From positions 55,012,841 through 55,076,840 of the forward strand of contig OX419762.1 of NCBI GenBank assembly GCA_948567375.1: 64,000 bases of DNA, given 5' to 3'. Of this stretch, positions 1-64,000 are shown piece by piece. The position numbers were made by a program, and so were the translations under genes. The notes below the pieces were generated by a model. That model made no database searches and was not told where the DNA came from. It saw nothing but the letters and a program-made list of their open reading frames with translations. The stretch is from Lunularia cruciata (Eukaryota > Streptophyta > Marchantiopsida > Lunulariales > Lunulariaceae). The number at the start of each line of letters is the position of its first letter. Position 1 is the first letter of the stretch.

Positions 1-1685
1 ATAGGAGGTCAAATTGTGACTGTAGAGTCTTCACCTTCTCACTCCAAGCAATCTCTACTTCTTGTATCCTAAGGTTGTGTTCTTTGGTGAGCCCTTCCAG
101 CTCCTCCCGTAGCTCTATGATCTTGGTCTAGGCTAATGTCTCACATCTAATCTTGTTCAATATAGAGGTAAGACCTTGCTTCCACTCCTTGCTTGGGTTA
201 TCTACCCACCATAGGAATTTATCCTTTGACACTAGGTTGTCTATGAGAGTGTCTAACATAAAGGTGAACATCCCTAATTTGTGGCAATCTTTCAAACTGG
301 CTTCCCGCAATCTTTTGGCCAACACATTGGCCTTTGTCAACACATTGGGTGCAGTCCATCCTAGAGTTTAGAGTAGTGATGCATTCTATAGGACAGGAAA
401 TAGCCTTTTCCTTGATGATGTTGTGGGTGAGGTAGATTTTAATTCCACTAAGTCTAGGTGGTCTTGCACTATCAACATAAGATTTATCTCCTTATCTCCT
501 TCTTTCTTGGGAGATTCTTCAAAAATTGTACTTGGTCTAGCAAGAGCAGTAGATTATCTTGAGGTCCAAGGGGTTCATAAAAAATGGAGATGATATAAGT
601 GTCTTCATTTGCTTCTTCAATGACAACCCTTTTCCCCTTTGATGTTGAGCCTCTCATTCTCAACTTGCTTGCCATCATTGGTTGGTTTTCTACATATTAC
701 CTTGAGCTTCCTTTCCTTGTTTTGGATTAGCAAGACAATGACTCCCTTTTTTAGGCTTGTTGTCTTCTTCCTCTTATTGCCTACTGCCTTAATTACTAAG
801 GGCTCCACTAGCTCAATATCTTAAAATTATGCTCATTTGTAATCTCAAGATGTGTTCATGATCTTTCTTGGTCCACTTTGTGAAGTCTGAGACCAATTGT
901 GTTGCTACACATGGGCTCATGTATTTCCTACCAATCCACTTGGCCATATCTTAGTAGCTCTTCTTGAAGATCAACATTTGTGATGTTGGAGCTACCTCTT
1001 TAACTAGATTCTCCTTCAACTCAAAGGCTCCCAAAGACAAAAATTTCACTATGGCCATAAGAATAGGACCCATAGTAAAATGATTTCCCCTTTTGTCTCC
1101 TTGGTGAGGATTGCTCTTTTGAACCCCACACAACATTCCTATAGTTTTGTAAAGATTATGGGGGCATAATCTGATTCTTCCCTATGAACTACGCTTCCGA
1201 TGATGGCATCTACTAATGATGGATTCAAGTATGATATATTCTCCTATCCTCCAATCAGCCAATGGAAGTTCTTCATTGCAAAGTATAATGGTGAGTATGT
1301 TACTATCATCATAGAGAACCCATTCTTATGCATGGATCTTCGCATATTCTTGGATGGTTTGAAAAAGAAAACCCTTGTTAAGAGATCTAAGGTGAATTGA
1401 AATTCCTTTCAAGCTAGTGGGATATTAGCTAACTTCATAGGTAGTGAGAACATTCTCCAAGTTGTTTCATCTATTATAGGAAAGAATTTTTGCTCTAAAT
1501 CAAATATGGGAATTGGTAAGTGGATCATTGTCAAATCCTCTTGGATCCTACACCATCTTATGTACTCTACTAAGCTCATTTTTAGCTGGGAGGTAAGATT
1601 TGTAGGCCACAATGTTCCACAATCTACTTGCTTCCATGTTCTTCCTTGTTTTTGAGTCCACATTGCTTAAGTTGCATATGTGACT
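1..1685 (-). pseudogene. Diverged giant-LTR (family B-like) coding remnant, left part
   Basis: Minus-strand coding debris with many stops. The lowest coordinates (about 1-130) give an uninterrupted heptad-like helix rich in E, K, L and Q (short run KIIELREELEGL), as expected of a coiled coil. Fragments near 950-1140 and 1409-1663 sit where the globular domain of the B-family LTR protein would be, but the sequence is far from the other B copies. It is cut at 1685 by element A1, and 10345-10492, which carries a B-type LTR start, looks like its continuation on the far side of A1. The relationship to family B rests on layout and position more than on strong sequence identity. It runs off the window edge. 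Confidence 0.5.
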
Positions 1686-1886
1686 TATAACACCAATTTT
1701 TGCATGTGTGTGGTATTGTGATATTTAGTTTGGTATAACAATTACTTGAGAGATATTATTTATATAGAGATAAAGGATGGTCCTACCTTAGTTGTAAAAG
1801 TCCAAGACCGAGGAGAGAAATAGAAGATCACATTAGGACACTTGAATGAGAGAAAATCCAAATGCCTAGCATGAGCTTTGGCTCTT

Positions 1887-1896
1887 GTATTTATAG
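1887..1896 (-). promoter_or_regulatory. TATA box of the nested lone LTR
   Basis: The minus strand reads CTATAAATAC, a close match to plant TATA consensus, about 100 bp before the end of the LTR and just downstream of the heat-shock-element-like block. Confidence 0.6.
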
Positions 1897-1916
1897 GGAG
1901 CATACAAGGCCCTTGA

Positions 1917-2105
1917 GAAGTTTCTCAAGAAGCTTCCTTGAGCTGCTTTCTTGGAGTGCAAGCCACGTTAATTAGGAAGCTTCTCAAAAAGCTTTCTTCT
2001 TGAAGCTGTTTACTTGGCATGCAAGCTAAGCTGGTTGGAAGCTTCTAGAAGCTTCCTTCCAAAAATTACCTACTTGGGATGCAAGCTAAGCTAGTGGGAA
2101 GCTTC
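1917..2105 (-). promoter_or_regulatory. Heat-shock-element-like array upstream of a TATA box
   Basis: GAAnnTTC blocks recur at 1917-1924, 1976-1983, 2038-2045 and 2098-2105, about 60 bp apart within imperfect tandem repeats. The third block is a perfect four-pentamer heat-shock element, GAAGCTTCTAGAAGCTTC (2038-2055). The first has two such dyads four bases apart instead of two (1917-1936), and 1997-2004 holds TTCttGAA. The array lies 21 bp and more upstream of the minus-strand TATA box. The plant heat-responsive element ONSEN/ATCOPIA78 has this kind of LTR promoter; heat response here is inferred only. Confidence 0.6.
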
Positions 2106-3685
2106 TTAGATACTTCTAAAATATTTTGGGCTAATTTGGCATATTTATTACTTTCTTAACCTTGATTAACTTTGTAGCTAAACTCCATATTATTACATTA
2201 GTCATGATAAGCTAAATTTATTCATAGCTAAGATAGAGGGGACCTTACTGTAGAGAAAGTGGAAAAGATGAGTATCACTATTTCGGATTCTAATGTGTTG
2301 ACTTGACATTCTTCTTAGGTGTTTGGCTTTGAAGAAAGAGTTGAGAACTCTTGGACCCACAAGCCTTTTTGTTTTGGATTCTTCTATAGTCCAAGGATAG
2401 CCCATGTGAAGGAATCCTTGACTTAGTGGTTGGGTCAAGATAAGACCACATGCTGAGGAGAATATTCCCATGAGCATAGATATTCTTTTAGCTTTTTTAA
2501 CTTTATTTTGACTTTTAGCCTAGTAACTTGAGTTACTTTAGTAATTAGTAACTTTGGTGCATAACTATTCCATAGGTATATAAATTAGGGGTGAAGAGGT
2601 ACTTATCATCCTTCATTTGCAAGTATCTCTCTCTCATTGAGTTCTCTAGTGAGTAATGTCTTGAGTCTTGGGGTGTTAGCACTTGGAGGAGTATGATGGA
2701 GTTTATAAATCCATGGGGTGCTACCATAATAGCCATCAGAGGTTCATCTTGAGTAAGGGACAAGCCGGGCCCACATTTTTCATTCCATTGCCGGGACCTC
2801 TCTAGAAGGCAAGATAATGTTCTACGTACAATTCTATATTAGATAGAAGGAAGCTATGAGAGCTCACTTGGAGAGAACATTAGGGGAGGAGAGTGCTGAG
2901 CTTATGTTAGAGAACTTGGATCTCTTTTTATACCCTATAGTTCATTTGATGTCTTTGAGGTGATTTTTTACATCTTGTACACATGAGAGAATTTGGAGAA
3001 CTTGTGTGAGGTGGATTGCAGATTTTGGAGATTACGATGATTTTGGGCAAAATTTCAAGTTTGAGATCTGGACTTGAAATTTATACACATTATAGCTTGG
3101 GTTATCTTTTAGCTATCACACTTAAAATTATTGTGAGATCTATCATGCATACTAAGCTAGAATTTTTGAAAGTTGATAGAGTAAACTACTCCTACAATTG
3201 CATGCTCTCTAGAAAATTGTACATAGTCAACCATTTCTTCAGTTTTCAATAGATTAGTTTAAAAACTTTTAAGAAAATGTAGTGCATTGTATCCTACCTT
3301 TTTGCATAGAAATTAGAGAGAGGTCATTCTTGTGTAGAGAGTTATGAGTTTTTAAAGTGAAGGAGGTGGTTTTCAGACCAAATCTGAAATATGTGGGCTA
3401 AATAGAAAGGTGCCTAAGCCAAATGGCTTCATGAAAAGATCTGAAATTTTGAAAGGAAGGATGCCCTAGAGTTTTTATCAACTGTGAAAAATTTCAAAGG
3501 ACTATGAAATAGCAATTGAGAGAACTTAGTGACATTGTGAGGAGGGGTGAATTCTATAGAGTTGAGATTTCATGCATGAGGAGTGTGAGAGCAACATAAA
3601 GCATGTTTGAGTGTTTAGACTCATCTTTGGAACATGGAATGTCACCAAGAGTGGAAATTAAGGTTATGCAAGGTTCCATAAGGGT

Positions 3686-4084
3686 TTGAGGAAAAGAGAA
3701 TTTAGAATAGAATTTGAAGAGAGTGTTGAGAGGATCCAAAAAGCTACACGACTTGGAGGAAAGAGTGAATTTAAGTGCTTTTTATGTAGAGAGAAGGAAC
3801 ATAAGGCAATTTCATGTCCATTGACCTTTGAGAGCAAGAGATTGAGGGAAAGGAGAGGCTTACTTGACTTGGGTTTGCATGTTGGACCTTCTTTACCAAG
3901 ATTGGGAGGGAGAAGATCTAAGACCAAGGAGTTGTATGAGGTTTGTGGAGTCAAAGGACTTCCAAAAGGACATGAGATTAATGGAGTAAAAACACTTTTG
4001 GAAACTTTGATGAAAGATCTTGGAGAAAGTCTTAGTACAACTTCAGAAATGCTACCACCTTCATCAGTTATTTCTCAAGATTAG
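3686..4084 (+). pseudogene. Zinc-knuckle ORF upstream of gag, A1 copy
   Basis: 132-codon open stretch without an ATG start (it opens on TTG). It contains a CCHC knuckle pattern, CFLCREKEHKAISC (C-x2-C-x4-H-x4-C). It is colinear with the A3 copy at 50159-50599. The second Cys/His cluster seen in A3 is damaged here: the first C of its CEVC pair is Y, and the final HEC is HEI. It ends TAG shortly before the gag remnant. Function unknown; see the A3 entry. Confidence 0.55.
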
Positions 4085-4317
4085 TGAGGGATATAATCTT
4101 TCAACTTATGGATAAACTATCTATGAGGGTTCAATTAATATGCACTATAGGTTTTGATATTGCTATACAAATCTTGGAGCAACCTAAACCTTTTGTTTCC
4201 CCTAGGGTGGATTATTATCAAGCGGTGTTAGTTAAGTACATACTTTATTAGTTATAAAGTGAGAGAAAAGACAAGAAATTGAGAGAAAAGGATAGTGAGG
4301 AGGAAGATGGAGCTAAG

Positions 4318-4820
4318 ATGGGGAACCTTCCGGTTTTCTCTAGCAAGGATGGAGAAGATGTTGAGGCCTTTGTGAGAGAGTTCAAGAGAGGTTGCATATA
4401 GAACAATGAGAGGAGGGAGAATGAGTGGGTCTCATTATTACCATATTTCTTTGAGGATGCAACACTTACATGGTATGAGTCAAAATACCAAGAGAGAGAG
4501 AGAAGAGATGTGCAAGAAGAATCTTGGGAGAGTTTGACTTAAACACTCATTGAGAACCTTCTTCTAGATGAGAGTTATGAGAGATTGATGAGTGAGTTAC
4601 CTTTCTCAAGCAAGAAGATGGAAAGAAAGTGAGAGTCTATGTGGAAAGAGTGGAGAAGTTAGAGTCCAGATTTTGCATAGTGTTGAGGAAGGATGGGGAT
4701 GATGTAGAGACTACTATAATTGGCATAAGAGCTATGCTCACCAAGGATTTGGTGGGAGGGTTGAGACCAAAAATAAGAAGCAAGGTGCGATATGAGAAAC
4801 CTTCTTCCAAGAGCAATGGG
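4318..4820 (+). pseudogene. gag N-terminal remnant of A1
   Basis: Starts ATGGGGAACC (4318), colinear with the A3 gag ATG. It retains the retrotransposon gag core (WYES... near 4470) but has in-frame stops (for example TAG near 4400 and TAA near 4541) and a small indel near 4600. At about 4818 it jumps from gag into the pol segment just before integrase. Confidence 0.7.
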
Positions 4821-4829
4821 TAAGGAAGA

Positions 4830-5560
4830 GTCTATCTTACTCATAAGGGAGTTTTATGAAGGTTTAATGTGTAGAGGACACTTTGCATGAAAGGTGACTA
4901 CTTTTAAGATTCTATATGCAGGTTACTATTGGAGTAGAATTTTCAAGGATTGTCTTGATTATTGCAAAACTTGTCATGTTTGTCAAGCTTTTGCTAGAAA
5001 GTCTACCTCCACTCTACCACTTAGATCAATTCCATTGCTAAGACCTTTTGAGAAGTGGGGAATTGATTTTGTAAGTCCTCTCAATAGAACCCCAAGGAAC
5101 AATTGGTACATTTTGGTAGTTACTAATTATCTTACCAAGTGGGTTGAGGTTAAACCATTGAGTATCAATAATGAAGATGAAGTTGGGAGATTTCTTTATG
5201 AATGCATTATCACTAGGTTTTGGTGCACTTTGGAGTTGGGATTTGATATAGGAGGAGAGTTTACAAGAAGCATAACTATAGCTATGCTATGACATTTCTC
5301 TATCACACATAGAGAAACCACATCCTATAAGCCAAATTCTAATGGTTTGGTAGAGAGAACCAATCAGACCTTGTGTATGATGTTGGCCAAAGATGTAGAA
5401 ATAGAGAGCTAAACATCATTGGGACAAGAGAATTCATGCAATTTTTTGGAAGGATAGGATAACCATGAAGACTTCCACTAGATATTCTCCATTTCAATTG
5501 GTATATGGTATTGAGTCTACCTTACCTATTCAGTTTGATCTTCCTACCTTCCAAAGCATT
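4830..5560 (+). pseudogene. Integrase remnant of A1
   Basis: Best open part is 4894-5292. The zinc-binding C-x2-C (CKTCHVC) is present, and the first catalytic Asp is in WGIDFVSPL. The second Asp motif reads FDIGGEF, whereas A3 has SDRGGEF. The glutamate region (ERTNQTL) is found downstream after stops. It lies directly after the gag remnant because protease to RNase H is deleted, so it is non-functional. Confidence 0.8.
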
Positions 5561-5599
5561 TATAGGAGATTGGGTAATTTTGTGTGATTCTTGTGGATC

Positions 5600-5781
5600 C
5601 TAGGTGTTTGGCTTTGAAGAAAGAGTTGAGAACTCTTGAACTCACAAGCCTTTTTGTTTTGGATTCTTCTATAGTCCAAGGATAGCCCATGTGAAAGAAT
5701 CCTTGACTTAGTGGTTGGGTCAAAATAAGACTACATGCTTAGGAGAATATTCCATGGAGCATGGATATTCCTTTAGCTTTT
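5600..5781 (+). repeat. 3' LTR of A1, left piece
   Basis: LTR sequence from the CCTAGGTGTTTGG block onward; the first ~220 bp of the LTR are missing. The abrupt join to integrase-end sequence near 5575-5600 marks a deletion. It is interrupted at 5781 by a giant B LTR and resumes at 10051. Confidence 0.8.
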
Positions 5782-6496
5782 TGCAACAACCCAACAAATA
5801 TCACTTTTGTGGTCATCAGATAAGTAAAGTTTGTTCTTGTAGAGATATGAGTCAGAAATATCCAAATACAAAGCAAGGTAACCAAATTAATTCTTCTTGA
5901 GTTCTTCTTTAATCTCTCAGGTAGAAACCACACCCAAAAGAGAGTAAGAAGCATTGATTACAATCTCATTACAAATTAACACTCCTTAATCACAACTCAT
6001 TCTGTCCAAAAAAATCTTGATTGTGATGATTGAGATTCTTCTGAAGATAGCAACTTCACTACAAAACAACTTCACCTCAGAATTGTGTTTCACCCCTCCA
6101 CTAAAGGCACAACTTCCTCGATCAAAATTGTTTCACATCAAACTCACGCTGCACTCACAAATGCAAATACTACCCACACTACAATTCTTCTCAGATCTGT
6201 CAAGGCATTGCTTTGATTGCACTTCACTCAGGATCAAACACATAGAATGAAGATCAAGGTTGCAGAATCCAACATCCAACAAGCATATTGACTTGCACTT
6301 CAAAATTCTCCACACACTCACAAAAACACACACAAACTTGATACTTGGAATTAAGCTCAAGTGACGAGCACTAAACTCAACACTTTGCTTTCACTATCTT
6401 CAGAAATTTGGAATACTGAATGAACAATCATAACATTGCAAATACCACCTTCAAATAGTAGAGTAATAGATAGTTACTAACAAAAATACCGTTCTA

Positions 6497-7045
6497 TGAG
6501 GTACCCATATTTTTTGATTTTGACTTGTTTTGAAGAAGAAATGTATAGCCAAGGTAGAATTGAACTAGAATGGAGATAAAAGAAGAAGAATTGGGTTTGC
6601 GGATTGAGGGCAAAGTAGTCTTCTTTGTGTCAGATGAATGACTCAGATCAGACTGAAGGAAGGTAGACCTAAAGGAGGAATGGAAGTTGAAGTTCAGAAT
6701 TCTTGTGAGGGTTGTATCTAATTGATGACATGTTTAAATTGTGCATTTCAGGGCTTTCTATTGACACTAAAATTGCAAAGTTTAGAGGTATGTAGCAAAA
6801 GTTACAAGCATTTGAAGTTTTTGTAGTAGATATAAGTAGTAGTTGAGTGACCTCAAGTTGGGTTCTTTGGGTCTATACAACTTTGGGTGTAGAGACTTTG
6901 GGTCTAAGGACTTTGCCTCAGACTTTGGATGCAGGTGTCTTCCGGTTAGAGATTTGAAGCATCTAAAATAGTTAGGATAGAGAAAGAAGATATAGTTAGG
7001 ATACTCCTGACTTCAATTTCAGTTTAGATTAGAGATAGAATATAA
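6497..7045 (+). repeat. Short-type family B fragment nested in opposite orientation
   Basis: Begins TGAGGTACCCATATTTTTTG, a B LTR start on the plus strand, inside a minus-strand B LTR. Its body matches the B LTR at 14902-~15560 (for example the shared block around GTTACAAGCATTTGAAGTTTT), including a ~400 bp stretch not found in the long, ORF-bearing B LTRs. Roughly 60 bp of the host LTR seem to be missing at the insertion. I could not place its right end exactly. Confidence 0.65.
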
Positions 7046-7059
7046 ATTGAAGTCTAATC

Positions 7060-9560
7060 CAATCTGATGTCTACTTCTAATTTTGCTTCCAAACCCGATG
7101 ATCCTCCTATCAATTCTCCTTCTTTAGGTCTATCTAATTCTACTACATCTTCTACTATTTCTACTACTTCTTCACCCTGAACTACAATTTCACTAATGGG
7201 TAACTTTTGTATGTCTTTATCTCCGTGACCCACTCTTCTATAATGTCTTAGGTAATGGATCCAAAGACATCTGCACTCCTACTTTTGCTACTTTGGACTT
7301 TTGATCTTCATTCATACTACTCCAAGTCCTCTCTAACTCTGAATTTACTAAGTCTTATCTGAGACTTACATTGTCTCCTACCTCAACTCATTATTATCTT
7401 CCTATCTACTTGTTCCCTCAAATGAATCAAAAGAGTGTTCATATCCACATCTTTTGCTCTCCTCTTCCTCATCTCCTGACTAGCAACTTCAATTCTGCAG
7501 TCTTGCTTCCTCCAACTTTCCTTCCGATTCCGTGCTCAACATTGCTCTTAGTCTCCCAACAACTTCTCCCACTAACTTTGATCCATACTCTTGAGATTGT
7601 TATGCCTTCAACTCTTCTATGTTCATCTTTCACTCATCTTGGTACTTGGTTGCAAGCATCTTCTTTTCTTCTGCTTATTGAGCACTCTTCATCTCAGCAC
7701 TTCTTACCAAACTTCTCAATCTTTCCTCCTCTTGGTGTCGGATCACTAACTCCCTCTACCATACTTGATCCTTCCTTGTCACACTCTTCTTCACGCTCTC
7801 TAACTCCTACTCTATCACAGCCGCCATCGCCTTCACATGTATGCTTTCAATACGAACTTTGCTGACTTTACCTTTCATCTTCTCAACCAACGCTTTTTGC
7901 TCTTTCAACTCTTTGGCTTGATTGTGCATCTCTCTTCCATGCTATTTGAAATTATCTTGCAATTTCTCTATAGTGTTTTTCCTTAAGACTACATCTACTA
8001 GAAGTTCTTCAACTTCTTCCCTTTGGGTTACAATCTCCTTCAATTCCCTTGTTTCATCAAGCATATACTTCATCACATACAACTCATTCTTCACCTCTAG
8101 ATGATCTTTTTGGATCATCTTCTTTTGCTTATTCAACAACGCCAACAACGGACTCATAATCTATAATAAGCACCCTACCCTATCAATGTCTTCTTCATCT
8201 TCTGCTTTGTCTTTGTACTTCACCTCCATCAACGCCCCTTCCGCCAGAGTCTTCCTCCAAAGTCTTGATATTTGTACCTTCAATGACCTTTCTTCCAAGC
8301 TTACTTCTTCCTTATTCACTGAGTTTGGACTAGCAAGTTCAACTGGCAGTGACCTCTTGGATCTCACCCCCTTGTGGTCCTCTTTTTTTGGTTCTTCATC
8401 CGTTTCCTCCATGGGCAGCTCTAAGCAAGGGCCTCTCCTCCCTCCATATGATTAATTGCCGCATAGAATGCCTCATTGTCTTCTACCTCAATTGACTATT
8501 GGAGTTCATCTTTACCTTCACTCTCACTCCCAGACTCCTTGCTTTGTAATGGGAGTTTAGCTTCTTTGGAGTCTCCTCTCTTGGACTCTATCTCTCCTTT
8601 GGTCTTTGTCTTTGAAGTCTTATCTTTCACCACCTTCAATCCTCGTGGATTGAGTCTTTGGGTCTTTTTTTGTGGTTGGGTTAAGGCTACTTCTTTAGGT
8701 TTAGTCTGCTTCACTGTCTTTGGACTTCTACCTTCCACCATCTCCCTTTGTCCCGTTTTGATGAAATGATCTAGATAGCAATTACAAAATGAATTGTTGC
8801 TCCTCTTCATCCGCTTCTTGTCAAAGATCAAGATGAAAATGCAAAACCATATGCTGCCTCTCCTTTGTTGTCAACAGATTTAATCCCAACTAGAAATGTG
8901 CTGCAAACAATGCAAAGTAGTGTCAAATCCGTCCTCCAATTGACAACCATCTAACTTGTTCTTTGATGGAAGCACTTTGCTTAATCCACCTTCTCTCTTG
9001 CAAACATCTGGTGGAAGAAGACCACCTATTGCATGTTCACATACTTTGTTTTCTCAGGCTTGAACATTGCCATGATCACTCCTACAATACTTTGCTTAAT
9101 TTGGGTCCCGATAGGACTCAACTTTGTAGCCATTGTTGGTTTGCGGAGTGAAGAATGAATTCCTAATTTCATCAATTTCTTCTGCAAAGTCACAATTCCT
9201 ATAAAAGGTAACCCTAGTTTCATCTCTTGCTTCATTCCCCAATCCTAGCTTCCAATCCAACTCAGTCCATCGAGCCAGATTTCTTCTCTTCCCCATAACT
9301 TTGGGGCCATCCTCTCAATTATTGGCAGCTATCTTTGCCATGACACCTGGAAAACTAACATTCCAATTCCATGTGAGGAATCTGATCCAAAGTCTATTTA
9401 GGACTTTGATTCTATCTATGACATCTAATCGCCAAATTGAAAAAATCCTCATTGCAAGTGCATTCTTATTCTTCTTTGCCATGATCTGCTCATTAGTTCT
9501 TCAGTGCTGGAAGATTATCTCCTCTCCTAGAAGTGACACTCTAACCCCTTTTTGACTTCA
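7060..9560 (-). pseudogene. LTR-encoded coiled-coil protein of family B, broken copy
   Basis: Minus-strand coding remnant in the giant LTR. Reading 5'->3' (right to left), the globular part is near 9300-9030 (with IMAMFKPEKTKYVNMQ, matching MMAMFKPKQMTYVNMQ of the copy at 56400). Then come a basic/acidic charged stretch (8831-8496, many K/E/S) and a coiled-coil region (8412-7942). The end, around 7060-7120, matches the SGLEADDEVDIG tail of other copies. Several frame changes and stops; not functional. No match to an enzyme family that I recognise. Confidence 0.65.
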
Positions 9561-10050
9561 AAAACTTTCACTCTCAATTGGCTTCTTGACATGCATTAAT
9601 ACAAGATGGCTACTCAAAGGGAAAAGGTATTTACTTGACATGTTTGATTTACCCCCGTGAAATCATGATTTTATAGTACCTTGAAGTGCAATCATTCTTC
9701 AGTCTATTTCAAAATCAACCCTCACTTCTTTTGCATGTTTGTTTCTTGTCATTTTAAAGGTGTTCTTCTTCTGCCTTTGCTATTTCTTGAACTGCACTTT
9801 CTTGGTTGGCCTTACATGTACAAAGGTTGTTAGATCTTCTTTGTATTGGCCTATGCTTCCCGTTCCTAAGACACCCTTCTTTGGTTTTGTCTCTTCCTAA
9901 CCCCATCCGAGTACTTCCGATTCCCAACCCAAGGTCAACTTCTTCATGTTTACTCCAAAGACACTTAAGTCCATTCTTTTCTTTGTAATTTGGCTTCCTC
10001 AATACACTTCTTCTTAAAAAATTGTCAAAACAAAAAATATGGGTACCACA

Positions 10051-10344
10051 CTTTTTGACTTTATTTGACTTTTAGCCTAGTAACTTGAGTTACTCCAATA
10101 ATTAGTAACTTAGGTGCATAACTATTTCACAAGTATATAAACTAGGGGTGAGGAGAACCACATATCCTTTCATTTGCAACTATCTCTCTCTCATTGAGTT
10201 CTCTTGTGAGCAATGTCTTGAGTCTTGGAATGTTAGCACTTGGAGGAGTATCATGGAGTTGGGGTTCTTTGCCTCTTAGCACATGGTGTGCTACCATAAT
10301 AGCCATCAGAGGTTCATTTTGAGTGAGAGACAAGCCAGCTCATA
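10051..10344 (+). repeat. 3' LTR of A1, right piece
   Basis: Resumes the A LTR exactly after the duplicated CTTTT, includes GTATATAAAC at the TATA position, and ends CAGCTCATA (CA changed to TA). The following GACT is the element's target duplication. Confidence 0.85.
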
Positions 10345-10492
10345 GACTTCTTTGGGTTCCCTTTAAAGACACAACCCAAAGGAAGAAGAAAAGAATGGAA
10401 AATATTATTTTCTTCTTCCTTTGGCTGCAATTTGGTTTTCTCAATGCATTGCTTCTTGAAAACTCATCAAAACAAAAAATGTGAGTACCACA
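10345..10492 (-). repeat. Family B-like LTR start, continuation of the 1-1685 remnant
   Basis: The minus strand begins TGTGGTACTCACATTTTTTG at 10492, a B LTR 5' terminus, then runs left to A1. Joined across A1 it continues into 1685-1, because GACT is the A1 target duplication. Only the first ~150 bp of the LTR lie here. Confidence 0.7.
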
Positions 10493-11085
10493 TATCTCAA
10501 AACTATTACTTATCCAATCCAATTCTACCTTGAATTTGGCTTCTACACCCAAATTACCATTAATTGTTTCTTCTACTTTGGGTTCAACTCCAACTTTCTA
10601 TCATATCTTGAGATAAAACTGAAATTGAAGTCACGTCTAAATTAACTAACTTCTACTTCTTTACTCTTTCTTCTTCTTATGGCTAAGGTAACTCACCTGA
10701 AGACACATGCACTCCTAATTTATTTACTTTATATTGGGTTTCTACTTTCTCACTACTTCAAAGCTTTTCTAACTCTGACTTCACCAAATCTAATATGAGA
10801 CAAACATTATCTCCTATCTCTAACATCTTCCTATCTACTCTTTCTTAAGCAAATCAATCACTTATTCATATCAATATCTTTTGCTTCTCTCTTCCTCATC
10901 TCTTGTACTAACAACTTCAATTTGTGAATTTTAGCTTCCTCCAACTTTACTTCAGCTTTAGTGCTTAACATTGCCTTCACTCCTACAAAGATTTCTCCCA
11001 CTAAGTCCAACTCACTCCTCAAAACTATCTTCTCCCAAATCCTCTTTGCTTCCAATTTTGTAGGTCCAATCACAGTGCATTGCAA
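10493..11085 (-). pseudogene. Family B LTR coding fragment (C-terminal part), minus
   Basis: Minus-strand fragment resembling the C-terminal coiled-coil region of the B protein: the piece at 10858-11085 is rich in E/K/L (EEAKIHKLKLLVQEMRKREA). It is bounded at 10492 by another B LTR inserted into it. At its right it meets an oppositely oriented B fragment, so neither of its own termini is visible. Confidence 0.55.
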
Positions 11086-12620
11086 AGATAAGTCAAGTCA
11101 AGCTTAGTGAACCCAAGGAGGAGGAAAGCTTTGAAGGAGCTTTTTTGGCACTAAGGAAGTCCCAACTTTGGACCAAAGTGAAGATGATCTCATCTGAAGA
11201 TGAAGAAGGATCGGAAGACAAAACAATCTAGGGAGTAGACAACTTGTGTAGTGTAGTGTATCCTTTGTTGGTGTATCTACAAGAAGATGAAAGAAGTAAA
11301 GATAGATATTTAGAGGTGAAGAACAAGCTGAAAACGCTGAGTGTAGAGCTGCCTCAACTAAAGGTCATGCTAGTACAAAGTTGACACAAAGCCAAAGGAC
11401 TCTGGGTTGATGTTGTTGTTCAACAATAGAGTCTTATCAATATGCAAAGAAGCTATGACCAACAAAGAAGGTATTTGAACTGACAAAAGGAAGAACTCTT
11501 GGAGAAAAAGGAGGCTATAGAGAAGATGAAGGAAGAGTTGGAGGGTGTGTAGATGACTTATTCACCATACAGTTCAAATCCAAACATAAGAACAAACTAT
11601 GGCAAAATTGAGGTGAGTGACTATAGAGAAGGATCTGGATTGGCAAAAGGAGATAGCCAATTGAGCCTAAGAAGAGCATCTCCATGATCTTGTCAAGCAT
11701 GCCCAAGATCATATATCCAAGGCAAAAGAAGGAAAGAGGGCAATGGAGAAGAAACATACAATTGAATTGGAGAAAGTTCATATGTAATTGTCAAAGGAGG
11801 CAACCCAATGCAAGGCACTCCTAGTGAAGGAGAGCTCAGATCTGTTATGCAATTTCACTTGGCATTTCAATGCAATGCTTGGTACTAGAGCCAAGGTAGA
11901 ACTAGAAGAGGCATACTTGCACAAGTTGACGTTGTTGGTGCAAGAGATGAGATGGAAGGAGGCAAAGGAAGTGGATTTGAACGACTTTATTATTTTTCTT
12001 AGAGATAGAGTAGGTAGGAAGATGATAGAAATAGGAGATAATATTTGCCTTTGATTAGACTTGGTTAAAACAAATGTAGATAGTCTCACCATTATGCTAA
12101 GCAAGAAGATATAAGCCAATCCAAAGTAGTTGAGATTAGAGTGCTAAATTTACCGCAGTCATTTGGGAACATTATAGTAAAGAAAGAGGATAATGTTAGG
12201 ATATCTATGATTTCAATTGCAGTGCAGACTAATGAGGTGATTGTAGAAGTAGTAAATGTAGAACCCAAAGTGCAAGAGATACTTATAGTGGATTTTGGTG
12301 AATAAGCCAAAGTCAAAGTAGTACTCGGATTGGATCTGAGTCAATGGCACTTACCAATTTGAAGTAGTGCTTTTATAAGTAGAGTCACTTTGTATCTGAA
12401 ACATAGTAGAAAGTGGCTAGAATATTTAAATAGCTTAGGTAGTTTTTATAACTTCCAAGTGATCTGACTATTTAGAGCATTCATTTGGAGTGTTTTGTAT
12501 TCAATAATGAGCAAAAGATGATTAAAGCAAAGTGTTGATAAAGTGCTAGTCAATTTGCTTAATTCCAAGTATGAATTGAATGTCTTTAATTGCAAGTGTA
12601 TGAAGAAATTTGGATTACAA
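11086..12620 (+). pseudogene. Family B LTR fragment with coiled-coil coding remnant, plus
   Basis: Plus-strand B sequence, best open part 11788-12054 (YLHKLTLLVQEM... then FIIFLRDRVGRKMIEIGDNICL), equivalent to 58000-58140 of the best-preserved B copy. A TATTTAAAT box follows at about 12420-12430, then R/U5-like sequence. It stops near 12620 before the usual U5 end, where minus-strand pol sequence begins. The head-to-head join with 10493-11085 is approximate. Confidence 0.55.
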
Positions 12621-14095
12621 TTGAGATAACAATGCCAATGGGAGAAATGCATTCATTGCTAAAGATTAGAAATATAATTTTGGCTCCCAAGTACTTATTG
12701 ATTTCATCTTTCACTAGAAGTGAGTATTGCAGATTCAATTGGTATTGATATTGCCAAACAAGAACTACACCTTCAATCAGATTGTGGGGTCTGATCAATA
12801 AACCAGGCAAATACATTGTGGTTCTCAAACAAGGCAATGTAACTTGCAAATTCACTAGAGTGATTGTCTTGGATATTTTCAATACTTTGCTTTCTTGCAA
12901 GACTACATCTTGCTAGTCATTTGGGTGAATGAGTCCTTCCAATTGACTGACTCAGCTCAACCCAAGTCAAATGGAGTTCAAACTTCCTACCTCCAAATTG
13001 TTGCTACCATCCAAGGTGACATCATATAAGTCTTCCTCTTTGACCTCCACCTTGTAGCACTTCAGATAATTGCCCTGGACTTCCTTGTCCAAGTCTTCTA
13101 AAGATTAAGACAAAGAATCATTAGATTCAACTTCATCTTCCATAAAGTAGTTTCCCCAAGGTATGGAATCTTTGTCCAATTGATTGTCACCAACTTTTGG
13201 TCCTCAGATAATGTCTTTGAACCTTATGTTGGTGCCAATTCACTACAACACATGCACTAGACAACAAGGCTTTTCCAATAAAAAATGGGTGGTAACTAAT
13301 TTTAGTCATTTTTATCAATATAATAAAGCTTGGTTTGAATGGTACCCCTCTAATAATCATTACTATATTTGATAGCATGCCTAAAGTTTGGCGCTTGGAT
13401 TGATCTAAAAATTTTAGGATTTGAGGTGTAGGCTCAAAGGTATGATATTCTAACCAATGTACAATATCCTCCGTCATTACATTCACACTTGAACCCAAGT
13501 CAATGGGTAAAGATGTGATTATGCATCCCACAATCTCCGCATCAAATTTTGGAGATCCCAAATCTTATTGCTCAATATGATAGATGGCTGGGAGATCCTT
13601 CTTGAGGATCATCCTCACTTTCTTCAAGGCCAAACTTAGTTGCTTCTTGTACAACTTATTGTCCTCCCACAATTTTTTGAAGGTTATGTTTGCATGTGTG
13701 GATGCCAACTCTGCTACAATATTATCTTGGAGTACTATCCCAAGTTTCACTTTCTTGGACTTTGCCTTTGGCTTTGAGTTCTCAACCCAATCTGACCTTA
13801 CTTTGGGTCCTTTCAAGATGGTGACTGGACACCTGGTGGTCCAAAACTTAAATTACTTTGGGCTTACCGACCTTGGCTTGAATCATATCTTCAACTTCAG
13901 ATCTTATATCAGCCGTACACATTGGAGGTTTTGCCTTTGGGTCTTCCTCCACAATCATTTCCTGATATCTCTACATTGCTTCATTTCTTTATGCAATGCT
14001 TTGGCATTGGCTTAAGCCAAGATCTTCTTCCTTTTCAAAAAAGATTGATTTCTAGTAGAGTCTCTTTGCTATTCTCAAAGATGATGAAGTAATAT
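12621..14095 (-). pseudogene. Protease and RT-start remnant of the B element interior
   Basis: Minus-strand gypsy pol. The 13565-13816 piece is a K-rich gag-protease linker. 13187-13561 is an aspartic-protease region with DLGSSVNVM at the active site (Leu replaces the usual Ser/Thr of D-S/T-G). 12640-12900 carries the RT N-terminal signature (SLLVKDEINKYL...CISPIGIV). Separated from its gag by A2, which is inserted at 14095/35601. Many stops. The downstream part of RT is cut off by the B fragment at 12620. Confidence 0.7.
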
Positions 14096-14782
14096 TATAA
14101 CACCCATTTGTGTGTGTATGTGCTATTGTGATATTTAGTTTGGTATTATAAGTACTTGAGAGATATTATTTATATAGAGATAAAAGATTGCTCTTCATTA
14201 GTCATAATTAGCTAAAGTTAGTCATAACTAAGATAGATAGGACCTTACTTTAGAGGAAGTGGAAAAGATGAGCATCACTATTTTGGATTCTAGTATGTTG
14301 ACTTTGTATTATTCCCAAGTGTTTGGCTTTGAGGAAAAATTGAGAACTCTTGGACCCACAAGCCTTTTTTTGGATTTTTGTATAGTGCAAGGATAGCCTA
14401 TGTGAAGGAATCCTTGACTTAGTAGTTGGATCAAGATAAGACCATATGCTTAGGAGAATATTCCCATGAGTATGGATATTCCTTTAGCTTTTTTAATTTA
14501 TTTTCATTTTAGCCTAATAACTTGAGTTACTCTATTAATTAATAACTTTGGTGCGTAACTATTTCACAAGTATATAAACTAGGGATGAGGAGGTACTCAT
14601 CATCCTTTCATTTGCAACTTTTTCTCTCTTATCAAGTTCTCTAGTGAATAATGGTTTGAGTCTTGGAATGTTAGCCTTAGAGGAGTATGATGGAGTTGAG
14701 GTTCTTTGCTTTCTTAGTCCATGGTGCGTTACCATAAAATCCATCAAAGGTTCATCTTGATTGAGAGACAAGTTGGCTCACA
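14096..14782 (+). repeat. 5' LTR of A2
   Basis: 687 bp, TATAACACCC...GGCTCACA, colinear with the A3 LTR. Followed by TTTTTGGTTTCATTGTCGAGACC, a decayed tRNA-Asp-type primer-binding site. Confidence 0.85.
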
Positions 14783-14901
14783 TTTTTGGTTTCATTGTCG
14801 AGACCTCTCTAGGAAGCAAGATAAGGTTTTGTGTACAATTCTATATTTGACAAAAGGAGACTATGAGATCTCACTTGGATGGAACATTAGGGGAGGAGAG
14901 A

Positions 14902-16804
14902 TGTGGTACCCACATTTTTCATTTTGAACAAGTGTTGAAGAAGAAGTGCCTTGTTGACACCAAATTGAAACCAAATGGAGAAGAAATGAGAGGAAACTTG
15001 TCTTTTGATCGGCCTCAAGGAAGTCAACTTCATGTAAGAGGAAGAAAGACTCAGATTGGATCAGAACCAAAGAAGCTTACTTTGTGTTAGAGGAAGAGGA
15101 AGAAGGAGGTCTGATGCCAAAGGAGGATTACTTTGCATCGAAATGGAAGTTAAAAGTTAGGATTACTAAAGGGGCTATATCTTGGTGATGACATGTCCAA
15201 ATCAATCATGTTATATTTCGTTGGAAGCATCTTGCTTAGGGATTTCCACTACCACCAAAATCATAGAGCTTGGAGGTTTGTAGTAGAAGTTACAAGCATT
15301 TGAAGTTTTGGAAGTAGATGTATATAGTAGTTGAGTGTCTTTGAGTTCACATTACTTTGGGTCTCTACGACTTCGTGTCTCTACAACTTCAGGTCTCTTT
15401 GACTTTGCCTTAGGATGAAGGTGACTAGATCCAAGGTAGTTGGACCTTGGAGTGCAATGAAGGTGACTTTGGGAGTCTTGCGAGAGGCATCAAAAGAAGT
15501 TAGAGCAAGGAAAGAAGATATTTAGGATACCCATGACTTCAATTTCAGTTCTAATTGAAGGTAAGATAGAATTAGAAGAGAAATAGTAGTAGTGAATGAA
15601 CCCAAAGTGCAGGATCAAACAAATAAGTGTCTTTGGGTCAGTTACATGAGCAATTAGGGGAAAGTGGGTTACAAATTGAAGGCATAAATAGTGTACCCAT
15701 GCTTTCAATTACAATTCTTGATGGGGATATAGTAGAATAAGCAAAGGAATTGATAGTAGTGAAAACCAAAGTAGTAGGAATAGGAGTACAGATATTTTTA
15801 GAGTTGCCATTAGGGATCTTAGAGAAAGATGGGTTTCAAGATTAAGAGTTAGGAAGGTTACCTATGGCGGAAATTGTAGATCAGGAACAAGTAGTAGAAA
15901 TAGTGAAAGATTTAGTAGTTGGGAAACCCAAGGATAGAGTAGTATGTGAGGTTACTTCAGGATCGGGATTGGAAGCCAAAGAAGAGGTAGACATCGGATC
16001 GGAGTAGTAATAATTTTGAGATTTAAAGAGGCAGATATGAAGAGGTGCATTGTCATTTCAGATCTGCAAGTTAGAAAAGTTGTTGTAGAAAGGTATAGTT
16101 GTTTGTTAATTATCGATTGCTTCACTATTTAAAGGTGGCATTTGCAATCATATGTTGTTCAGTGCTCATAATTCTAAGAATAGATAAAGCAAAGTGTTAT
16201 GAAGTAGTGCTTGTCGCTTGAGCTTTATTCTGAGTATCAACTTTGTGTTTGTAATTATGAGTGTTTGGAGAATTCTGAAGTGCAAGTCAATGTGTTTGTT
16301 GGATGTTGGATTCTGCAGCCTTGATCTTTACTTTGTGTGTTTGATCTTGAATGAAGTGTAATTAGAGCAATACCTTGATAGATCTGAGAGGAATTGTAGT
16401 GTTGGTAGTATTTTGCATTTGTGAGTGCAGCGTAGTGTTGATGTGAGGCCAGTTAGATTGAGGAAGTTGTGCCTTTAGTAGAGGAGTGGAACACAATTTT
16501 GAGGCGAAGTCATTTTGCAATGAAGTGCCATCTTTGGAAGAGATTGAATCATCACAATCAAGATTGTTTGGAAAGATTTGATGGAGTTGTGATTAAGTGT
16601 GACAAATTGTTGTGACAAGACTACATGTTAGTGCTTGTTACTCTCTTTTGGGTGTAGTTGCTACCTAAGAGATTAAATAAGAACTCAAGAAGAACTACTT
16701 GTTATTGTTTGACTTTGCATTTGACCAATTCTGACTTGTATCTTTGTGGGAACAAACTTTACTTACTTGATTACCGCAAAAGTGATATTTTCCAGGTTGT
16801 CACA
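14902..16804 (+). mobile_element. Short-type family B lone LTR (1.9 kb)
   Basis: TGTGGTACCC...GGTTGTCACA with perfect AGAGA duplications at 14897-14901 and 16805-16809. Flanks rejoin the A2 leader. The N-terminal coding part present in long B LTRs is replaced by ~400 bp of non-coding sequence also seen at 6497-7045. A remnant of the C-terminal coding end (~15720-16010) and the R/U5 part remain. CTATTTAAAGG near 16123-16133 is the conserved promoter-like box. Confidence 0.9.
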
Positions 16805-17639
16805 AGAGAGCTAAACTTATGTTGGAGAACTTGTTACCTTGTATTTCATTGTGATGTCTTTGAGATGATTTTGTACATCTTGTACATAGGAGAGGATTTG
16901 GAGAGATTATGTGAGGTGGATTACAAATTTTGGGGAATATGTTGATTTTGGGTAAATTTTAAAATTTGAGATCTAAACTTGAAATTTCTGCACATGATAT
17001 GTTTGATAATCTTTCAGCTAGCACACTTGAAATTGTTATTAGAGCTAATACACACACTAAGCTAGAATTTTTGAAAGTTGATAGGGTAAATTGCTCCTAA
17101 AACTACATGCTCTTTGGAAATTTGTATAGAATTTGCTATTTCTTCAATTTTCAATGGATTTTTCAGGAACTTTCCAAAAATTTAATGGATAGTATTTTAA
17201 CCTTTTGCCCAAGAATTAGGGAAAGATCATTCTTGGACAGAAAGAAGTGAATTTTTAAAGTGAGGGATGGTTTTTATACCAAATCTGAAATATATATGAT
17301 GGATAGAAGGTACCTAGGCCAAATGGCCTCATGAAAAGATCTGAAATTTTGGAAGGAAGAGCAATTCGGGATTATTATCAAGTGTGAAAACTTTGATGGA
17401 CTGCAACAGACTAGTTGAGAGAGTTTAGTGACATTGTGAAGAGAGGTCAAATCTATAGAGTTGAGATCTCATGCATGAGGAGAGTGAGAGCAACAAAAAG
17501 CATGTTTGAGTGTTTAGATTAGGAACATGAAGGGTCATCACAAGTGGAAATTGAGGTTATGCAAGGTTCTCCAAGGGTTTGAGGTGATTGTAGGGGTGGA
17601 TTTGAGGAAAGAGAGTGTAGAATAGATTTGAAGAGAGTG

Positions 17640-17995
17640 TTGAGAGGATCCAAATACATAAACCATTTTGAAGAAAGAGTGAATCTAAGCACTTTCGACA
17701 TGGAGAGAATGGAAATAAGGCAAGTTCATGTCCATCAACCTTTGAGAGCAAGAGATTGAAGGAAAGGAGAGGCTTACTTGACTTGGATTTGCATGTTGGA
17801 CCTTCTTCACTAAGATTGGGAGGGAGAAGATCTAAGACCAAGGAGTTGAGTGAGGTTTGTGGAGTGGAAGGACTTCCAAAAGTGCATGAGTGTAATAGAG
17901 TAACAATACTTTTGGAGGCTTAGGTGAAAGATCTTGGAGAAAGTCTTAGTACAACTACAAAAAAAACTATCACCTTTGCCAACGAGTTCTCAGGA
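17640..17995 (+). pseudogene. Zinc-knuckle ORF remnant of A2
   Basis: Colinear with the upstream zinc-knuckle ORF of A3 (50159-50599) but with indels and stops. The Cys codons of the knuckle are partly lost (TTTCGACATGG in place of the Cys-rich segment). Third copy of this ORF at the same place in an A element. Confidence 0.55.
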
Positions 17996-18766
17996 TTAGT
18001 GATGGAGATAATTTTTCAACTTATGGATAAAATATCCATGAGGTTTTATTAATATGCATTCTAGAATTTGATATTGCTATAGAAATCTTGGAGCAACCTG
18101 AACCTTTTGTGTTCCCTAGGGTGGATTACTCTCAAATGGTTTTAATCATGTACATACTCTTTTAGTTATAGAGAGAGAAAAGAAAAAATGATTGAGAGAA
18201 AAGAGAAAGATAGTGACGAGCCAAGATGGGAAAACTTCCAGTTTTCTTTAGCAAGGATGGAGAAGATATGGACGTCTTTGTGAGAGACTCCAAGAGAGCT
18301 TGCATAGGAAGAAATGTGTACATCCTTTGCAAAAGGAGCTCTCTTTTTCTCTTGTGCCAAAAGCTTCAAATTAATACCTTTGGAGTTTGAGCACTCCCCT
18401 ATATACTACTATGTGTGGTACCCACATTTTTTGTTTTTCTATGGTTAGTAGTGTTTAAGAGACAAAGTAAGCACGGGAAAGTCGAATTGCGGACAAAGAA
18501 TGGACGGAAGTAACTTTGGAAGAAAGCCGAAGAAGCTGACGTTGGATCTGATGATGGAGGTACTTGGAAGAGGAGTACGCCAGAAAAAGTGCAAAGATCA
18601 TTGTCTTCGGGTTGGAAGACGCAAGGACAACAAAGACCATTTAACAACCTCTGTACATGGCAAGAAAGTACATTTCAAGAAACGGCGGGGGCAGAATAAG
18701 CCTATCTTGACAGTGATCGGGAGTGCACGCAAAAGAGAGAAATTCACAGACAAAATCGACTGAAGA

Positions 18767-21236
18767 ATGACTGCGATTTGGGGCAATATAAAATTGCAAC
18801 TGCGCAGGGGGAAGTTGAATCCTCCGAGTAAATTTCCAATTCCTTTGAGTAGTCGTCCTGTAGTAATGCGTGTCCGAAAGCCTGTCAGGAGTGAGATTTT
18901 CCGGAACCCTGAGGGAGTTAGAGTGTCTCGTCCAGGAGAGGGTCTTATTTTCCAACAATGTAGAACGAGAGAACAAATCATGGCAAAGAAGGTGGCCAAT
19001 GCGCTGGCAGTGAGAGGTTTTGCAATCCAAAGAGTAGATGTAATAGCTAGAATCGAAGTCTTGATTAGACTTCATATTACAATTTTAGCATGGAACTGGA
19101 ATTTCAGTTTCCCGGGAGTGATGGCAGAGATCACTGCTAGTAATTGTGAGGAGGGTCCCGAGGTGGAAGGGAAGAGAGGCAATCCGGCTCGATGGACTGA
19201 GTTGGATTGGAAGTTAGTATTGGGGAGAGAAGCATGAGAGCCCTTAGGGATCACCTTCTATTGGAAGTGTGATGCTGTAGAGGAGACGGCAGAGATCCGC
19301 AACTCATTTTTTGCTCCGAATCGTTCAAGCCAGAATGAACGACTTACGTGACCATGCAGTAGGCTGTCTTTTTCCATCAAATGTTTGCAGGAGTTCTAGT
19401 TAATTGGGCAAGGTGCTTTCATCACCAAACGAGGCAGATGGTGGTGAATTGGCAAATGGGCTCGCCACCGCATTATTTTGCACCATTCACAGCTCACTTC
19501 TACTTCGGGCTGAATTTACTATCCAAAGATGAGCATCATCGTATGGTGTCTCACATGCACCCTGATTTGAGACGGGAAGTAGACAATGAGGAGCGCCAAT
19601 ATATGCTGCATCTTCAAGCAAATGACAAGTACTTTGCGAGGACGGGATAGTGGAAAATTGAAGACATCACCAGTCCGAAGATGAAGAAGCGCATCAAACC
19701 CAAAGAAACCAAGTCGTCTCCCATGCAAAGAAAGACTCGGCGGCTGATGTTGAAGATAGCAAAAGTCATAAGAGAGGCATCATCGGGATTGGAGTCTGGA
19801 GAAGAGACTGAGTCGCAAGAAGAGGACTTAGAAGAAGAGGAGCTCACCTTGAAAAGTGAGGAGTCTGGGAGCAAAAGTGATGGAGAGCCAGAAATCTAGC
19901 AGCAGTAAGTGAGGCTTGTCAGACAATGATAACAAACAAGTCAAGACCAGAAGAGAAGGAGGAGTATCCCATGGGGCCGAGTTCAAGAGGCCAAGACAAA
20001 GACAGTGCCGACACGATGAAGATACAAAGATTGCAACTTTGGATGAAGGAGCCGATGACGGAGGAGAAGACTCCAGATGAAGATGGCAATGAAGAGGAAG
20101 AAAACTTCGGCGGGATAACATATTTGACAAAGGTGGTCACACCATTGCTCGAACTGTTGAAAGGACATCGGAGAGGAATTCCCCAAGATTGCAAGACGGG
20201 GATGAATGAGTTGCAGGTGGTGAAGCATCTGTTGAGTGAAGTGCAGGGGTTGCAGGAGCAACAAGTCCAAAGAAATGAAGAAATTGAAGAATTTCGGAGG
20301 GAGGAAGGCTTGAGAAAGAAAACGCTGACCCTGCTACAAGGAAGTTGCACAGAGAAGGGGCAGGAATTGCAGAGGCAAGCTGGAGAATTGAAGGAGCAGG
20401 CGATGTGGCTGAGAAAAATGAAGGAGGAAGTGAGTGATGTGTGCATCAAGAATGTTCATTTGAAGGCGATGAACATCGTGATGGAGCAGGAGTTGGACAG
20501 CTTATAGAAGACTGCCGCAGCAAAAGATCAAGCATGGCAGAGAGAGTTGGCATCAAGGCAAGAAGAAGAAGAGTGATTGCAAGAGCTTGTCAAGAGCGTA
20601 GAACAGCAGAGCATGCAATATGCAGAGGAGAAGAAGATGCTTGTTGCAAAATATGAAGACGAGTTGAAGATGTATCGTGAGGAGTTGAAGGTAGAACGCT
20701 CTCAAGGATATGAATCGGAATCAGTAGGAGAAGTTGCGGGGAAATTAAGAGCAATCTTAAGCATGGAGGCTGAAGGGAGATTGGAGGAAGCTCACCTACA
20801 TGAGTTGAAATTACTTGTGCAGGAGACTCGGAAGCAAAAAGCCAAGGATGTGGACATGAACACATTCCTGATTCGGTTGAGAGAGCGTGTAGATAGGAAA
20901 ATGTTAGATGTAGAGAATAATGTTAGTCTTAGACTGGATTTAGTCAATTTGGAGTTAGAAAAAATTTGGAATAGTGTGACAATGGAGAAGAAATCCAATG
21001 TTACAGAAGTAGGAGTACAGGTATCATCGGACTTGGGGATTGACACATTAGAGAAGAGTGGGTCCGGAGATAAGAATGTAGATGGATTACCCATGAGCTC
21101 AATTGTAGATTGTAGTGTAGAAGTGGTAGAAATAGTGAAGGAATTGATAGAATTAGCTATACCCAAAGAAGGAGAAATAGTAAGAAGATCATCGGGTTTG
21201 GAAGCTGATGATGAGGTAGACATTGGATCGGGATAG
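18767..21236 (+). pseudogene. LTR-encoded globular + coiled-coil protein, family B
   Basis: Coding region within the LTR, broken into pieces in three frames (18767-19237, 19381-19650, 19681-19899, 19926-20507, 20577-21236). Order of parts: basic N-terminus; globular segment with AWNWNFSFPGVMAEI and, after a frame change, NWARCFHHQTRQM...PPHYFAPFTAHFYFGLNLL; a K/R then E/S-rich acidic stretch (~19681-19880); a long coiled coil (~20200-21000, heptads of L/E/K/Q); and a tail ending SGLEADDEVDIGSG. Same strand as the retroelement. I do not recognise the family. The globular part recalls plant retroelement ORF1-type proteins (ATHILA ORF-1 class) in general character only. A host-acquired gene or a retroelement accessory protein are both possible. 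Confidence 0.7.
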
Positions 21237-21356
21237 AAGTCAATTTTGAGATAGGAAAAGGAAGATATGAAGAGATAGATTGTCCCTTGGGATTTGTAGG
21301 TAGGAAAGGATGTTAGGAAGCGGTGTGTAGATAGGCAAGTCTGCCGTTTGCTTTAG

Positions 21357-21364
21357 TATTTAAG
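21357..21364 (+). promoter_or_regulatory. Conserved TATTTAA box of the family B LTR
   Basis: TATTTAAG about 120 bp after the LTR coding region. Equivalent boxes occur at the same place in other B copies (58557-58564; CTATTTAAAGG near 16123; the complement of CCTTTAAATAG near 37130 and 45820). Conservation and position suggest the retroelement TATA box, which would put the coding region in U3 and the remaining ~650 bp in R-U5. Confidence 0.55.
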
Positions 21365-22189
21365 TGGAGCATTTGCAATACGATGTTATTCAGTATTCAA
21401 CTTTCTGAAGATAGATAAAGCAAAGTGCTATTCTTAGTGCTCGTCGCTTAAGCTTAATTCCGATTGTCAATTTTGTGTTTGTGTTTGTGATAGTGTGGAG
21501 AATTCTGGAGAGCAAGTCAATGTGTTTGTGGATGTTGAAATCTGCAGCCTTGATCTTCATTCTATGTGTTTGATCCTGAGTGAAGTGCATCGGAGCAATG
21601 CCTTGACAGATCTGAGAGGAATTGTAGTGTTGTTAGTATTCCGCATTTGTGAGTGCAGCATGAAGTTGATGTGAAGCAATTTTGATCGAGGAAGTTGTGC
21701 CTTCAGTGGAGGGGTGGAACACAATTCTGAGGCAAAATCAATCTTTGCAGTGAAGTGCCATCTTCGGGAGAATCTGAATCATCACAATCAAGAGTTGTTT
21801 AGACAGAATTCGCTATGTTGTGATTATGTGTGTGTGTATGCGTGACAAGTTATCAAGATTGTGAGCTTGTTACTCTCTTTTGGGTGTAGTTTCTACTTGA
21901 GAGATCAAAGAAGCCATCAAGAAGAACTGCAATTGTGACTTTTGACTTCGTATTTGACCAATTCTGGATAATATCTCTACGGGAACAAACTCTACTGACC
22001 CAATTACCGCAAAAGTGATATTTGCTAGGTTGTCACACTGTGACTACCAAGAGAACTTGCATTAGCACCTTAACACCATCAACAACAAAGACTCCTATGA
22101 AGAAGGGGATGGAAGACTTTTTGATCTCAAAGCAACAATGGAACTACAATGTGTTGGAGGATATTGGTAGTCACTAAGCTAACATCACA

Positions 22190-22531
22190 ATGGGTCAACT
22201 AATCACTCTGAATACTACCTTGAGAAAGGAACTTAGAGGTGGTTTGAGTTCTACAAGAAGCAAGAGGAAGAAGAAAGTAAAAGCTCCAGTATCAATGGGG
22301 GTGGTGGATGTTAAACCAACACCATGGGAGGCTTGTGGGTATGCTTCCAAGATTGATGTGAGAGTGAATGGTCACAACATCAAGGATGCACTTGTTGAAA
22401 GAGGATCTACACTGAATGTCATGTTAAAGAGGTTGATGAAGAAGTTGAGTATGATACCCTCCAGACCTTCAACATTTGTGGTGAGCATGGGAAAAAAAGC
22501 AACAAGTTTGACCAGTAGGGTTGAAAGATGA
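22190..22531 (+). pseudogene. Protease region remnant of A2
   Basis: Matches A3 52130-52470. The active-site segment reads ALVERGSTLNVM where A3 has ALVDGGLAVNAM, so the catalytic Asp codon is lost. A frame change follows near 22500. Confidence 0.75.
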
Positions 22532-22702
22532 GGTGGTAGTTTCAATTATAAGAGTTCAAAATCTTTGGACTTTCCAAAGTCTTGAAGGATTCAAGCTATG
22601 ATTTGCTTCTTGCGAGACCATGGTTGAGAGAAGCATGCACAATTAATTGATGACACAAAGGGTACTTGAGGAGTGGACCATCAAACAATAGATTCACCAT
22701 TC

Positions 22703-22809
22703 TGTCGTGCATATATACATCGCTACACAACATACATCGCTGTCAACATCATACACTATAGAAGCACAACTCAGACATAAGTCATACATAGACTCTAAAG
22801 TGCCACAAT
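22703..22809 (-). repeat. 107-bp repeat at the outer left end of element C
   Basis: Nearly identical (three differences by eye) to 23260-23366, which lies on the other side of the 448 bp LTR block. The element therefore ends with LTR-start sequence beyond its LTR. See findings for the circular-permutation reading. Confidence 0.8.
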
Positions 22810-23366
22810 AATCAGATTGCTTAACACTCTCAACTCAACTCAACTCAGATCAGTACTTGATCTGTCACTCTATAAATTGCCAACAATTGGGCATTGATTA
22901 CAGTCAAGCCACACCCACTCAAGCATAGAGAATCCAGGTGATGCTTACCGGCCTCTGTCCACCATAGCCAAGAACTCTAAGGCTCAACATCAAAGAAGTG
23001 AGCTCTTTGGAGCTCACTTCGAAACTATACCCCCTGGACTTGAGCTAGCACTGAAACCCTAATGGTCCCACTGACGGCACACTCAACGGTGCGAATGGTG
23101 CAAAGTGATGGTGGGCCCTATCGTGAAGTCAGTACCCCAAACACCAGATCTAACCGTCGGAAAGTAGTCTCTGAGAAACTGCTAGAATAACTCTAACTAC
23201 TATCACTGGAACTGCAATGTCCAAGCATCTAGATGCGGAACTACAAATGGCGTGACAGCTGTCGTGCGTATATACATCGCTACACAACATACATCGTTGT
23301 CAACATCATACACTATAGAAGCACAACTCACACATAAGTCATACATAGACTCTAAAGTGCCACAAT
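22810..23366 (-). repeat. 3' LTR of element C
   Basis: Read on the minus strand: a purine-rich tract (AGGGAGGCGA, complement of 23367-23376) precedes TTGTGGCAC, then 107 bp, GC, and the 448 bp block starting TGTCACGCC and ending CAATCTGATTA. The 448 bp block matches 32331-32779 with many differences, mostly transitions, so this is not a recent insertion. Confidence 0.65.
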
Positions 23367-23533
23367 CGCCTCCCTAGCTGGCGGTTAGGTCCCTCTAACT
23401 CCAGATAGCCATCTACTCTAAGTATATGGTATACCCTCTAATGTGCAAAGATCAGGAGGCCGGGTGCTATGGAGCCCTATTGTTAGTCGCCTGTCTGCAA
23501 TCTTTACCATATAAAGAATGAACTAGCTATAGG

Positions 23534-24070
23534 TCAAGTACATCTAGGACATAACCACTGTCCCTGAGGAACCACTGTGAGGAGAGGAGTCATACATGCC
23601 ATATGCCATCCTCTCAAACAGCTATCACACACTAACATAGTAGTAGCTCTACTTGAAGAGCCACATAACATACACCTCAAGCCTACAAGTGCCAAGCTTG
23701 GGTCCATAGTACCATCAACGTTTGGGAGGTGGCATGGCGCACAATTGTGCATATGATCCTTCCAAACAACACCATCACGTCCTTCTAACACAAGGACTCC
23801 AGCTGGCAAAACCTTGCGCACTCTCAAGATAGTGCGGTCTGTAGAAACATCAAGTGTCGTCGGTGCTGTCTGCTATAGATATACATAGCTGCCTGGATGA
23901 AATCGACGGATTGAGGGTCTATAACCTCCTCCTCCAATGGTAGCATAGCGTAAAGTATCTCTATGTTGAATAATTGCCAAGTTCTCAAAGGCCATTGGCA
24001 TCACTCTCCGAAAGATCTCTACGCGCTGAGAACATGCGCTCATCCATACATCGGGGTCATCCAAGTCCAA
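23534..24070 (-). pseudogene. Integrase C-terminus of element C with terminal PHD finger
   Basis: After the integrase core comes a short segment (24070-23873) ending FHPGSYVYL, then a stop. The same frame continues as 23827-23534. That part has the usual integrase C-terminal run (VRKVLPAG...HNCAPCHLP), then a C4HC3 zinc finger at the very end: C-x2-C-x11-C-x2-C-x4-H-x2-C-x14-C-x2-C, with GWHMAC and a Trp two residues before the last Cys pair (QWLCPRC). This is a textbook PHD finger, at nucleotides 23674-23540. PHD fingers read histone H3 tails. In chromoviruses a chromodomain occupies this position, so a targeting role is a reasonable inference. All eight zinc ligands are intact. Confidence 0.85.
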
Positions 24071-24085
24071 AACTACAGTAGCATC

Positions 24086-24985
24086 TCAACGAATGGCTGT
24101 AGGTAAATCAGGATCTTGTCTATAGAGTAGAAAGTATGGAGAGAAGGATGCTAAGGAGGCTTGCCGGCTGAACCGATAGCCCATGGCCAACCAAGGTAAT
24201 TGGAGATCCCAATCTCCCAAGTGGCCTCTCTGCAAACCATACTTTCGCAATCCTCTCTTCACCGTCTGAACCACTCTCTCTGCTAAGCCATCTGCCTCAA
24301 GGTGATCTTGGGATGTAGTATGATGATCAATCAAAGCCTTGTCACACAAGACTTGAAACTCCCCCAAGAACTCTGTTCCTTGATCAGTCAAAACCTCGGC
24401 TGGTGCACCAAAATGACTAAGAACTCGATCCAGGAACGAGTAAGTTGTCCCTTCACTAGACTTGTCAAGAAGTGCCATCAACTCAATCCACTTGGAGAAG
24501 TGCTCCACCATCACCAAAACATACCAATGATGTCTCACAGTCAGCGGTAAAGGTCCGGCGAAGTCCAAACTCCAACGGTAACCCAATCCCATGATAGGTA
24601 ATGGGTGTAACTGTGGCGTAGGAGCATTGAATGATGCTCTAACTCGGTCACAAACCACACATCTGGCAACAAACTGCTGTACCTCGGTCTGCATACCACG
24701 CCACAAATAATGACTCTGGAGTAAGCTATATGTACGCTTTACTCCAAAATGTCCTAGCTCCTCATGAGCATGACGGACCAACTATGGTCTCTATGATGGA
24801 AGTGGTACTACTTGCACTCTACCATCCTCCCATACACGCAAAAGGTGTCTACCCTCAAATCTGAACCGTCTGGCTTGCTGAAGAACACGGTCTCTCTCCT
24901 TGGCCCCAACTGTGCCACCCACAACACCAGTGCGAAGATAGTCCATCACTAAGACATCATCGCTGAACTGTACCAATATCTTCAC
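24086..24985 (-). pseudogene. Integrase of element C
   Basis: Zinc-binding HHCC module (HAHEELGHFG, CVVCDRV) followed by the DDE core: SLDFAGPLP, LTDQGTEF and a glutamate in ADGLAERVVQ. The three catalytic acidic residues are all present. A stop near 24790 separates it from the upstream linker (24985-24791). It is in a different frame from RT, so an indel or frameshift lies between ~24957 and 24985. Confidence 0.85.
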
Positions 24986-26630
24986 TCTCTAGATCTGTGA
25001 CCTCAATAACTCCTCCTGTATGCGCTGAGAGAGATACCACCAAAGCCTCTGCAAATATACACAAAAAGGCCGATGCATGCCAACTTGGCACCATCTCCTC
25101 ATCTATCTCACCATGCCAACGTGCTCCGGTCTGATCCTGCTGGCTGGGACATGGGTTTCTACTCAACCCATTTGCATCACGTTTCACCACTCCAAGTCTG
25201 TGAACAATCGTGAAATCATACTCCTGTAAAATCAGAGCCCATCGTGCAAGCTTCCCTAAAAGCTTGTCAGACTCCATCAACCACTTCAGCGGCTGATGAT
25301 CAGTGATGAGAGTGAAGGGGTTACCAAATAGGTAACATCAGAAATGTGCTACTACCCAAACTGCTACCAAGCACTCTCCCTCATATGAACTATACTTTGC
25401 CTCCGCTGAATTGTTGGAGCAACTAGCATAGGCCACCACAAACTCCTTCTCCTCATCATCATGCTCGATGAGCACCGCTCCAAGCCCCAACATACTCCAA
25501 TCAGTATGAACCTGAAATGGTCGTCCCCTGATTGGTCCCCTCAAAATAGGAGCAGATGTCAACCTCTCCTTGAGCTCTACAAAAGCTCTCTCCTGCTCAT
25601 CTCCCCAATACCACTCTTGTGTAAGCTTGGTCAGCTTTGTCAAGGCCTTTTCAATGGCACTAAATCCTCTAACATAGCGGAGATAGAAGTTTGCCAACCC
25701 AAGGAATGCTCGCACTCTGCTCACATCCGTAGGCCAAGGAATACGTGCAATAGCCTCTACCTTGGTCTGCTAAACACCAAGTCCTCCGGGGTAGATAGTG
25801 TGACCCAAATACTCAACCTGCTTGTGGAAGAACCTACACTTCCCAGGATGTAGTTTGAGTCCATGAGATCTCAACCTCTCAAACACCTCCAACAACTGTC
25901 TCTCATGCTCCTCCACAGTAGTGCTATAAACCAAAATGTCGTCAATATAGCACCGAGCAAAATCCAATCCAGCTAGGATCCTATCCATGACCCTTTGGAA
26001 CTCAGCATGAGCGTTCTTTAACCCAAATGGTAAGAACCTCCATTGATATAACACATCCTTGCCGTGAGGATCAATAGCCCAAAATGTTGTCTTGAACTTA
26101 TCCTCCTCCCTAATCGGCAATTGATGATATCCTGCTTGAAGATCCAAAGTACTGAAGACCTTTGCATGCCCAATCACATCAAAAATCTCCTCTGGTGTAG
26201 GCATGGCATAGCGATCAGCCCTCATCTGTTAGTTGATAGGACGGTTATCTCCACACATCCGCCTATCTGTATAGTTGCCATGCATATCCTTCTTGGTTGG
26301 CATCACTGTCGCTGATGCATACTCTCCATGTGAAATCTCTACCAAACCAGCCTCAAAAAGGTCACTACTCCGGCTCTGAATCAATGTCCTCTCCATATCA
26401 CTATATCGATAAGGACGTCGGAAAACTGGTGTGTCGCTAGTCAGCTCAATCCGTATACCAGGTCCCTTCAGAGCACCCAAATCCTTCATACTGAAGGCAA
26501 AACAACTTGTGTGACTCCTCAAGAACCTCCAAACCCTCCTTCTTCCCTCTCCAATAAGCTTGGGTCCAAGATCTGGCTCCCAAGTATCCTCTGTAACTGT
26601 AGTAGGAGTGGAAGACGTATTGACTAATTG
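24957..26630 (-). pseudogene. Reverse transcriptase and RNase H of element C
   Basis: Three consecutive open pieces in one frame (26522-26229, 26225-25770, 25724-25338), then 25280-24957. RT signatures: FSTLDLQAGYHQLPI (first Asp), RFLPFGLKNAHAEFQ and the catalytic CYIDDILVYS. RNase H follows with VHTDWSMLGLGAVL (first Asp), YEGECLVAVW (Glu) and the end LGVVKRDANGLSRNP. Stops at ~26226, ~25767 and ~25335 interrupt it. Catalytic residues visible to me are retained, so the damage is mainly nonsense mutation. Confidence 0.85.
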
Positions 26631-26675
26631 CTACACTGGGCCCTTGGGAGCAATAGTGTCATGCTCCCGACCACT

Positions 26676-26721
26676 AGAGGTCCCAACCTCTGGAGTTTTT
26701 CACACAGAGGTTGGGACCTCT
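26676..26721 (-). other. 17-bp perfect inverted repeat (hairpin) between methyltransferase and RT
   Basis: AGAGGTCCCAACCTCTG (26676-26692) and its exact complement CAGAGGTTGGGACCTCT (26705-26721) are separated by 12 bases. It lies where the reading frame changes between the methyltransferase block and RT. No slippery heptamer is evident beside it. Confidence 0.6.
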
Positions 26722-26724
26722 GTG

Positions 26725-26772
26725 GCTGCAAGCTCCACACGTCCTCTGGCTGCAAGCTCCACACGTCCTCTG
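26725..26772 (-). repeat. 24-bp tandem duplication, two units
   Basis: Two perfect units of GCTGCAAGCTCCACACGTCC plus CTCTG-type end (24 bp each). In the minus frame they encode a repeated eight-residue unit (EDVWSLQP twice) in the linker between methyltransferase and RT. Confidence 0.8.
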
Positions 26773-26980
26773 GCTGAATCCCATGTGGACCAAGGGTGTA
26801 ATCCAAGTAGCCCACGCTCACCTGGATGGACTCCAAGTAGACCACTCTCCCTGGTAGCTACTGGATGTGTCCCAAGAATACCCTGTCCACTCGGTCCATC
26901 GCCCCCAACATGTGAATCGGCTCGATAGGCACAGGGCTCACAAGTGTCTGAGAAGTGATGCCTATCAAGCGCATCCTACG

Positions 26981-28140
26981 CTACTCTGCCAAGCCAAGGC
27001 TCACAATCCAGGTCAAACAGTTCAAGTCCATAGCCTGACCTAACACCTGACGCCTAGATGCCTCTGACACTACTGGAACAGCGGTAATACCGGTGCAAAA
27101 ACCCATCACCCACTCTCTCTCATCAGCGTTGGGCTCCACCAAGTGCTGTAACTGTGAGTCCCAAACAAGTCCATGTCCTCCCTCTCGATAAGCATGAGAG
27201 CTTGGGAAACTCATGAGTGTGGGAAATGCAGCTCTTGTCTGTCCAACTAGGTTCACCACTGCCATAGGTGACGTATCAGCCACTACCACTATCTTAGACT
27301 GACGCCCAACATCCAAGATATCATCAACAAGAATGTGGTCCCATCGCTGAATCCCATCATAAGCACGTTGTAGAACCTCTCTGGGTAAGAGGTTCGTCCA
27401 CCAAAGACGAAGACAATGAGCCCGTGATCCCACTCTGGCTGCATCTAACAATACCACAGGTCCCATCCAAGAATGGACCTGATGTATACTCGCCATCACT
27501 CTGGTGCAAGAATCACCTATCAAAGGAACGTTCTCCAAAAGGTAAGCTGGGGAAACAGATTGATGAACCAGGAGATGTCGTAATATCCGTAACATCTCCC
27601 AAAACACACCTGAACGAGGATCCTGAAGACCCAATCCTCTACCAGCACATGTATGTCCCTGTCATGGCCATCCAGAAATCACCAAGTGAATAGGCCCATG
27701 TCTCTCTAGGTCATGCGCCCCTAGTAAGGAAATGTCTCTTGGTAGGGCCTTCTGGTAACCTCTGACTGCTGACATCGGTAATAACTCCGGATACCGATAG
27801 GCCAAGTGTGCTGCATGATGTAGAGAGACTCGCCTAGCAGTCTCATCTCTCTCTACATACAAGTACCTCTGTACTCGGATACCCACCTGTAACACCGCAG
27901 CTAGTTTGGTGTTGATCCCACCAAACAACTCCAATAGGCATATCCCCTCTACTGGATACTGCCAAGCAATGAGTGTGGTATCTAGAGGTGTCAAAGCAAT
28001 CACCTCTGGAGGCTCATCCTCACACTCATCTCCTGATGGTACGAAGGCTCCAGTCCAAGCCTGCTGCACCAACTGATCTGCATGCTACTGCAATGCCTCC
28101 TCTGAACTCCACAATGGAACATCCGAGGTGGATGGAACAA
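26981..28140 (-). pseudogene. C5-cytosine DNA methyltransferase domain inside the element C polyprotein
   Basis: Two open pieces in the same frame (28072-27662 and 27634-26981), joined through a single TGA. Motifs appear in canonical order: motif I ICLLELFGGINT (27937-27914); motif IV LVISGWP then a stop then QG, where PCQ is expected; motif VI ENVP (about 27535); motif VIII LLDAARVGSRAHCLRLWWTN (expected HRxR, here HCLR); then MGFCTGIT and SEASRRQVLGQAMDLNCLTW as motifs IX-X. The set resembles the DNMT3/DRM branch, but in canonical rather than DRM-permuted order. The domain methylates cytosine by attack of the motif IV Cys. That Cys codon is TGA here, so this copy is dead. It lies between protease and RT in the gag-pol frame, hence expressed as part of the polyprotein. 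Confidence 0.88.
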
Positions 28141-28153
28141 TCCCACTCGTACT

Positions 28154-28920
28154 CTAAAGCCGAGTGATCTCCTTTGGTACTTGAGTATCCTCTGCATGGG
28201 CATTCCCCTCCAACAAGTCACCAGGCCAAGTAACTGCACCACTGAAAGCTAAAACTGATGTTGCCATGGTCCTGGACTGTAGTGAGCCAAGACTGCCACT
28301 ACTAAAGCGTATTGGTAGGCGACATACCTGTCCCTCACCAGACTGCCAACCAGGTCTATAAGAGGCTGTCTCCTCCCAATAGTCAATGCTGAAACCCATG
28401 GGGTATAACATTGCTCCCCCAACTAGCACATCATATGACTCAGCTATCGTCGCAATAGCCTGAGCTCTCACCACCGAGCTATCAGTCGGATGACTAGGCT
28501 GAACTTGGACAACAAGCTCTCCACGTGTGATGTACTATGTCAAACCACCACCAAGAGATGTCTGGATCTAAAATGGACACCTCTCCACATCGGTCTTTCG
28601 TAACTCCAGACCGACAACTACAGCCTTCCCCAACATAAGGGGCTACGCACCAGAGTCTAACAAGACTCTCTATGGTGTATAAACCTTCCCTGAAGGTCCC
28701 ACCAAACAAAAAATCCTCCTCTGGTTATCCAATAGGACAACACCAAGTGTAAACCACGCTCTCTCAAAGGCCGGTCTAGCTGGCAACTCCTCCAGTCTAG
28801 CCGCTGCTGCCTGCCATAAACCATTGGTCGCTGAACGGATCCCATGCTCCTCAACCAAGTCAGCTCCACTACCAACCACCTCTGCTCTAGTAGTAGGAAC
28901 TGCACCATCCCTACTCTCAC
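28154..28920 (-). pseudogene. Aspartic protease of element C
   Basis: The catalytic motif LLDSGA is readable on the minus strand (Asp codon complement at 28655-28657), followed by a stop and PLMLGKAVVVG in the same frame. The C-terminal half (28474-28154) has YDVLVGGAMLYPMGFSIDYWEE, the second structural strand and (L/I)G turn typical of retropepsins. The N-terminal flank (29386-28670) is a linker from the zinc knuckles. Broken by stops. Confidence 0.75.
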
Positions 28921-29392
28921 ACAACGTGGCAGCCAGCCGGAACACTAGGGCTGGGTCAACTCCCAATGTAAACATATCACTGGCCGAAATCAAAGGACGC
29001 CGCATAATCAGCTGAGCCACCTCCAACATCATGCTAGACTCAGTCTCTATAGTAGCAGGTGGCTGACTAGCAAGTAGTCCATCATGTACTCCATCACCAC
29101 CTACCACACCTACACTAGGATGTCTAGGAACCATGGATGTCGTCTGCAATGCCTCAGATAGCGTGAAAGATTGGGGAAGTCTGACATGTCTCCCAACCTC
29201 TCCTCTCTGTGGGTCCAACTCCACTGATGCTCCCCTAGGCTCTGGAGCACGTACTGCACTCCTAGTCACTACTGCAGATGCATCCACCTGTGCTGCTCTG
29301 CACATGAAGTCCAAAGCATCTCTATCACCAGCATATGAGGTGGAAGCCTCAGCACCCGAATTTGATCTCCTCTGAGCAATAGCCATACTAGC

Positions 29393-29749
29393 CTATCTCT
29401 GCTCCAACTGCTCAATCCGAGTAGCCATAGTTGTGTCAGAAATAAGGGTAGGTACTACACCCCTACTAGGTGTAGATCCTCTACCACCACCTCTACCACC
29501 TCGTCCTCCATGAACTGGAGCTCCTCTACTACCTACCATAGCAGCCCTACCATTCCGTAACTCCGGGTGTAGGTCAAAACACCGGTCACTAATGTGACCA
29601 AATTTGTGGCAATGCTTACACTGCCTTTGTGCTGGCTGTGATGCACCAAAGGTATCAGGTCTGCTGCCTTGAGTACACTCTCTCCTATGGTGAGGTCCAC
29701 CACAAGTCCAACAAGCAACACTACCACTCATTGGCTGCTGCTGACTCAA
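29393..29749 (-). pseudogene. Nucleocapsid region of element C with two zinc knuckles
   Basis: Two CCHC patterns: CWTCGGPHHRREC and CKHCHKFGHISDRC, then a Gly/Arg-rich run. They lie between gag and protease in the same frame, as in Ty3/gypsy nucleocapsids. Confidence 0.85.
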
Positions 29750-30049
29750 AAATGAGGGTAAGGGTCTAACTCCACTAGGCCCTCCACTCGCTCCATAGGA
29801 TCTAGGCTGTCCACCCTGTCCTCAAAAACCAACTGGGTGTGGTGCACTCTGCTGCACTCTAGAAGAAGTCACAGTCGTGGATGAGGTCTCCCTACCAAAT
29901 CCAGATGTCACCACTCTCTCATCCACCATGTTGAGCTCAATACGCTCAGCTTAACCAAAGACTACTGCCAAAGTGGGCAAAGTAGCCTACAACAACATAG
30001 CATCACGAACTCTACGTTGCAACTCCTTGTCCGATATCCCATACCAAAA

Positions 30050-30946
30050 CTAGACTGCTTGGGCCTCAGTAACTCCCTGAGTGAAACTGATCAGCCACCT
30101 CATGCGAGTGTATGCCTCACGTAGGCTCTCTCCAGCCTTCCGCTGGAACTCTTGCAAGCTCCTCAGCTTGTCAGTCCGTACTCCCTGGTAGTTCTGCCTC
30201 AAACATAGGAAGAACTCCACCATGGGGTTAAACCCCGGTACCACACCACCTCCTGCAGCGGTACCTCCACTCGTAGTAGCACTATCTCCAGCTAGTGCAC
30301 CTCCACTAGCTCCACCAACACTACTCGAGCTAGAACTCGTAGGTACAGCTGATCTACTCCTGGCCACCAAGCCTGAAGTGATGGAGACATAGTGTGGAGA
30401 CCAATACTGTCTCCATAACTCAATCTCCTCTAAATGAGCTCTCCTGAACTCATGGTAGTCATCCATCAGTGGACCCTCTAAGTGCTGAAACAACTTCTTC
30501 CATGCCATGAAGGGTGTGAACAAAGTTGGGTTCCGCATCTGCTGCAGATCACACCAACTGTCGAACTCCTGGATGAAGTCATCCAACTCAATGGTACCCA
30601 CTGTACCAAAGTAACGCCTAGGGCCTTTGGAGGCCCCATAAATCTTGTCCATGTCCCACAACAACGGTGCGGACACACCAAGTGCACTCTCAATTGAATC
30701 AGCTCTTGTGTCAAACTCCAACTCAGAGTCAATCTCCTCTCCCATTGGGACCTGAGATACAGGCTGATACCGAGCACCACTCTGAGTAAACCCACTGTGT
30801 ACTGCAGGGCTAACTCCTCTAGAATCTCCAAAGAACTCCGTCGTGACAAAGTAACCACACCAACAAACCCGAACCACCAACTGCAACCGCAAGTCGCAAC
30901 CGCAAGTGCCCCACCAAGTGCCAACACCACCACGTGCCAACACCAA
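30050..30946 (-). pseudogene. gag of element C
   Basis: Open stretch of ~298 codons. The first ATG in frame is at 30745 (MGEEIDSELEF); upstream codons are open but lack an ATG. Central part FIQEFDSWCDLQQ...FTPFMAWKKLFQHLEG is the retrotransposon gag core. A Ser/Gly-rich spacer follows, then LREAYTRMRWLI near the end. Stops just after 30050 separate it from the zinc knuckles in the same frame. Confidence 0.8.
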
Positions 30947-31701
30947 CTAAACACCACCCACTAATGTAACTCTAACCGAGATAACTACACTAGGGGAAGG
31001 GCAACCTATAACCTGCGATCATAACACGCACTCTCACGGTCTGCAGGTCATCACTTCTTGCCTCACCGGAGAGAAACAAAGGTAGTCTGACTGGTCATCA
31101 TTCCAGCCTCACCACCGAGAGCACACCAGAGCACCAACGCTCAAAAGTCAGGGCACCTCACACAAACGTGGTGCACAAACAGGAAGCAGAGAATGGAGGA
31201 AGTCCAATCACAAGAAATCTAAACAAAAACCCTCCATCTCATAACACAACACGGGACTGACTCTGCCACCATTTGGCATTTGACATAAGAGCAGTTCGTA
31301 TCTAAGTCCTAAGCTACCAGGATCACCAAGAATGGGATCAAACTGCCTCTCTTAGCCAAAGCTACATGTGTATAGATAACAGTGGCACAGTCACTATGAC
31401 AACAAGCGAGGGTGGACCAGTTGGCTAGGGCACCAGTCTAGGAACAAGAGATCTAAGGGTCAAACCCTGTTGCACACAATCTAGCACGAAAGGCAGATTT
31501 TGCCAACCAATGACCAAGATCTACTCTAAACTAGCTAGCCTCACGCCAACAAGCTGGCTTGCTGGCTCTTCTAGGCCTTTGTAGCCTCTCATAGCCCACG
31601 GCCCTATGCCTCAAAGCCTCTAGACGCCAAAATTCAGCCAAATGAGGCCTTTCTTGTTGCCACTTCGAACCTCCTCCAAAATTGGCAAAACTTCTCCAAA
31701 T

Positions 31702-31978
31702 CTGCAAAAGTCCTCTAAACTAGCGAAACTCCTCCAAATCTGGCCAAATAGCAAAAACTCCTCCAATTCTGGCCATAATCTGACGTAGACCCTAAAGATA
31801 GTTGTCTGCCAAATCCCTTGCTAACTTTCCGATTTGGAAAGTCCTCCAAACTAGCAAAACTCCTCCAAATCTGGCCAAATATCAAAAACTCCTTCAATTC
31901 TGGCCAAAATCTGACGTAAAATCTGACGTAAATCCTAAAGATGGCTGTCCGCCAAATCCCTTGCTAACTTTCCACTCG
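31702..31978. repeat. Imperfect tandem repeat, period ~130 bp, in the element C leader
   Basis: The block around CTCCAAATCTGGCCAAATA at 31731 recurs at 31862, followed in both by AATTCTGGCC, TCTGACGTA and CCAAATCCCTTGCTAACTTT. A short AAAATCTGACGTA duplication sits inside the second unit. 31000-32330 has no convincing ORF. Confidence 0.65.
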
Positions 31979-32330
31979 AGCCAAATTGACAAAAAGGGTT
32001 TTTCCAAATCACAATTTCATGAGAAAAGCTTCCCAACTCCACCTTCAATTTGACTTTCTGAGCCCAACTCGTAGCAAATTGGTCCTGCCTTCACCTCTTG
32101 AGCTCAAAATCACAACACTGCTCAAAAATTGCTCCTTCTTTGCTCAAAATTTGGCCAGCGCTTCCGCACACCATCCGCCTAACTGCCAAATCTGCATCAA
32201 CTGAACGAGCTTCTGCACACTAGGGAAACACGGAACTTGAATCGAGCTACCACGATCCACCGAGCTTGGAGATACCACCAATACTCAAAGTCCTGCACCT
32301 GATTTCCCCTTGACTTCACTTCTCTGATGT

Positions 32331-32779
32331 AATCAGATTGCTGAACACTCTCAACTTAACTCAACTCAGATCAGTACTTGATCTATCACTCTATAAATTG
32401 CCAACAATTGGGCACTGATTACAGTCAAGCCACACCCACTCAAGCATAGAGAATCCAAGTGACGCTCACCGGCCTCTGTCCACCATAGCCAGGATCTCGA
32501 AGGCTCAACATCAGAGAAGTGAACTCTCTAGAGCTCACTTTGAAACTATACCCCCCTAGACTCGAGCTAGCACTGAAACCCTAACGGTCCCGCTGACGGC
32601 ACACTCAACGGTGCGAATGGTGCAAAGTGACGGTGGGCCCCACCGTGAAGTCAATACCCCAAACACCAGATCTAACCGTCGGAAAGTAGTCTCTGAGTAA
32701 CTACTTGAATAACTCTAACTACTATCACTGGAACTCCAGTGTCCGAGCATCTAGGTGCGGAACTACAAATGGCGTGACA
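32331..32779 (-). repeat. 5' LTR of element C, truncated at its start
   Basis: Matches 22810-23257. On the minus strand it begins TGTCACGCC at the insertion boundary and ends CAATCTGATTACA. The next bases, ATCAGAG, are a partial match to the initiator-Met tRNA primer-binding site (TGGTATCAGAGC). The 107 bp that start the left LTR are absent here. Confidence 0.65.
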
Positions 32780-35168
32780 ATTCCTTTGGCAAACGTCACA
32801 CACACTTCACATTCAAATACACCTCTTATGATTATTGAGAATCAAATTCAAAAGAAGGAGCTTCAATTGTGGACACAAGCATAGATGGGGAGATTTCCAT
32901 GGAGGAAGATGAATCTAATTCTGATTAAGATGTGTATCCCTTGTGTGCAATAGATTTTCCACCTAAACTAGAGGTTTTGAAGGACCCAAATAAATTACTA
33001 TTGACACTCGAGAGACTTAATTGTAAACTTTTGTGTCTATGGGAGTAAGGAGGAGCACTTTGAGCACCTAATCAAGGTCTTGCAATGCTTGGATGAAGTA
33101 AATGCATCACTCAACCCAAAGAAGTCCATTTTTTATTGTGAAAAAGTTCTACTTTTGGGGCACATCATCTTCAAGGATGGGATAGTAGTTGATCTTGAGA
33201 TGGTGAAGAAAATATCAGACCTTCTATTCCCTTCAAGCTTGACAAAGTAACACCAATTCTTGGGGATGGCTAGGTACTATAGGAGGTTCATCTTCTCATT
33301 TTCCAAAAAGGCTTATGCATTGACCATCTACATGAAGAAGGGTGTAGAATATATGGTGATTTTGGAGGACAAGGAAGCTCTCAAAGCTTTTGAAGAGCTC
33401 AAGCAATCCCTTGTTTGAGCTCCAATTCTTGCTAAACCTAATTGGAGTAAGCCTTTCATCCTCTACATTAATGCTTCCAATGTAGCTATAGGATGCACTC
33501 TTTCTCAATTAGACCAAGATGGACATGATCATCCAATAGCTTATTGTGCTAGTAGGTGGATGGTCTCAGCAGAAAAGAACTACTCTGTCACAGAGAGAGA
33601 AGGGTTGGCACTGATCTTCGATATTAAGAAGTTTAGACACTACTCGATTGGAGGGAAAGCCACAATTATCACGGATCACAAGGCTTTAAAGTACATCTTT
33701 AAGAAGCCTTATGTTGAAGGGAAGCTAGCAAGGTGGATGATACTCTTGTCTGAATATGACTACACCATTAAGGATAGGCTAGGGAAGAAACATGCAAATT
33801 GTTATCTAGGGCCTATGATCATGATTGAGTTGAACTAGTGGATGATTACTTCTTGGATGAGGAGCTCATGGCAATCTCAATCACTCAAGAGGTTTCAATG
33901 GAGTACAAGGAGATTTTGGACTTGGTTACAAGAGGTAACTATCCAGAAGGGATGCATACTAGGGAGAGGAAGGCTCTTGCAACACAATCTAGACCTTACA
34001 CAATGGTGGAGGATATTATTTTTCACCAAGGAGCATATGGTCTACTTCAAAGAGCAATGGGTAAGGAAGAGTCTATCCTACTCATAAAGGAGTTTCATGA
34101 AGGTTTAGTATGAGGAGGACACTTTGGAAGAAACGTGACTTCCTTCAAGATTCTATGCAGGTTACCATTGGAGGAGGATTTTCAAGGATTGTCTTGATTA
34201 TTGAAAAACTTGTCATGTTTGTTAGGAATGATACTTCCACTCCCTCTCTTAGATCAATTCCATTGTGAGAGCCTTTTGAGAATTGGATAATTGACTTTTA
34301 TAGGTCCTCTCAATAGAACCCCAAGGAACAATTGATACATTGTGGTAGTTACTGATTACCTTACCAAGTGGGTTGGAGCTAGACCATTGAGGGACAAGAA
34401 TGAAGAAGAAGTTGGTAGATTTCTTTATGAATGCATAATCATTAGGTTTGGATTCCCTTTGGAGTTGGTTTATGATAGAGGAGGAGAGTTTACAAAAAAC
34501 ATTACTACAGCCATTCTATGGCACTTCTCTATCATACATAGAGTAACTACATCCTATAAGCCAAATTCCAATGGCTTGGTAGAGAGAACCAATCAGACCT
34601 TGTGCATGATGTTGGCCAAAGATGCAAAAATAAAGGGAGCTAAACATCAAGAGGATTTATGTTGTTTTGTGGGAGTGAGGACAACCATGAAGACTTCTAC
34701 TGGATATTCTCCATTTCAATTGGTATATGGTATTGAGTCTACCCTACCTATTCACTTTGATCTTCCTACCTTCCAAAGCAATTAAAAGAGATTGAAGAAA
34801 GCACAAGGAGGTGATATATAGAAGTCAAGGAAGAGCAATTGCTACGGTTCAAGTGGAGCAAGCCCAAAGGGAAAAAAAATGTGAGCTATGATAAGAAGCA
34901 AGTCAAGAAGTAGGTGGAGTTTTTCAAAGAAGGTGATTGAGTAGTGTTGTTTGATTCCATTTGATTCAAGAGAGTGCAAAAGACGTTTTTGCCATAGTAC
35001 TTTTGACCTTTCATAGTGAAGAAGGTGTGGGGAAATTACACCTATGATCTCAAGGAGTTGTGAAGAAGACACTTTGATAAGATTCACGATGATAAGTTGA
35101 AGATGTATCATAAAAGGTAGAGAGACCTTCACTTTGAGGACAAAGTGAAATCTTAGTTTAGGGGTAAA
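32780..35168 (+). pseudogene. pol remnant of A2 (RT part, RNase H, integrase)
   Basis: Colinear with A3 pol. RT is deleted from the linker to just after the palm motif (join near 33020). RNase H is recognisable, with LYINASNVAIGC (Asn at the first catalytic Asp position, as in A3) and the later VTDHKAL-type segment (ITDHKALKYIF). Integrase pieces are 33838-34113 and 34342-34785, with YDRGGEF at the second Asp and ERTNQTL at the Glu. Frameshifts and stops throughout. Confidence 0.8.
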
Positions 35169-35600
35169 TATAACATCTATTTGTGCATGTATGGGCTATT
35201 ATGATATTTATTTTGGTCTTCTAAATACTTGATATATATTATTTATACATAGATAAAGGATGGTTCTACATTAATCATGATTAACTAAAGTTAGTCATAA
35301 CTAAGATAGACAGGACTTTACTTTAGAGAAAGTGGAAAAGATGGGCACCACTATTTTGGATTCTAGTGCGTTTACTTGATATTATTCCTAGGTGTTTGGC
35401 TTTGAGGAAAGAATTGAGAACTCTTGGACGCACAAGGTAGCTGCAAATGAGAGGATGATGAGTACCATTGAATTCTCTAGTGAGCAATGGTTTGAGTCTT
35501 GGAGGAGTATGATGGAGTTGAGGTTATTTGCTTAGTCCATGGTGTGTTACCATAAAAGCCATCAAAGGTTCATCTTGAGTGAAAGACAGACCGGTGCACA
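35169..35600 (+). repeat. 3' LTR of A2, internally deleted
   Basis: Starts TATAACATC after a purine tract (TTTAGGGGTAAA) and ends CCGGTGCACA. Lacks ~240 bp in the middle, including the TATA region (join near 35437). Confidence 0.8.
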
Positions 35601-36468
35601 ATACTTTCTTCTTTGGGATCAAAATTCTTCTTCTCCTAACATTTTTCAACTCCCAACACATCTATATCCGCCATTCTCCTTCTAAGGCCAGATTCACTCC
35701 TTGAGGAATTTCTTCTTCAAGGGTGATACAATTTTCCATCACATCCCCTTTTGGTTGTAATGCAACTCCCTTAGCTAGAGTCTACACATACTTCATTGGA
35801 GGCTTTGGGCTGGGTGGCTAGGGACACTAGGTACCCACATGGCTAGAAGTCTTGCAATTTCCACAAAGTAGAATATACCCAATCTCCTGCCTTGGCTCAA
35901 GACCATTTGGGATCAATGGCTCATCAATCCATAATTATAACATGCTCTTGGCACCACATTCTAGGGTTTGTTCTGATTGAGTATTGGCATTTGTCATTGG
36001 GGAGCATTGTGTGTATGATTCCTTGGTCCATACCTCAGACCTTGGTATGGTGTGCTTGCTTGGGGTGGTACCTCTTGTTTTTGGTACACCACTTCTTCTT
36101 CCTTGTCCTGGTCCTAAGTTGGAACCCAATAAATGTGCTATACTATGAATGCAGTTCTAGCTGTCAAACACTCCGTGTTGGCATGACCCAACTTGCCACA
36201 CATAGTGCACCATACATTTGATCTTGCAAAAGAGGGGGGTTTTCCTCTGTCCTTCACCCCAATCATTTGAATCTTGAAATCCACAAACTTTATTATAAGA
36301 GTTTCCATATTTGTGTCTATCTTGTTGACACTTTTAGCTAGGGTCCGCAACATTTTCTTTTCTCCTCATCTTCTATTCTTCCTTGGTTTTTCATCTTCCT
36401 TTGATTTCAAGGAAGGACTTGACAAGGTAGAAGATTCATCTGAAGAAGGAGAGGTACTACAAGAGGCC
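35601..36468 (-). pseudogene. Nucleocapsid region of the B element interior
   Basis: Minus-strand gag end. 36353-36138 carries CTMCGKLGHANTEC, a CCHC zinc knuckle; a Gly/Arg/Thr-rich segment follows (36129-35935). It is contiguous, across A2, with the protease at 14095-13187. Across the B LTR at 36469-40278 it joins the gag at 41029-40613. The intervening ~300 bp have no further recognisable motif. Confidence 0.7.
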
Positions 36469-39400
36469 TGTGACAACCCGACAAATATCACTTTGCGGTA
36501 ATTGGGTAAGTAAAGTTTGTTCCCGTAGAGATACAATTAAGAAATATCCAAATACAAAGCAAAGTAACCAAATTAGTTCTTCTTGGTTGCATCTTTAATC
36601 TCTTAGATAGAAACTACACCCAAAAGAGAGTAACAAGCACTAACTTGCAATCTCGTCATGAATTAACACTCCTAATCACAAATCCATCTAATCTTTCTAA
36701 ATAATCTTGATTGTGATGATTCAGTCTCTCCCAAAAACTACTACTTCACTGCAAAGCACCTCTGCCTCAGAATTGTGTTCCACCCCTCCACTAAAGGCAC
36801 AACTTCCTTGATCAAAAAAATTTCACATCAACCTACAATGCACCCATAATTGCAAAATACTACCAACACTACAATTCCTCTTAGATTTTTCAAGGCATTG
36901 CTCCAATTGCACTTCACTCAAGATCAAACCCATAGAGTAAAGATCAAGGCTATGGAATCCATCATCCAACAAACACACAGACTTGCACTTCAAAATTCTC
37001 CTAACACTCACAAACACAACCACAGAGTTGATACTCAGAATTAAACTCAAGCAATGAGCACTACTTCATAGCACTTTGCTTTATCTATTCTCAAAATTAT
37101 CAGCACTGAACAACAACATATTTCAAATACCTCCTTTAAATAGGCAGAGCTCTTTAGAAGTTATCTAACTTCCTAAACTACTTCTAAACTACCTCTAATA
37201 ACCTGAAGATCCAAAATGACAATGCACTTCTTTATATCTGCCTTTCAAAATCTTGAAACTGTTTCTTAATCCAATCTGATGTCTACCTCTACTTTGGCTT
37301 CCAAACCTAAGAAAAACCCCCTTCATCTCCTGTACTTCATGTCTATCTAATTCTACTAAGTCCTTTGCTATTCCTACTATCTCTTCACTACAAACTAGAA
37401 TTGCACTAGTAAGTAACTTATCTAACTTGTTTTCTCCCAACCCACTCTTCTCTAAAGTGTCAAGTGTCAAATCTAAAAACACATGCACTCCTACTTTTTC
37501 CACCTTGGACCTCAGACACCTCATGGATCTACAAAGTCTCTCCAATTCTGAATGTACTAAGTCCAATCTAAGACACACATTGTCTTTTGCTTGTAATATC
37601 TTCCTATCTACTCGATCTCTTAAGCAAATCAACAACTAGTTCATTCATTGTCCTTTTCCTTCTTCTTCCTTGTTTCTTGCACTAAAAACTTTAATTTTCC
37701 GTCTTGCTTCCTCCAATTGGACTTCACACATTGTCCATAACATTACTTTCATTCTTATAACGACATGTTTGCTTGCATCTTGTCTTGGCGTCTGCAACTT
37801 CTCTCTCTCTGCTAATAATTCTTCACAATAAATCTTCACCTCATCTTCCAACTTGGCCTTTAGTGCTTCTTTCTCCTTCACTCTCTGCCTAAGCTATTCT
37901 TCCATTCCTCTGACCAACCCTTGCAATAGTTCTTCTTCTCTATCACGCATGCCAACTCTTGTTGCCAAGCCCGATCTTTCTTTATTGCATTGGCCTTCAA
38001 ACTTTCCAACTCTTGACCCATAACAGCAGCCATTGCTTTAAAATGTATCACTTCTATGTGTGTATCATGCACTTCTGCCCACAAGGCTTCAGACTTCACT
38101 AAATGCTCCTTCTGATCTTCTTCTTGCTTTGCCATGGCTTTGCCTCTCTTCGCAAAGTCCTTTGTTAAACTCTCAATCTCCTTTCTCCTCAGCTCTACAT
38201 CATTACAAAGCTCAACTTACTCATGATCTCCTCAAATCAACTTCCTTTTCAACTCCAAATTTTCATCACTCATATATCGTACTACTGCCAATTCATCCTT
38301 CACTCCCGAGTGATCTTGCTTCAATGCATCTTGCTTCTTTTGTAATTGTACTAGCAAAGGGCAAACCACCCGTGACAAGTACTCTACTCCATCCAAGATT
38401 TTGGATTTCTCAACATGCTTTGGCTCTTTGCTTCTACTTGCTTCTACTAGAGCTTTACTCTGAAGTTGTAATCTTCTAACTCTTAGAGGTTCTTCATCTG
38501 AATTGGCCTCCTCTTCTTCCACCGGACTCACATTACTTACTTCTGCTATTGCAATAGCAACACTTCTTTCCCCTCTCTTGCTCCGCTGAACTTCTGCCAT
38601 TGGCTCAACCTCCAGAGTTTCTTCTATTTCAACTAGATGGAACTCATGTTCTTCTTTCTCAGCATCATCTCCACCTTGTTGCTGAAATTCTACCTCACCT
38701 TCACTTCCATTGCTTGACTCTTCACTTTGAAATGTCAACTTTGGTTCTTCTTCTTCTTCTGAGTCTTCTTCCTTGTACTCAACTTCACCTTCCAACACTT
38801 TTGCTCTTGACAACTCATCAAGCACTACAACGTCTTGTCTTGGATTTACTTCCGCACATTCTTTGGCTTGACTGGCGACAAACTCTCCTCCGGATGACTT
38901 TGCTTCCTTGTCTTCAAAATGGTTGCTGCTACTAGTAGATATTTCCCTATGCATGCATAGTGCTCGTCACTACTTTAGATCTGTCAAATATACTACTATT
39001 CCTTGCCATCTGTAGTCTTTCATAAGTTGGGATGGAAATGCGACACCATCTTTCTTTGCTCAGACTCCTTCATCAAGTTCAATCCAAAGTAGAAATGGGC
39101 AGCAAATGGCACCATAGTGAGGCGCATCTTGCTTTCTCCAACACCACACCATCTATTGTGCTCTTTGTTGAAAATACTTTGCCCAATTCACTAGCGCACC
39201 TGCAAACATCTGGTGGAAGAAGAGCACCTGATGCTTCATCATATAAGTCATGCAATCGGGCTTGAAAAGTACCATCATTGCCCCAACAATGCTTTGCTTG
39301 ACTAGGTCTTAATAGGTATCCACTTTATACCCATTCTTTGTGTGTGGTGATGTAAAGGAATTTTGGGTCTCATTTGTCTCCTCCGTGGACTCTCCTTTTC

Positions 39401-40278
39401 CAAGAAATGTGGCCCCAGTTTCCTTACCAACTTCTCTCCCCAACACTAGTCTCCAATCCTCCTTTGTCCGTCAAGCCGGATTGCCTCTCTTTCCTTCACC
39501 CTCATATCCCTCACAATCACTCGAGGCTACTTCAGCCATGAACCCTGGAGAGCTCAAATTCCAATTCTATGCCAAAAAAGTGATCCAAAGTTTACTCATG
39601 ATTTCAATTTGAGCTATCATATCTAATCTTCAAATCACTAGATTTCTTACTACAAGCAATGGACTCTTCTTCTCACCCTTCTTTGGCATTGTGCAATCTC
39701 TAGTGCGTGGTTATTGAAAAATTATTCTACTGTCCCCTAGTGTTCAAATCCTCACTCCTTTAGCCTTGCTAAACATCAAACCCTCAATTAGCTTCTTTAC
39801 ATGCACTTGTTTAGGTCAACTACTTAGTGGCGTAGGATACTTGCAAGACATTCACAATCTCCTTGACAAAGTCCTGATTTTATAGTTCCTCGTTGATCCG
39901 CTATTCCTCTATCACTTGTCACTAAACCACACCCTTTTTGCATGAATTCCTCCTAGTGTTATACAGGTTTAGTAGTTTGCACCTTGTTTGCTGTTTCTTT
40001 GCATGTACTTTCTCGATTTGCCCCTACAAAGAGAAGTTATTACGCCATCTTTGCAGCGGGTTGATCACCCCAAGACAAAGTCCTCTTACTTCAGGTCTCT
40101 CTTGGCCGGTTCTGACCTAAGTACTTTTTTTTTTACTTCAAGTTATGTTACTTGAGGTTTCAACCTAAAGTCACCCATTCTTTGCATTCCATTCTAGTTG
40201 GGTTCAAAAAGACTTTGTCTCAAAACTTCTTCAAAACAACATAGAAACTAAAAAAATCAAAAAAATATGGGTACCACA
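36469..40278 (-). mobile_element. Giant lone LTR of family B (3810 bp)
   Basis: TGTGACAACCC at left and GGGTACCACA at right; on the minus strand TGTGGTACCC...GGTTGTCACA. Flanked by AGGCC (36464-36468) and AGGCT (40279-40283), a 5-bp duplication with one transition. Inserted in the gag region of the minus-strand B element, so a B LTR lies within another B element. A TATTTAAAGG box (complement near 37130) separates the coding part from R-U5. Confidence 0.9.
37262..39600 (-). pseudogene. LTR-encoded globular + coiled-coil protein, family B copy
   Basis: Minus strand. Globular remnants at ~39600-39000; acidic stretch and coiled-coil start in 38954-38232 (240 open codons, rich in E: KEEDSEEEEEPKLTFQSEES); coiled coil continues 38135-37645; C-terminal part 37635-37195 (LRDRVDRKILQAKDNVCLRL...). 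Colinear with 18767-21236. Several frameshifts. Unknown function. Confidence 0.65.
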
Positions 40279-41521
40279 AGGCTCTTAGTCTTGCTTTCTT
40301 TCCTTTCTTCTCTTGATTTCTTCAATTATTGGGCAAATGAGAGTGTGCCACCTTGTAATAGGTGACATGTTTGAGTACTTTGTCTAGGGAGGTTACATTC
40401 CTCTCCTTGGCAAATATCCAAATTTATGGTGATAATCCACCAAGGAACCAAGTAATAGCTTGCCAATTGAAGTAACTCACCATCTTGGATTGCTTTGGCA
40501 CTTGGTTTAGCAATGCCATGAACCACATAGAGAATTGTCTCAACTTCTAATTCTTGTGATCCAAATTATTGAGTGTGCCAAAGACACTCATATCATGATC
40601 AACTTCTCAGAATTATTCTTGAAAGTTATCTTGAAGTGCCATCCAATTGGTTGGTCTAAACCCCTTCTGAGTAACATGGGTATACCAACTCTGAGCTTTT
40701 TTTTTTAGCAAACTTGGGAAAAATTGCAGCCAATCTGCACAATTGTGTTTCTTGTTGGCAAAGGAAATAACTTCAAACTCCTCAATAAATTCATCAAACT
40801 CTTCATCACATTCAGTCCCCTTGTACTTTTTGTAAGCTTGTCTTGTAACATGGAAGGACTTCATGTTGAAGGTTTGATGGAAAGGTTGTTGAAGTACCAA
40901 ACTTGGTTGACCCAAGGTACTAGAAGGGAATTGTGCTTTGTAGTCAAGCCAAGGTTCCCAAGGTGCCAAATTCAACATTGGGTCTTTATCAAGAGGTACT
41001 TTAACCGGAGGTACTTTGACTTCAATCAAGTTTGAGGAGGAGGGTCAATATCATCAGATTTCTCTCCAAGATTCCAAAAAAACTATTAGAGGAATTGTAT
41101 GTAAGATTTATTAGCACTCTTCTTTTATCAAGATTTGTGTTATCTTTTCAGGAATCAAGTCTTTCAAATAACCGGCTTCCTTAGTAGTTTTGGGGGAAGT
41201 CGGTCAAATATGTCTCATATGTATGTTTGCTTGCATCTTTCTTTCTTTAAGGATGAAGGAGTGTAAAGTAGTCCTGCCACCCAACTTATTTTTTCTTTTG
41301 TTTGAGTTCTTGCAAGGCTTCTTGCACATCATGAAGAATTTGCAAGTCCAATGCCTCCTTCTCTGATTCTTTAGTAGTGAGTTGGCTCTTCTAGCATTCT
41401 TGTTCTTCACAATGAAAATTTCATTTACAAGCCCTCTCCTCCCACTATTCTCTTGATGCAAAAATTCATATTTGATGGACAATCAGCTTATGAAGCTATT
41501 CTTCTACTTCTAAGGTTTGTA
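40279..41521 (-). pseudogene. gag of the B element interior
   Basis: Best open part is 41029-40613. Core: DEEFDEFIEEFEVISFANKKH...WLQFFPSLLKKKAQSWYTHV, a Ty3/gypsy gag capsid signature. 41500-41030 is the leader after the primer-binding site. 40612-40279 continues the frame with stops until the inserted B LTR. Confidence 0.75.
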
Positions 41522-41539
41522 TTCCTAGCAACGGCGCCA
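41522..41539 (-). other. Primer-binding site (tRNA-Asp type) of the B element
   Basis: The minus strand reads TGGCGCCGTTGCTAGGAA. Its first 12 bases match the complement of the plant tRNA-Asp 3' end. It starts eight bases after the TGTCACA end of the B LTR at 41548. This adjacency proves that the ~3.7 kb B unit is an LTR. Confidence 0.85.
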
Positions 41540-42319
41540 AAAATTCATGTGACAACCTAACAACTATCACTTTTGCAATAGTTGATGAGTAATCATTTGT
41601 TCCCATTGAGATATTAGTCAAGAATGGTCAAATATGAAGTAAATAATAACAATGTAGTTCTTCTTGATATTATCTTTAGCCTCTTGGGTAGAAAAAACAC
41701 CCAAAGAGAGTAACAAGCACTTACAATCTTGTGATAATTAAATGTCACTAAGAATCACAATTCTTCAATTACTTTCCAATCCAATCTCAATTATGATGAT
41801 TCAATTGATTCAATGAAGGCCTTTACAACATCAAGTGACTTTGCCTTGGAACTGCATTCCATCCCTCCAATGAAGGTATAACCTCCTTAGTCAAAATGAC
41901 TTTGCATCAATCTAGTGCCTACAATCACAAATGATCAATACTACCAATACTACATTTCTTCATAGATCCATCAAGGCATTGCTATCTACTTAGGATCAAA
42001 ACACAAAAAGGGATATAAGAGCTGTAGAATCCAACATCCAACACACTTGGACTACAATCCAAATTTCTCCACATATTTGTAAACACTCATGCAAAACTAA
42101 TACTCAAATTAAGCTAAAAAGATGGGCATTGAGTTTAGCACTTTGCTTTACTCAACTTCAAAACTGAATATTGAATACAATGCATTGCAAGTGGCTACTT
42201 AAAATAGGCAGAGCACTCAACAATTATCAAAACTGTCTAAACTACCTAAGCCGCTCATTGACAATCTTTAGATATGAATCATTAGATTTCCAATTGCACT
42301 GCTTCAAATCTGAAAACTA

Positions 42320-45184
42320 TTACACTACTTCAACCTGAGTACTACCTCAACTTTGGCTTCTACACCTGAATGACCTAGAAGAGCCTCTTGCACTTCAGGT
42401 TCATCTATTACTTCTACATCTTCCTCTACTTTTGTCACTTCTTCAATCTAGATTAAGATTGAAGTCATTGATACACTAATTACTTTCTCTACTCTAACTT
42501 CTTCAATGAACTTGGGTAACTCACCAAAAGTCACTTGCACTCCAACCTTATCTTTGGTTTGGTTTTCTATACTTTCATTTAGTCTATTGTGAAGGTTATC
42601 TAAGTCTGATCTAACCAAGTCTAATATGAGACAAACATTATCTCCTACTTCAATCATTTTTCTATCTACTCTATCTTTGAGACAAATCAACTAATGGTGC
42701 AAGTTTATGTCCTTTGCCTCGTGCTTCCAAGTCGTTTGCACCAGCCATTTCAACTCATGCAAGTAAGATTCCTCCAACTGTACTGCAGCCTAGGTGTTCA
42801 ACATCATTTTCAATTTGATGATGATCTCCTCTATTGATCTCTACTCCTTTTGTGAGATTTGCTCACCTTGAGTCATATCCTCCTTCAACTCTCTCAAAGC
42901 ATCCTCAACTCCTGAGCATGCTTTGTCTCCATCATCTTATGCTTTTTAGTCTCATTCACAACCTGAGCCTCCGCGCTCTTGATCAGATCCTACAACCTCA
43001 CTCCTTCACAACCTCAGCTTGCCAATTCTCATTACTAGACCCAATCCTTCTTTGCTACAACTGATCTCAACTCCTCCAATGCTTGTTCATGTATCAGTGT
43101 TTTGATCTTAGAGTGCATCTCTTCAAATCGATATTCCTTCAATTTTTTGAGTCTTGCCTTTTGCTCCTTTAGCTCTTCCTTCTATCATTCCAAGAAATCT
43201 CTGTGCTTCTCAAAACTCCACTAAAAATCCTTCAAACTCTATAAATGAATCACTACATCAACCCTAATTACTTTGGCTTCCTCTTCACATTGGGAATGTG
43301 AGCCGCCCTGTCTCTCACTCAAGATGAACCTTTGATGGCTATTATGGTAGCGCACCATGGACTAAGAAGGCAAGGAACCCCAACTCCATCATACTCCTCC
43401 AAGGCTAACACTCCAAGACTCAAGACATTGCTCACTAGAGAACTCAATGAGAGAGAGATAGTTGCAAATGAAAGGATGATGAGTACCTCCTCACCCCTTG
43501 TTTATATACTTGGAAATAGTTACATACCAAAGTTACTCATTACTGGAGTAACTCAAGTTACTAGGCTAAAAGTCAAGTAAAGTCAAAAAGTAGAAAGGAA
43601 TATCCATTCACATGGGCGTATTCCCCTAAGCATGTGATCTTATCTTGACCCAACCACTAAGTCAAGGATTCCTTCACATGGGCTATCCTTGGACTAAAGA
43701 AAAATCCAAAACAAAAAGGCTTCCGGGCCCAAGAGTTCTCAACTCTTTCCTCAAAACCAAACACCTAGGAATAATACCAAGTCAACACACTAGAATCCAA
43801 AATAGTGGTGCTCATCCTTTCCACTTCCTCTAAATTAAGGTCCACTCTATCTTAGCTATGACTAAATTTAGCTAATCATGACTAGTGTAGAACCATCCTT
43901 TATCTCTATATAAATTATATCTCTCAAGTACTTGTAATACCAAGCTAAATATCAACATACCACACACATGCACAAATGGGTGTTACAAGTCACTGGCTCC
44001 TTCAACTAAAGAAATTCATACTCACTAAAGCTCATCCCTCACCTCCGTATGATCCTTCTTCATCTCCTTCATCTTCTCCCGCAAATGCACTAATAGGGGA
44101 CAAACTACGCTCAATAGATAGTTTATGGCTTGGAATGCATCCTTGTTGCCGGTGTTAGTAGACAACACATCTACTGGCGCCTTACCCCAAAGGCTCAATT
44201 CCTTATCTTCAATTTCTTTCAAGCTCTCTTCAACATCTTTTGCTTGACTTAGCCTGCACTTATAGATTGCAAACTCCTTCTCAATCTTATCCTTCTTTGG
44301 AACACCACTCTTGGTTCTTCCTCCCTCTGTTTGGAAATGTCATCTTTGGGTAATTCCAAGTAAGGGGTATTGCCTCCCTCAATATTGCTCAATTTCCACA
44401 TGGAACTCTCAATCCTCCTCCTCAACCACATCTTTGGCTGATTGTTGAACTTTGGGCTCACCTTCACTTTCAATGCTTGACTCTTTACTCTTCATAGAGA
44501 GCTCTTCTTCTTCAAAGTCCCCCATGTTGGACTTCACTTCCTCCTCCAACTTAGCTCACAATGTATCTTGGGTTCAACCTCCTAGTCGTCCTTCTCTTCA
44601 CCGGGGATACCATATCCTTGGTTCTACTTCTCTTCCTCAACTTGGGAATTGAAACTATCATTGTCTTTTCATGTCTGGTCCTAGCAAGGTACTCATCCCC
44701 ATCTTTGATTTCTGCCATGTATTTTTGGTCATCTTTGTTTGCATCTTGACAAAGACCCAAATGGCAATGTGACACCATCTTCTTCTTATTCTCTTCAAAA
44801 TTGAGCAAGTCCAAACTTAAGTAGAAATGCACTACAAAAGGTCAAAGTAGATGGGTTGCTATTGGTTTCTCCATTGCCAAATCATCTACCATGTTTGTGT
44901 ATAGAAACACTTTGCCCTATTCACAGTTTCTCTTGTAGACATCAAGTGAAAGAATATGGTTTGTTGCTTTGGTATATAGGTCATCCAATCTTGCTTCAAC
45001 ATTGCTATTACTGCCTTGATGATACTTTGCCTCATAGGCTCTCTATAAGTCTCTATTGTACACACATTATTTGTGCAAGGTGAACTAATTTTTTTCTTCA
45101 ACTCCTCAATTTCCTCTACAAAATCACACTTCTGATCAAAGGTGATTGATGTTGACTCTCTTACTTCTCTACTCAACACCAGTC
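42320..45184 (-). pseudogene. LTR-encoded coiled-coil protein, copy in the split 5' LTR
   Basis: Minus strand. The C-terminal part at ~42320-43290 is heavily decayed, with 42690-42448 the best piece (ICLKDRVDRKMIEVGDNVCLIL). The middle and globular parts are at 43990-45180 (44222-44025 coiled coil; 45179-44886 globular edge). Interrupted by the lone A LTR. The N-terminal end lies across the inserted B LTR at 60575-60700. Confidence 0.6.
43297..43987 (-). mobile_element. Lone LTR of family A, no target duplication
   Basis: 691 bp, TGTGAGCCGCC...GGGTGTTACA on the plus strand, the complement of a complete A LTR. The flanks GGGAA and AGTCA do not match. About 150 bp of the host B LTR are missing at the junction, so it arose by more than simple LTR-LTR recombination. 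Confidence 0.85.
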
Positions 45185-45949
45185 TATGACAACCTGGCTA
45201 GTATCACTTTTGCGGTAATCAATAACTAAATTTTGTTCTCATAGAAATATGAGTCAAGAATGGTCAAATACAAAGTAAATAGTAACACTTAGTTCTTCTT
45301 GGTTGTATCTTTAATCTCTCAAGTAGAAACCACACCCGAAAGAGAGTAACAAGCATTGACTTGCAATTTTGGCACAAATTAACACTCCATAATCACAACT
45401 CTATCAAATCTTTCCAAACAATTTTGATTGTGATGATTTACATTCTCTTGAAGAAGGCTTCTTCATTTCTTCATTGTGCTTTGCCTCAGAATTTTGTTCC
45501 ACCTCTCCACTTAAGGCACAACTTCCTTGATCAAAATTGCTTTGCATCAATCCCACAATATGCTCACCAATGCAGAATACTACAACACTACAATTCCTCA
45601 CGGATCTATCAAGGCATTCCTTTGATTACACTTCAATTAGGATCAAACACGTAGAATGAAGATCAGCGTGGTGGAATCCAACATCCAACAAGCACATTGA
45701 CTTGCACTTTGAAATTCTCCAGATACTCACAAACACACACACACAAGATTGATACTCAGGATTAAGTTGAAATGATGAGCACTACAATACAACACAACAT
45801 TGTGAATGCTTCCTTTAAATAGGCTAAGCACTTTGACTAAATAGCAAACTAAATATTGTATTATAACAACTCTACCAACATGAAGATCCAAAATGTCAAT
45901 GCACCTCTTCATATCTATCTCTTCAAATCGCAAAATTGTTACTACTCCA

Positions 45950-47631
45950 ATCCAATATCAACCTCAACATTGGCTTCCAAACTTGATCCTACTTCACAAT
46001 TTTCCCTTCCTTGGATCTATCTAATACTACTAAATCTTCTACCATTTCTTCTACTTCTTCATTATGAATTACAATTGAGATCATGGGTACTCTATTTACA
46101 TCTTATCCTTCTGATATCTCAAGTAATTCACCCAATGACACTTGCACTCCTACCTCTCTTACTTTGGATCTGATATTTTTCTTTGTCTTACTCCAAAGTT
46201 CATCTAACTCTTTTCTTGCTAAATCTAATCTAAGACAAACATTCTCTCCCGCTTCTAACATCTTCCTATCTTCTCTCTCCCTTAAACTAATCAATAAATT
46301 ATTCAAATTCACATCCTTCACTTTCTTCTTCCTCATCTCCTGCACTAGCAATTTCAATTTGTGCAGTCTTAATTCCTCCAACTAAACTTTAGATACCATA
46401 TTGAGCATTATCTTCACTCTCACCACTACTTCATCAACTATCTCAGGCCTAAGTATCTTCAATTTTTCTCTTTCCACTTGCAAATCCTCCCTATACATCT
46501 TCACTTCATCTTCCAACTTGGTTTTCAATGCTTCCTTCTCCTTCTCATTTTGTCTGAGTTGTGCTTCCATTCCTCTGATTAAACCTCATAATCTTTCCTC
46601 CTCTTGACTTTGCATGGTCAATTCTCTTTGCTAGGCTTGATCTTTCTTTGTCGCACTCATTTTCAAGCTTATCCAACTCTTGTCCCATCATTACTGCCAT
46701 AGCCTTCAAATGAATAACTTCTACTCTAGCATCATGCACTTCCACCCTTAATGTTTCATTCTTCACCATCTGCTCCCTTTGATCTTCATCTTGCTATGCC
46801 ATTGCTTTACCTCTCTTTACAAAGTCTTCTGATAGGCTCTTCATTTCCTTCCTCCTAAGTTCTACCTCAACCCAAAGTTCTTTGACTTCCTTTTCTCCTC
46901 GGATTAACTTCCTTCTCAATTCCAAAATTTCTTCACTCATATATTGTACTACTCTCAATTCATCCTTCAACTCTAAATGACTTCCTCTCAACTCTTCTCT
47001 CTTCTTCTTCAATTGCAATAATAATGGACAGATAATCTTTGACAAGTATTCCACCTCATCAAAGTCTCCTGCAATTTCTTGATCTTTGGGCTCTACATCC
47101 TTCCTTGCTTCTACTTGAGCTTTACTCTAAAGTCTAATTTTCTTACCCTCATGGCATTTCATCCAAGCTTTCTCCTTCTTCATCTATTGAACTCGCTTTA
47201 CTTGGTTTTGCAACTGTAGTCTGCACACTTCTCTTTGATCTCATTCCTTCTAGAATCCCGACTTTGGTTTGGCTTCTTGGGTTTCTTCAATCTCCATCCA
47301 TGGCAATTCCAAACAAGGAATATCGCCTCCTCCCATGCAGTCAACTGCAGCATGGAACTCCCAATTGTAGTCCTCTGCATCATTCTCTCCTCGTTGTTGA
47401 ACTTCAGGTTCTTCCTCACTTCCACTTCTTAACTCTTCACTTTGGAGCATGAGCTCTCGTTCTTCCTCTTTGCCCGAGTCTTTTGACTTATACTTAGCTT
47501 CTCCCTTTGATTCTTCTGGTCCCAATGACTCATTGGTCACTACAATGTCATGCTTTGAGTTCAATTTTCTCATCTTCTGGGCTGAACTAGTGACACCACC
47601 TCCTTGGGATGACTTCTCTTCTTCATCTTTG
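45950..47631 (-). pseudogene. LTR-encoded coiled-coil protein, left part of the split copy
   Basis: Minus strand. 47648-47250 is the acidic stretch with SSQGGGVTS and SEELRSGSEEEPEVQQ; 47054-46794, 46769-46382 and 46381-46103 are coiled-coil pieces in differing frames; the C-terminal tail is near 46000. The N-terminal globular part is across the insertion at 59237-60013 (AWNWNLSFPGF-like, here GWNWNLSFPGFMPDV). Confidence 0.65.
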
Positions 47632-48574
47632 GAATTTTTTGTGCGCACAGTTTTTGTTTTTTCTCTGTTTATTAGTGTTTAAGGGAAGAAGTAAGCACTC
47701 GAAGCCAAATTGCGGAAGAAGAATGGACGGAAGTGACTTCAGAGGACATCCAAAGAAGGCCACATCGGATCCAATGATGGAGGTACTGAGAAGAAGGGTA
47801 TGACGGAAAAAAGTCCGAAGAGCACCGTCTTTGGGTCGGAAGGCGCAAGTGATACAAAGACCGTCTAACAACCTTGGTACGTGGCAAGAAAGTACACTTC
47901 AAGAAACGGCGGAGGCAGAAGAAGCATGTCTTGACAGTGACTGGACATCAACACGTAGAACAAGGGAAGTCAAATTTGAAATCAACTAAAGAATGAATGC
48001 AATTCGGGGTAATATAAGATTGCGATTGCATAGGGACAAGTTGAATATGCCAAGTAAATTTCCAATTCCTTTGAGTGGTTGTCATGCAGTAATGCATGTC
48101 TGAAAGCCAATTAAGAGTGAAATTTTCTGAAATCCAGAAGGGGTTAGAGTGTCTCGTGCAGGAGAGGGCATTGTCTTTCAGTGTCGTAGAAAGTGAGAGC
48201 AAATCATGGCAAAGAAGGTCACAAATGCGCTGGCAGGTGTGGACTTTTGCAATTCGTAGGTAAGATGTAGTAGCTAGAATCAAAGTCTTGAATAGACTTT
48301 GTATTACGTTTTTAGCATGGAACTGGAATTTCAGTTTCCCAGGAGTGATGGTGGAGATAACTGCTAGTAATTGTGAGGAGGGTCCCGAAGTTGAAGAGAA
48401 GAGAGGAAATCTGGCTCGATGGATTGAGTCGGATTGGAGGTTAGTATTGGGGAAGGAAGCAGGAGAGCCGACGAGGATCACCTTCTATCAGAAGTGTGAT
48501 GCTGCAGAAGAGATGACAGAAATTCAAAACTCATTCTTTGCTCCGAGAACCACGAATGGCTACAAGGTAGAGTC

Positions 48575-49266
48575 TGTAACACCCATTTGTGCATGTGTGT
48601 GGTATTGTGATATTTAGCTTGGTATTACAAGTACTTAAGAGATATTATTTATATAGAGATAAAGGATGGTTCTATATTAGTCATGGTTAGCTAAAGTTAG
48701 TCATAGCTAAGATAGATTGGACCTTACTTTAGAGGAAGTAGAAAAGATGAGCACCACTATTTTGGATTTTAGTGTGTTGACTTGGTATTATTCCTAGGTG
48801 TTTGGCTTTGAGGAAAGAGTTGAGAACTCTTGGGCCCGCAAGCCTTTTTGTTTTGGATTCTTCTTTAGTCCAAGGATAGCCCATGTGAAGGAATCCTTGA
48901 CTTAGTGGTTGGGTCAAGATAAGACCACATGCTTAAGGGAATATGCCCATGTGAATAGATATTCCTTTCTACTTTTTGACTTGACTTGACTTTTAGTCTA
49001 GTAACTTGAGTTACTCCGGTAATTAGTAACTTTGGTACGTAACTATTTCACAAGTATATAAACAAGGGGTGAGGAGGTACTCATCATCCTTTCATTTGCA
49101 ACTATCTCTCTCTCATTGAGTTCTCTAGTGAGCAATGTCTTGAGTCTTGGAGTGTTAGCCTTGGAGGAGTATGATGGAGTTGGGGTTCCTTGCCTTCTTA
49201 GTCCATGGTGCACTACCATAATAGCCATCAGAGGTTCATCCTGAGTGAGAGACAGGCCAGCTCACA
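48575..49266 (+). repeat. 5' LTR of A3
   Basis: 692 bp with TG...CA ends. TATA box TATATAAA at 49055-49062. Confidence 0.95.
49055..49062 (+). promoter_or_regulatory. TATA box of the A3 5' LTR
   Basis: TATATAAA in the 3' third of the LTR; the same sequence is at 56188-56195 in the 3' LTR. Position fits the U3/R border. Confidence 0.65.
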
Positions 49267-49270
49267 TTTT

Positions 49271-49288
49271 TGGTTCCGTTGCCGAGAC
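49271..49288 (+). other. Primer-binding site of A3 (tRNA-Asp type)
   Basis: TGGTTCCGTTGCCGAGAC, four bases after the LTR. It agrees at 14 of 18 positions with the tRNA-Asp-complementary site TGGCGCCGTTGCCGGGGA used by Athila/Tat-group elements. Confidence 0.75.
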
Positions 49289-50158
49289 CTCTCTAGAAGG
49301 CAAGATAATGTTCCGCGTCCAATTCTACATTAGGCAGAAGGAGGCTATGAGAGCTCACTTGGGGAGAACATTAGGAGAGGAGAGGGCTGAACTTATGTTA
49401 GAGAACCAAGATCCATTTGTATACCCTGTAGTTCATTATGATGTCTTTGAGGTGATTTTGTACATCTTGTACACATGAGAGGAATTGGAGAGATTGTGTG
49501 AGGTGGATTGCAGATTTTGGGGATTAAGGTGATTTTGGGCAAAATCTCAAGTTTGAGATCTGGACTTGAGATTTCTACACATGATAGCTTGGGTTATCTT
49601 TCAGTTAGCAAACTTGAAATTATTGTGAGAGCTTCTATGTGCACTGGGCTAGAATTTTTGAAAGTTGATAGGGTAAAGTGCTCCCGCAACTGCATGCTCT
49701 CTGGAAAATTGTACAGAGTCTTCCATTTCTTTAATTTTCAGTAAATTGTCCTGAAAGTTTCCAAGAAAATTCAGTGCATTGTTTCCTACATGCTGCCACA
49801 AAAACTAGAGAGAGAACTTTCTTGTGCAGCGAGAAATGAATTTTTGAAGTGAGGGGGGTGGTTTTCAGACCAAATCTGAAATATGGGTGCTGAATAGAAA
49901 GGTTTCTAGGCCAAATGGCTCAATGAAAAGATCTAAAATTTTGCAGGGAGGGATGCCCTGAAGCTGTAATCAAGTGTGCAAAATTTCAGAGGACTTTGAC
50001 ATATTGGTTAGGAGATTTGAGTGACATTGTGAGGAAGGGTCAATTCTGCAGAGTGGAGATCTCATGCATGAGAAGTTTGAGATCAACAAAAAGCATGTTT
50101 GAGTGTTTAGATTCATCTTGGGAACATGGAGGGTCATCAAGAGTGGAAATTGAGATGA
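49289..50158 (+). other. A3 leader, no clear gene
   Basis: About 870 bp between primer-binding site and the zinc-knuckle ORF. Open stretches are short (fewer than 80 codons) and mostly without ATG starts. The same leader is present in A1 (2800-3660) and A2 (14800-14901, 16805-17630). Confidence 0.6.
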
Positions 50159-50599
50159 TGCAAGGTTCCCCAAGGGTTTGAGGTGATTGTAGGGGTTGAT
50201 TTGAGGAAAAGAGAGCTTACAATAGAATTTGAAGAGAGTATAGAGAGGATCCAAAAACCTACAATACTTGGAGGAAAGAGTGAGTCTAAGTGCTTTCTAT
50301 GTGGAGAGAAGGGACATAAGGCAAGTTCATGTCCATTGACCTTTGATAGCAAGAGATTGAGGGAAAGGAGAGGCTTACTTGACTTGGGTTTGCATGTTGG
50401 ACCTTCTTCACCAAGATTGGGAGGGAGAAGATCTAAGACCAAGGAGTTGTGTGAGGTTTGTGGAGTTGAAGGACTTCCAAAAGGACATGAGTGTAGTGGA
50501 GTAAAAGCACTTTTGGAAACTTTGGTGAAGGATCTTGGAGAGAGTCTTAGTACAACTACAAAAATACTACCACCTTCATCAGCTAGTTCTCAAGATTAG
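50159..50599 (+). CDS. Zinc-knuckle ORF upstream of gag (function unknown)
   Basis: The frame opens after a stop at 50156-50158 and ends TAG at 50597-50599. There is no ATG in it, so if translated it needs a splice, a frameshift from the open frame ending at 50181, or a non-ATG start (GTG at 50183). It contains a perfect CCHC knuckle, CFLCGEKGHKASSC (C-x2-C-x4-H-x4-C), and a second cluster CEVC...GHEC, in a basic protein with a Ser-rich tail. It is conserved at the same place in A1 and A2, so it is a feature of the family rather than chance. Gag has its own knuckle further downstream, so this is an extra one. It may act as an RNA-binding accessory protein, but that is inference. Confidence 0.55.
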   Translation, partial: CKVPQGFEVIVGVDLRKRELTIEFEESIERIQKPTILGGKSESKCFLCGEKGHKASSCPLTFDSKRLRERRGLLDLGLHVGPSSPRLGGRRSKTKELCEVCGVEGLPKGHECSGVKALLETLVKDLGESLSTTTKILPPSSASSQD

Positions 50600-50834
50600 T
50601 GATGGAGATAATCTTTCAACTTATGGATAAACTATCCATGAGAGTTAGATTAATATGCACTCTAGGATTTGATGTTGCTATAGAAATCTTGGAGCAACCT
50701 GAACCTTTTGTTTTCCCTAGAGTGGATTATTCTCAGATGGTGTTAGTCATGTATATACTCTATTGGTAATAGAGTGAGAGAAAAGAAAAGAGAAAAAAAA
50801 AATTGAGAGAAAAGAAAGATAGTGAGGGGTTAAG

Positions 50835-51827
50835 ATGGGAAAACTTCCGGTTTTCTTTGGCAAGGATGGAGAAGATGTGGAGGCCTTTGTGAGAGACTTC
50901 AAGAGAGCTTGCATAGGAAACAATGAGAGGAGGAAGAATGAGTGGGCTTCATTATTACCAGATTTCTTTGAGGATGCAGCACTTACATGGTATGAGTCAG
51001 AATACCAAAAGAGAGAGAGGAGAGATGGGGAAAAGGAGTCTTGGGAGACTTTGACTTCAGCACTCATTGAGAACTTTCTTCCTGATGAGAGTTATGAGAG
51101 ATTGATGAGTGAGGTTACATTTCTCAAGCAAGGAGATGGAGAGAAAGTGAGAGTCTATGTGGAAAGAGTGGAAAAGTTGGAGTCCAGATTTCGCATAGTG
51201 TTGAGGAAGGGTGGGGATGATGTGGAGACTACAATGATTGGCATAGGGGCCATGCTCACCAAGAATTTTGTGGGAGGATTGAGACCACAAATTAGAAGCA
51301 AAGTGAGATTTGAGAAACCTTCTTCCAAGGTTGAAGCTATCAAGATCGCAATTCGTATGGAGGAGAGTTTGGAAGGGGATGAGAGTGATTTGGTGGTGAA
51401 GGAGGTTGTGCATCTTCCTCAAGGCTACAAGTATGGTGGAACTTCTGATACTTTGGTGACAAGGGTTGCACCACAAGAAGTAGTTGCTCCAGTTCTTGCA
51501 CCTCCATTAAAAGATCCACTCCAAACCATCACAGAACAACTTGCGGATCTCAAGATCAATGTGGTGCAACTATGGGAGAAGAGAGAGGTGGATCAGAATG
51601 TAGGGAGAGGGCCTAGGAGTTATGGATTTATCCATATAGAGGAGGCCAACCAGCCAACAATTTCAATGATAGAAATTGTTTTGGTTGTGGAGGAAGAAGC
51701 CATATCCAAAGGAATTGCCCAAATTCCACTTACCATGGAGGAAGGGGTTATGAGAGAGCCAATAGAGGGAAAGAGGGAGGTAGTGAAACCCAAGTGGCTC
51801 CTAATCCCAACAAAGGTAAGGGGATAG
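50835..51827 (+). CDS. gag: gag of A3
   Basis: Begins at the ATG at 50835, shared with the A1 and A2 gag starts. The capsid-like gag core is about residues 10-180 (VEAFVRDFKRACIGN, WASLLPDFFEDAALTWYESEY, LIENFLPDESYERLMSEV, FVGGLRPQIRSKVRFEKPS). After ~residue 260 the frame leaves homologous sequence: the nucleocapsid CCHC knuckle is encoded by the overlapping -1 frame at ~51674-51716, in phase with pol. Gag in this frame therefore ends in ~70 non-homologous residues at 51827. A one-base indel near 51620-51635 is the simplest cause; programmed -1 frameshifting is less likely because no slippery heptamer is evident. Confidence 0.85.
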   Translation: MGKLPVFFGKDGEDVEAFVRDFKRACIGNNERRKNEWASLLPDFFEDAALTWYESEYQKRERRDGEKESWETLTSALIENFLPDESYERLMSEVTFLKQGDGEKVRVYVERVEKLESRFRIVLRKGGDDVETTMIGIGAMLTKNFVGGLRPQIRSKVRFEKPSSKVEAIKIAIRMEESLEGDESDLVVKEVVHLPQGYKYGGTSDTLVTRVAPQEVVAPVLAPPLKDPLQTITEQLADLKINVVQLWEKREVDQNVGRGPRSYGFIHIEEANQPTISMIEIVLVVEEEAISKGIAQIPLTMEEGVMREPIEGKREVVKPKWLLIPTKVRG

Positions 51828-53998
51828 CATCCATAGATGTGGTTGAGAGCAAGTATGAGAAGGGAGAGTGCTCAAACTCCAAGGGTCTTAATTTGGAGCT
51901 TTTGGCACAAGAGAAGAAGAGAGCTCGTTTTGCAGAGGATGTTCACTCTTCTCAAGGATTTACTTCAAGCAAAGATACTCCTATGTCTACTAGGAGCACT
52001 CGCACCTCAACACCATCAACAACAAAGACTCCAAGGAAGAAGTTAGGGATGGAGGACTTCTTGATCTCAAAGCAACAATGGAACTACAATGTGTTGGAGG
52101 ATGTTGGTAGTCACAAGGCTAACATCACATTGAGCCAATTAATTGCTTTGAACCCTACCTTGAGAAAGGAGCTTAGAGGTGGTTTGAGTTTTACAAGGAG
52201 CAAGAAGAAGAAGAAGGCAAAATTTCCAGTATCAATGGGGGTGGTGGATGCCAAGCCAGCACCATGGGAGGCTTGTGAATATGCCTCCAAGACTGATGTG
52301 AGAGTGAATGGTCACAACATCAAGGATGCATTGGTTGATGGAGGATTAGCAGTGAATGCCATGTCAGAAAGGTTGATGAAGAAGTTGGGTATGATACCCT
52401 CAAGACCTTCAACATTTGTGGTGAACATGGCAAACAAGCAACAAGTTCGACCAGTAGGGGTGATGGATAAAGTGGTAGTTTTGGTTATGGGAGTTCAAAA
52501 TCTCATGACTTTCCAAGTCTTGAAGGATTCAAGCTATGACTTAATTCTTAGGAGGCCATGGTTGAGAGCAGCACGCACAACTGATCGATGGCACAAAGGG
52601 GACTTGAGGATTGGGCCATCAAACCATAGAGTCACAATTCCTGTGACTAACACCACCAACACTTCACATTCAGATACACCATCTTCTGATTATTGGGAAT
52701 CAGATTCTGAAGAAGGAGCTTCAAGTGTGGACACAAGCATGGAAGAAGAGACTTCCATGGAGGAGGATGAATCTGAATCTGATTCAGATGTGTATCCTTT
52801 GTGTGCTATGGATTTTGCATCTAAGCCAGAGGTTTTGAAGGACCCAGATAAATCACCATTGACACTTGAGGAGGTAGAGAGAAGGTTATCTACCCTCAAG
52901 TATGGCCCAAATGTTACCAAGGAGGAGAAGGTGAGATTTGAGGAGATTTTCCGCAAGTTCATCCATGTGTTTGCTTTTAGTTACAAGGATTTGAAGGAAG
53001 TCACCTTGGAGGAGCACAAGATAGAGGTGAAGTCACATGCAAGACCAATCCGCCAAAAGCAACGTCGCATTAGCCCACCAATATCTTTGGTTGTGAAGGA
53101 GGAAATTGATAAGCTCAAGGAGGATGGATTTATCTTTGAGGTGGAGAATTCAGAATGGGTGTCTCCAATTGTCATTGTGAAGAAAAAGAATGGCAAGCTT
53201 TGGGTATGTGTGGATTACAAGAAGCTCAATGCTGTTACCAAGAAGGACTACTACTCATTGCCATTCATTGATGAGATCTTGGAGGAGGTTGCAGGTCATG
53301 AGAGGTACAATTTTGGAGATGGTTATAGTGGATATAACCAAATCAAGATTGCACCAGAGCATCAACAACTCACCACATTCACCACACCTTGGGGAACTTA
53401 CGCTTTCAAGGTCATGCCTTTTGGGCTTTGCAATGCTCCAACCACATTCCAACGGTTCATGAACAAGGTATTTGAACCTTTCATTGGGAAATTTGTGAGA
53501 GATTTCATTGATGACTTTTGTGTCTATGGGAGCAAGGAGGAGCATTTTGAGCACCTAATCAAAGTCTTGCAATGCTTGGATGAGGCAAATGCATCACTCA
53601 ACCCAGAGAAGTGCATTTTTGGATGTGAAGAAGGTCTACTTTTGGGGCACATCATCTCCAAGGATGGAATAGCAGTTGATCCTGAGAAGGTGAGGAAAAT
53701 CTCAGACCTTCCATTCCCTTCAAGCTTGACAAAGTTATGCCAATTCTTGGGGATGGTTGGGTACTATAGGAGGTTCATCTTCTCATTTTCCAACAAGGCT
53801 TATGCATTGACCATCTACATGAAGAAGGGTGTAGATTACATGGTGATTTTGGAAGACAAGGAGGCTCTCAAAGCTTTTGAGGAGCTCAAGCAATCCCTTT
53901 TTGTAGCTCCAATTCTTGCTAAACCTGATTGGAGTAAACCTTTCATCCTCTACACTAATGCTTCTAATGTAGCTATAGGATGCACTCTTAGTCAATAA
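51617..53998 (+). CDS. pol: pol of A3, first part: nucleocapsid knuckle, protease, RT, start of RNase H
   Basis: Open frame from just after a TAG (51614-51616) to TAA (53996-53998). It first encodes the CCHC knuckle CFGCGGRSHIQRNC, then a charged linker. Protease has active site ALVDGGLAVNAM (Asp codon 52337-52339; Gly where Ser/Thr is usual) and a later DLILRRPWL strand. An acidic linker follows (~52690-52790). RT comes next with EWVSPIVIVKKKNG, FGDGYSGYNQI, MPFGLCNAPTTFQRF and catalytic FIDDF (Asp pair 53520-53525). RNase H begins with ILYTNASNVAIGC, where Asn (53957-53959) replaces the catalytic Asp. A2 has TTA (Leu) where A3 has the TAA, so the stop is a recent point change. The same frame resumes directly after it. 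Confidence 0.9.
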   Translation, partial: ELWIYPYRGGQPANNFNDRNCFGCGGRSHIQRNCPNSTYHGGRGYERANRGKEGGSETQVAPNPNKGKGIASIDVVESKYEKGECSNSKGLNLELLAQEKKRARFAEDVHSSQGFTSSKDTPMSTRSTRTSTPSTTKTPRKKLGMEDFLISKQQWNYNVLEDVGSHKANITLSQLIALNPTLRKELRGGLSFTRSKKKKKAKFPVSMGVVDAKPAPWEACEYASKTDVRVNGHNIKDALVDGGLAVNAMSERLMKKLGMIPSRPSTFVVNMANKQQVRPVGVMDKVVVLVMGVQNLMTFQVLKDSSYDLILRRPWLRAARTTDRWHKGDLRIGPSNHRVTIPVTNTTNTSHSDTPSSDYWESDSEEGASSVDTSMEEETSMEEDESESDSDVYPLCAMDFASKPEVLKDPDKSPLTLEEVERRLSTLKYGPNVTKEEKVRFEEIFRKFIHVFAFSYKDLKEVTLEEHKIEVKSHARPIRQKQRRISPPISLVVKEEIDKLKEDGFIFEVENSEWVSPIVIVKKKNGKLWVCVDYKKLNAVTKKDYYSLPFIDEILEEVAGHERYNFGDGYSGYNQIKIAPEHQQLTTFTTPWGTYAFKVMPFGLCNAPTTFQRFMNKVFEPFIGKFVRDFIDDFCVYGSKEEHFEHLIKVLQCLDEANASLNPEKCIFGCEEGLLLGHIISKDGIAVDPEKVRKISDLPFPSSLTKLCQFLGMVGYYRRFIFSFSNKAYALTIYMKKGVDYMVILEDKEALKAFEELKQSLFVAPILAKPDWSKPFILYTNASNVAIGCTLSQ

Positions 53999-55660
53999 GA
54001 CCAAGATGGGCATGATCATCCAATAGCTTATGCTAGTAGGCAGATGGTTTCAGCAGAGAAGAACTACTCTGTCACGGAGAGAGAAGGGTTGGCACTGATC
54101 TTTGGTCTCAAGAAGTTTAGACACTACTTGATTGGAGGGAAAGCCACTATTGTCACGGATCACAAGGCTTTGAAGTACATCTTCAACAAGCCTAATGTTG
54201 AAGGGAGACTAGCAAGGTGGATGATACTCTTGTCTGAGTATGACTACACCATTGAAGATAGGCCAAGAAAGAAACATGCAAATGCTGATTTATTATCTAG
54301 AGCCTATGATCATGATGGAGATGAGCTAGTGGATGATTCCTTCTCGGATGAGGAGCTCATGACAATCTCAGTCACTCAAGAGTTTCCAATGGAGTACAAG
54401 GAGATTGTGGATTTTGTGACAAGAGGTAACTATCCAGAAGGAATGCATGCTAGGGAGAGGAAGGCCCTTGCAGCAAGATCTAGACCTTACACAATGGTGG
54501 AGGATATTCTTTTTCACCAAGGAGCAAATGGTCTACTTCGAAGAGCAGTGGGTAAGGAAGAGTCTATCCTACTCATAAAGGAGTTTCATGAAGGTTTAGT
54601 ATGTGGAGGACACTTTGCAGGAAAGGTGACTGCTTTCAAGATTCTAGATGCAGGTTACCATTGGAGAGGGATTTTCAAGGATTGTCTTGATTATTGCAAA
54701 ACTTGTCATGTTTGTCAAGCTTTTGCTAGAAAGTCTACATCCACTCCACCACTTAGATCAATTCTATTGCTAGGACCTTTTGAGAAGTGGGGAATTGATT
54801 TTGTAGGTCCTCTCAATAGAACCCCAAGGAACAATTGGTACATTGTGGTAGTTACTGATTACCTTACCAAGTGGGTTGAGGCTAGACCATTGAGGGACAA
54901 GAATGAAGATGAAGTGGGTAGATTTCTTTATGAACGCATTATCACTAGGTTTGGATGCCCTTTGGAGTTGGTTTCTGATAGAGGAGGAGAGTTTACGGGA
55001 AGCATTACTACAGCCATGCTACAACATTTCTCTATCACACATAGAGTAACTACATCCTATAAGCCAAATTCCAATGGCTTGGCAGAGAGAACCAATCAGA
55101 CCTTGTGCATGATGTTGGCCAAAGATGCAGAAATGGAGGGGGCTAAACATCATTGGGACAAGAGGATTCATGCAGTTTTATGGGAATATAGGACAACCAT
55201 GAAAACTTCCACCGGATATTCTCCATTTCAATTGGTGTATGGTATTGAGTCTATCTTACCTATTCAATTTGATCTTCCTACCTTCCAAAGCATTCATAGG
55301 AGATTGAAGAAAGCACAAGGAGGTGATGCAGAGAAGTCAAGGAAGGATCAACTCATGGAGTTGGAAGAGGCAAGAGCAGTTGCTATGGTTCGAGTGGAGC
55401 AAGCCCAAAGGAAACAAAAGGAGAGCTATGACAAGAGGCAAGGCAAGAAGAAGGTGGAGACTTTCAAAGAAGGTGATTGGGTAATGTTGTTTGATTCCAT
55501 TCGATTCAAGAGAGTGCAAAAGAAGTTTTTGCCTAAGTACTTTGGACCTTTCATAGTGGAGAAGGTGTGGGGCAATTACACCTATGATCTCAAGGAGTTG
55601 GGAGGAAGACACTTTGATAGGATTAACCATGATAAGTTGAAGATGTACCATAGAAGGTAA
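53999..55660 (+). CDS. pol: pol of A3, second part: rest of RNase H and integrase
   Basis: Same frame as the first part, separated by one TAA. First ATG is 54044. RNase H remainder: TEREGLALIFGLKKF (Glu), VTDHKALKYIF (Asp) and KHANADLLSR (Asp). Integrase: HHCC zinc module (FHEGLVCGGHF ... CKTCHVC), then catalytic D, D and E at 54797-54799 (WGIDFVGPL), 54977-54979 (VSDRGGEF) and 55085-55087 (LAERTNQTL), all intact. The C-terminus has a GPY/F-type module (KKFLPKYFGPFIVEKVW...HDKLKMYH) and stops at TAA 55658-55660 with no chromodomain. Only RNase H integrity is in doubt. Confidence 0.9.
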   Translation, partial: DQDGHDHPIAYASRQMVSAEKNYSVTEREGLALIFGLKKFRHYLIGGKATIVTDHKALKYIFNKPNVEGRLARWMILLSEYDYTIEDRPRKKHANADLLSRAYDHDGDELVDDSFSDEELMTISVTQEFPMEYKEIVDFVTRGNYPEGMHARERKALAARSRPYTMVEDILFHQGANGLLRRAVGKEESILLIKEFHEGLVCGGHFAGKVTAFKILDAGYHWRGIFKDCLDYCKTCHVCQAFARKSTSTPPLRSILLLGPFEKWGIDFVGPLNRTPRNNWYIVVVTDYLTKWVEARPLRDKNEDEVGRFLYERIITRFGCPLELVSDRGGEFTGSITTAMLQHFSITHRVTTSYKPNSNGLAERTNQTLCMMLAKDAEMEGAKHHWDKRIHAVLWEYRTTMKTSTGYSPFQLVYGIESILPIQFDLPTFQSIHRRLKKAQGGDAEKSRKDQLMELEEARAVAMVRVEQAQRKQKESYDKRQGKKKVETFKEGDWVMLFDSIRFKRVQKKFLPKYFGPFIVEKVWGNYTYDLKELGGRHFDRINHDKLKMYHRR

Positions 55661-55699
55661 AGAGACCTTCACTTTGAGGACAAAGTGAAAACTTAGTCC

Positions 55700-55708
55700 G
55701 GGGGTAAA
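55700..55708 (+). other. Polypurine tract of A3
   Basis: GGGGGTAAA immediately before the 3' LTR; A2 has the equivalent AGGGGTAAA. Serves as the plus-strand primer in LTR elements. Confidence 0.65.
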
Positions 55709-56399
55709 TGTAACACCCATTTGTGCATGTGTGTGGTATTGTGATATTTAGCTTGGTATTACAAGTACTTAAGAGATATTATTTATATAGAGATAAAGGA
55801 TGGTTCTATATTAGCATGGTTAGCTAAAGTTAGTCATAGCTAAGATAGATTGGACCTTACTTTAGAGGAAGTAGAAAAGATGAGCACCACTATTTTGGAT
55901 TTTAGTGTGTTGACTTGGTATTATTCCTAGGTGTTTGGCTTTGAGGAAAGAGTTGAGAACTCTTGGGCCCGCAAGCCTTTTTGTTTTGGATTCTTCTTTA
56001 GTCCAAGGATAGCCCATGTGAAGGAATCCTTGACTTAGTGGTTGGGTCAAGATAAGACCACATGCTTAAGGGAATATGCCCATGTGAATAGATATTCCTT
56101 TCTACTTTTTGACTTGACTTGACTTTTAGTCTAGTAACTTGAGTTACTCCGGTAATTAGTAGCTTTGGTACGTAACTATTTCACAAGTATATAAACAAGG
56201 GGTGAGGAGGTACTCATCATCCTTTCATTTGCAACTATCTCTCTCTCATTGAGTTCTCTAGTGAGCAATGTCTTGAGTCTTGGAGTGTTAGCCTTGGAGG
56301 AGTATGATGGAGTTGGGGTTCCTTGCCTTCTTAGTCCATGGTGCGTTACCATAATAGCCATCAGAGGTTCATCCTGAGTGAGAGACAGGCCAGCTCACA
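55709..56399 (+). repeat. 3' LTR of A3
   Basis: 691 bp. Differs from the 5' LTR by one missing T near 55814, one A/G near 56161 and two adjacent changes near 56344-56346, by eye. Confidence 0.95.
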
Positions 56400-59236
56400 A
56401 GTCCTATCGGGATCCGATTAGGAGAAGTATTGTGGGGGCGATGATGGCCATGTTCAAGCCAAAGCAAATGACGTATGTGAACATGCAGCAAGCGGTCTTC
56501 TTCCACCAAATGTTTGCAGGAGTCAAGGTGAATTGGGCAAAGTGTTTTCACCACCAAATGAGGCAGATGGTGATCAATTGGCAAACAAGTTCTCCTCCTC
56601 ATTATTTTGCACCATTTGCAGCGCATTTCTACTTCGGGTTGAACTTGCTGACAGTAGATGAATGGCATTGCATGGTGTCCCATTTCCATCCTGGCTTAAG
56701 ACAGGAAGTGGACGAAGAAGAGCGATAGTATATGATACAACTGCGAGCCCACGACAATCATTTCTTGAAGACCGGACAATGGAAGATAGAAAAGTCACAA
56801 GTTCGAAGACAAAGAAGCATATTAAACCTAAAGAAGCAAAGTTGCCTCCTGCTCAAAGGAAGACTCGAAGACTGGTGGTGCAGAATAAGAAGATTGTGAG
56901 AGAAGCATCATCGGAATCAGAGTCTGAAGAAGAAACCGAGTCGCAAGAGGAGGAATCCAAAAAAGATAAACTTACCTTAAAAAGTGAGGAGTCTGGAAGT
57001 GATAGTGAGGGGGAACCTGAGGTTCAGCAATCGGTGGTGGTCAGTGAAGCTTGTCATATGATGATTGACAGAGTACCCAAAACAACAAGTCATTGCGTAG
57101 CCATGGCGGTGAATAAGCAGAGACCAAAGGAAAAGGAGGAGTATCCTGTGGGGCAAAGTTCAATCGGTAAAGAAGAAGAAAGTTCAGATACGGTGTCTCT
57201 GAAGATACAAAGATTGCAACTTTGGATGAAGGAGCTGATGAAGGAGGTGAAGACTGAAGACTGAAGACGAAGACTGAAGACGAAGATGGCAATGAAGATA
57301 AAGAAAGCTTCGGTGGGATACTATATGTGACAAAAGTGGTCACCCCATTGCTGGAGCTGTTAAAGGAGCATTGGAATGTAATTCCCCAAGATCGTAGGAA
57401 GTGGATGAATGAGTTGCAGGTGGTGAAGCATCTAATGAGTGAAGTGAAGGGGCTGCAGGAGCAACAAGTCCAAAAAAATGAAGAAATTGAAGAACTTTGG
57501 AGGGATGAAGTCTTGAAGAAGAAGACTTTCAAGATGTTACAAGAGAGCTGCACGTCAAAAGAGAAAGAACTGCATAGGCAAGCAAGAGAATTAAAGGAGC
57601 AGGCAACGTGGCTGAGTAAAATGGAGGAAGTAAGTGATGTGCGCATCAAGAATATTCAATTGAAGGCGACTACAGCAATAATGGAGCAGGAGTTGGACAG
57701 CTTGAAGAAGAGTGCAGCGGGGAAGGATCAAGCATGGCAGAGAGAGTTAGCAGCCAGGCAGGAAGAAGAAGAACAATTAATAGAGCTGGTCAGAAGTGCT
57801 GAGTTACAGAGTACACAACATGCAGAGGAGAAGAATATGCTTGCTGCAGAGTACAAAGACGAGCTGAAGATGTATTGTGAAGAGTTGAAGGTAGAGCGCT
57901 CTCAAGGATATGAGTTGGAATCAGTAGGAGAACTTGCGGGGAAGTTGAGAGCAATCTTAAACACGGAAGCTGAAGGGAGATTGGAAGAAGCCCGTCTACA
58001 TGAGTTGAAGTTGCTTGTGCACGAAACTTGGAAGAGAAAAGCCAAAGATGTGGATATGAACACGTTGCTGATCCGATTGAGAGAGCATGTAGACCGGAAG
58101 ATGTTAGAAGTAGAAGACAGTGTTAGTCTCAGATTAGATTTAGTCAAATTGGAGTTAGAGAAAATTAGGAATAGTGTGATAGTGGAGAGGAAGTCCAATG
58201 TCGTAGAAGTAGGAATTCAGGTGTCATCGGACTTGTTAATTGACACATTAGAGAAGAGTGGGTTAGGAGATAAAGAGTTAGATAAGTCACTCCTTAGTGC
58301 AATTGTAGTTCCTAGTGTAGAAGTAGTAGAATTAGTGAAGGAATTGGTTGAATTAGCTATACCCGAAGAAGGAGAAGTAGTAGGAAGATCATCGGGTTTG
58401 GAAGCCGATGATGAGGTAGACATTGGATTGGGATAAGTATCAATTTTGAGATAGGAAGAGGCAAATATGAAGAGATGGAATGTCAGTTTGGATCTACAGG
58501 TAGGAAGAGATGTTAGGAAGCGGTGCATAGGTAGGAAGAACTGCCATTTGCTTCAGTATTTAAGGGGAGCATTGGTAGTATTATGTTGTTCAATATTCAA
58601 ATTTCTGAAGATAGATAAAGCGAAGTGCTGTTTTTAGAGCTTATTGCTTGAGCTTAATTCCGATTGTCAATTCCGTGTTTGTGTTTGTGAGTTTGTGGAG
58701 AATTCCAAAGTGCAAGTCAGTGTGCTTGTGGATGTTGGATTCTATAGCCTTGATCTTCATTCTGTGTGTTTGATCTTGAGTGAAGTGCATCGGAGCAATG
58801 CCTTGATAGATCTGAGAAGAATTGTAGTGTTGGTAGTATTCTACATTGGTGAGTGCAGCACAAAGTTGATGTGAAGCAATTTTGATAGAGGAATTTGTGC
58901 CTTCAGTGGAGGGTTGGAACACAATTCTGAGGCAAAATTGTTCTTTGCAGTGAAGTGTTGTCTTCGAGAGAATCTGAATCATCACAATCAAGAGTTGTTT
59001 GGACAGAATTTGCTATGTTGTGATTATGTGCGTGTGTATTTGTGACAAGTTGTCAAGATTGTGAGCTTGTTACTCTCTTTTGGGTATAGTTTCTACCTGA
59101 TAGATTAAAGAAGAAATCAAGAAGAACTACAAGTTACTATTTGACTTTGTATTTGACCAATTCTGAATCGTATCTATGCGGGAACAAACTTTACTTGCCC
59201 GATTACCGCAAAAGTGATATTTGCCGGGTTGTCACA

Positions 59237-60574
59237 AAATTGTCACCGCTACATTCATGTGTTAGCCCGTTCTTGCATAGTGCTCATCACTACTTCAAAT
59301 ATGTCAGATGTATTGTTGCTCCTCCTCATCCACTTGTTTTCATAAATCCGGATGAGAATGAGACATCATCTTCTTCAGCTCCCTCTCCTTCATTAGATTC
59401 AACCCAAAGTAGAAATGTGCTATGAATGGCACCAAATAGTGTGGAGCTGCTTGATCTCTCCAACTCCACACTATAGACCGTGTTTGCTGGTGAAAACACT
59501 TTGCCCAATCCACCGGTGCTCTTGCAAACATCTGATGGAAAAATACTACATGGTGCTTCATCGCGTACGTGGTTTGATTTGGCTTGAAGAGTTCCATCAT
59601 TGCCCAGAAAATAATTTTCCTTACAAGGTCTTGCTAGGTATTGACCTTATACCGTTCTTCATATGTGGCATAGTGAAGGAATTGTGGATTTATGCAGTCT
59701 CATTTGCAAACTCTCCATTCCCGAGGAATACAACTCCGGTTTCCTCACTAGCCTCTCTCCCCAAAACCAATCTCCAATCTGACTCTATCCTTTGAGCCAG
59801 ATTGCCTCTCTTACCTTCTTCCTTGGGCCCCTCCTCACAATCACTTGTAGCTACATCTGGCATGAACCCTGGAAAACTCAAGTTCCAATTCCAGCCCAGA
59901 AAAGTGATCCAAAGTCTACTCAAAACTTCAATCCTTGTTATCATATATAACCTCCAAATCACAAGATTTCCCATTGCAAATGAGGGAATATTCTTCTCAC
60001 CCCTCATTGGCATTGTGTGATCTCTTACTCATGATAGTTGGAATATAATTCTTCCATCTCTTGGTTGTGAGATTCTAACTCCCTTAGGATTGTTAAACAT
60101 CAAACTCTCGGATAGCTTTGCTACATGCACTCCTTTAGGTCAATTACTCAATGGCTTAGGATACTTTTGTGACATTTCAAATCCCCTTGACAAAGTCTTG
60201 ATTTTATAGTTCTTTGTTGCGTGATTGTTCCTCATTCACTCTTCACTGCATGAGTTCCTCTTGGCACTGTCAAGTTTAGCTCGCTCGTGCCTTAGCCATT
60301 TTCTTGCTTGTACTTTCCTAGTTGATAAACCCAAAGGAAAGTTGTTATGCTACCTTTGTATTAGGTTAATCATCCCAAGGAAAAGTTTCCTTACTTTGGG
60401 TTTCTATGTGACAAGTCTGATCCAAGTTCTTCTTTCTTGACACAAAGTAAATTACTTTGGGTTCAACCCAAAGTCACGATTTTCCTTCCTTTGTTGCCAT
60501 TCTGGTTTAATACAACTTTGACAGTACACTTCTTCTTCAAAATATAATAAAACCAAAAAAATTTGGGTACCACA
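59237..60574 (-). pseudogene. N-terminal part of the split family B LTR protein, and LTR start
   Basis: Minus strand. 60574-60230 is the non-coding LTR start. 60013-59690 encodes GWNWNLSFPGFMPDV... and 59600-59340 the segment AKCFHQQTRSIV...PHYLVPFIAHFYFGLNL, the conserved globular region. It continues at 47636 beyond the plus-strand insertion. Stops and frame changes present. Confidence 0.7.
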
Positions 60575-61335
60575 AAGTCTCCAATGTGACTCAATCCATT
60601 GAGTTGGATTTCCTCTCTTCTCTTTTTCCTTGGGACCGTCTATACACTTACTAGCAGCAATTTTTGCCATGAACCATGGAAAACTCAAGTTCTAGTTCCA
60701 AGCCAAACATGTGATCCAAAGTTAGCTCAAAACTCCAATCCTAGCTAGCATATCTAACCTCCAAATTGCAGGTTTCCAAACTGCAAGTGCCAAAACCTTT
60801 ACTGCCCTTCATTGGCATTGTGCGTTCACTCACTCTCAATTTCAAACAAATCAACCCAGCAACTTGGCTCATGATTCTAATTCCATTAGGACAACTCTTT
60901 AGAGGCTTAGAATATTGCTTCACCATTGTAAAGTTACTTTGACAAAGTCTCAACTTTATACATCTCTAATTTGCAAGCAGTCTTCAGTCAAGCCTTAATC
61001 AAAACTCACACATTTTGCATGACTTACTCTTATCACTCTCAAATTTATCCTAACACAAAGTAGCCATTTCTGCTGAATGTACCTTCTTGGTTGGTACCAT
61101 CCAAGTTAAAGTTGTGAGGGTGTCTTTGGATCAAGTTGATCATTCCAAAGCAAAGTAACCTTACTTTGGATCTACTGCACTTCCAGTCCGATCCAAGTCC
61201 TTCTTCCTTTGACACAAAGTTGACTTCCTTAAGTTGGATCCAAACCCATGATTCTTCTCTCCTTTCTTCTATTTGGCTTCAAAAATACACTTTTTCTCTA
61301 AAAATTCAAAAAAAAATAAAAATGTGGGTACCACA
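60575..61335 (-). repeat. Right-hand piece of the split family B 5' LTR
   Basis: Resumes the older B LTR after the AAGTC duplication. 60688-60575 carries the SFPWFMAKIAASKC segment of the globular domain, and the LTR start TGTGGTACCCAC is at 61335. Confidence 0.75.
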
Positions 61336-63007
61336 CTTAGAATAGACTTTGATATCATCTCTCTATGAATAGTTGGAGCACCAATTTGATAATGCTCTTC
61401 TTCCCTTTGATCCTCCTTTGCCACAACTCAACATCAACAAGAGGCTCATTTACACTAGGTCCAGACTACACAACCCCATCATCTTTATCCTCCTCTAAGT
61501 TTATCTTTGACCCCCAAGCATTCAACATTAAGTCATCTTCTTTCCTTGAGAGCATGAAGTAGCTTTGTCCACCATAGAAATATAAATGTGCTCTTTAGGT
61601 TCTTTCCTTGGTTGTTTGGCAATCCTTACTAAGTTTGTTTTACTCTTAGGTGATAGAGCATGTTTTTATTTCCTCTTCATAAGCTCTCTTTTTTATTTCA
61701 AAAAACTCTCTTGTCAACTTAAACCTCTCATTTCCTTCTTGGAGTTTCTCCATAAGGGCAATATTGTTAGGATCCATGTGAAGAACCTCATTCAAGTAAA
61801 AGTGACTAGGGAAATTTTGTGTTTCTTCCTATGACAATAGCTTCAAACCAAAGTACATGTGCATAGAAAAGGGTATGATATAATGATGTATGTAGTCCTC
61901 ATCTAAGTCCCTTACCATCTTTCTCATATAAGTATGAAAGATCTTACCCCTATTCACACTCACCCCAAAAGATAATCTTTTTTTTGTGGGATGAGTGTGA
62001 ATATTGCTCTTATGACACTAATGTAAGTGGTTCACTTTGGTTTAAATAGATCCATGAGTGAATTGACGATGTAGCATTTAGCAGAATCTATATACAATCC
62101 CATCCTATATCCATTCCTTGATGTTTCTTCTACAAATTTGGCCTTGATTTCATCCATCTTGTCCTATGGCTTGAAGTTATAATTGAACATCAACCCTTGA
62201 GGATCTCCTGCTTAATACCCAAACACCATCACCCAATCATCTAAGTCCCATGCCTTTGGATTACCTCATTGCTTCTGGCTACCATCCATCCCTCCATTTA
62301 TCATCTCATGCAAGATCAAGGGAAAACTTACCTCCCAATTCTAGAGGAGAAATGTTAGCTATAACTTGACTATCTTTGCCCACCTAGCTTCCATCTTCCA
62401 CTTGTCAATCTTGTGGACTTTGAATTTTCCATCCCATCATCTTAGGTCTGACTCCCTTTTTTGGCATTCTAGGGACAAAAATAACTCAACCCACCCAACA
62501 TTATCACAAAAAAGCAAATGCTCGTCACAAACCTGTAGAGGAATTCACAAATGTTTCTATAGCTAATAGTTCTCTTGTCAAGTCCTCAACTTGCTTATAA
62601 CCCCACGTTTGTGGTTGGTCTTCAGTTAGTCCTTAGACTTCTCATGTGCAACATCATGTGATTCTTATGACCTGGCTGATGTTGACCATTCTTTTGGCAG
62701 CACCATTCAAATGCTATCCAACACATCATGCCAACCTACTTCATAATTATCATCTCATGCTTTGTTAGTGATTTTACTTTGTATCAGTCCTGCACATCAC
62801 CAGAGTGAATGCATTTTCTTGCTTAACCACAAGGTGCTATATGTACCTTGTAGTATAACAAAGTTCTTTGCCTCCAACTCCTTTCCTCTTACTTTACTTC
62901 AAAGTTTGACAAAACTGCAAGTTTTATTGAGAACCCATGAAGGCATTCCCCTTATCTGCACAAGAAATCCATCTTTATACACAAAACCAAAAATATAGGG
63001 CACCACA
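61336..63007 (-). pseudogene. Diverged family B-like LTR with coding remnant
   Basis: The minus strand begins TGTGGTGCCCTATATTTTTGG at 63007, a B-type LTR start. Around 62400-62050 stop-laden sequence echoes the globular domain of family B (SFPLILHEMINGG, then SLMDLFKPK like AMMAMFKPK). It ends where the split B LTR begins (61335), so that LTR's element was probably inserted into this one. 62400-63007 shows no convincing gene. Confidence 0.5.
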
Positions 63008-64000
63008 TCTGCCCTTCTTCCAAAGTTACATATCTCTCAAGGATCAATTCCACAACAAAGAGCAAAAGGTCATAAAGATTTAGTGTCAAGTTAAACAATA
63101 CTACAGTACTATATTAGCACCATCAAGACATTGGCTTTAACAAAACAATTGTCAAGGATCACAAACAAAATACATAATATAAGTTATTGTGAAGATTCAC
63201 CCTACACTTAACCTCAAAGGAATGCTAAGAAAATTGAGGAAAGTGATAAAGAGCAAAAGGCTCTTTCATTTTGTTCACCTTGTGTTAAAATGCACTCTTA
63301 GAAATTTGGGTGAAGCTTATACAACTGAGTGAACCAAGTCTTATAAAAACTGCCAAAGTTAACTAACATTCAAGACCCAAAATGGGTATTAAGAAATTTG
63401 TCACTAAATTTATTGCCATCAATGCTAATCTACTCCAAGAGTAAATGGTCATAACTCCACTCCCAATCTTGAGGTTCAAGATCATTTTCTAGTGCATCAA
63501 GTCTATGTCTAACATAGAGTAATGTCAATCTTAAACTCTCCTTAATAATCATGAACTACCTTTATAATCTTAATTGTTATCCAATAGCAACTTGTTTTAA
63601 TGGTTCCTCTTGCAATGGTTGTTGAAGCTTTGTACAAATCGTGTTCAATTCTCAGAATTTGGTCTTTCATGATAGAAAAATTGACAAACTGCCTCAAATT
63701 GTGCATCATTTTCTTGACACACTCTCCTAATTGTTGTCTTCTTTTTCTCCTTTGCCAAATTTTTCACAAATAGCTTTACCACTACTTCACCTTTTGCTTG
63801 TTTGGTTGGAGTCTTGGCAATTCTTCTCTCCTTTCTTCTTGATGTTAAAATTTCTTTCGATGTTCTTGCAACTCTTGAATTTGGGTTACTGCCTTCTCTA
63901 ATTCTTCATGTAGTGTGATTGTAGCTTCCTACAAAGATGTAAGATGTAAGTACAAATATGTAAATTCTTTCTGTAACTTCTTTCTTTCATCTCCATAATC
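63008..64000 (-). other. Mostly unidentified sequence with a short coiled-coil trace at the window edge
   Basis: Minus-strand reading of ~63960-63850 gives a heptad-like run (TLHEELEKAVTQIQELQEH), then K-rich residues, similar in kind to the B-family coiled coil. 63008-63700 has no open frame of note, no motif and no terminal signature. Possibly the R-U5 side of another diverged B-like LTR. Confidence 0.3.

What the first reader, a model, noticed from the sequence alone, without database searches (positions are those of the whole stretch)
26981..28140. DNA cytosine methyltransferase encoded within a Ty3/gypsy polyprotein
Motifs I, IV, VI, VIII and IX-X of a C5-cytosine methyltransferase lie in canonical order between protease and RT, in the same frame as gag and protease. 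Established knowledge: retroelement-borne cytosine methyltransferases have been reported from dinoflagellates and charophyte algae (de Mendoza et al. 2018, Nat Commun). Inference: a plant element that carries its own methylase could mark its DNA or alter host silencing. A land-plant copy with this domain order would be new to me.
Basis: partly seen in the sequence, partly recalled or inferred. Interest (0 to 1): 0.95.

Follow-up and report, generated by a model that had tools for sequence, protein, structure and literature searches.

The report
Retrotransposon family carrying a DNA methyltransferase
A large family of jumping genes in this plant genome carries its own DNA-methylating enzyme and seems to insert from a circular DNA form; the copy in this window is dead, but its relatives show that methylase-bearing elements occur in land plants as well as algae.

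Summary
Minus strand 26981-28084 encodes an unrearranged DNMT3-type cytosine methyltransferase between protease and reverse transcriptase of a complete Ty3/gypsy-type element (22703-32779; 4-bp target duplication; empty site in the window). This copy is dead: the catalytic-cysteine codon is a stop. The segment is no chance fragment: 11 of 12 copies chosen without regard to it carry it, and 16 of 16 other copies read keep the cysteine. Named relatives come from liverworts, Sphagnum and Closterium.

Beyond the finding: (1) the ends are split direct repeats, A-coding-B-A-B, as in DIRS and Klebsormidium KnitGypsy-Dnmt3, yet with a DDE integrase and target duplications; (2) a conserved stop followed by CARYYA parts gag-protease-DNMT from RT-integrase-PHD, so the methylase lies on the Gag side; (3) Tf1-type self-priming is predicted, with other letters but the same pairing in a distant relative; (4) A2|B2 looks like a two-LTR circle junction.

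Best reading: self-primed reverse transcription, circularisation, integration at an internal palindrome, and a Gag-level DNMT3 that probably methylates the new DNA (role inferred). Known kind, new variant in land plants.

The parts
22703..32779 (-). complete element, 10,077 bp, ends 5'-TGTCACG...CGACA-3'
   Evidence: (empty site in the paralogous host repeat near 52636-52641)
22699..22702 (.). target-site duplication ATTC (low end)
32780..32783 (.). target-site duplication ATTC (high end)
32330..32779 (-). repeat A1 (5' end; no B copy beside it)
32547..32550 (-). TATA, 27 nt before the self-primer arm
   Evidence: TATA at A1 position 230, exact arm at 257; the script's own distance of 24 is to a longer arm with one mismatch
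32509..32523 (-). predicted RNA 5' end and self-primer arm TTCACTTCTCTGATG (A1 257-271)
32315..32329 (-). predicted primer-binding site, 15-nt exact reverse complement of the arm, directly after A1
   Evidence: 0 of 300 shuffles reach it
30050..30946 (-). gag stretch
   Evidence: P0140 67% over 72 aa, L054 26% over 223
29500..29760 (-). two CCHC zinc knuckles
   Evidence: letters; homology (4 relatives); no Pfam hit
28250..28720 (-). aspartic protease region
   Evidence: 56 relatives match; Pfam protease hits only in relatives
26981..28084 (-). DNMT3-type C5-cytosine methyltransferase (two open pieces)
27662..27664 (-). TGA stop at the motif IV catalytic-Cys codon; this copy is inactive
26625..26633 (-). 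TAG CAATTA: predicted leaky stop (UAG-CAR-YYA) between DNMT and RT
   Evidence: the only one of 316 stops in three frames of 23534-30946 so followed
25260..26580 (-). reverse transcriptase and RNase H
24086..24781 (-). DDE integrase (H2C2 and core)
   Evidence: PF17921 3.8e-15, PF00665 5.9e-12
23540..23674 (-). PHD finger, C-terminal to integrase
   Evidence: PF00628 2e-10; also in L054 and, by homology, Marchantia P0080
23367..23378 (-). polypurine-like tract GCTAGGGAGGCG just before B1
   Evidence: GGGGG before B1 in 26 of 30 other copies; CTAGGGGGG also before the junction in L054
23259..23366 (-). repeat B1
23251..23264 (-). B1|A2 palindromic junction CGACAGCTGTCACG (element 3' end + GC + element 5' end)
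22809..23257 (-). repeat A2
   Evidence: A1/A2 K2P 0.071
22703..22809 (-). repeat B2 (3' end); A2|B2 reads as an LTR-LTR junction

Best explanation
The segment is the DNMT3-type methyltransferase of an autonomous, highly amplified Ty3/gypsy-type retrotransposon family in a land plant, probably a liverwort (host inferred). Shown: gag-protease-DNMT / stop / RT-RNaseH-integrase-PHD order, split direct repeats A-coding-B-A-B, 4-bp target duplications, and DNMT kept across copies with dN/dS below 1. Inferred from anatomy: transcription starts in A1 behind a TATA box; most ribosomes stop at UAG-CAR-YYA, so Gag-protease-DNMT is made in excess of RT-integrase; the folded RNA 5' end primes minus-strand synthesis at the site next to A1 (Tf1 type); plus-strand synthesis from the polypurine tract yields a linear DNA with LTR = B+A; its ends join into a two-LTR circle (junction A2|B2); integrase opens the circle at the internal B|A palindrome, which explains A-coding-B-A-B. 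Inferred role: DNMT3 travels in the particle and methylates the new DNA before integration.
Against: No activity, transcript or particle was measured. Constraint on DNMT (shared sites omega about 0.29) is weaker than on RT (0.12), and the singleton-versus-shared contrast is not significant for DNMT, P 0.29. A2|B2 is standard in 14 of 16 and 25 of 30 copies (26 if a single-base change is allowed), more uniform than plain end joining might give, so a templated DIRS-like closure is possible. No permuted A-B-A-coding-B insertion was seen among the 13 copies whose 5' end was found. One of 13 copies shows no self-primer pairing at one mismatch. Another gypsy family repeated in the window has no match to the DNMT part, so the enzyme is not generally needed for spread here. 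C-to-T decay in A repeats is highest at CG, then CHG, but the host could do that methylation.
Confidence: 0.75

Rival explanations
1. Same family, but replication and integration follow the DIRS route: a single-stranded cDNA is closed over the B1A2 template, so that A2|B2 is inherited and no two-LTR product of self-primed synthesis is involved.
For: The arrangement A-coding-B-A-B is that of DIRS elements and, by the paper's legend, of KnitGypsy-Dnmt3; A2|B2 is the same in most copies read.
Against: DDE integrase, 4-bp target duplications and TGTC/GACA ends; a polypurine tract before B1 and a self-primer pair beside A1, in the window family and in L054, are parts of LTR-type synthesis; two variant A2|B2 junctions carry letters of the primer site.
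Confidence: 0.28
2. The DNMT does not help the element by methylating its DNA: it restrains copy number in the host's favour, or acts on RNA, or serves as a binding protein.
For: Such roles are among those discussed by de Mendoza et al. 2018 (discussion read), except the binding protein, which is my addition; DNMT is less constrained than RT.
Against: Motif IV Cys in 120 of 125, motif VI Glu in 131 of 141, motif X Gly in 114 of 119 relatives covering those sites; hundreds of copies, some very young (A1/A2 distance 0.0022 in two of 13); profile and fold are DNMT3, ahead of DNMT2 in the profile search.
Confidence: 0.35
3. A chance capture of a host methyltransferase fragment by one element copy.
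For: The window copy is broken.
Against: 11 of 12 and 16 of 16 other copies carry it (the 16 were found by it), and relatives carry it beside protease or RT; the host's own DNMT3-like exon is only 35 of 99 identical to the relative P0002.
Confidence: 0.01

Closest known systems
KnitGypsy-Dnmt3 of Klebsormidium nitens (de Mendoza et al. 2018, PMC5890265; abstract, sections 9 and 11, and passages read)
   Same: Gypsy domain set, unrearranged DNMT3 inside the polyprotein, repeats arranged as in DIRS, purifying selection on DNMT.
   Different: Here in land plants and in hundreds of copies; PHD finger, leaky stop, self-primer and polypurine tract described; target duplications shown.
SymbioDIRS-Dnmt3 (same paper, passages read)
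   Same: A-coding-B-A-B and a DNMT3 domain.
   Different: Tyrosine recombinase in place of a DDE integrase; the paper states that the acquisitions are independent.
Tf1/Sushi group and plant Tcn1 chromoviruses (Neumann et al. 2019, PMC6317226, passages read)
   Same: Self-priming; Ty3/gypsy; Tcn1 in non-seed plants.
   Different: No chromodomain hit here but a PHD finger; the words methyltransferase and PHD do not occur in that survey's main text; ordinary LTRs (recalled).
Tobamovirus-type readthrough signal UAG-CAR-YYA (CARYYA named in PMC3441728, passages read, citing Harrell 2002; tobamovirus link recalled)
   Same: Stop followed by CAGCCA, CAGCTA, CAATTA or CAATCA between the two coding parts; TAG in all but one copy (TAA).
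   Different: Here a methyltransferase sits on the gag side of the stop.

Membership tests
DNMT3-type C5-MTase | C5-MTase motifs in order I-IV-VI-VIII-X, unrearranged | tested here: met
   motif IV Cys is lost in the window copy and kept in 16 of 16 other copies read
DNMT3-type C5-MTase | closest among solved MTases to DNMT3A/3B | tested here: met
DNMT3-type C5-MTase | methylates cytosine in DNA | not testable with these tools
   needs an enzyme assay
DRM | rearranged order (VI-X before I-IV) | tested here: not met
   order I to X in P0001 and relatives; the host's own DRM-like exon does show IX-X before I (motif reading recalled)
Ty3/gypsy (Metaviridae) | gag-PR-RT-RH-IN order with DDE integrase | tested here: met
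   protease is below Pfam's cut-off in L054
Ty3/gypsy (Metaviridae) | identical direct LTRs at both ends | tested here: not met
   A at 5', B-A-B at 3'
DIRS | split direct repeats | tested here: met
DIRS | tyrosine recombinase, no target duplication | tested here: not met
   integrase core and H2C2 instead, no recombinase hit in the ten window pieces and three L054 pieces scanned; 4-bp duplication
KnitGypsy-Dnmt3 lineage | gypsy domains + DNMT3 in polyprotein + DIRS-like repeats | tested here: met
   feature by feature against the paper's text
KnitGypsy-Dnmt3 lineage | common descent of the sequences | not tested
   no listed hit is named Klebsormidium; sequence not available
Tf1/Sushi (Tcn1) chromoviruses | self-priming | tested here: met
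   (sequence prediction only)
Tf1/Sushi (Tcn1) chromoviruses | chromodomain | tested here: not met
   none at E <= 0.01 in Pfam scans of ten window pieces and L054; PHD instead

The most novel reading that the evidence does not exclude
A lineage of streptophyte retroelements primes reverse transcription from its own RNA end, closes its DNA into a two-LTR circle and integrates that circle through a palindrome inside the LTR, a circle-junction route once proposed for retroviruses and then abandoned (recalled); it makes a DNMT3 at Gag level that methylates this circle, so that new insertions arrive already methylated.
Probability: 0.3. Interest if true: 0.93.

Novelty: new variant of a known kind. 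Interest (0 to 1): 0.8.

Why it matters
[quoted passage not shown] The named hits here put them in liverworts and peat mosses, with hundreds of copies in one genome and some insertions nearly new. That gives a land-plant system for testing why a parasite carries an enzyme normally used to silence parasites. The split-repeat ends with a DDE integrase also make the role of two-LTR circles in integration testable in sequence data.

Tried and rejected
Pfam on the two open pieces apart: nothing. DNA relatives in viral contigs: none with P0002; with the alignment, 53 loci at 24-53% identity, not followed up. The prokaryote collection gave one clear relative, L054, in a contig labelled cyanobacterial, and 47 weaker matches, not followed up. 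Host naming: the best named hit of another window ORF is Riccia sorocarpa at 59%, then Taxus chinensis at 55%; eight contigs hold 558 of 566 Mb (lengths), which fits a liverwort with n = 8-9 (recalled) but does not name it. tRNA priming: the sequence after A1 does not start with TGG, and the self-primer explains it better. A count of A1|PBS junctions was asked for and never answered, nor was an own-genome search with the window's integrase. A tree with named DNMT3, DRM, CMT and MET1 genes could not be built, as no such full-length sequences were fetched. The three protein searches each scored at most 8000 candidates and were limited by length, so full polyproteins are missed; one search listed 120 of its 134 hits and only those were used. 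The 16 copies were picked down a list of PF00145 matches, hence the junction-chosen set (the first 12 or 30 places on contig C1 of 568 in all). Integrase and protease selection counts were too small to be useful: integrase shared 4 N 4 S, singleton 21 N 17 S, P 1; protease shared 0 N 3 S, singleton 13 N 8 S, P 0.08.

Full report
Observation. Minus strand 26981-28084 holds two open pieces in one frame, parted by one TGA. Read with X at that stop, the piece finds 134 relatives at E <= 1e-3 among 8000 scored candidates (120 listed), the best at 68% identity over 99%, and DNMT3A in the PDB at 7e-6. Pfam alone is weak: nothing for the pieces apart, 16.8 bits, below cut-off, when read through. The TGA stands at the catalytic Cys: of 202 listed relatives cover that column, 120 with Cys, 4 with Tyr, 1 with Phe.

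The element. It spans 22703-32779 with a 4-bp duplication ATTC; a related host repeat in the same window holds the empty site. Order: gag, CCHC knuckles, protease, DNMT, RT, RNase H, integrase, PHD finger. Relatives show protease before DNMT in single proteins (P0138, P0148, P0186; with protease hits below Pfam's cut-off also P0187, P0191, P0194, of which P0187 and P0194 have CCHC knuckles in front) and DNMT before RT in P0158 (20 proteins scanned). L054, a 9,285-bp contig filed under a cyanobacterium but coding a streptophyte-type element, has two long frames: gag-protease-DNMT (1346 aa) and RT-RNaseH-integrase-PHD (1047 aa). Best-match identity of window pieces to L054: gag 26%, CCHC 31%, protease 44%, DNMT 50%, RT 61%, RNase H 66%, integrase 72%, its C-terminal part 60%, PHD 56%.

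Copies in the genome. The window lies in a 565.8-Mb assembly; PF00145 gave 123 scored matches of 2161 candidates, a lower bound; four of the ten fetched loci, L102-L105, look like host genes. Sixteen other copies were read. Motif IV Cys is present in 16 of 16; the DNMT core has no stop in 7 of 16, and two of the 16 have a frame change within it. Pairwise dN/dS has median 0.386 over 133 of 136 pairs (dS above 0.02), window included, and 0.378 over 117 pairs without it; pairs are not independent. At two-state codon sites of DNMT in 17 copies, window included, shared changes are 16 N and 18 S (omega about 0.29), singletons 42 N and 28 S (0.49); 40 further variable sites with more than two states or several changes were left out. 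For RT and RNase H in 10 copies: shared 7 and 17 (0.12), singletons 40 and 21 (0.54). The contrast is significant for RT (P 0.003) but not for DNMT (P 0.29). As those copies were found by their DNMT, 12 others were chosen by the repeat junction alone: 11 carry the DNMT near the expected place, one does not show it in the 350 bases read.

Split repeats. A1 stands at the 5' end, B1-A2-B2 at the 3' end. Of the 16 copies, 16 have B-A-B; 13 have A1 in the stretch read and 3 do not; of 15 whose 5' stretch was printed for B, none has it; 10 of the 13 have an exact 4-bp duplication, one 3 bp, two none. Of 30 junction-chosen copies, 28 are B-A-B and 2 lack B2 in the match. The B1|A2 junction reads CGACA-GC-TGTCACG, that is, the element's 3' end, two bases, its 5' end. 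The 14-mer occurs 568 times in the genome, 0 times reversed, and in L054. The A2|B2 14-mer occurs 2,870 times, control 1; the excess suggests many solo A-B units from A1 x A2 recombination (not read), though the first 14-mer holds two CpGs that decay faster. The same arrangement, A-coding-B-A-B, is given for SymbioDIRS-Dnmt3 and, with gypsy domains, for KnitGypsy-Dnmt3.

Leaky stop. In 10 of 10 copies read across this stretch, a stop (TAG in 9, TAA in 1) follows in the frame of the DNMT's end, at +327 nt in 9 and +303 in 1, itself followed by CAGCCA (9) or CAGCTA (1); one copy has a further TGA before it. L054 has TAG CAATCA exactly between its two frames, the window TAG CAATTA. All fit CAR-YYA. 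In the window coding region 1 of 316 stops in three frames is so followed, and in L054 1 of 298, each time this one. So gag, protease and DNMT are predicted to be made in excess of RT, integrase and PHD.

Self-priming. The letters right after A1 are the exact reverse complement of a 14-nt stretch of A1 in 12 of 13 copies, at A1 257 in 11 and 248 in one (the 13th shows no pairing at one mismatch), and over 15 nt in the window; 0 of 300 shuffles of the window's site reach that. A TATA lies 28-29 nt upstream of the arm in those 12, 27 in the window. L054 has a 13-nt pair with quite different letters in the corresponding places, and a TATA 29 nt upstream by my count of the printed letters. That is covariation between elements 50% identical in their DNMT. 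A tract CTAGGGGGG precedes B1 in many copies and the junction in L054; GGGGG in 26 of 30 copies, not in the window, which has GGGAGG.

Model. With RNA starting at the arm and plus-strand synthesis at the tract before B1, ordinary LTR-type reverse transcription gives a linear DNA with LTR = B+A. Inserted copies instead read A-coding-B-A-B, which is a two-LTR circle opened at the second B|A palindrome. A2|B2 is then the LTR-LTR junction. It is standard in 14 of 16 copies, the other two carrying letters of the primer site (4 nt in one; in the other the primer site and about 430 nt before B2). Among 30 junction-chosen copies 25 are standard by letters; of the other five, one is a single-base change, one lacks B2, and three are trimmed, carry an insertion or an added base. 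Such variants are what joined ends would leave; the uniform majority leaves a templated, DIRS-like closure open.

Function. The DNMT is most likely packaged with Gag and methylates new element DNA; this is inference. De Mendoza et al. report de novo CG methylation by retrotransposon DNMTs (abstract and discussion read). C-to-T changes between A1 and A2 of 14 copies, window included (157 differences, 21 transversions), run CG 0.119, CHG 0.067, CHH 0.013, which fits methylated copies, whoever methylates them. The window copy is one of the older ones: A1/A2 distance 0.071 against 0.0022-0.0716 in 13 others.

Literature. Morozov et al. [quoted passage not shown] Searches bearing on reports in land plants listed none recognisable by title or abstract start; of the papers they listed only PMC5890265, PMC6338049, PMC12344493 and PMC10952607 were opened, in part, and none of the passages seen reports one. 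[quoted passage not shown] Subscription papers are not in that library and the other listed papers were not opened, so priority is not proven.

Noticed in passing
L054:1-9285 (CADCWO010000201.1): A contig filed under a Synechococcales MAG codes a complete streptophyte-type DNMT retroelement with 127-nt identical ends: probably contamination of a prokaryote bin. P0130 (an Obscuribacterales MAG protein) looks like the same kind of contamination.
   Followed up: partly
window 50826-55975: Another Ty3/gypsy element with long open frames (793 and 553 aa) and CpG observed/expected 0.12, against 0.42 for the DNMT element.
   Followed up: partly
window 31707-31918: Two 81-nt direct repeats, 94% alike, 131 apart, in the untranslated leader of the element.
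   Followed up: no
P0170, P0171: Proteins in which the DNMT domain is followed by an integrase H2C2 domain with no RT hit between them, possibly a different element layout.
   Followed up: no
G000, pattern counts: 2,870 A|B junctions against 568 B|A junctions: many solo A-B units are likely, not read.
   Followed up: no
L117 (G000:C6:23472861-23479760): A copy whose 3' end holds two B-A-B units in a row.
   Followed up: no
window 20017-22037 and matches at 5786-7839, 15761-16804, 36469-37682, 41548-42203, 45187-46357, 57200-59236: A diverged family of repeats up to about 2 kb on both strands; origin not determined.
   Followed up: no
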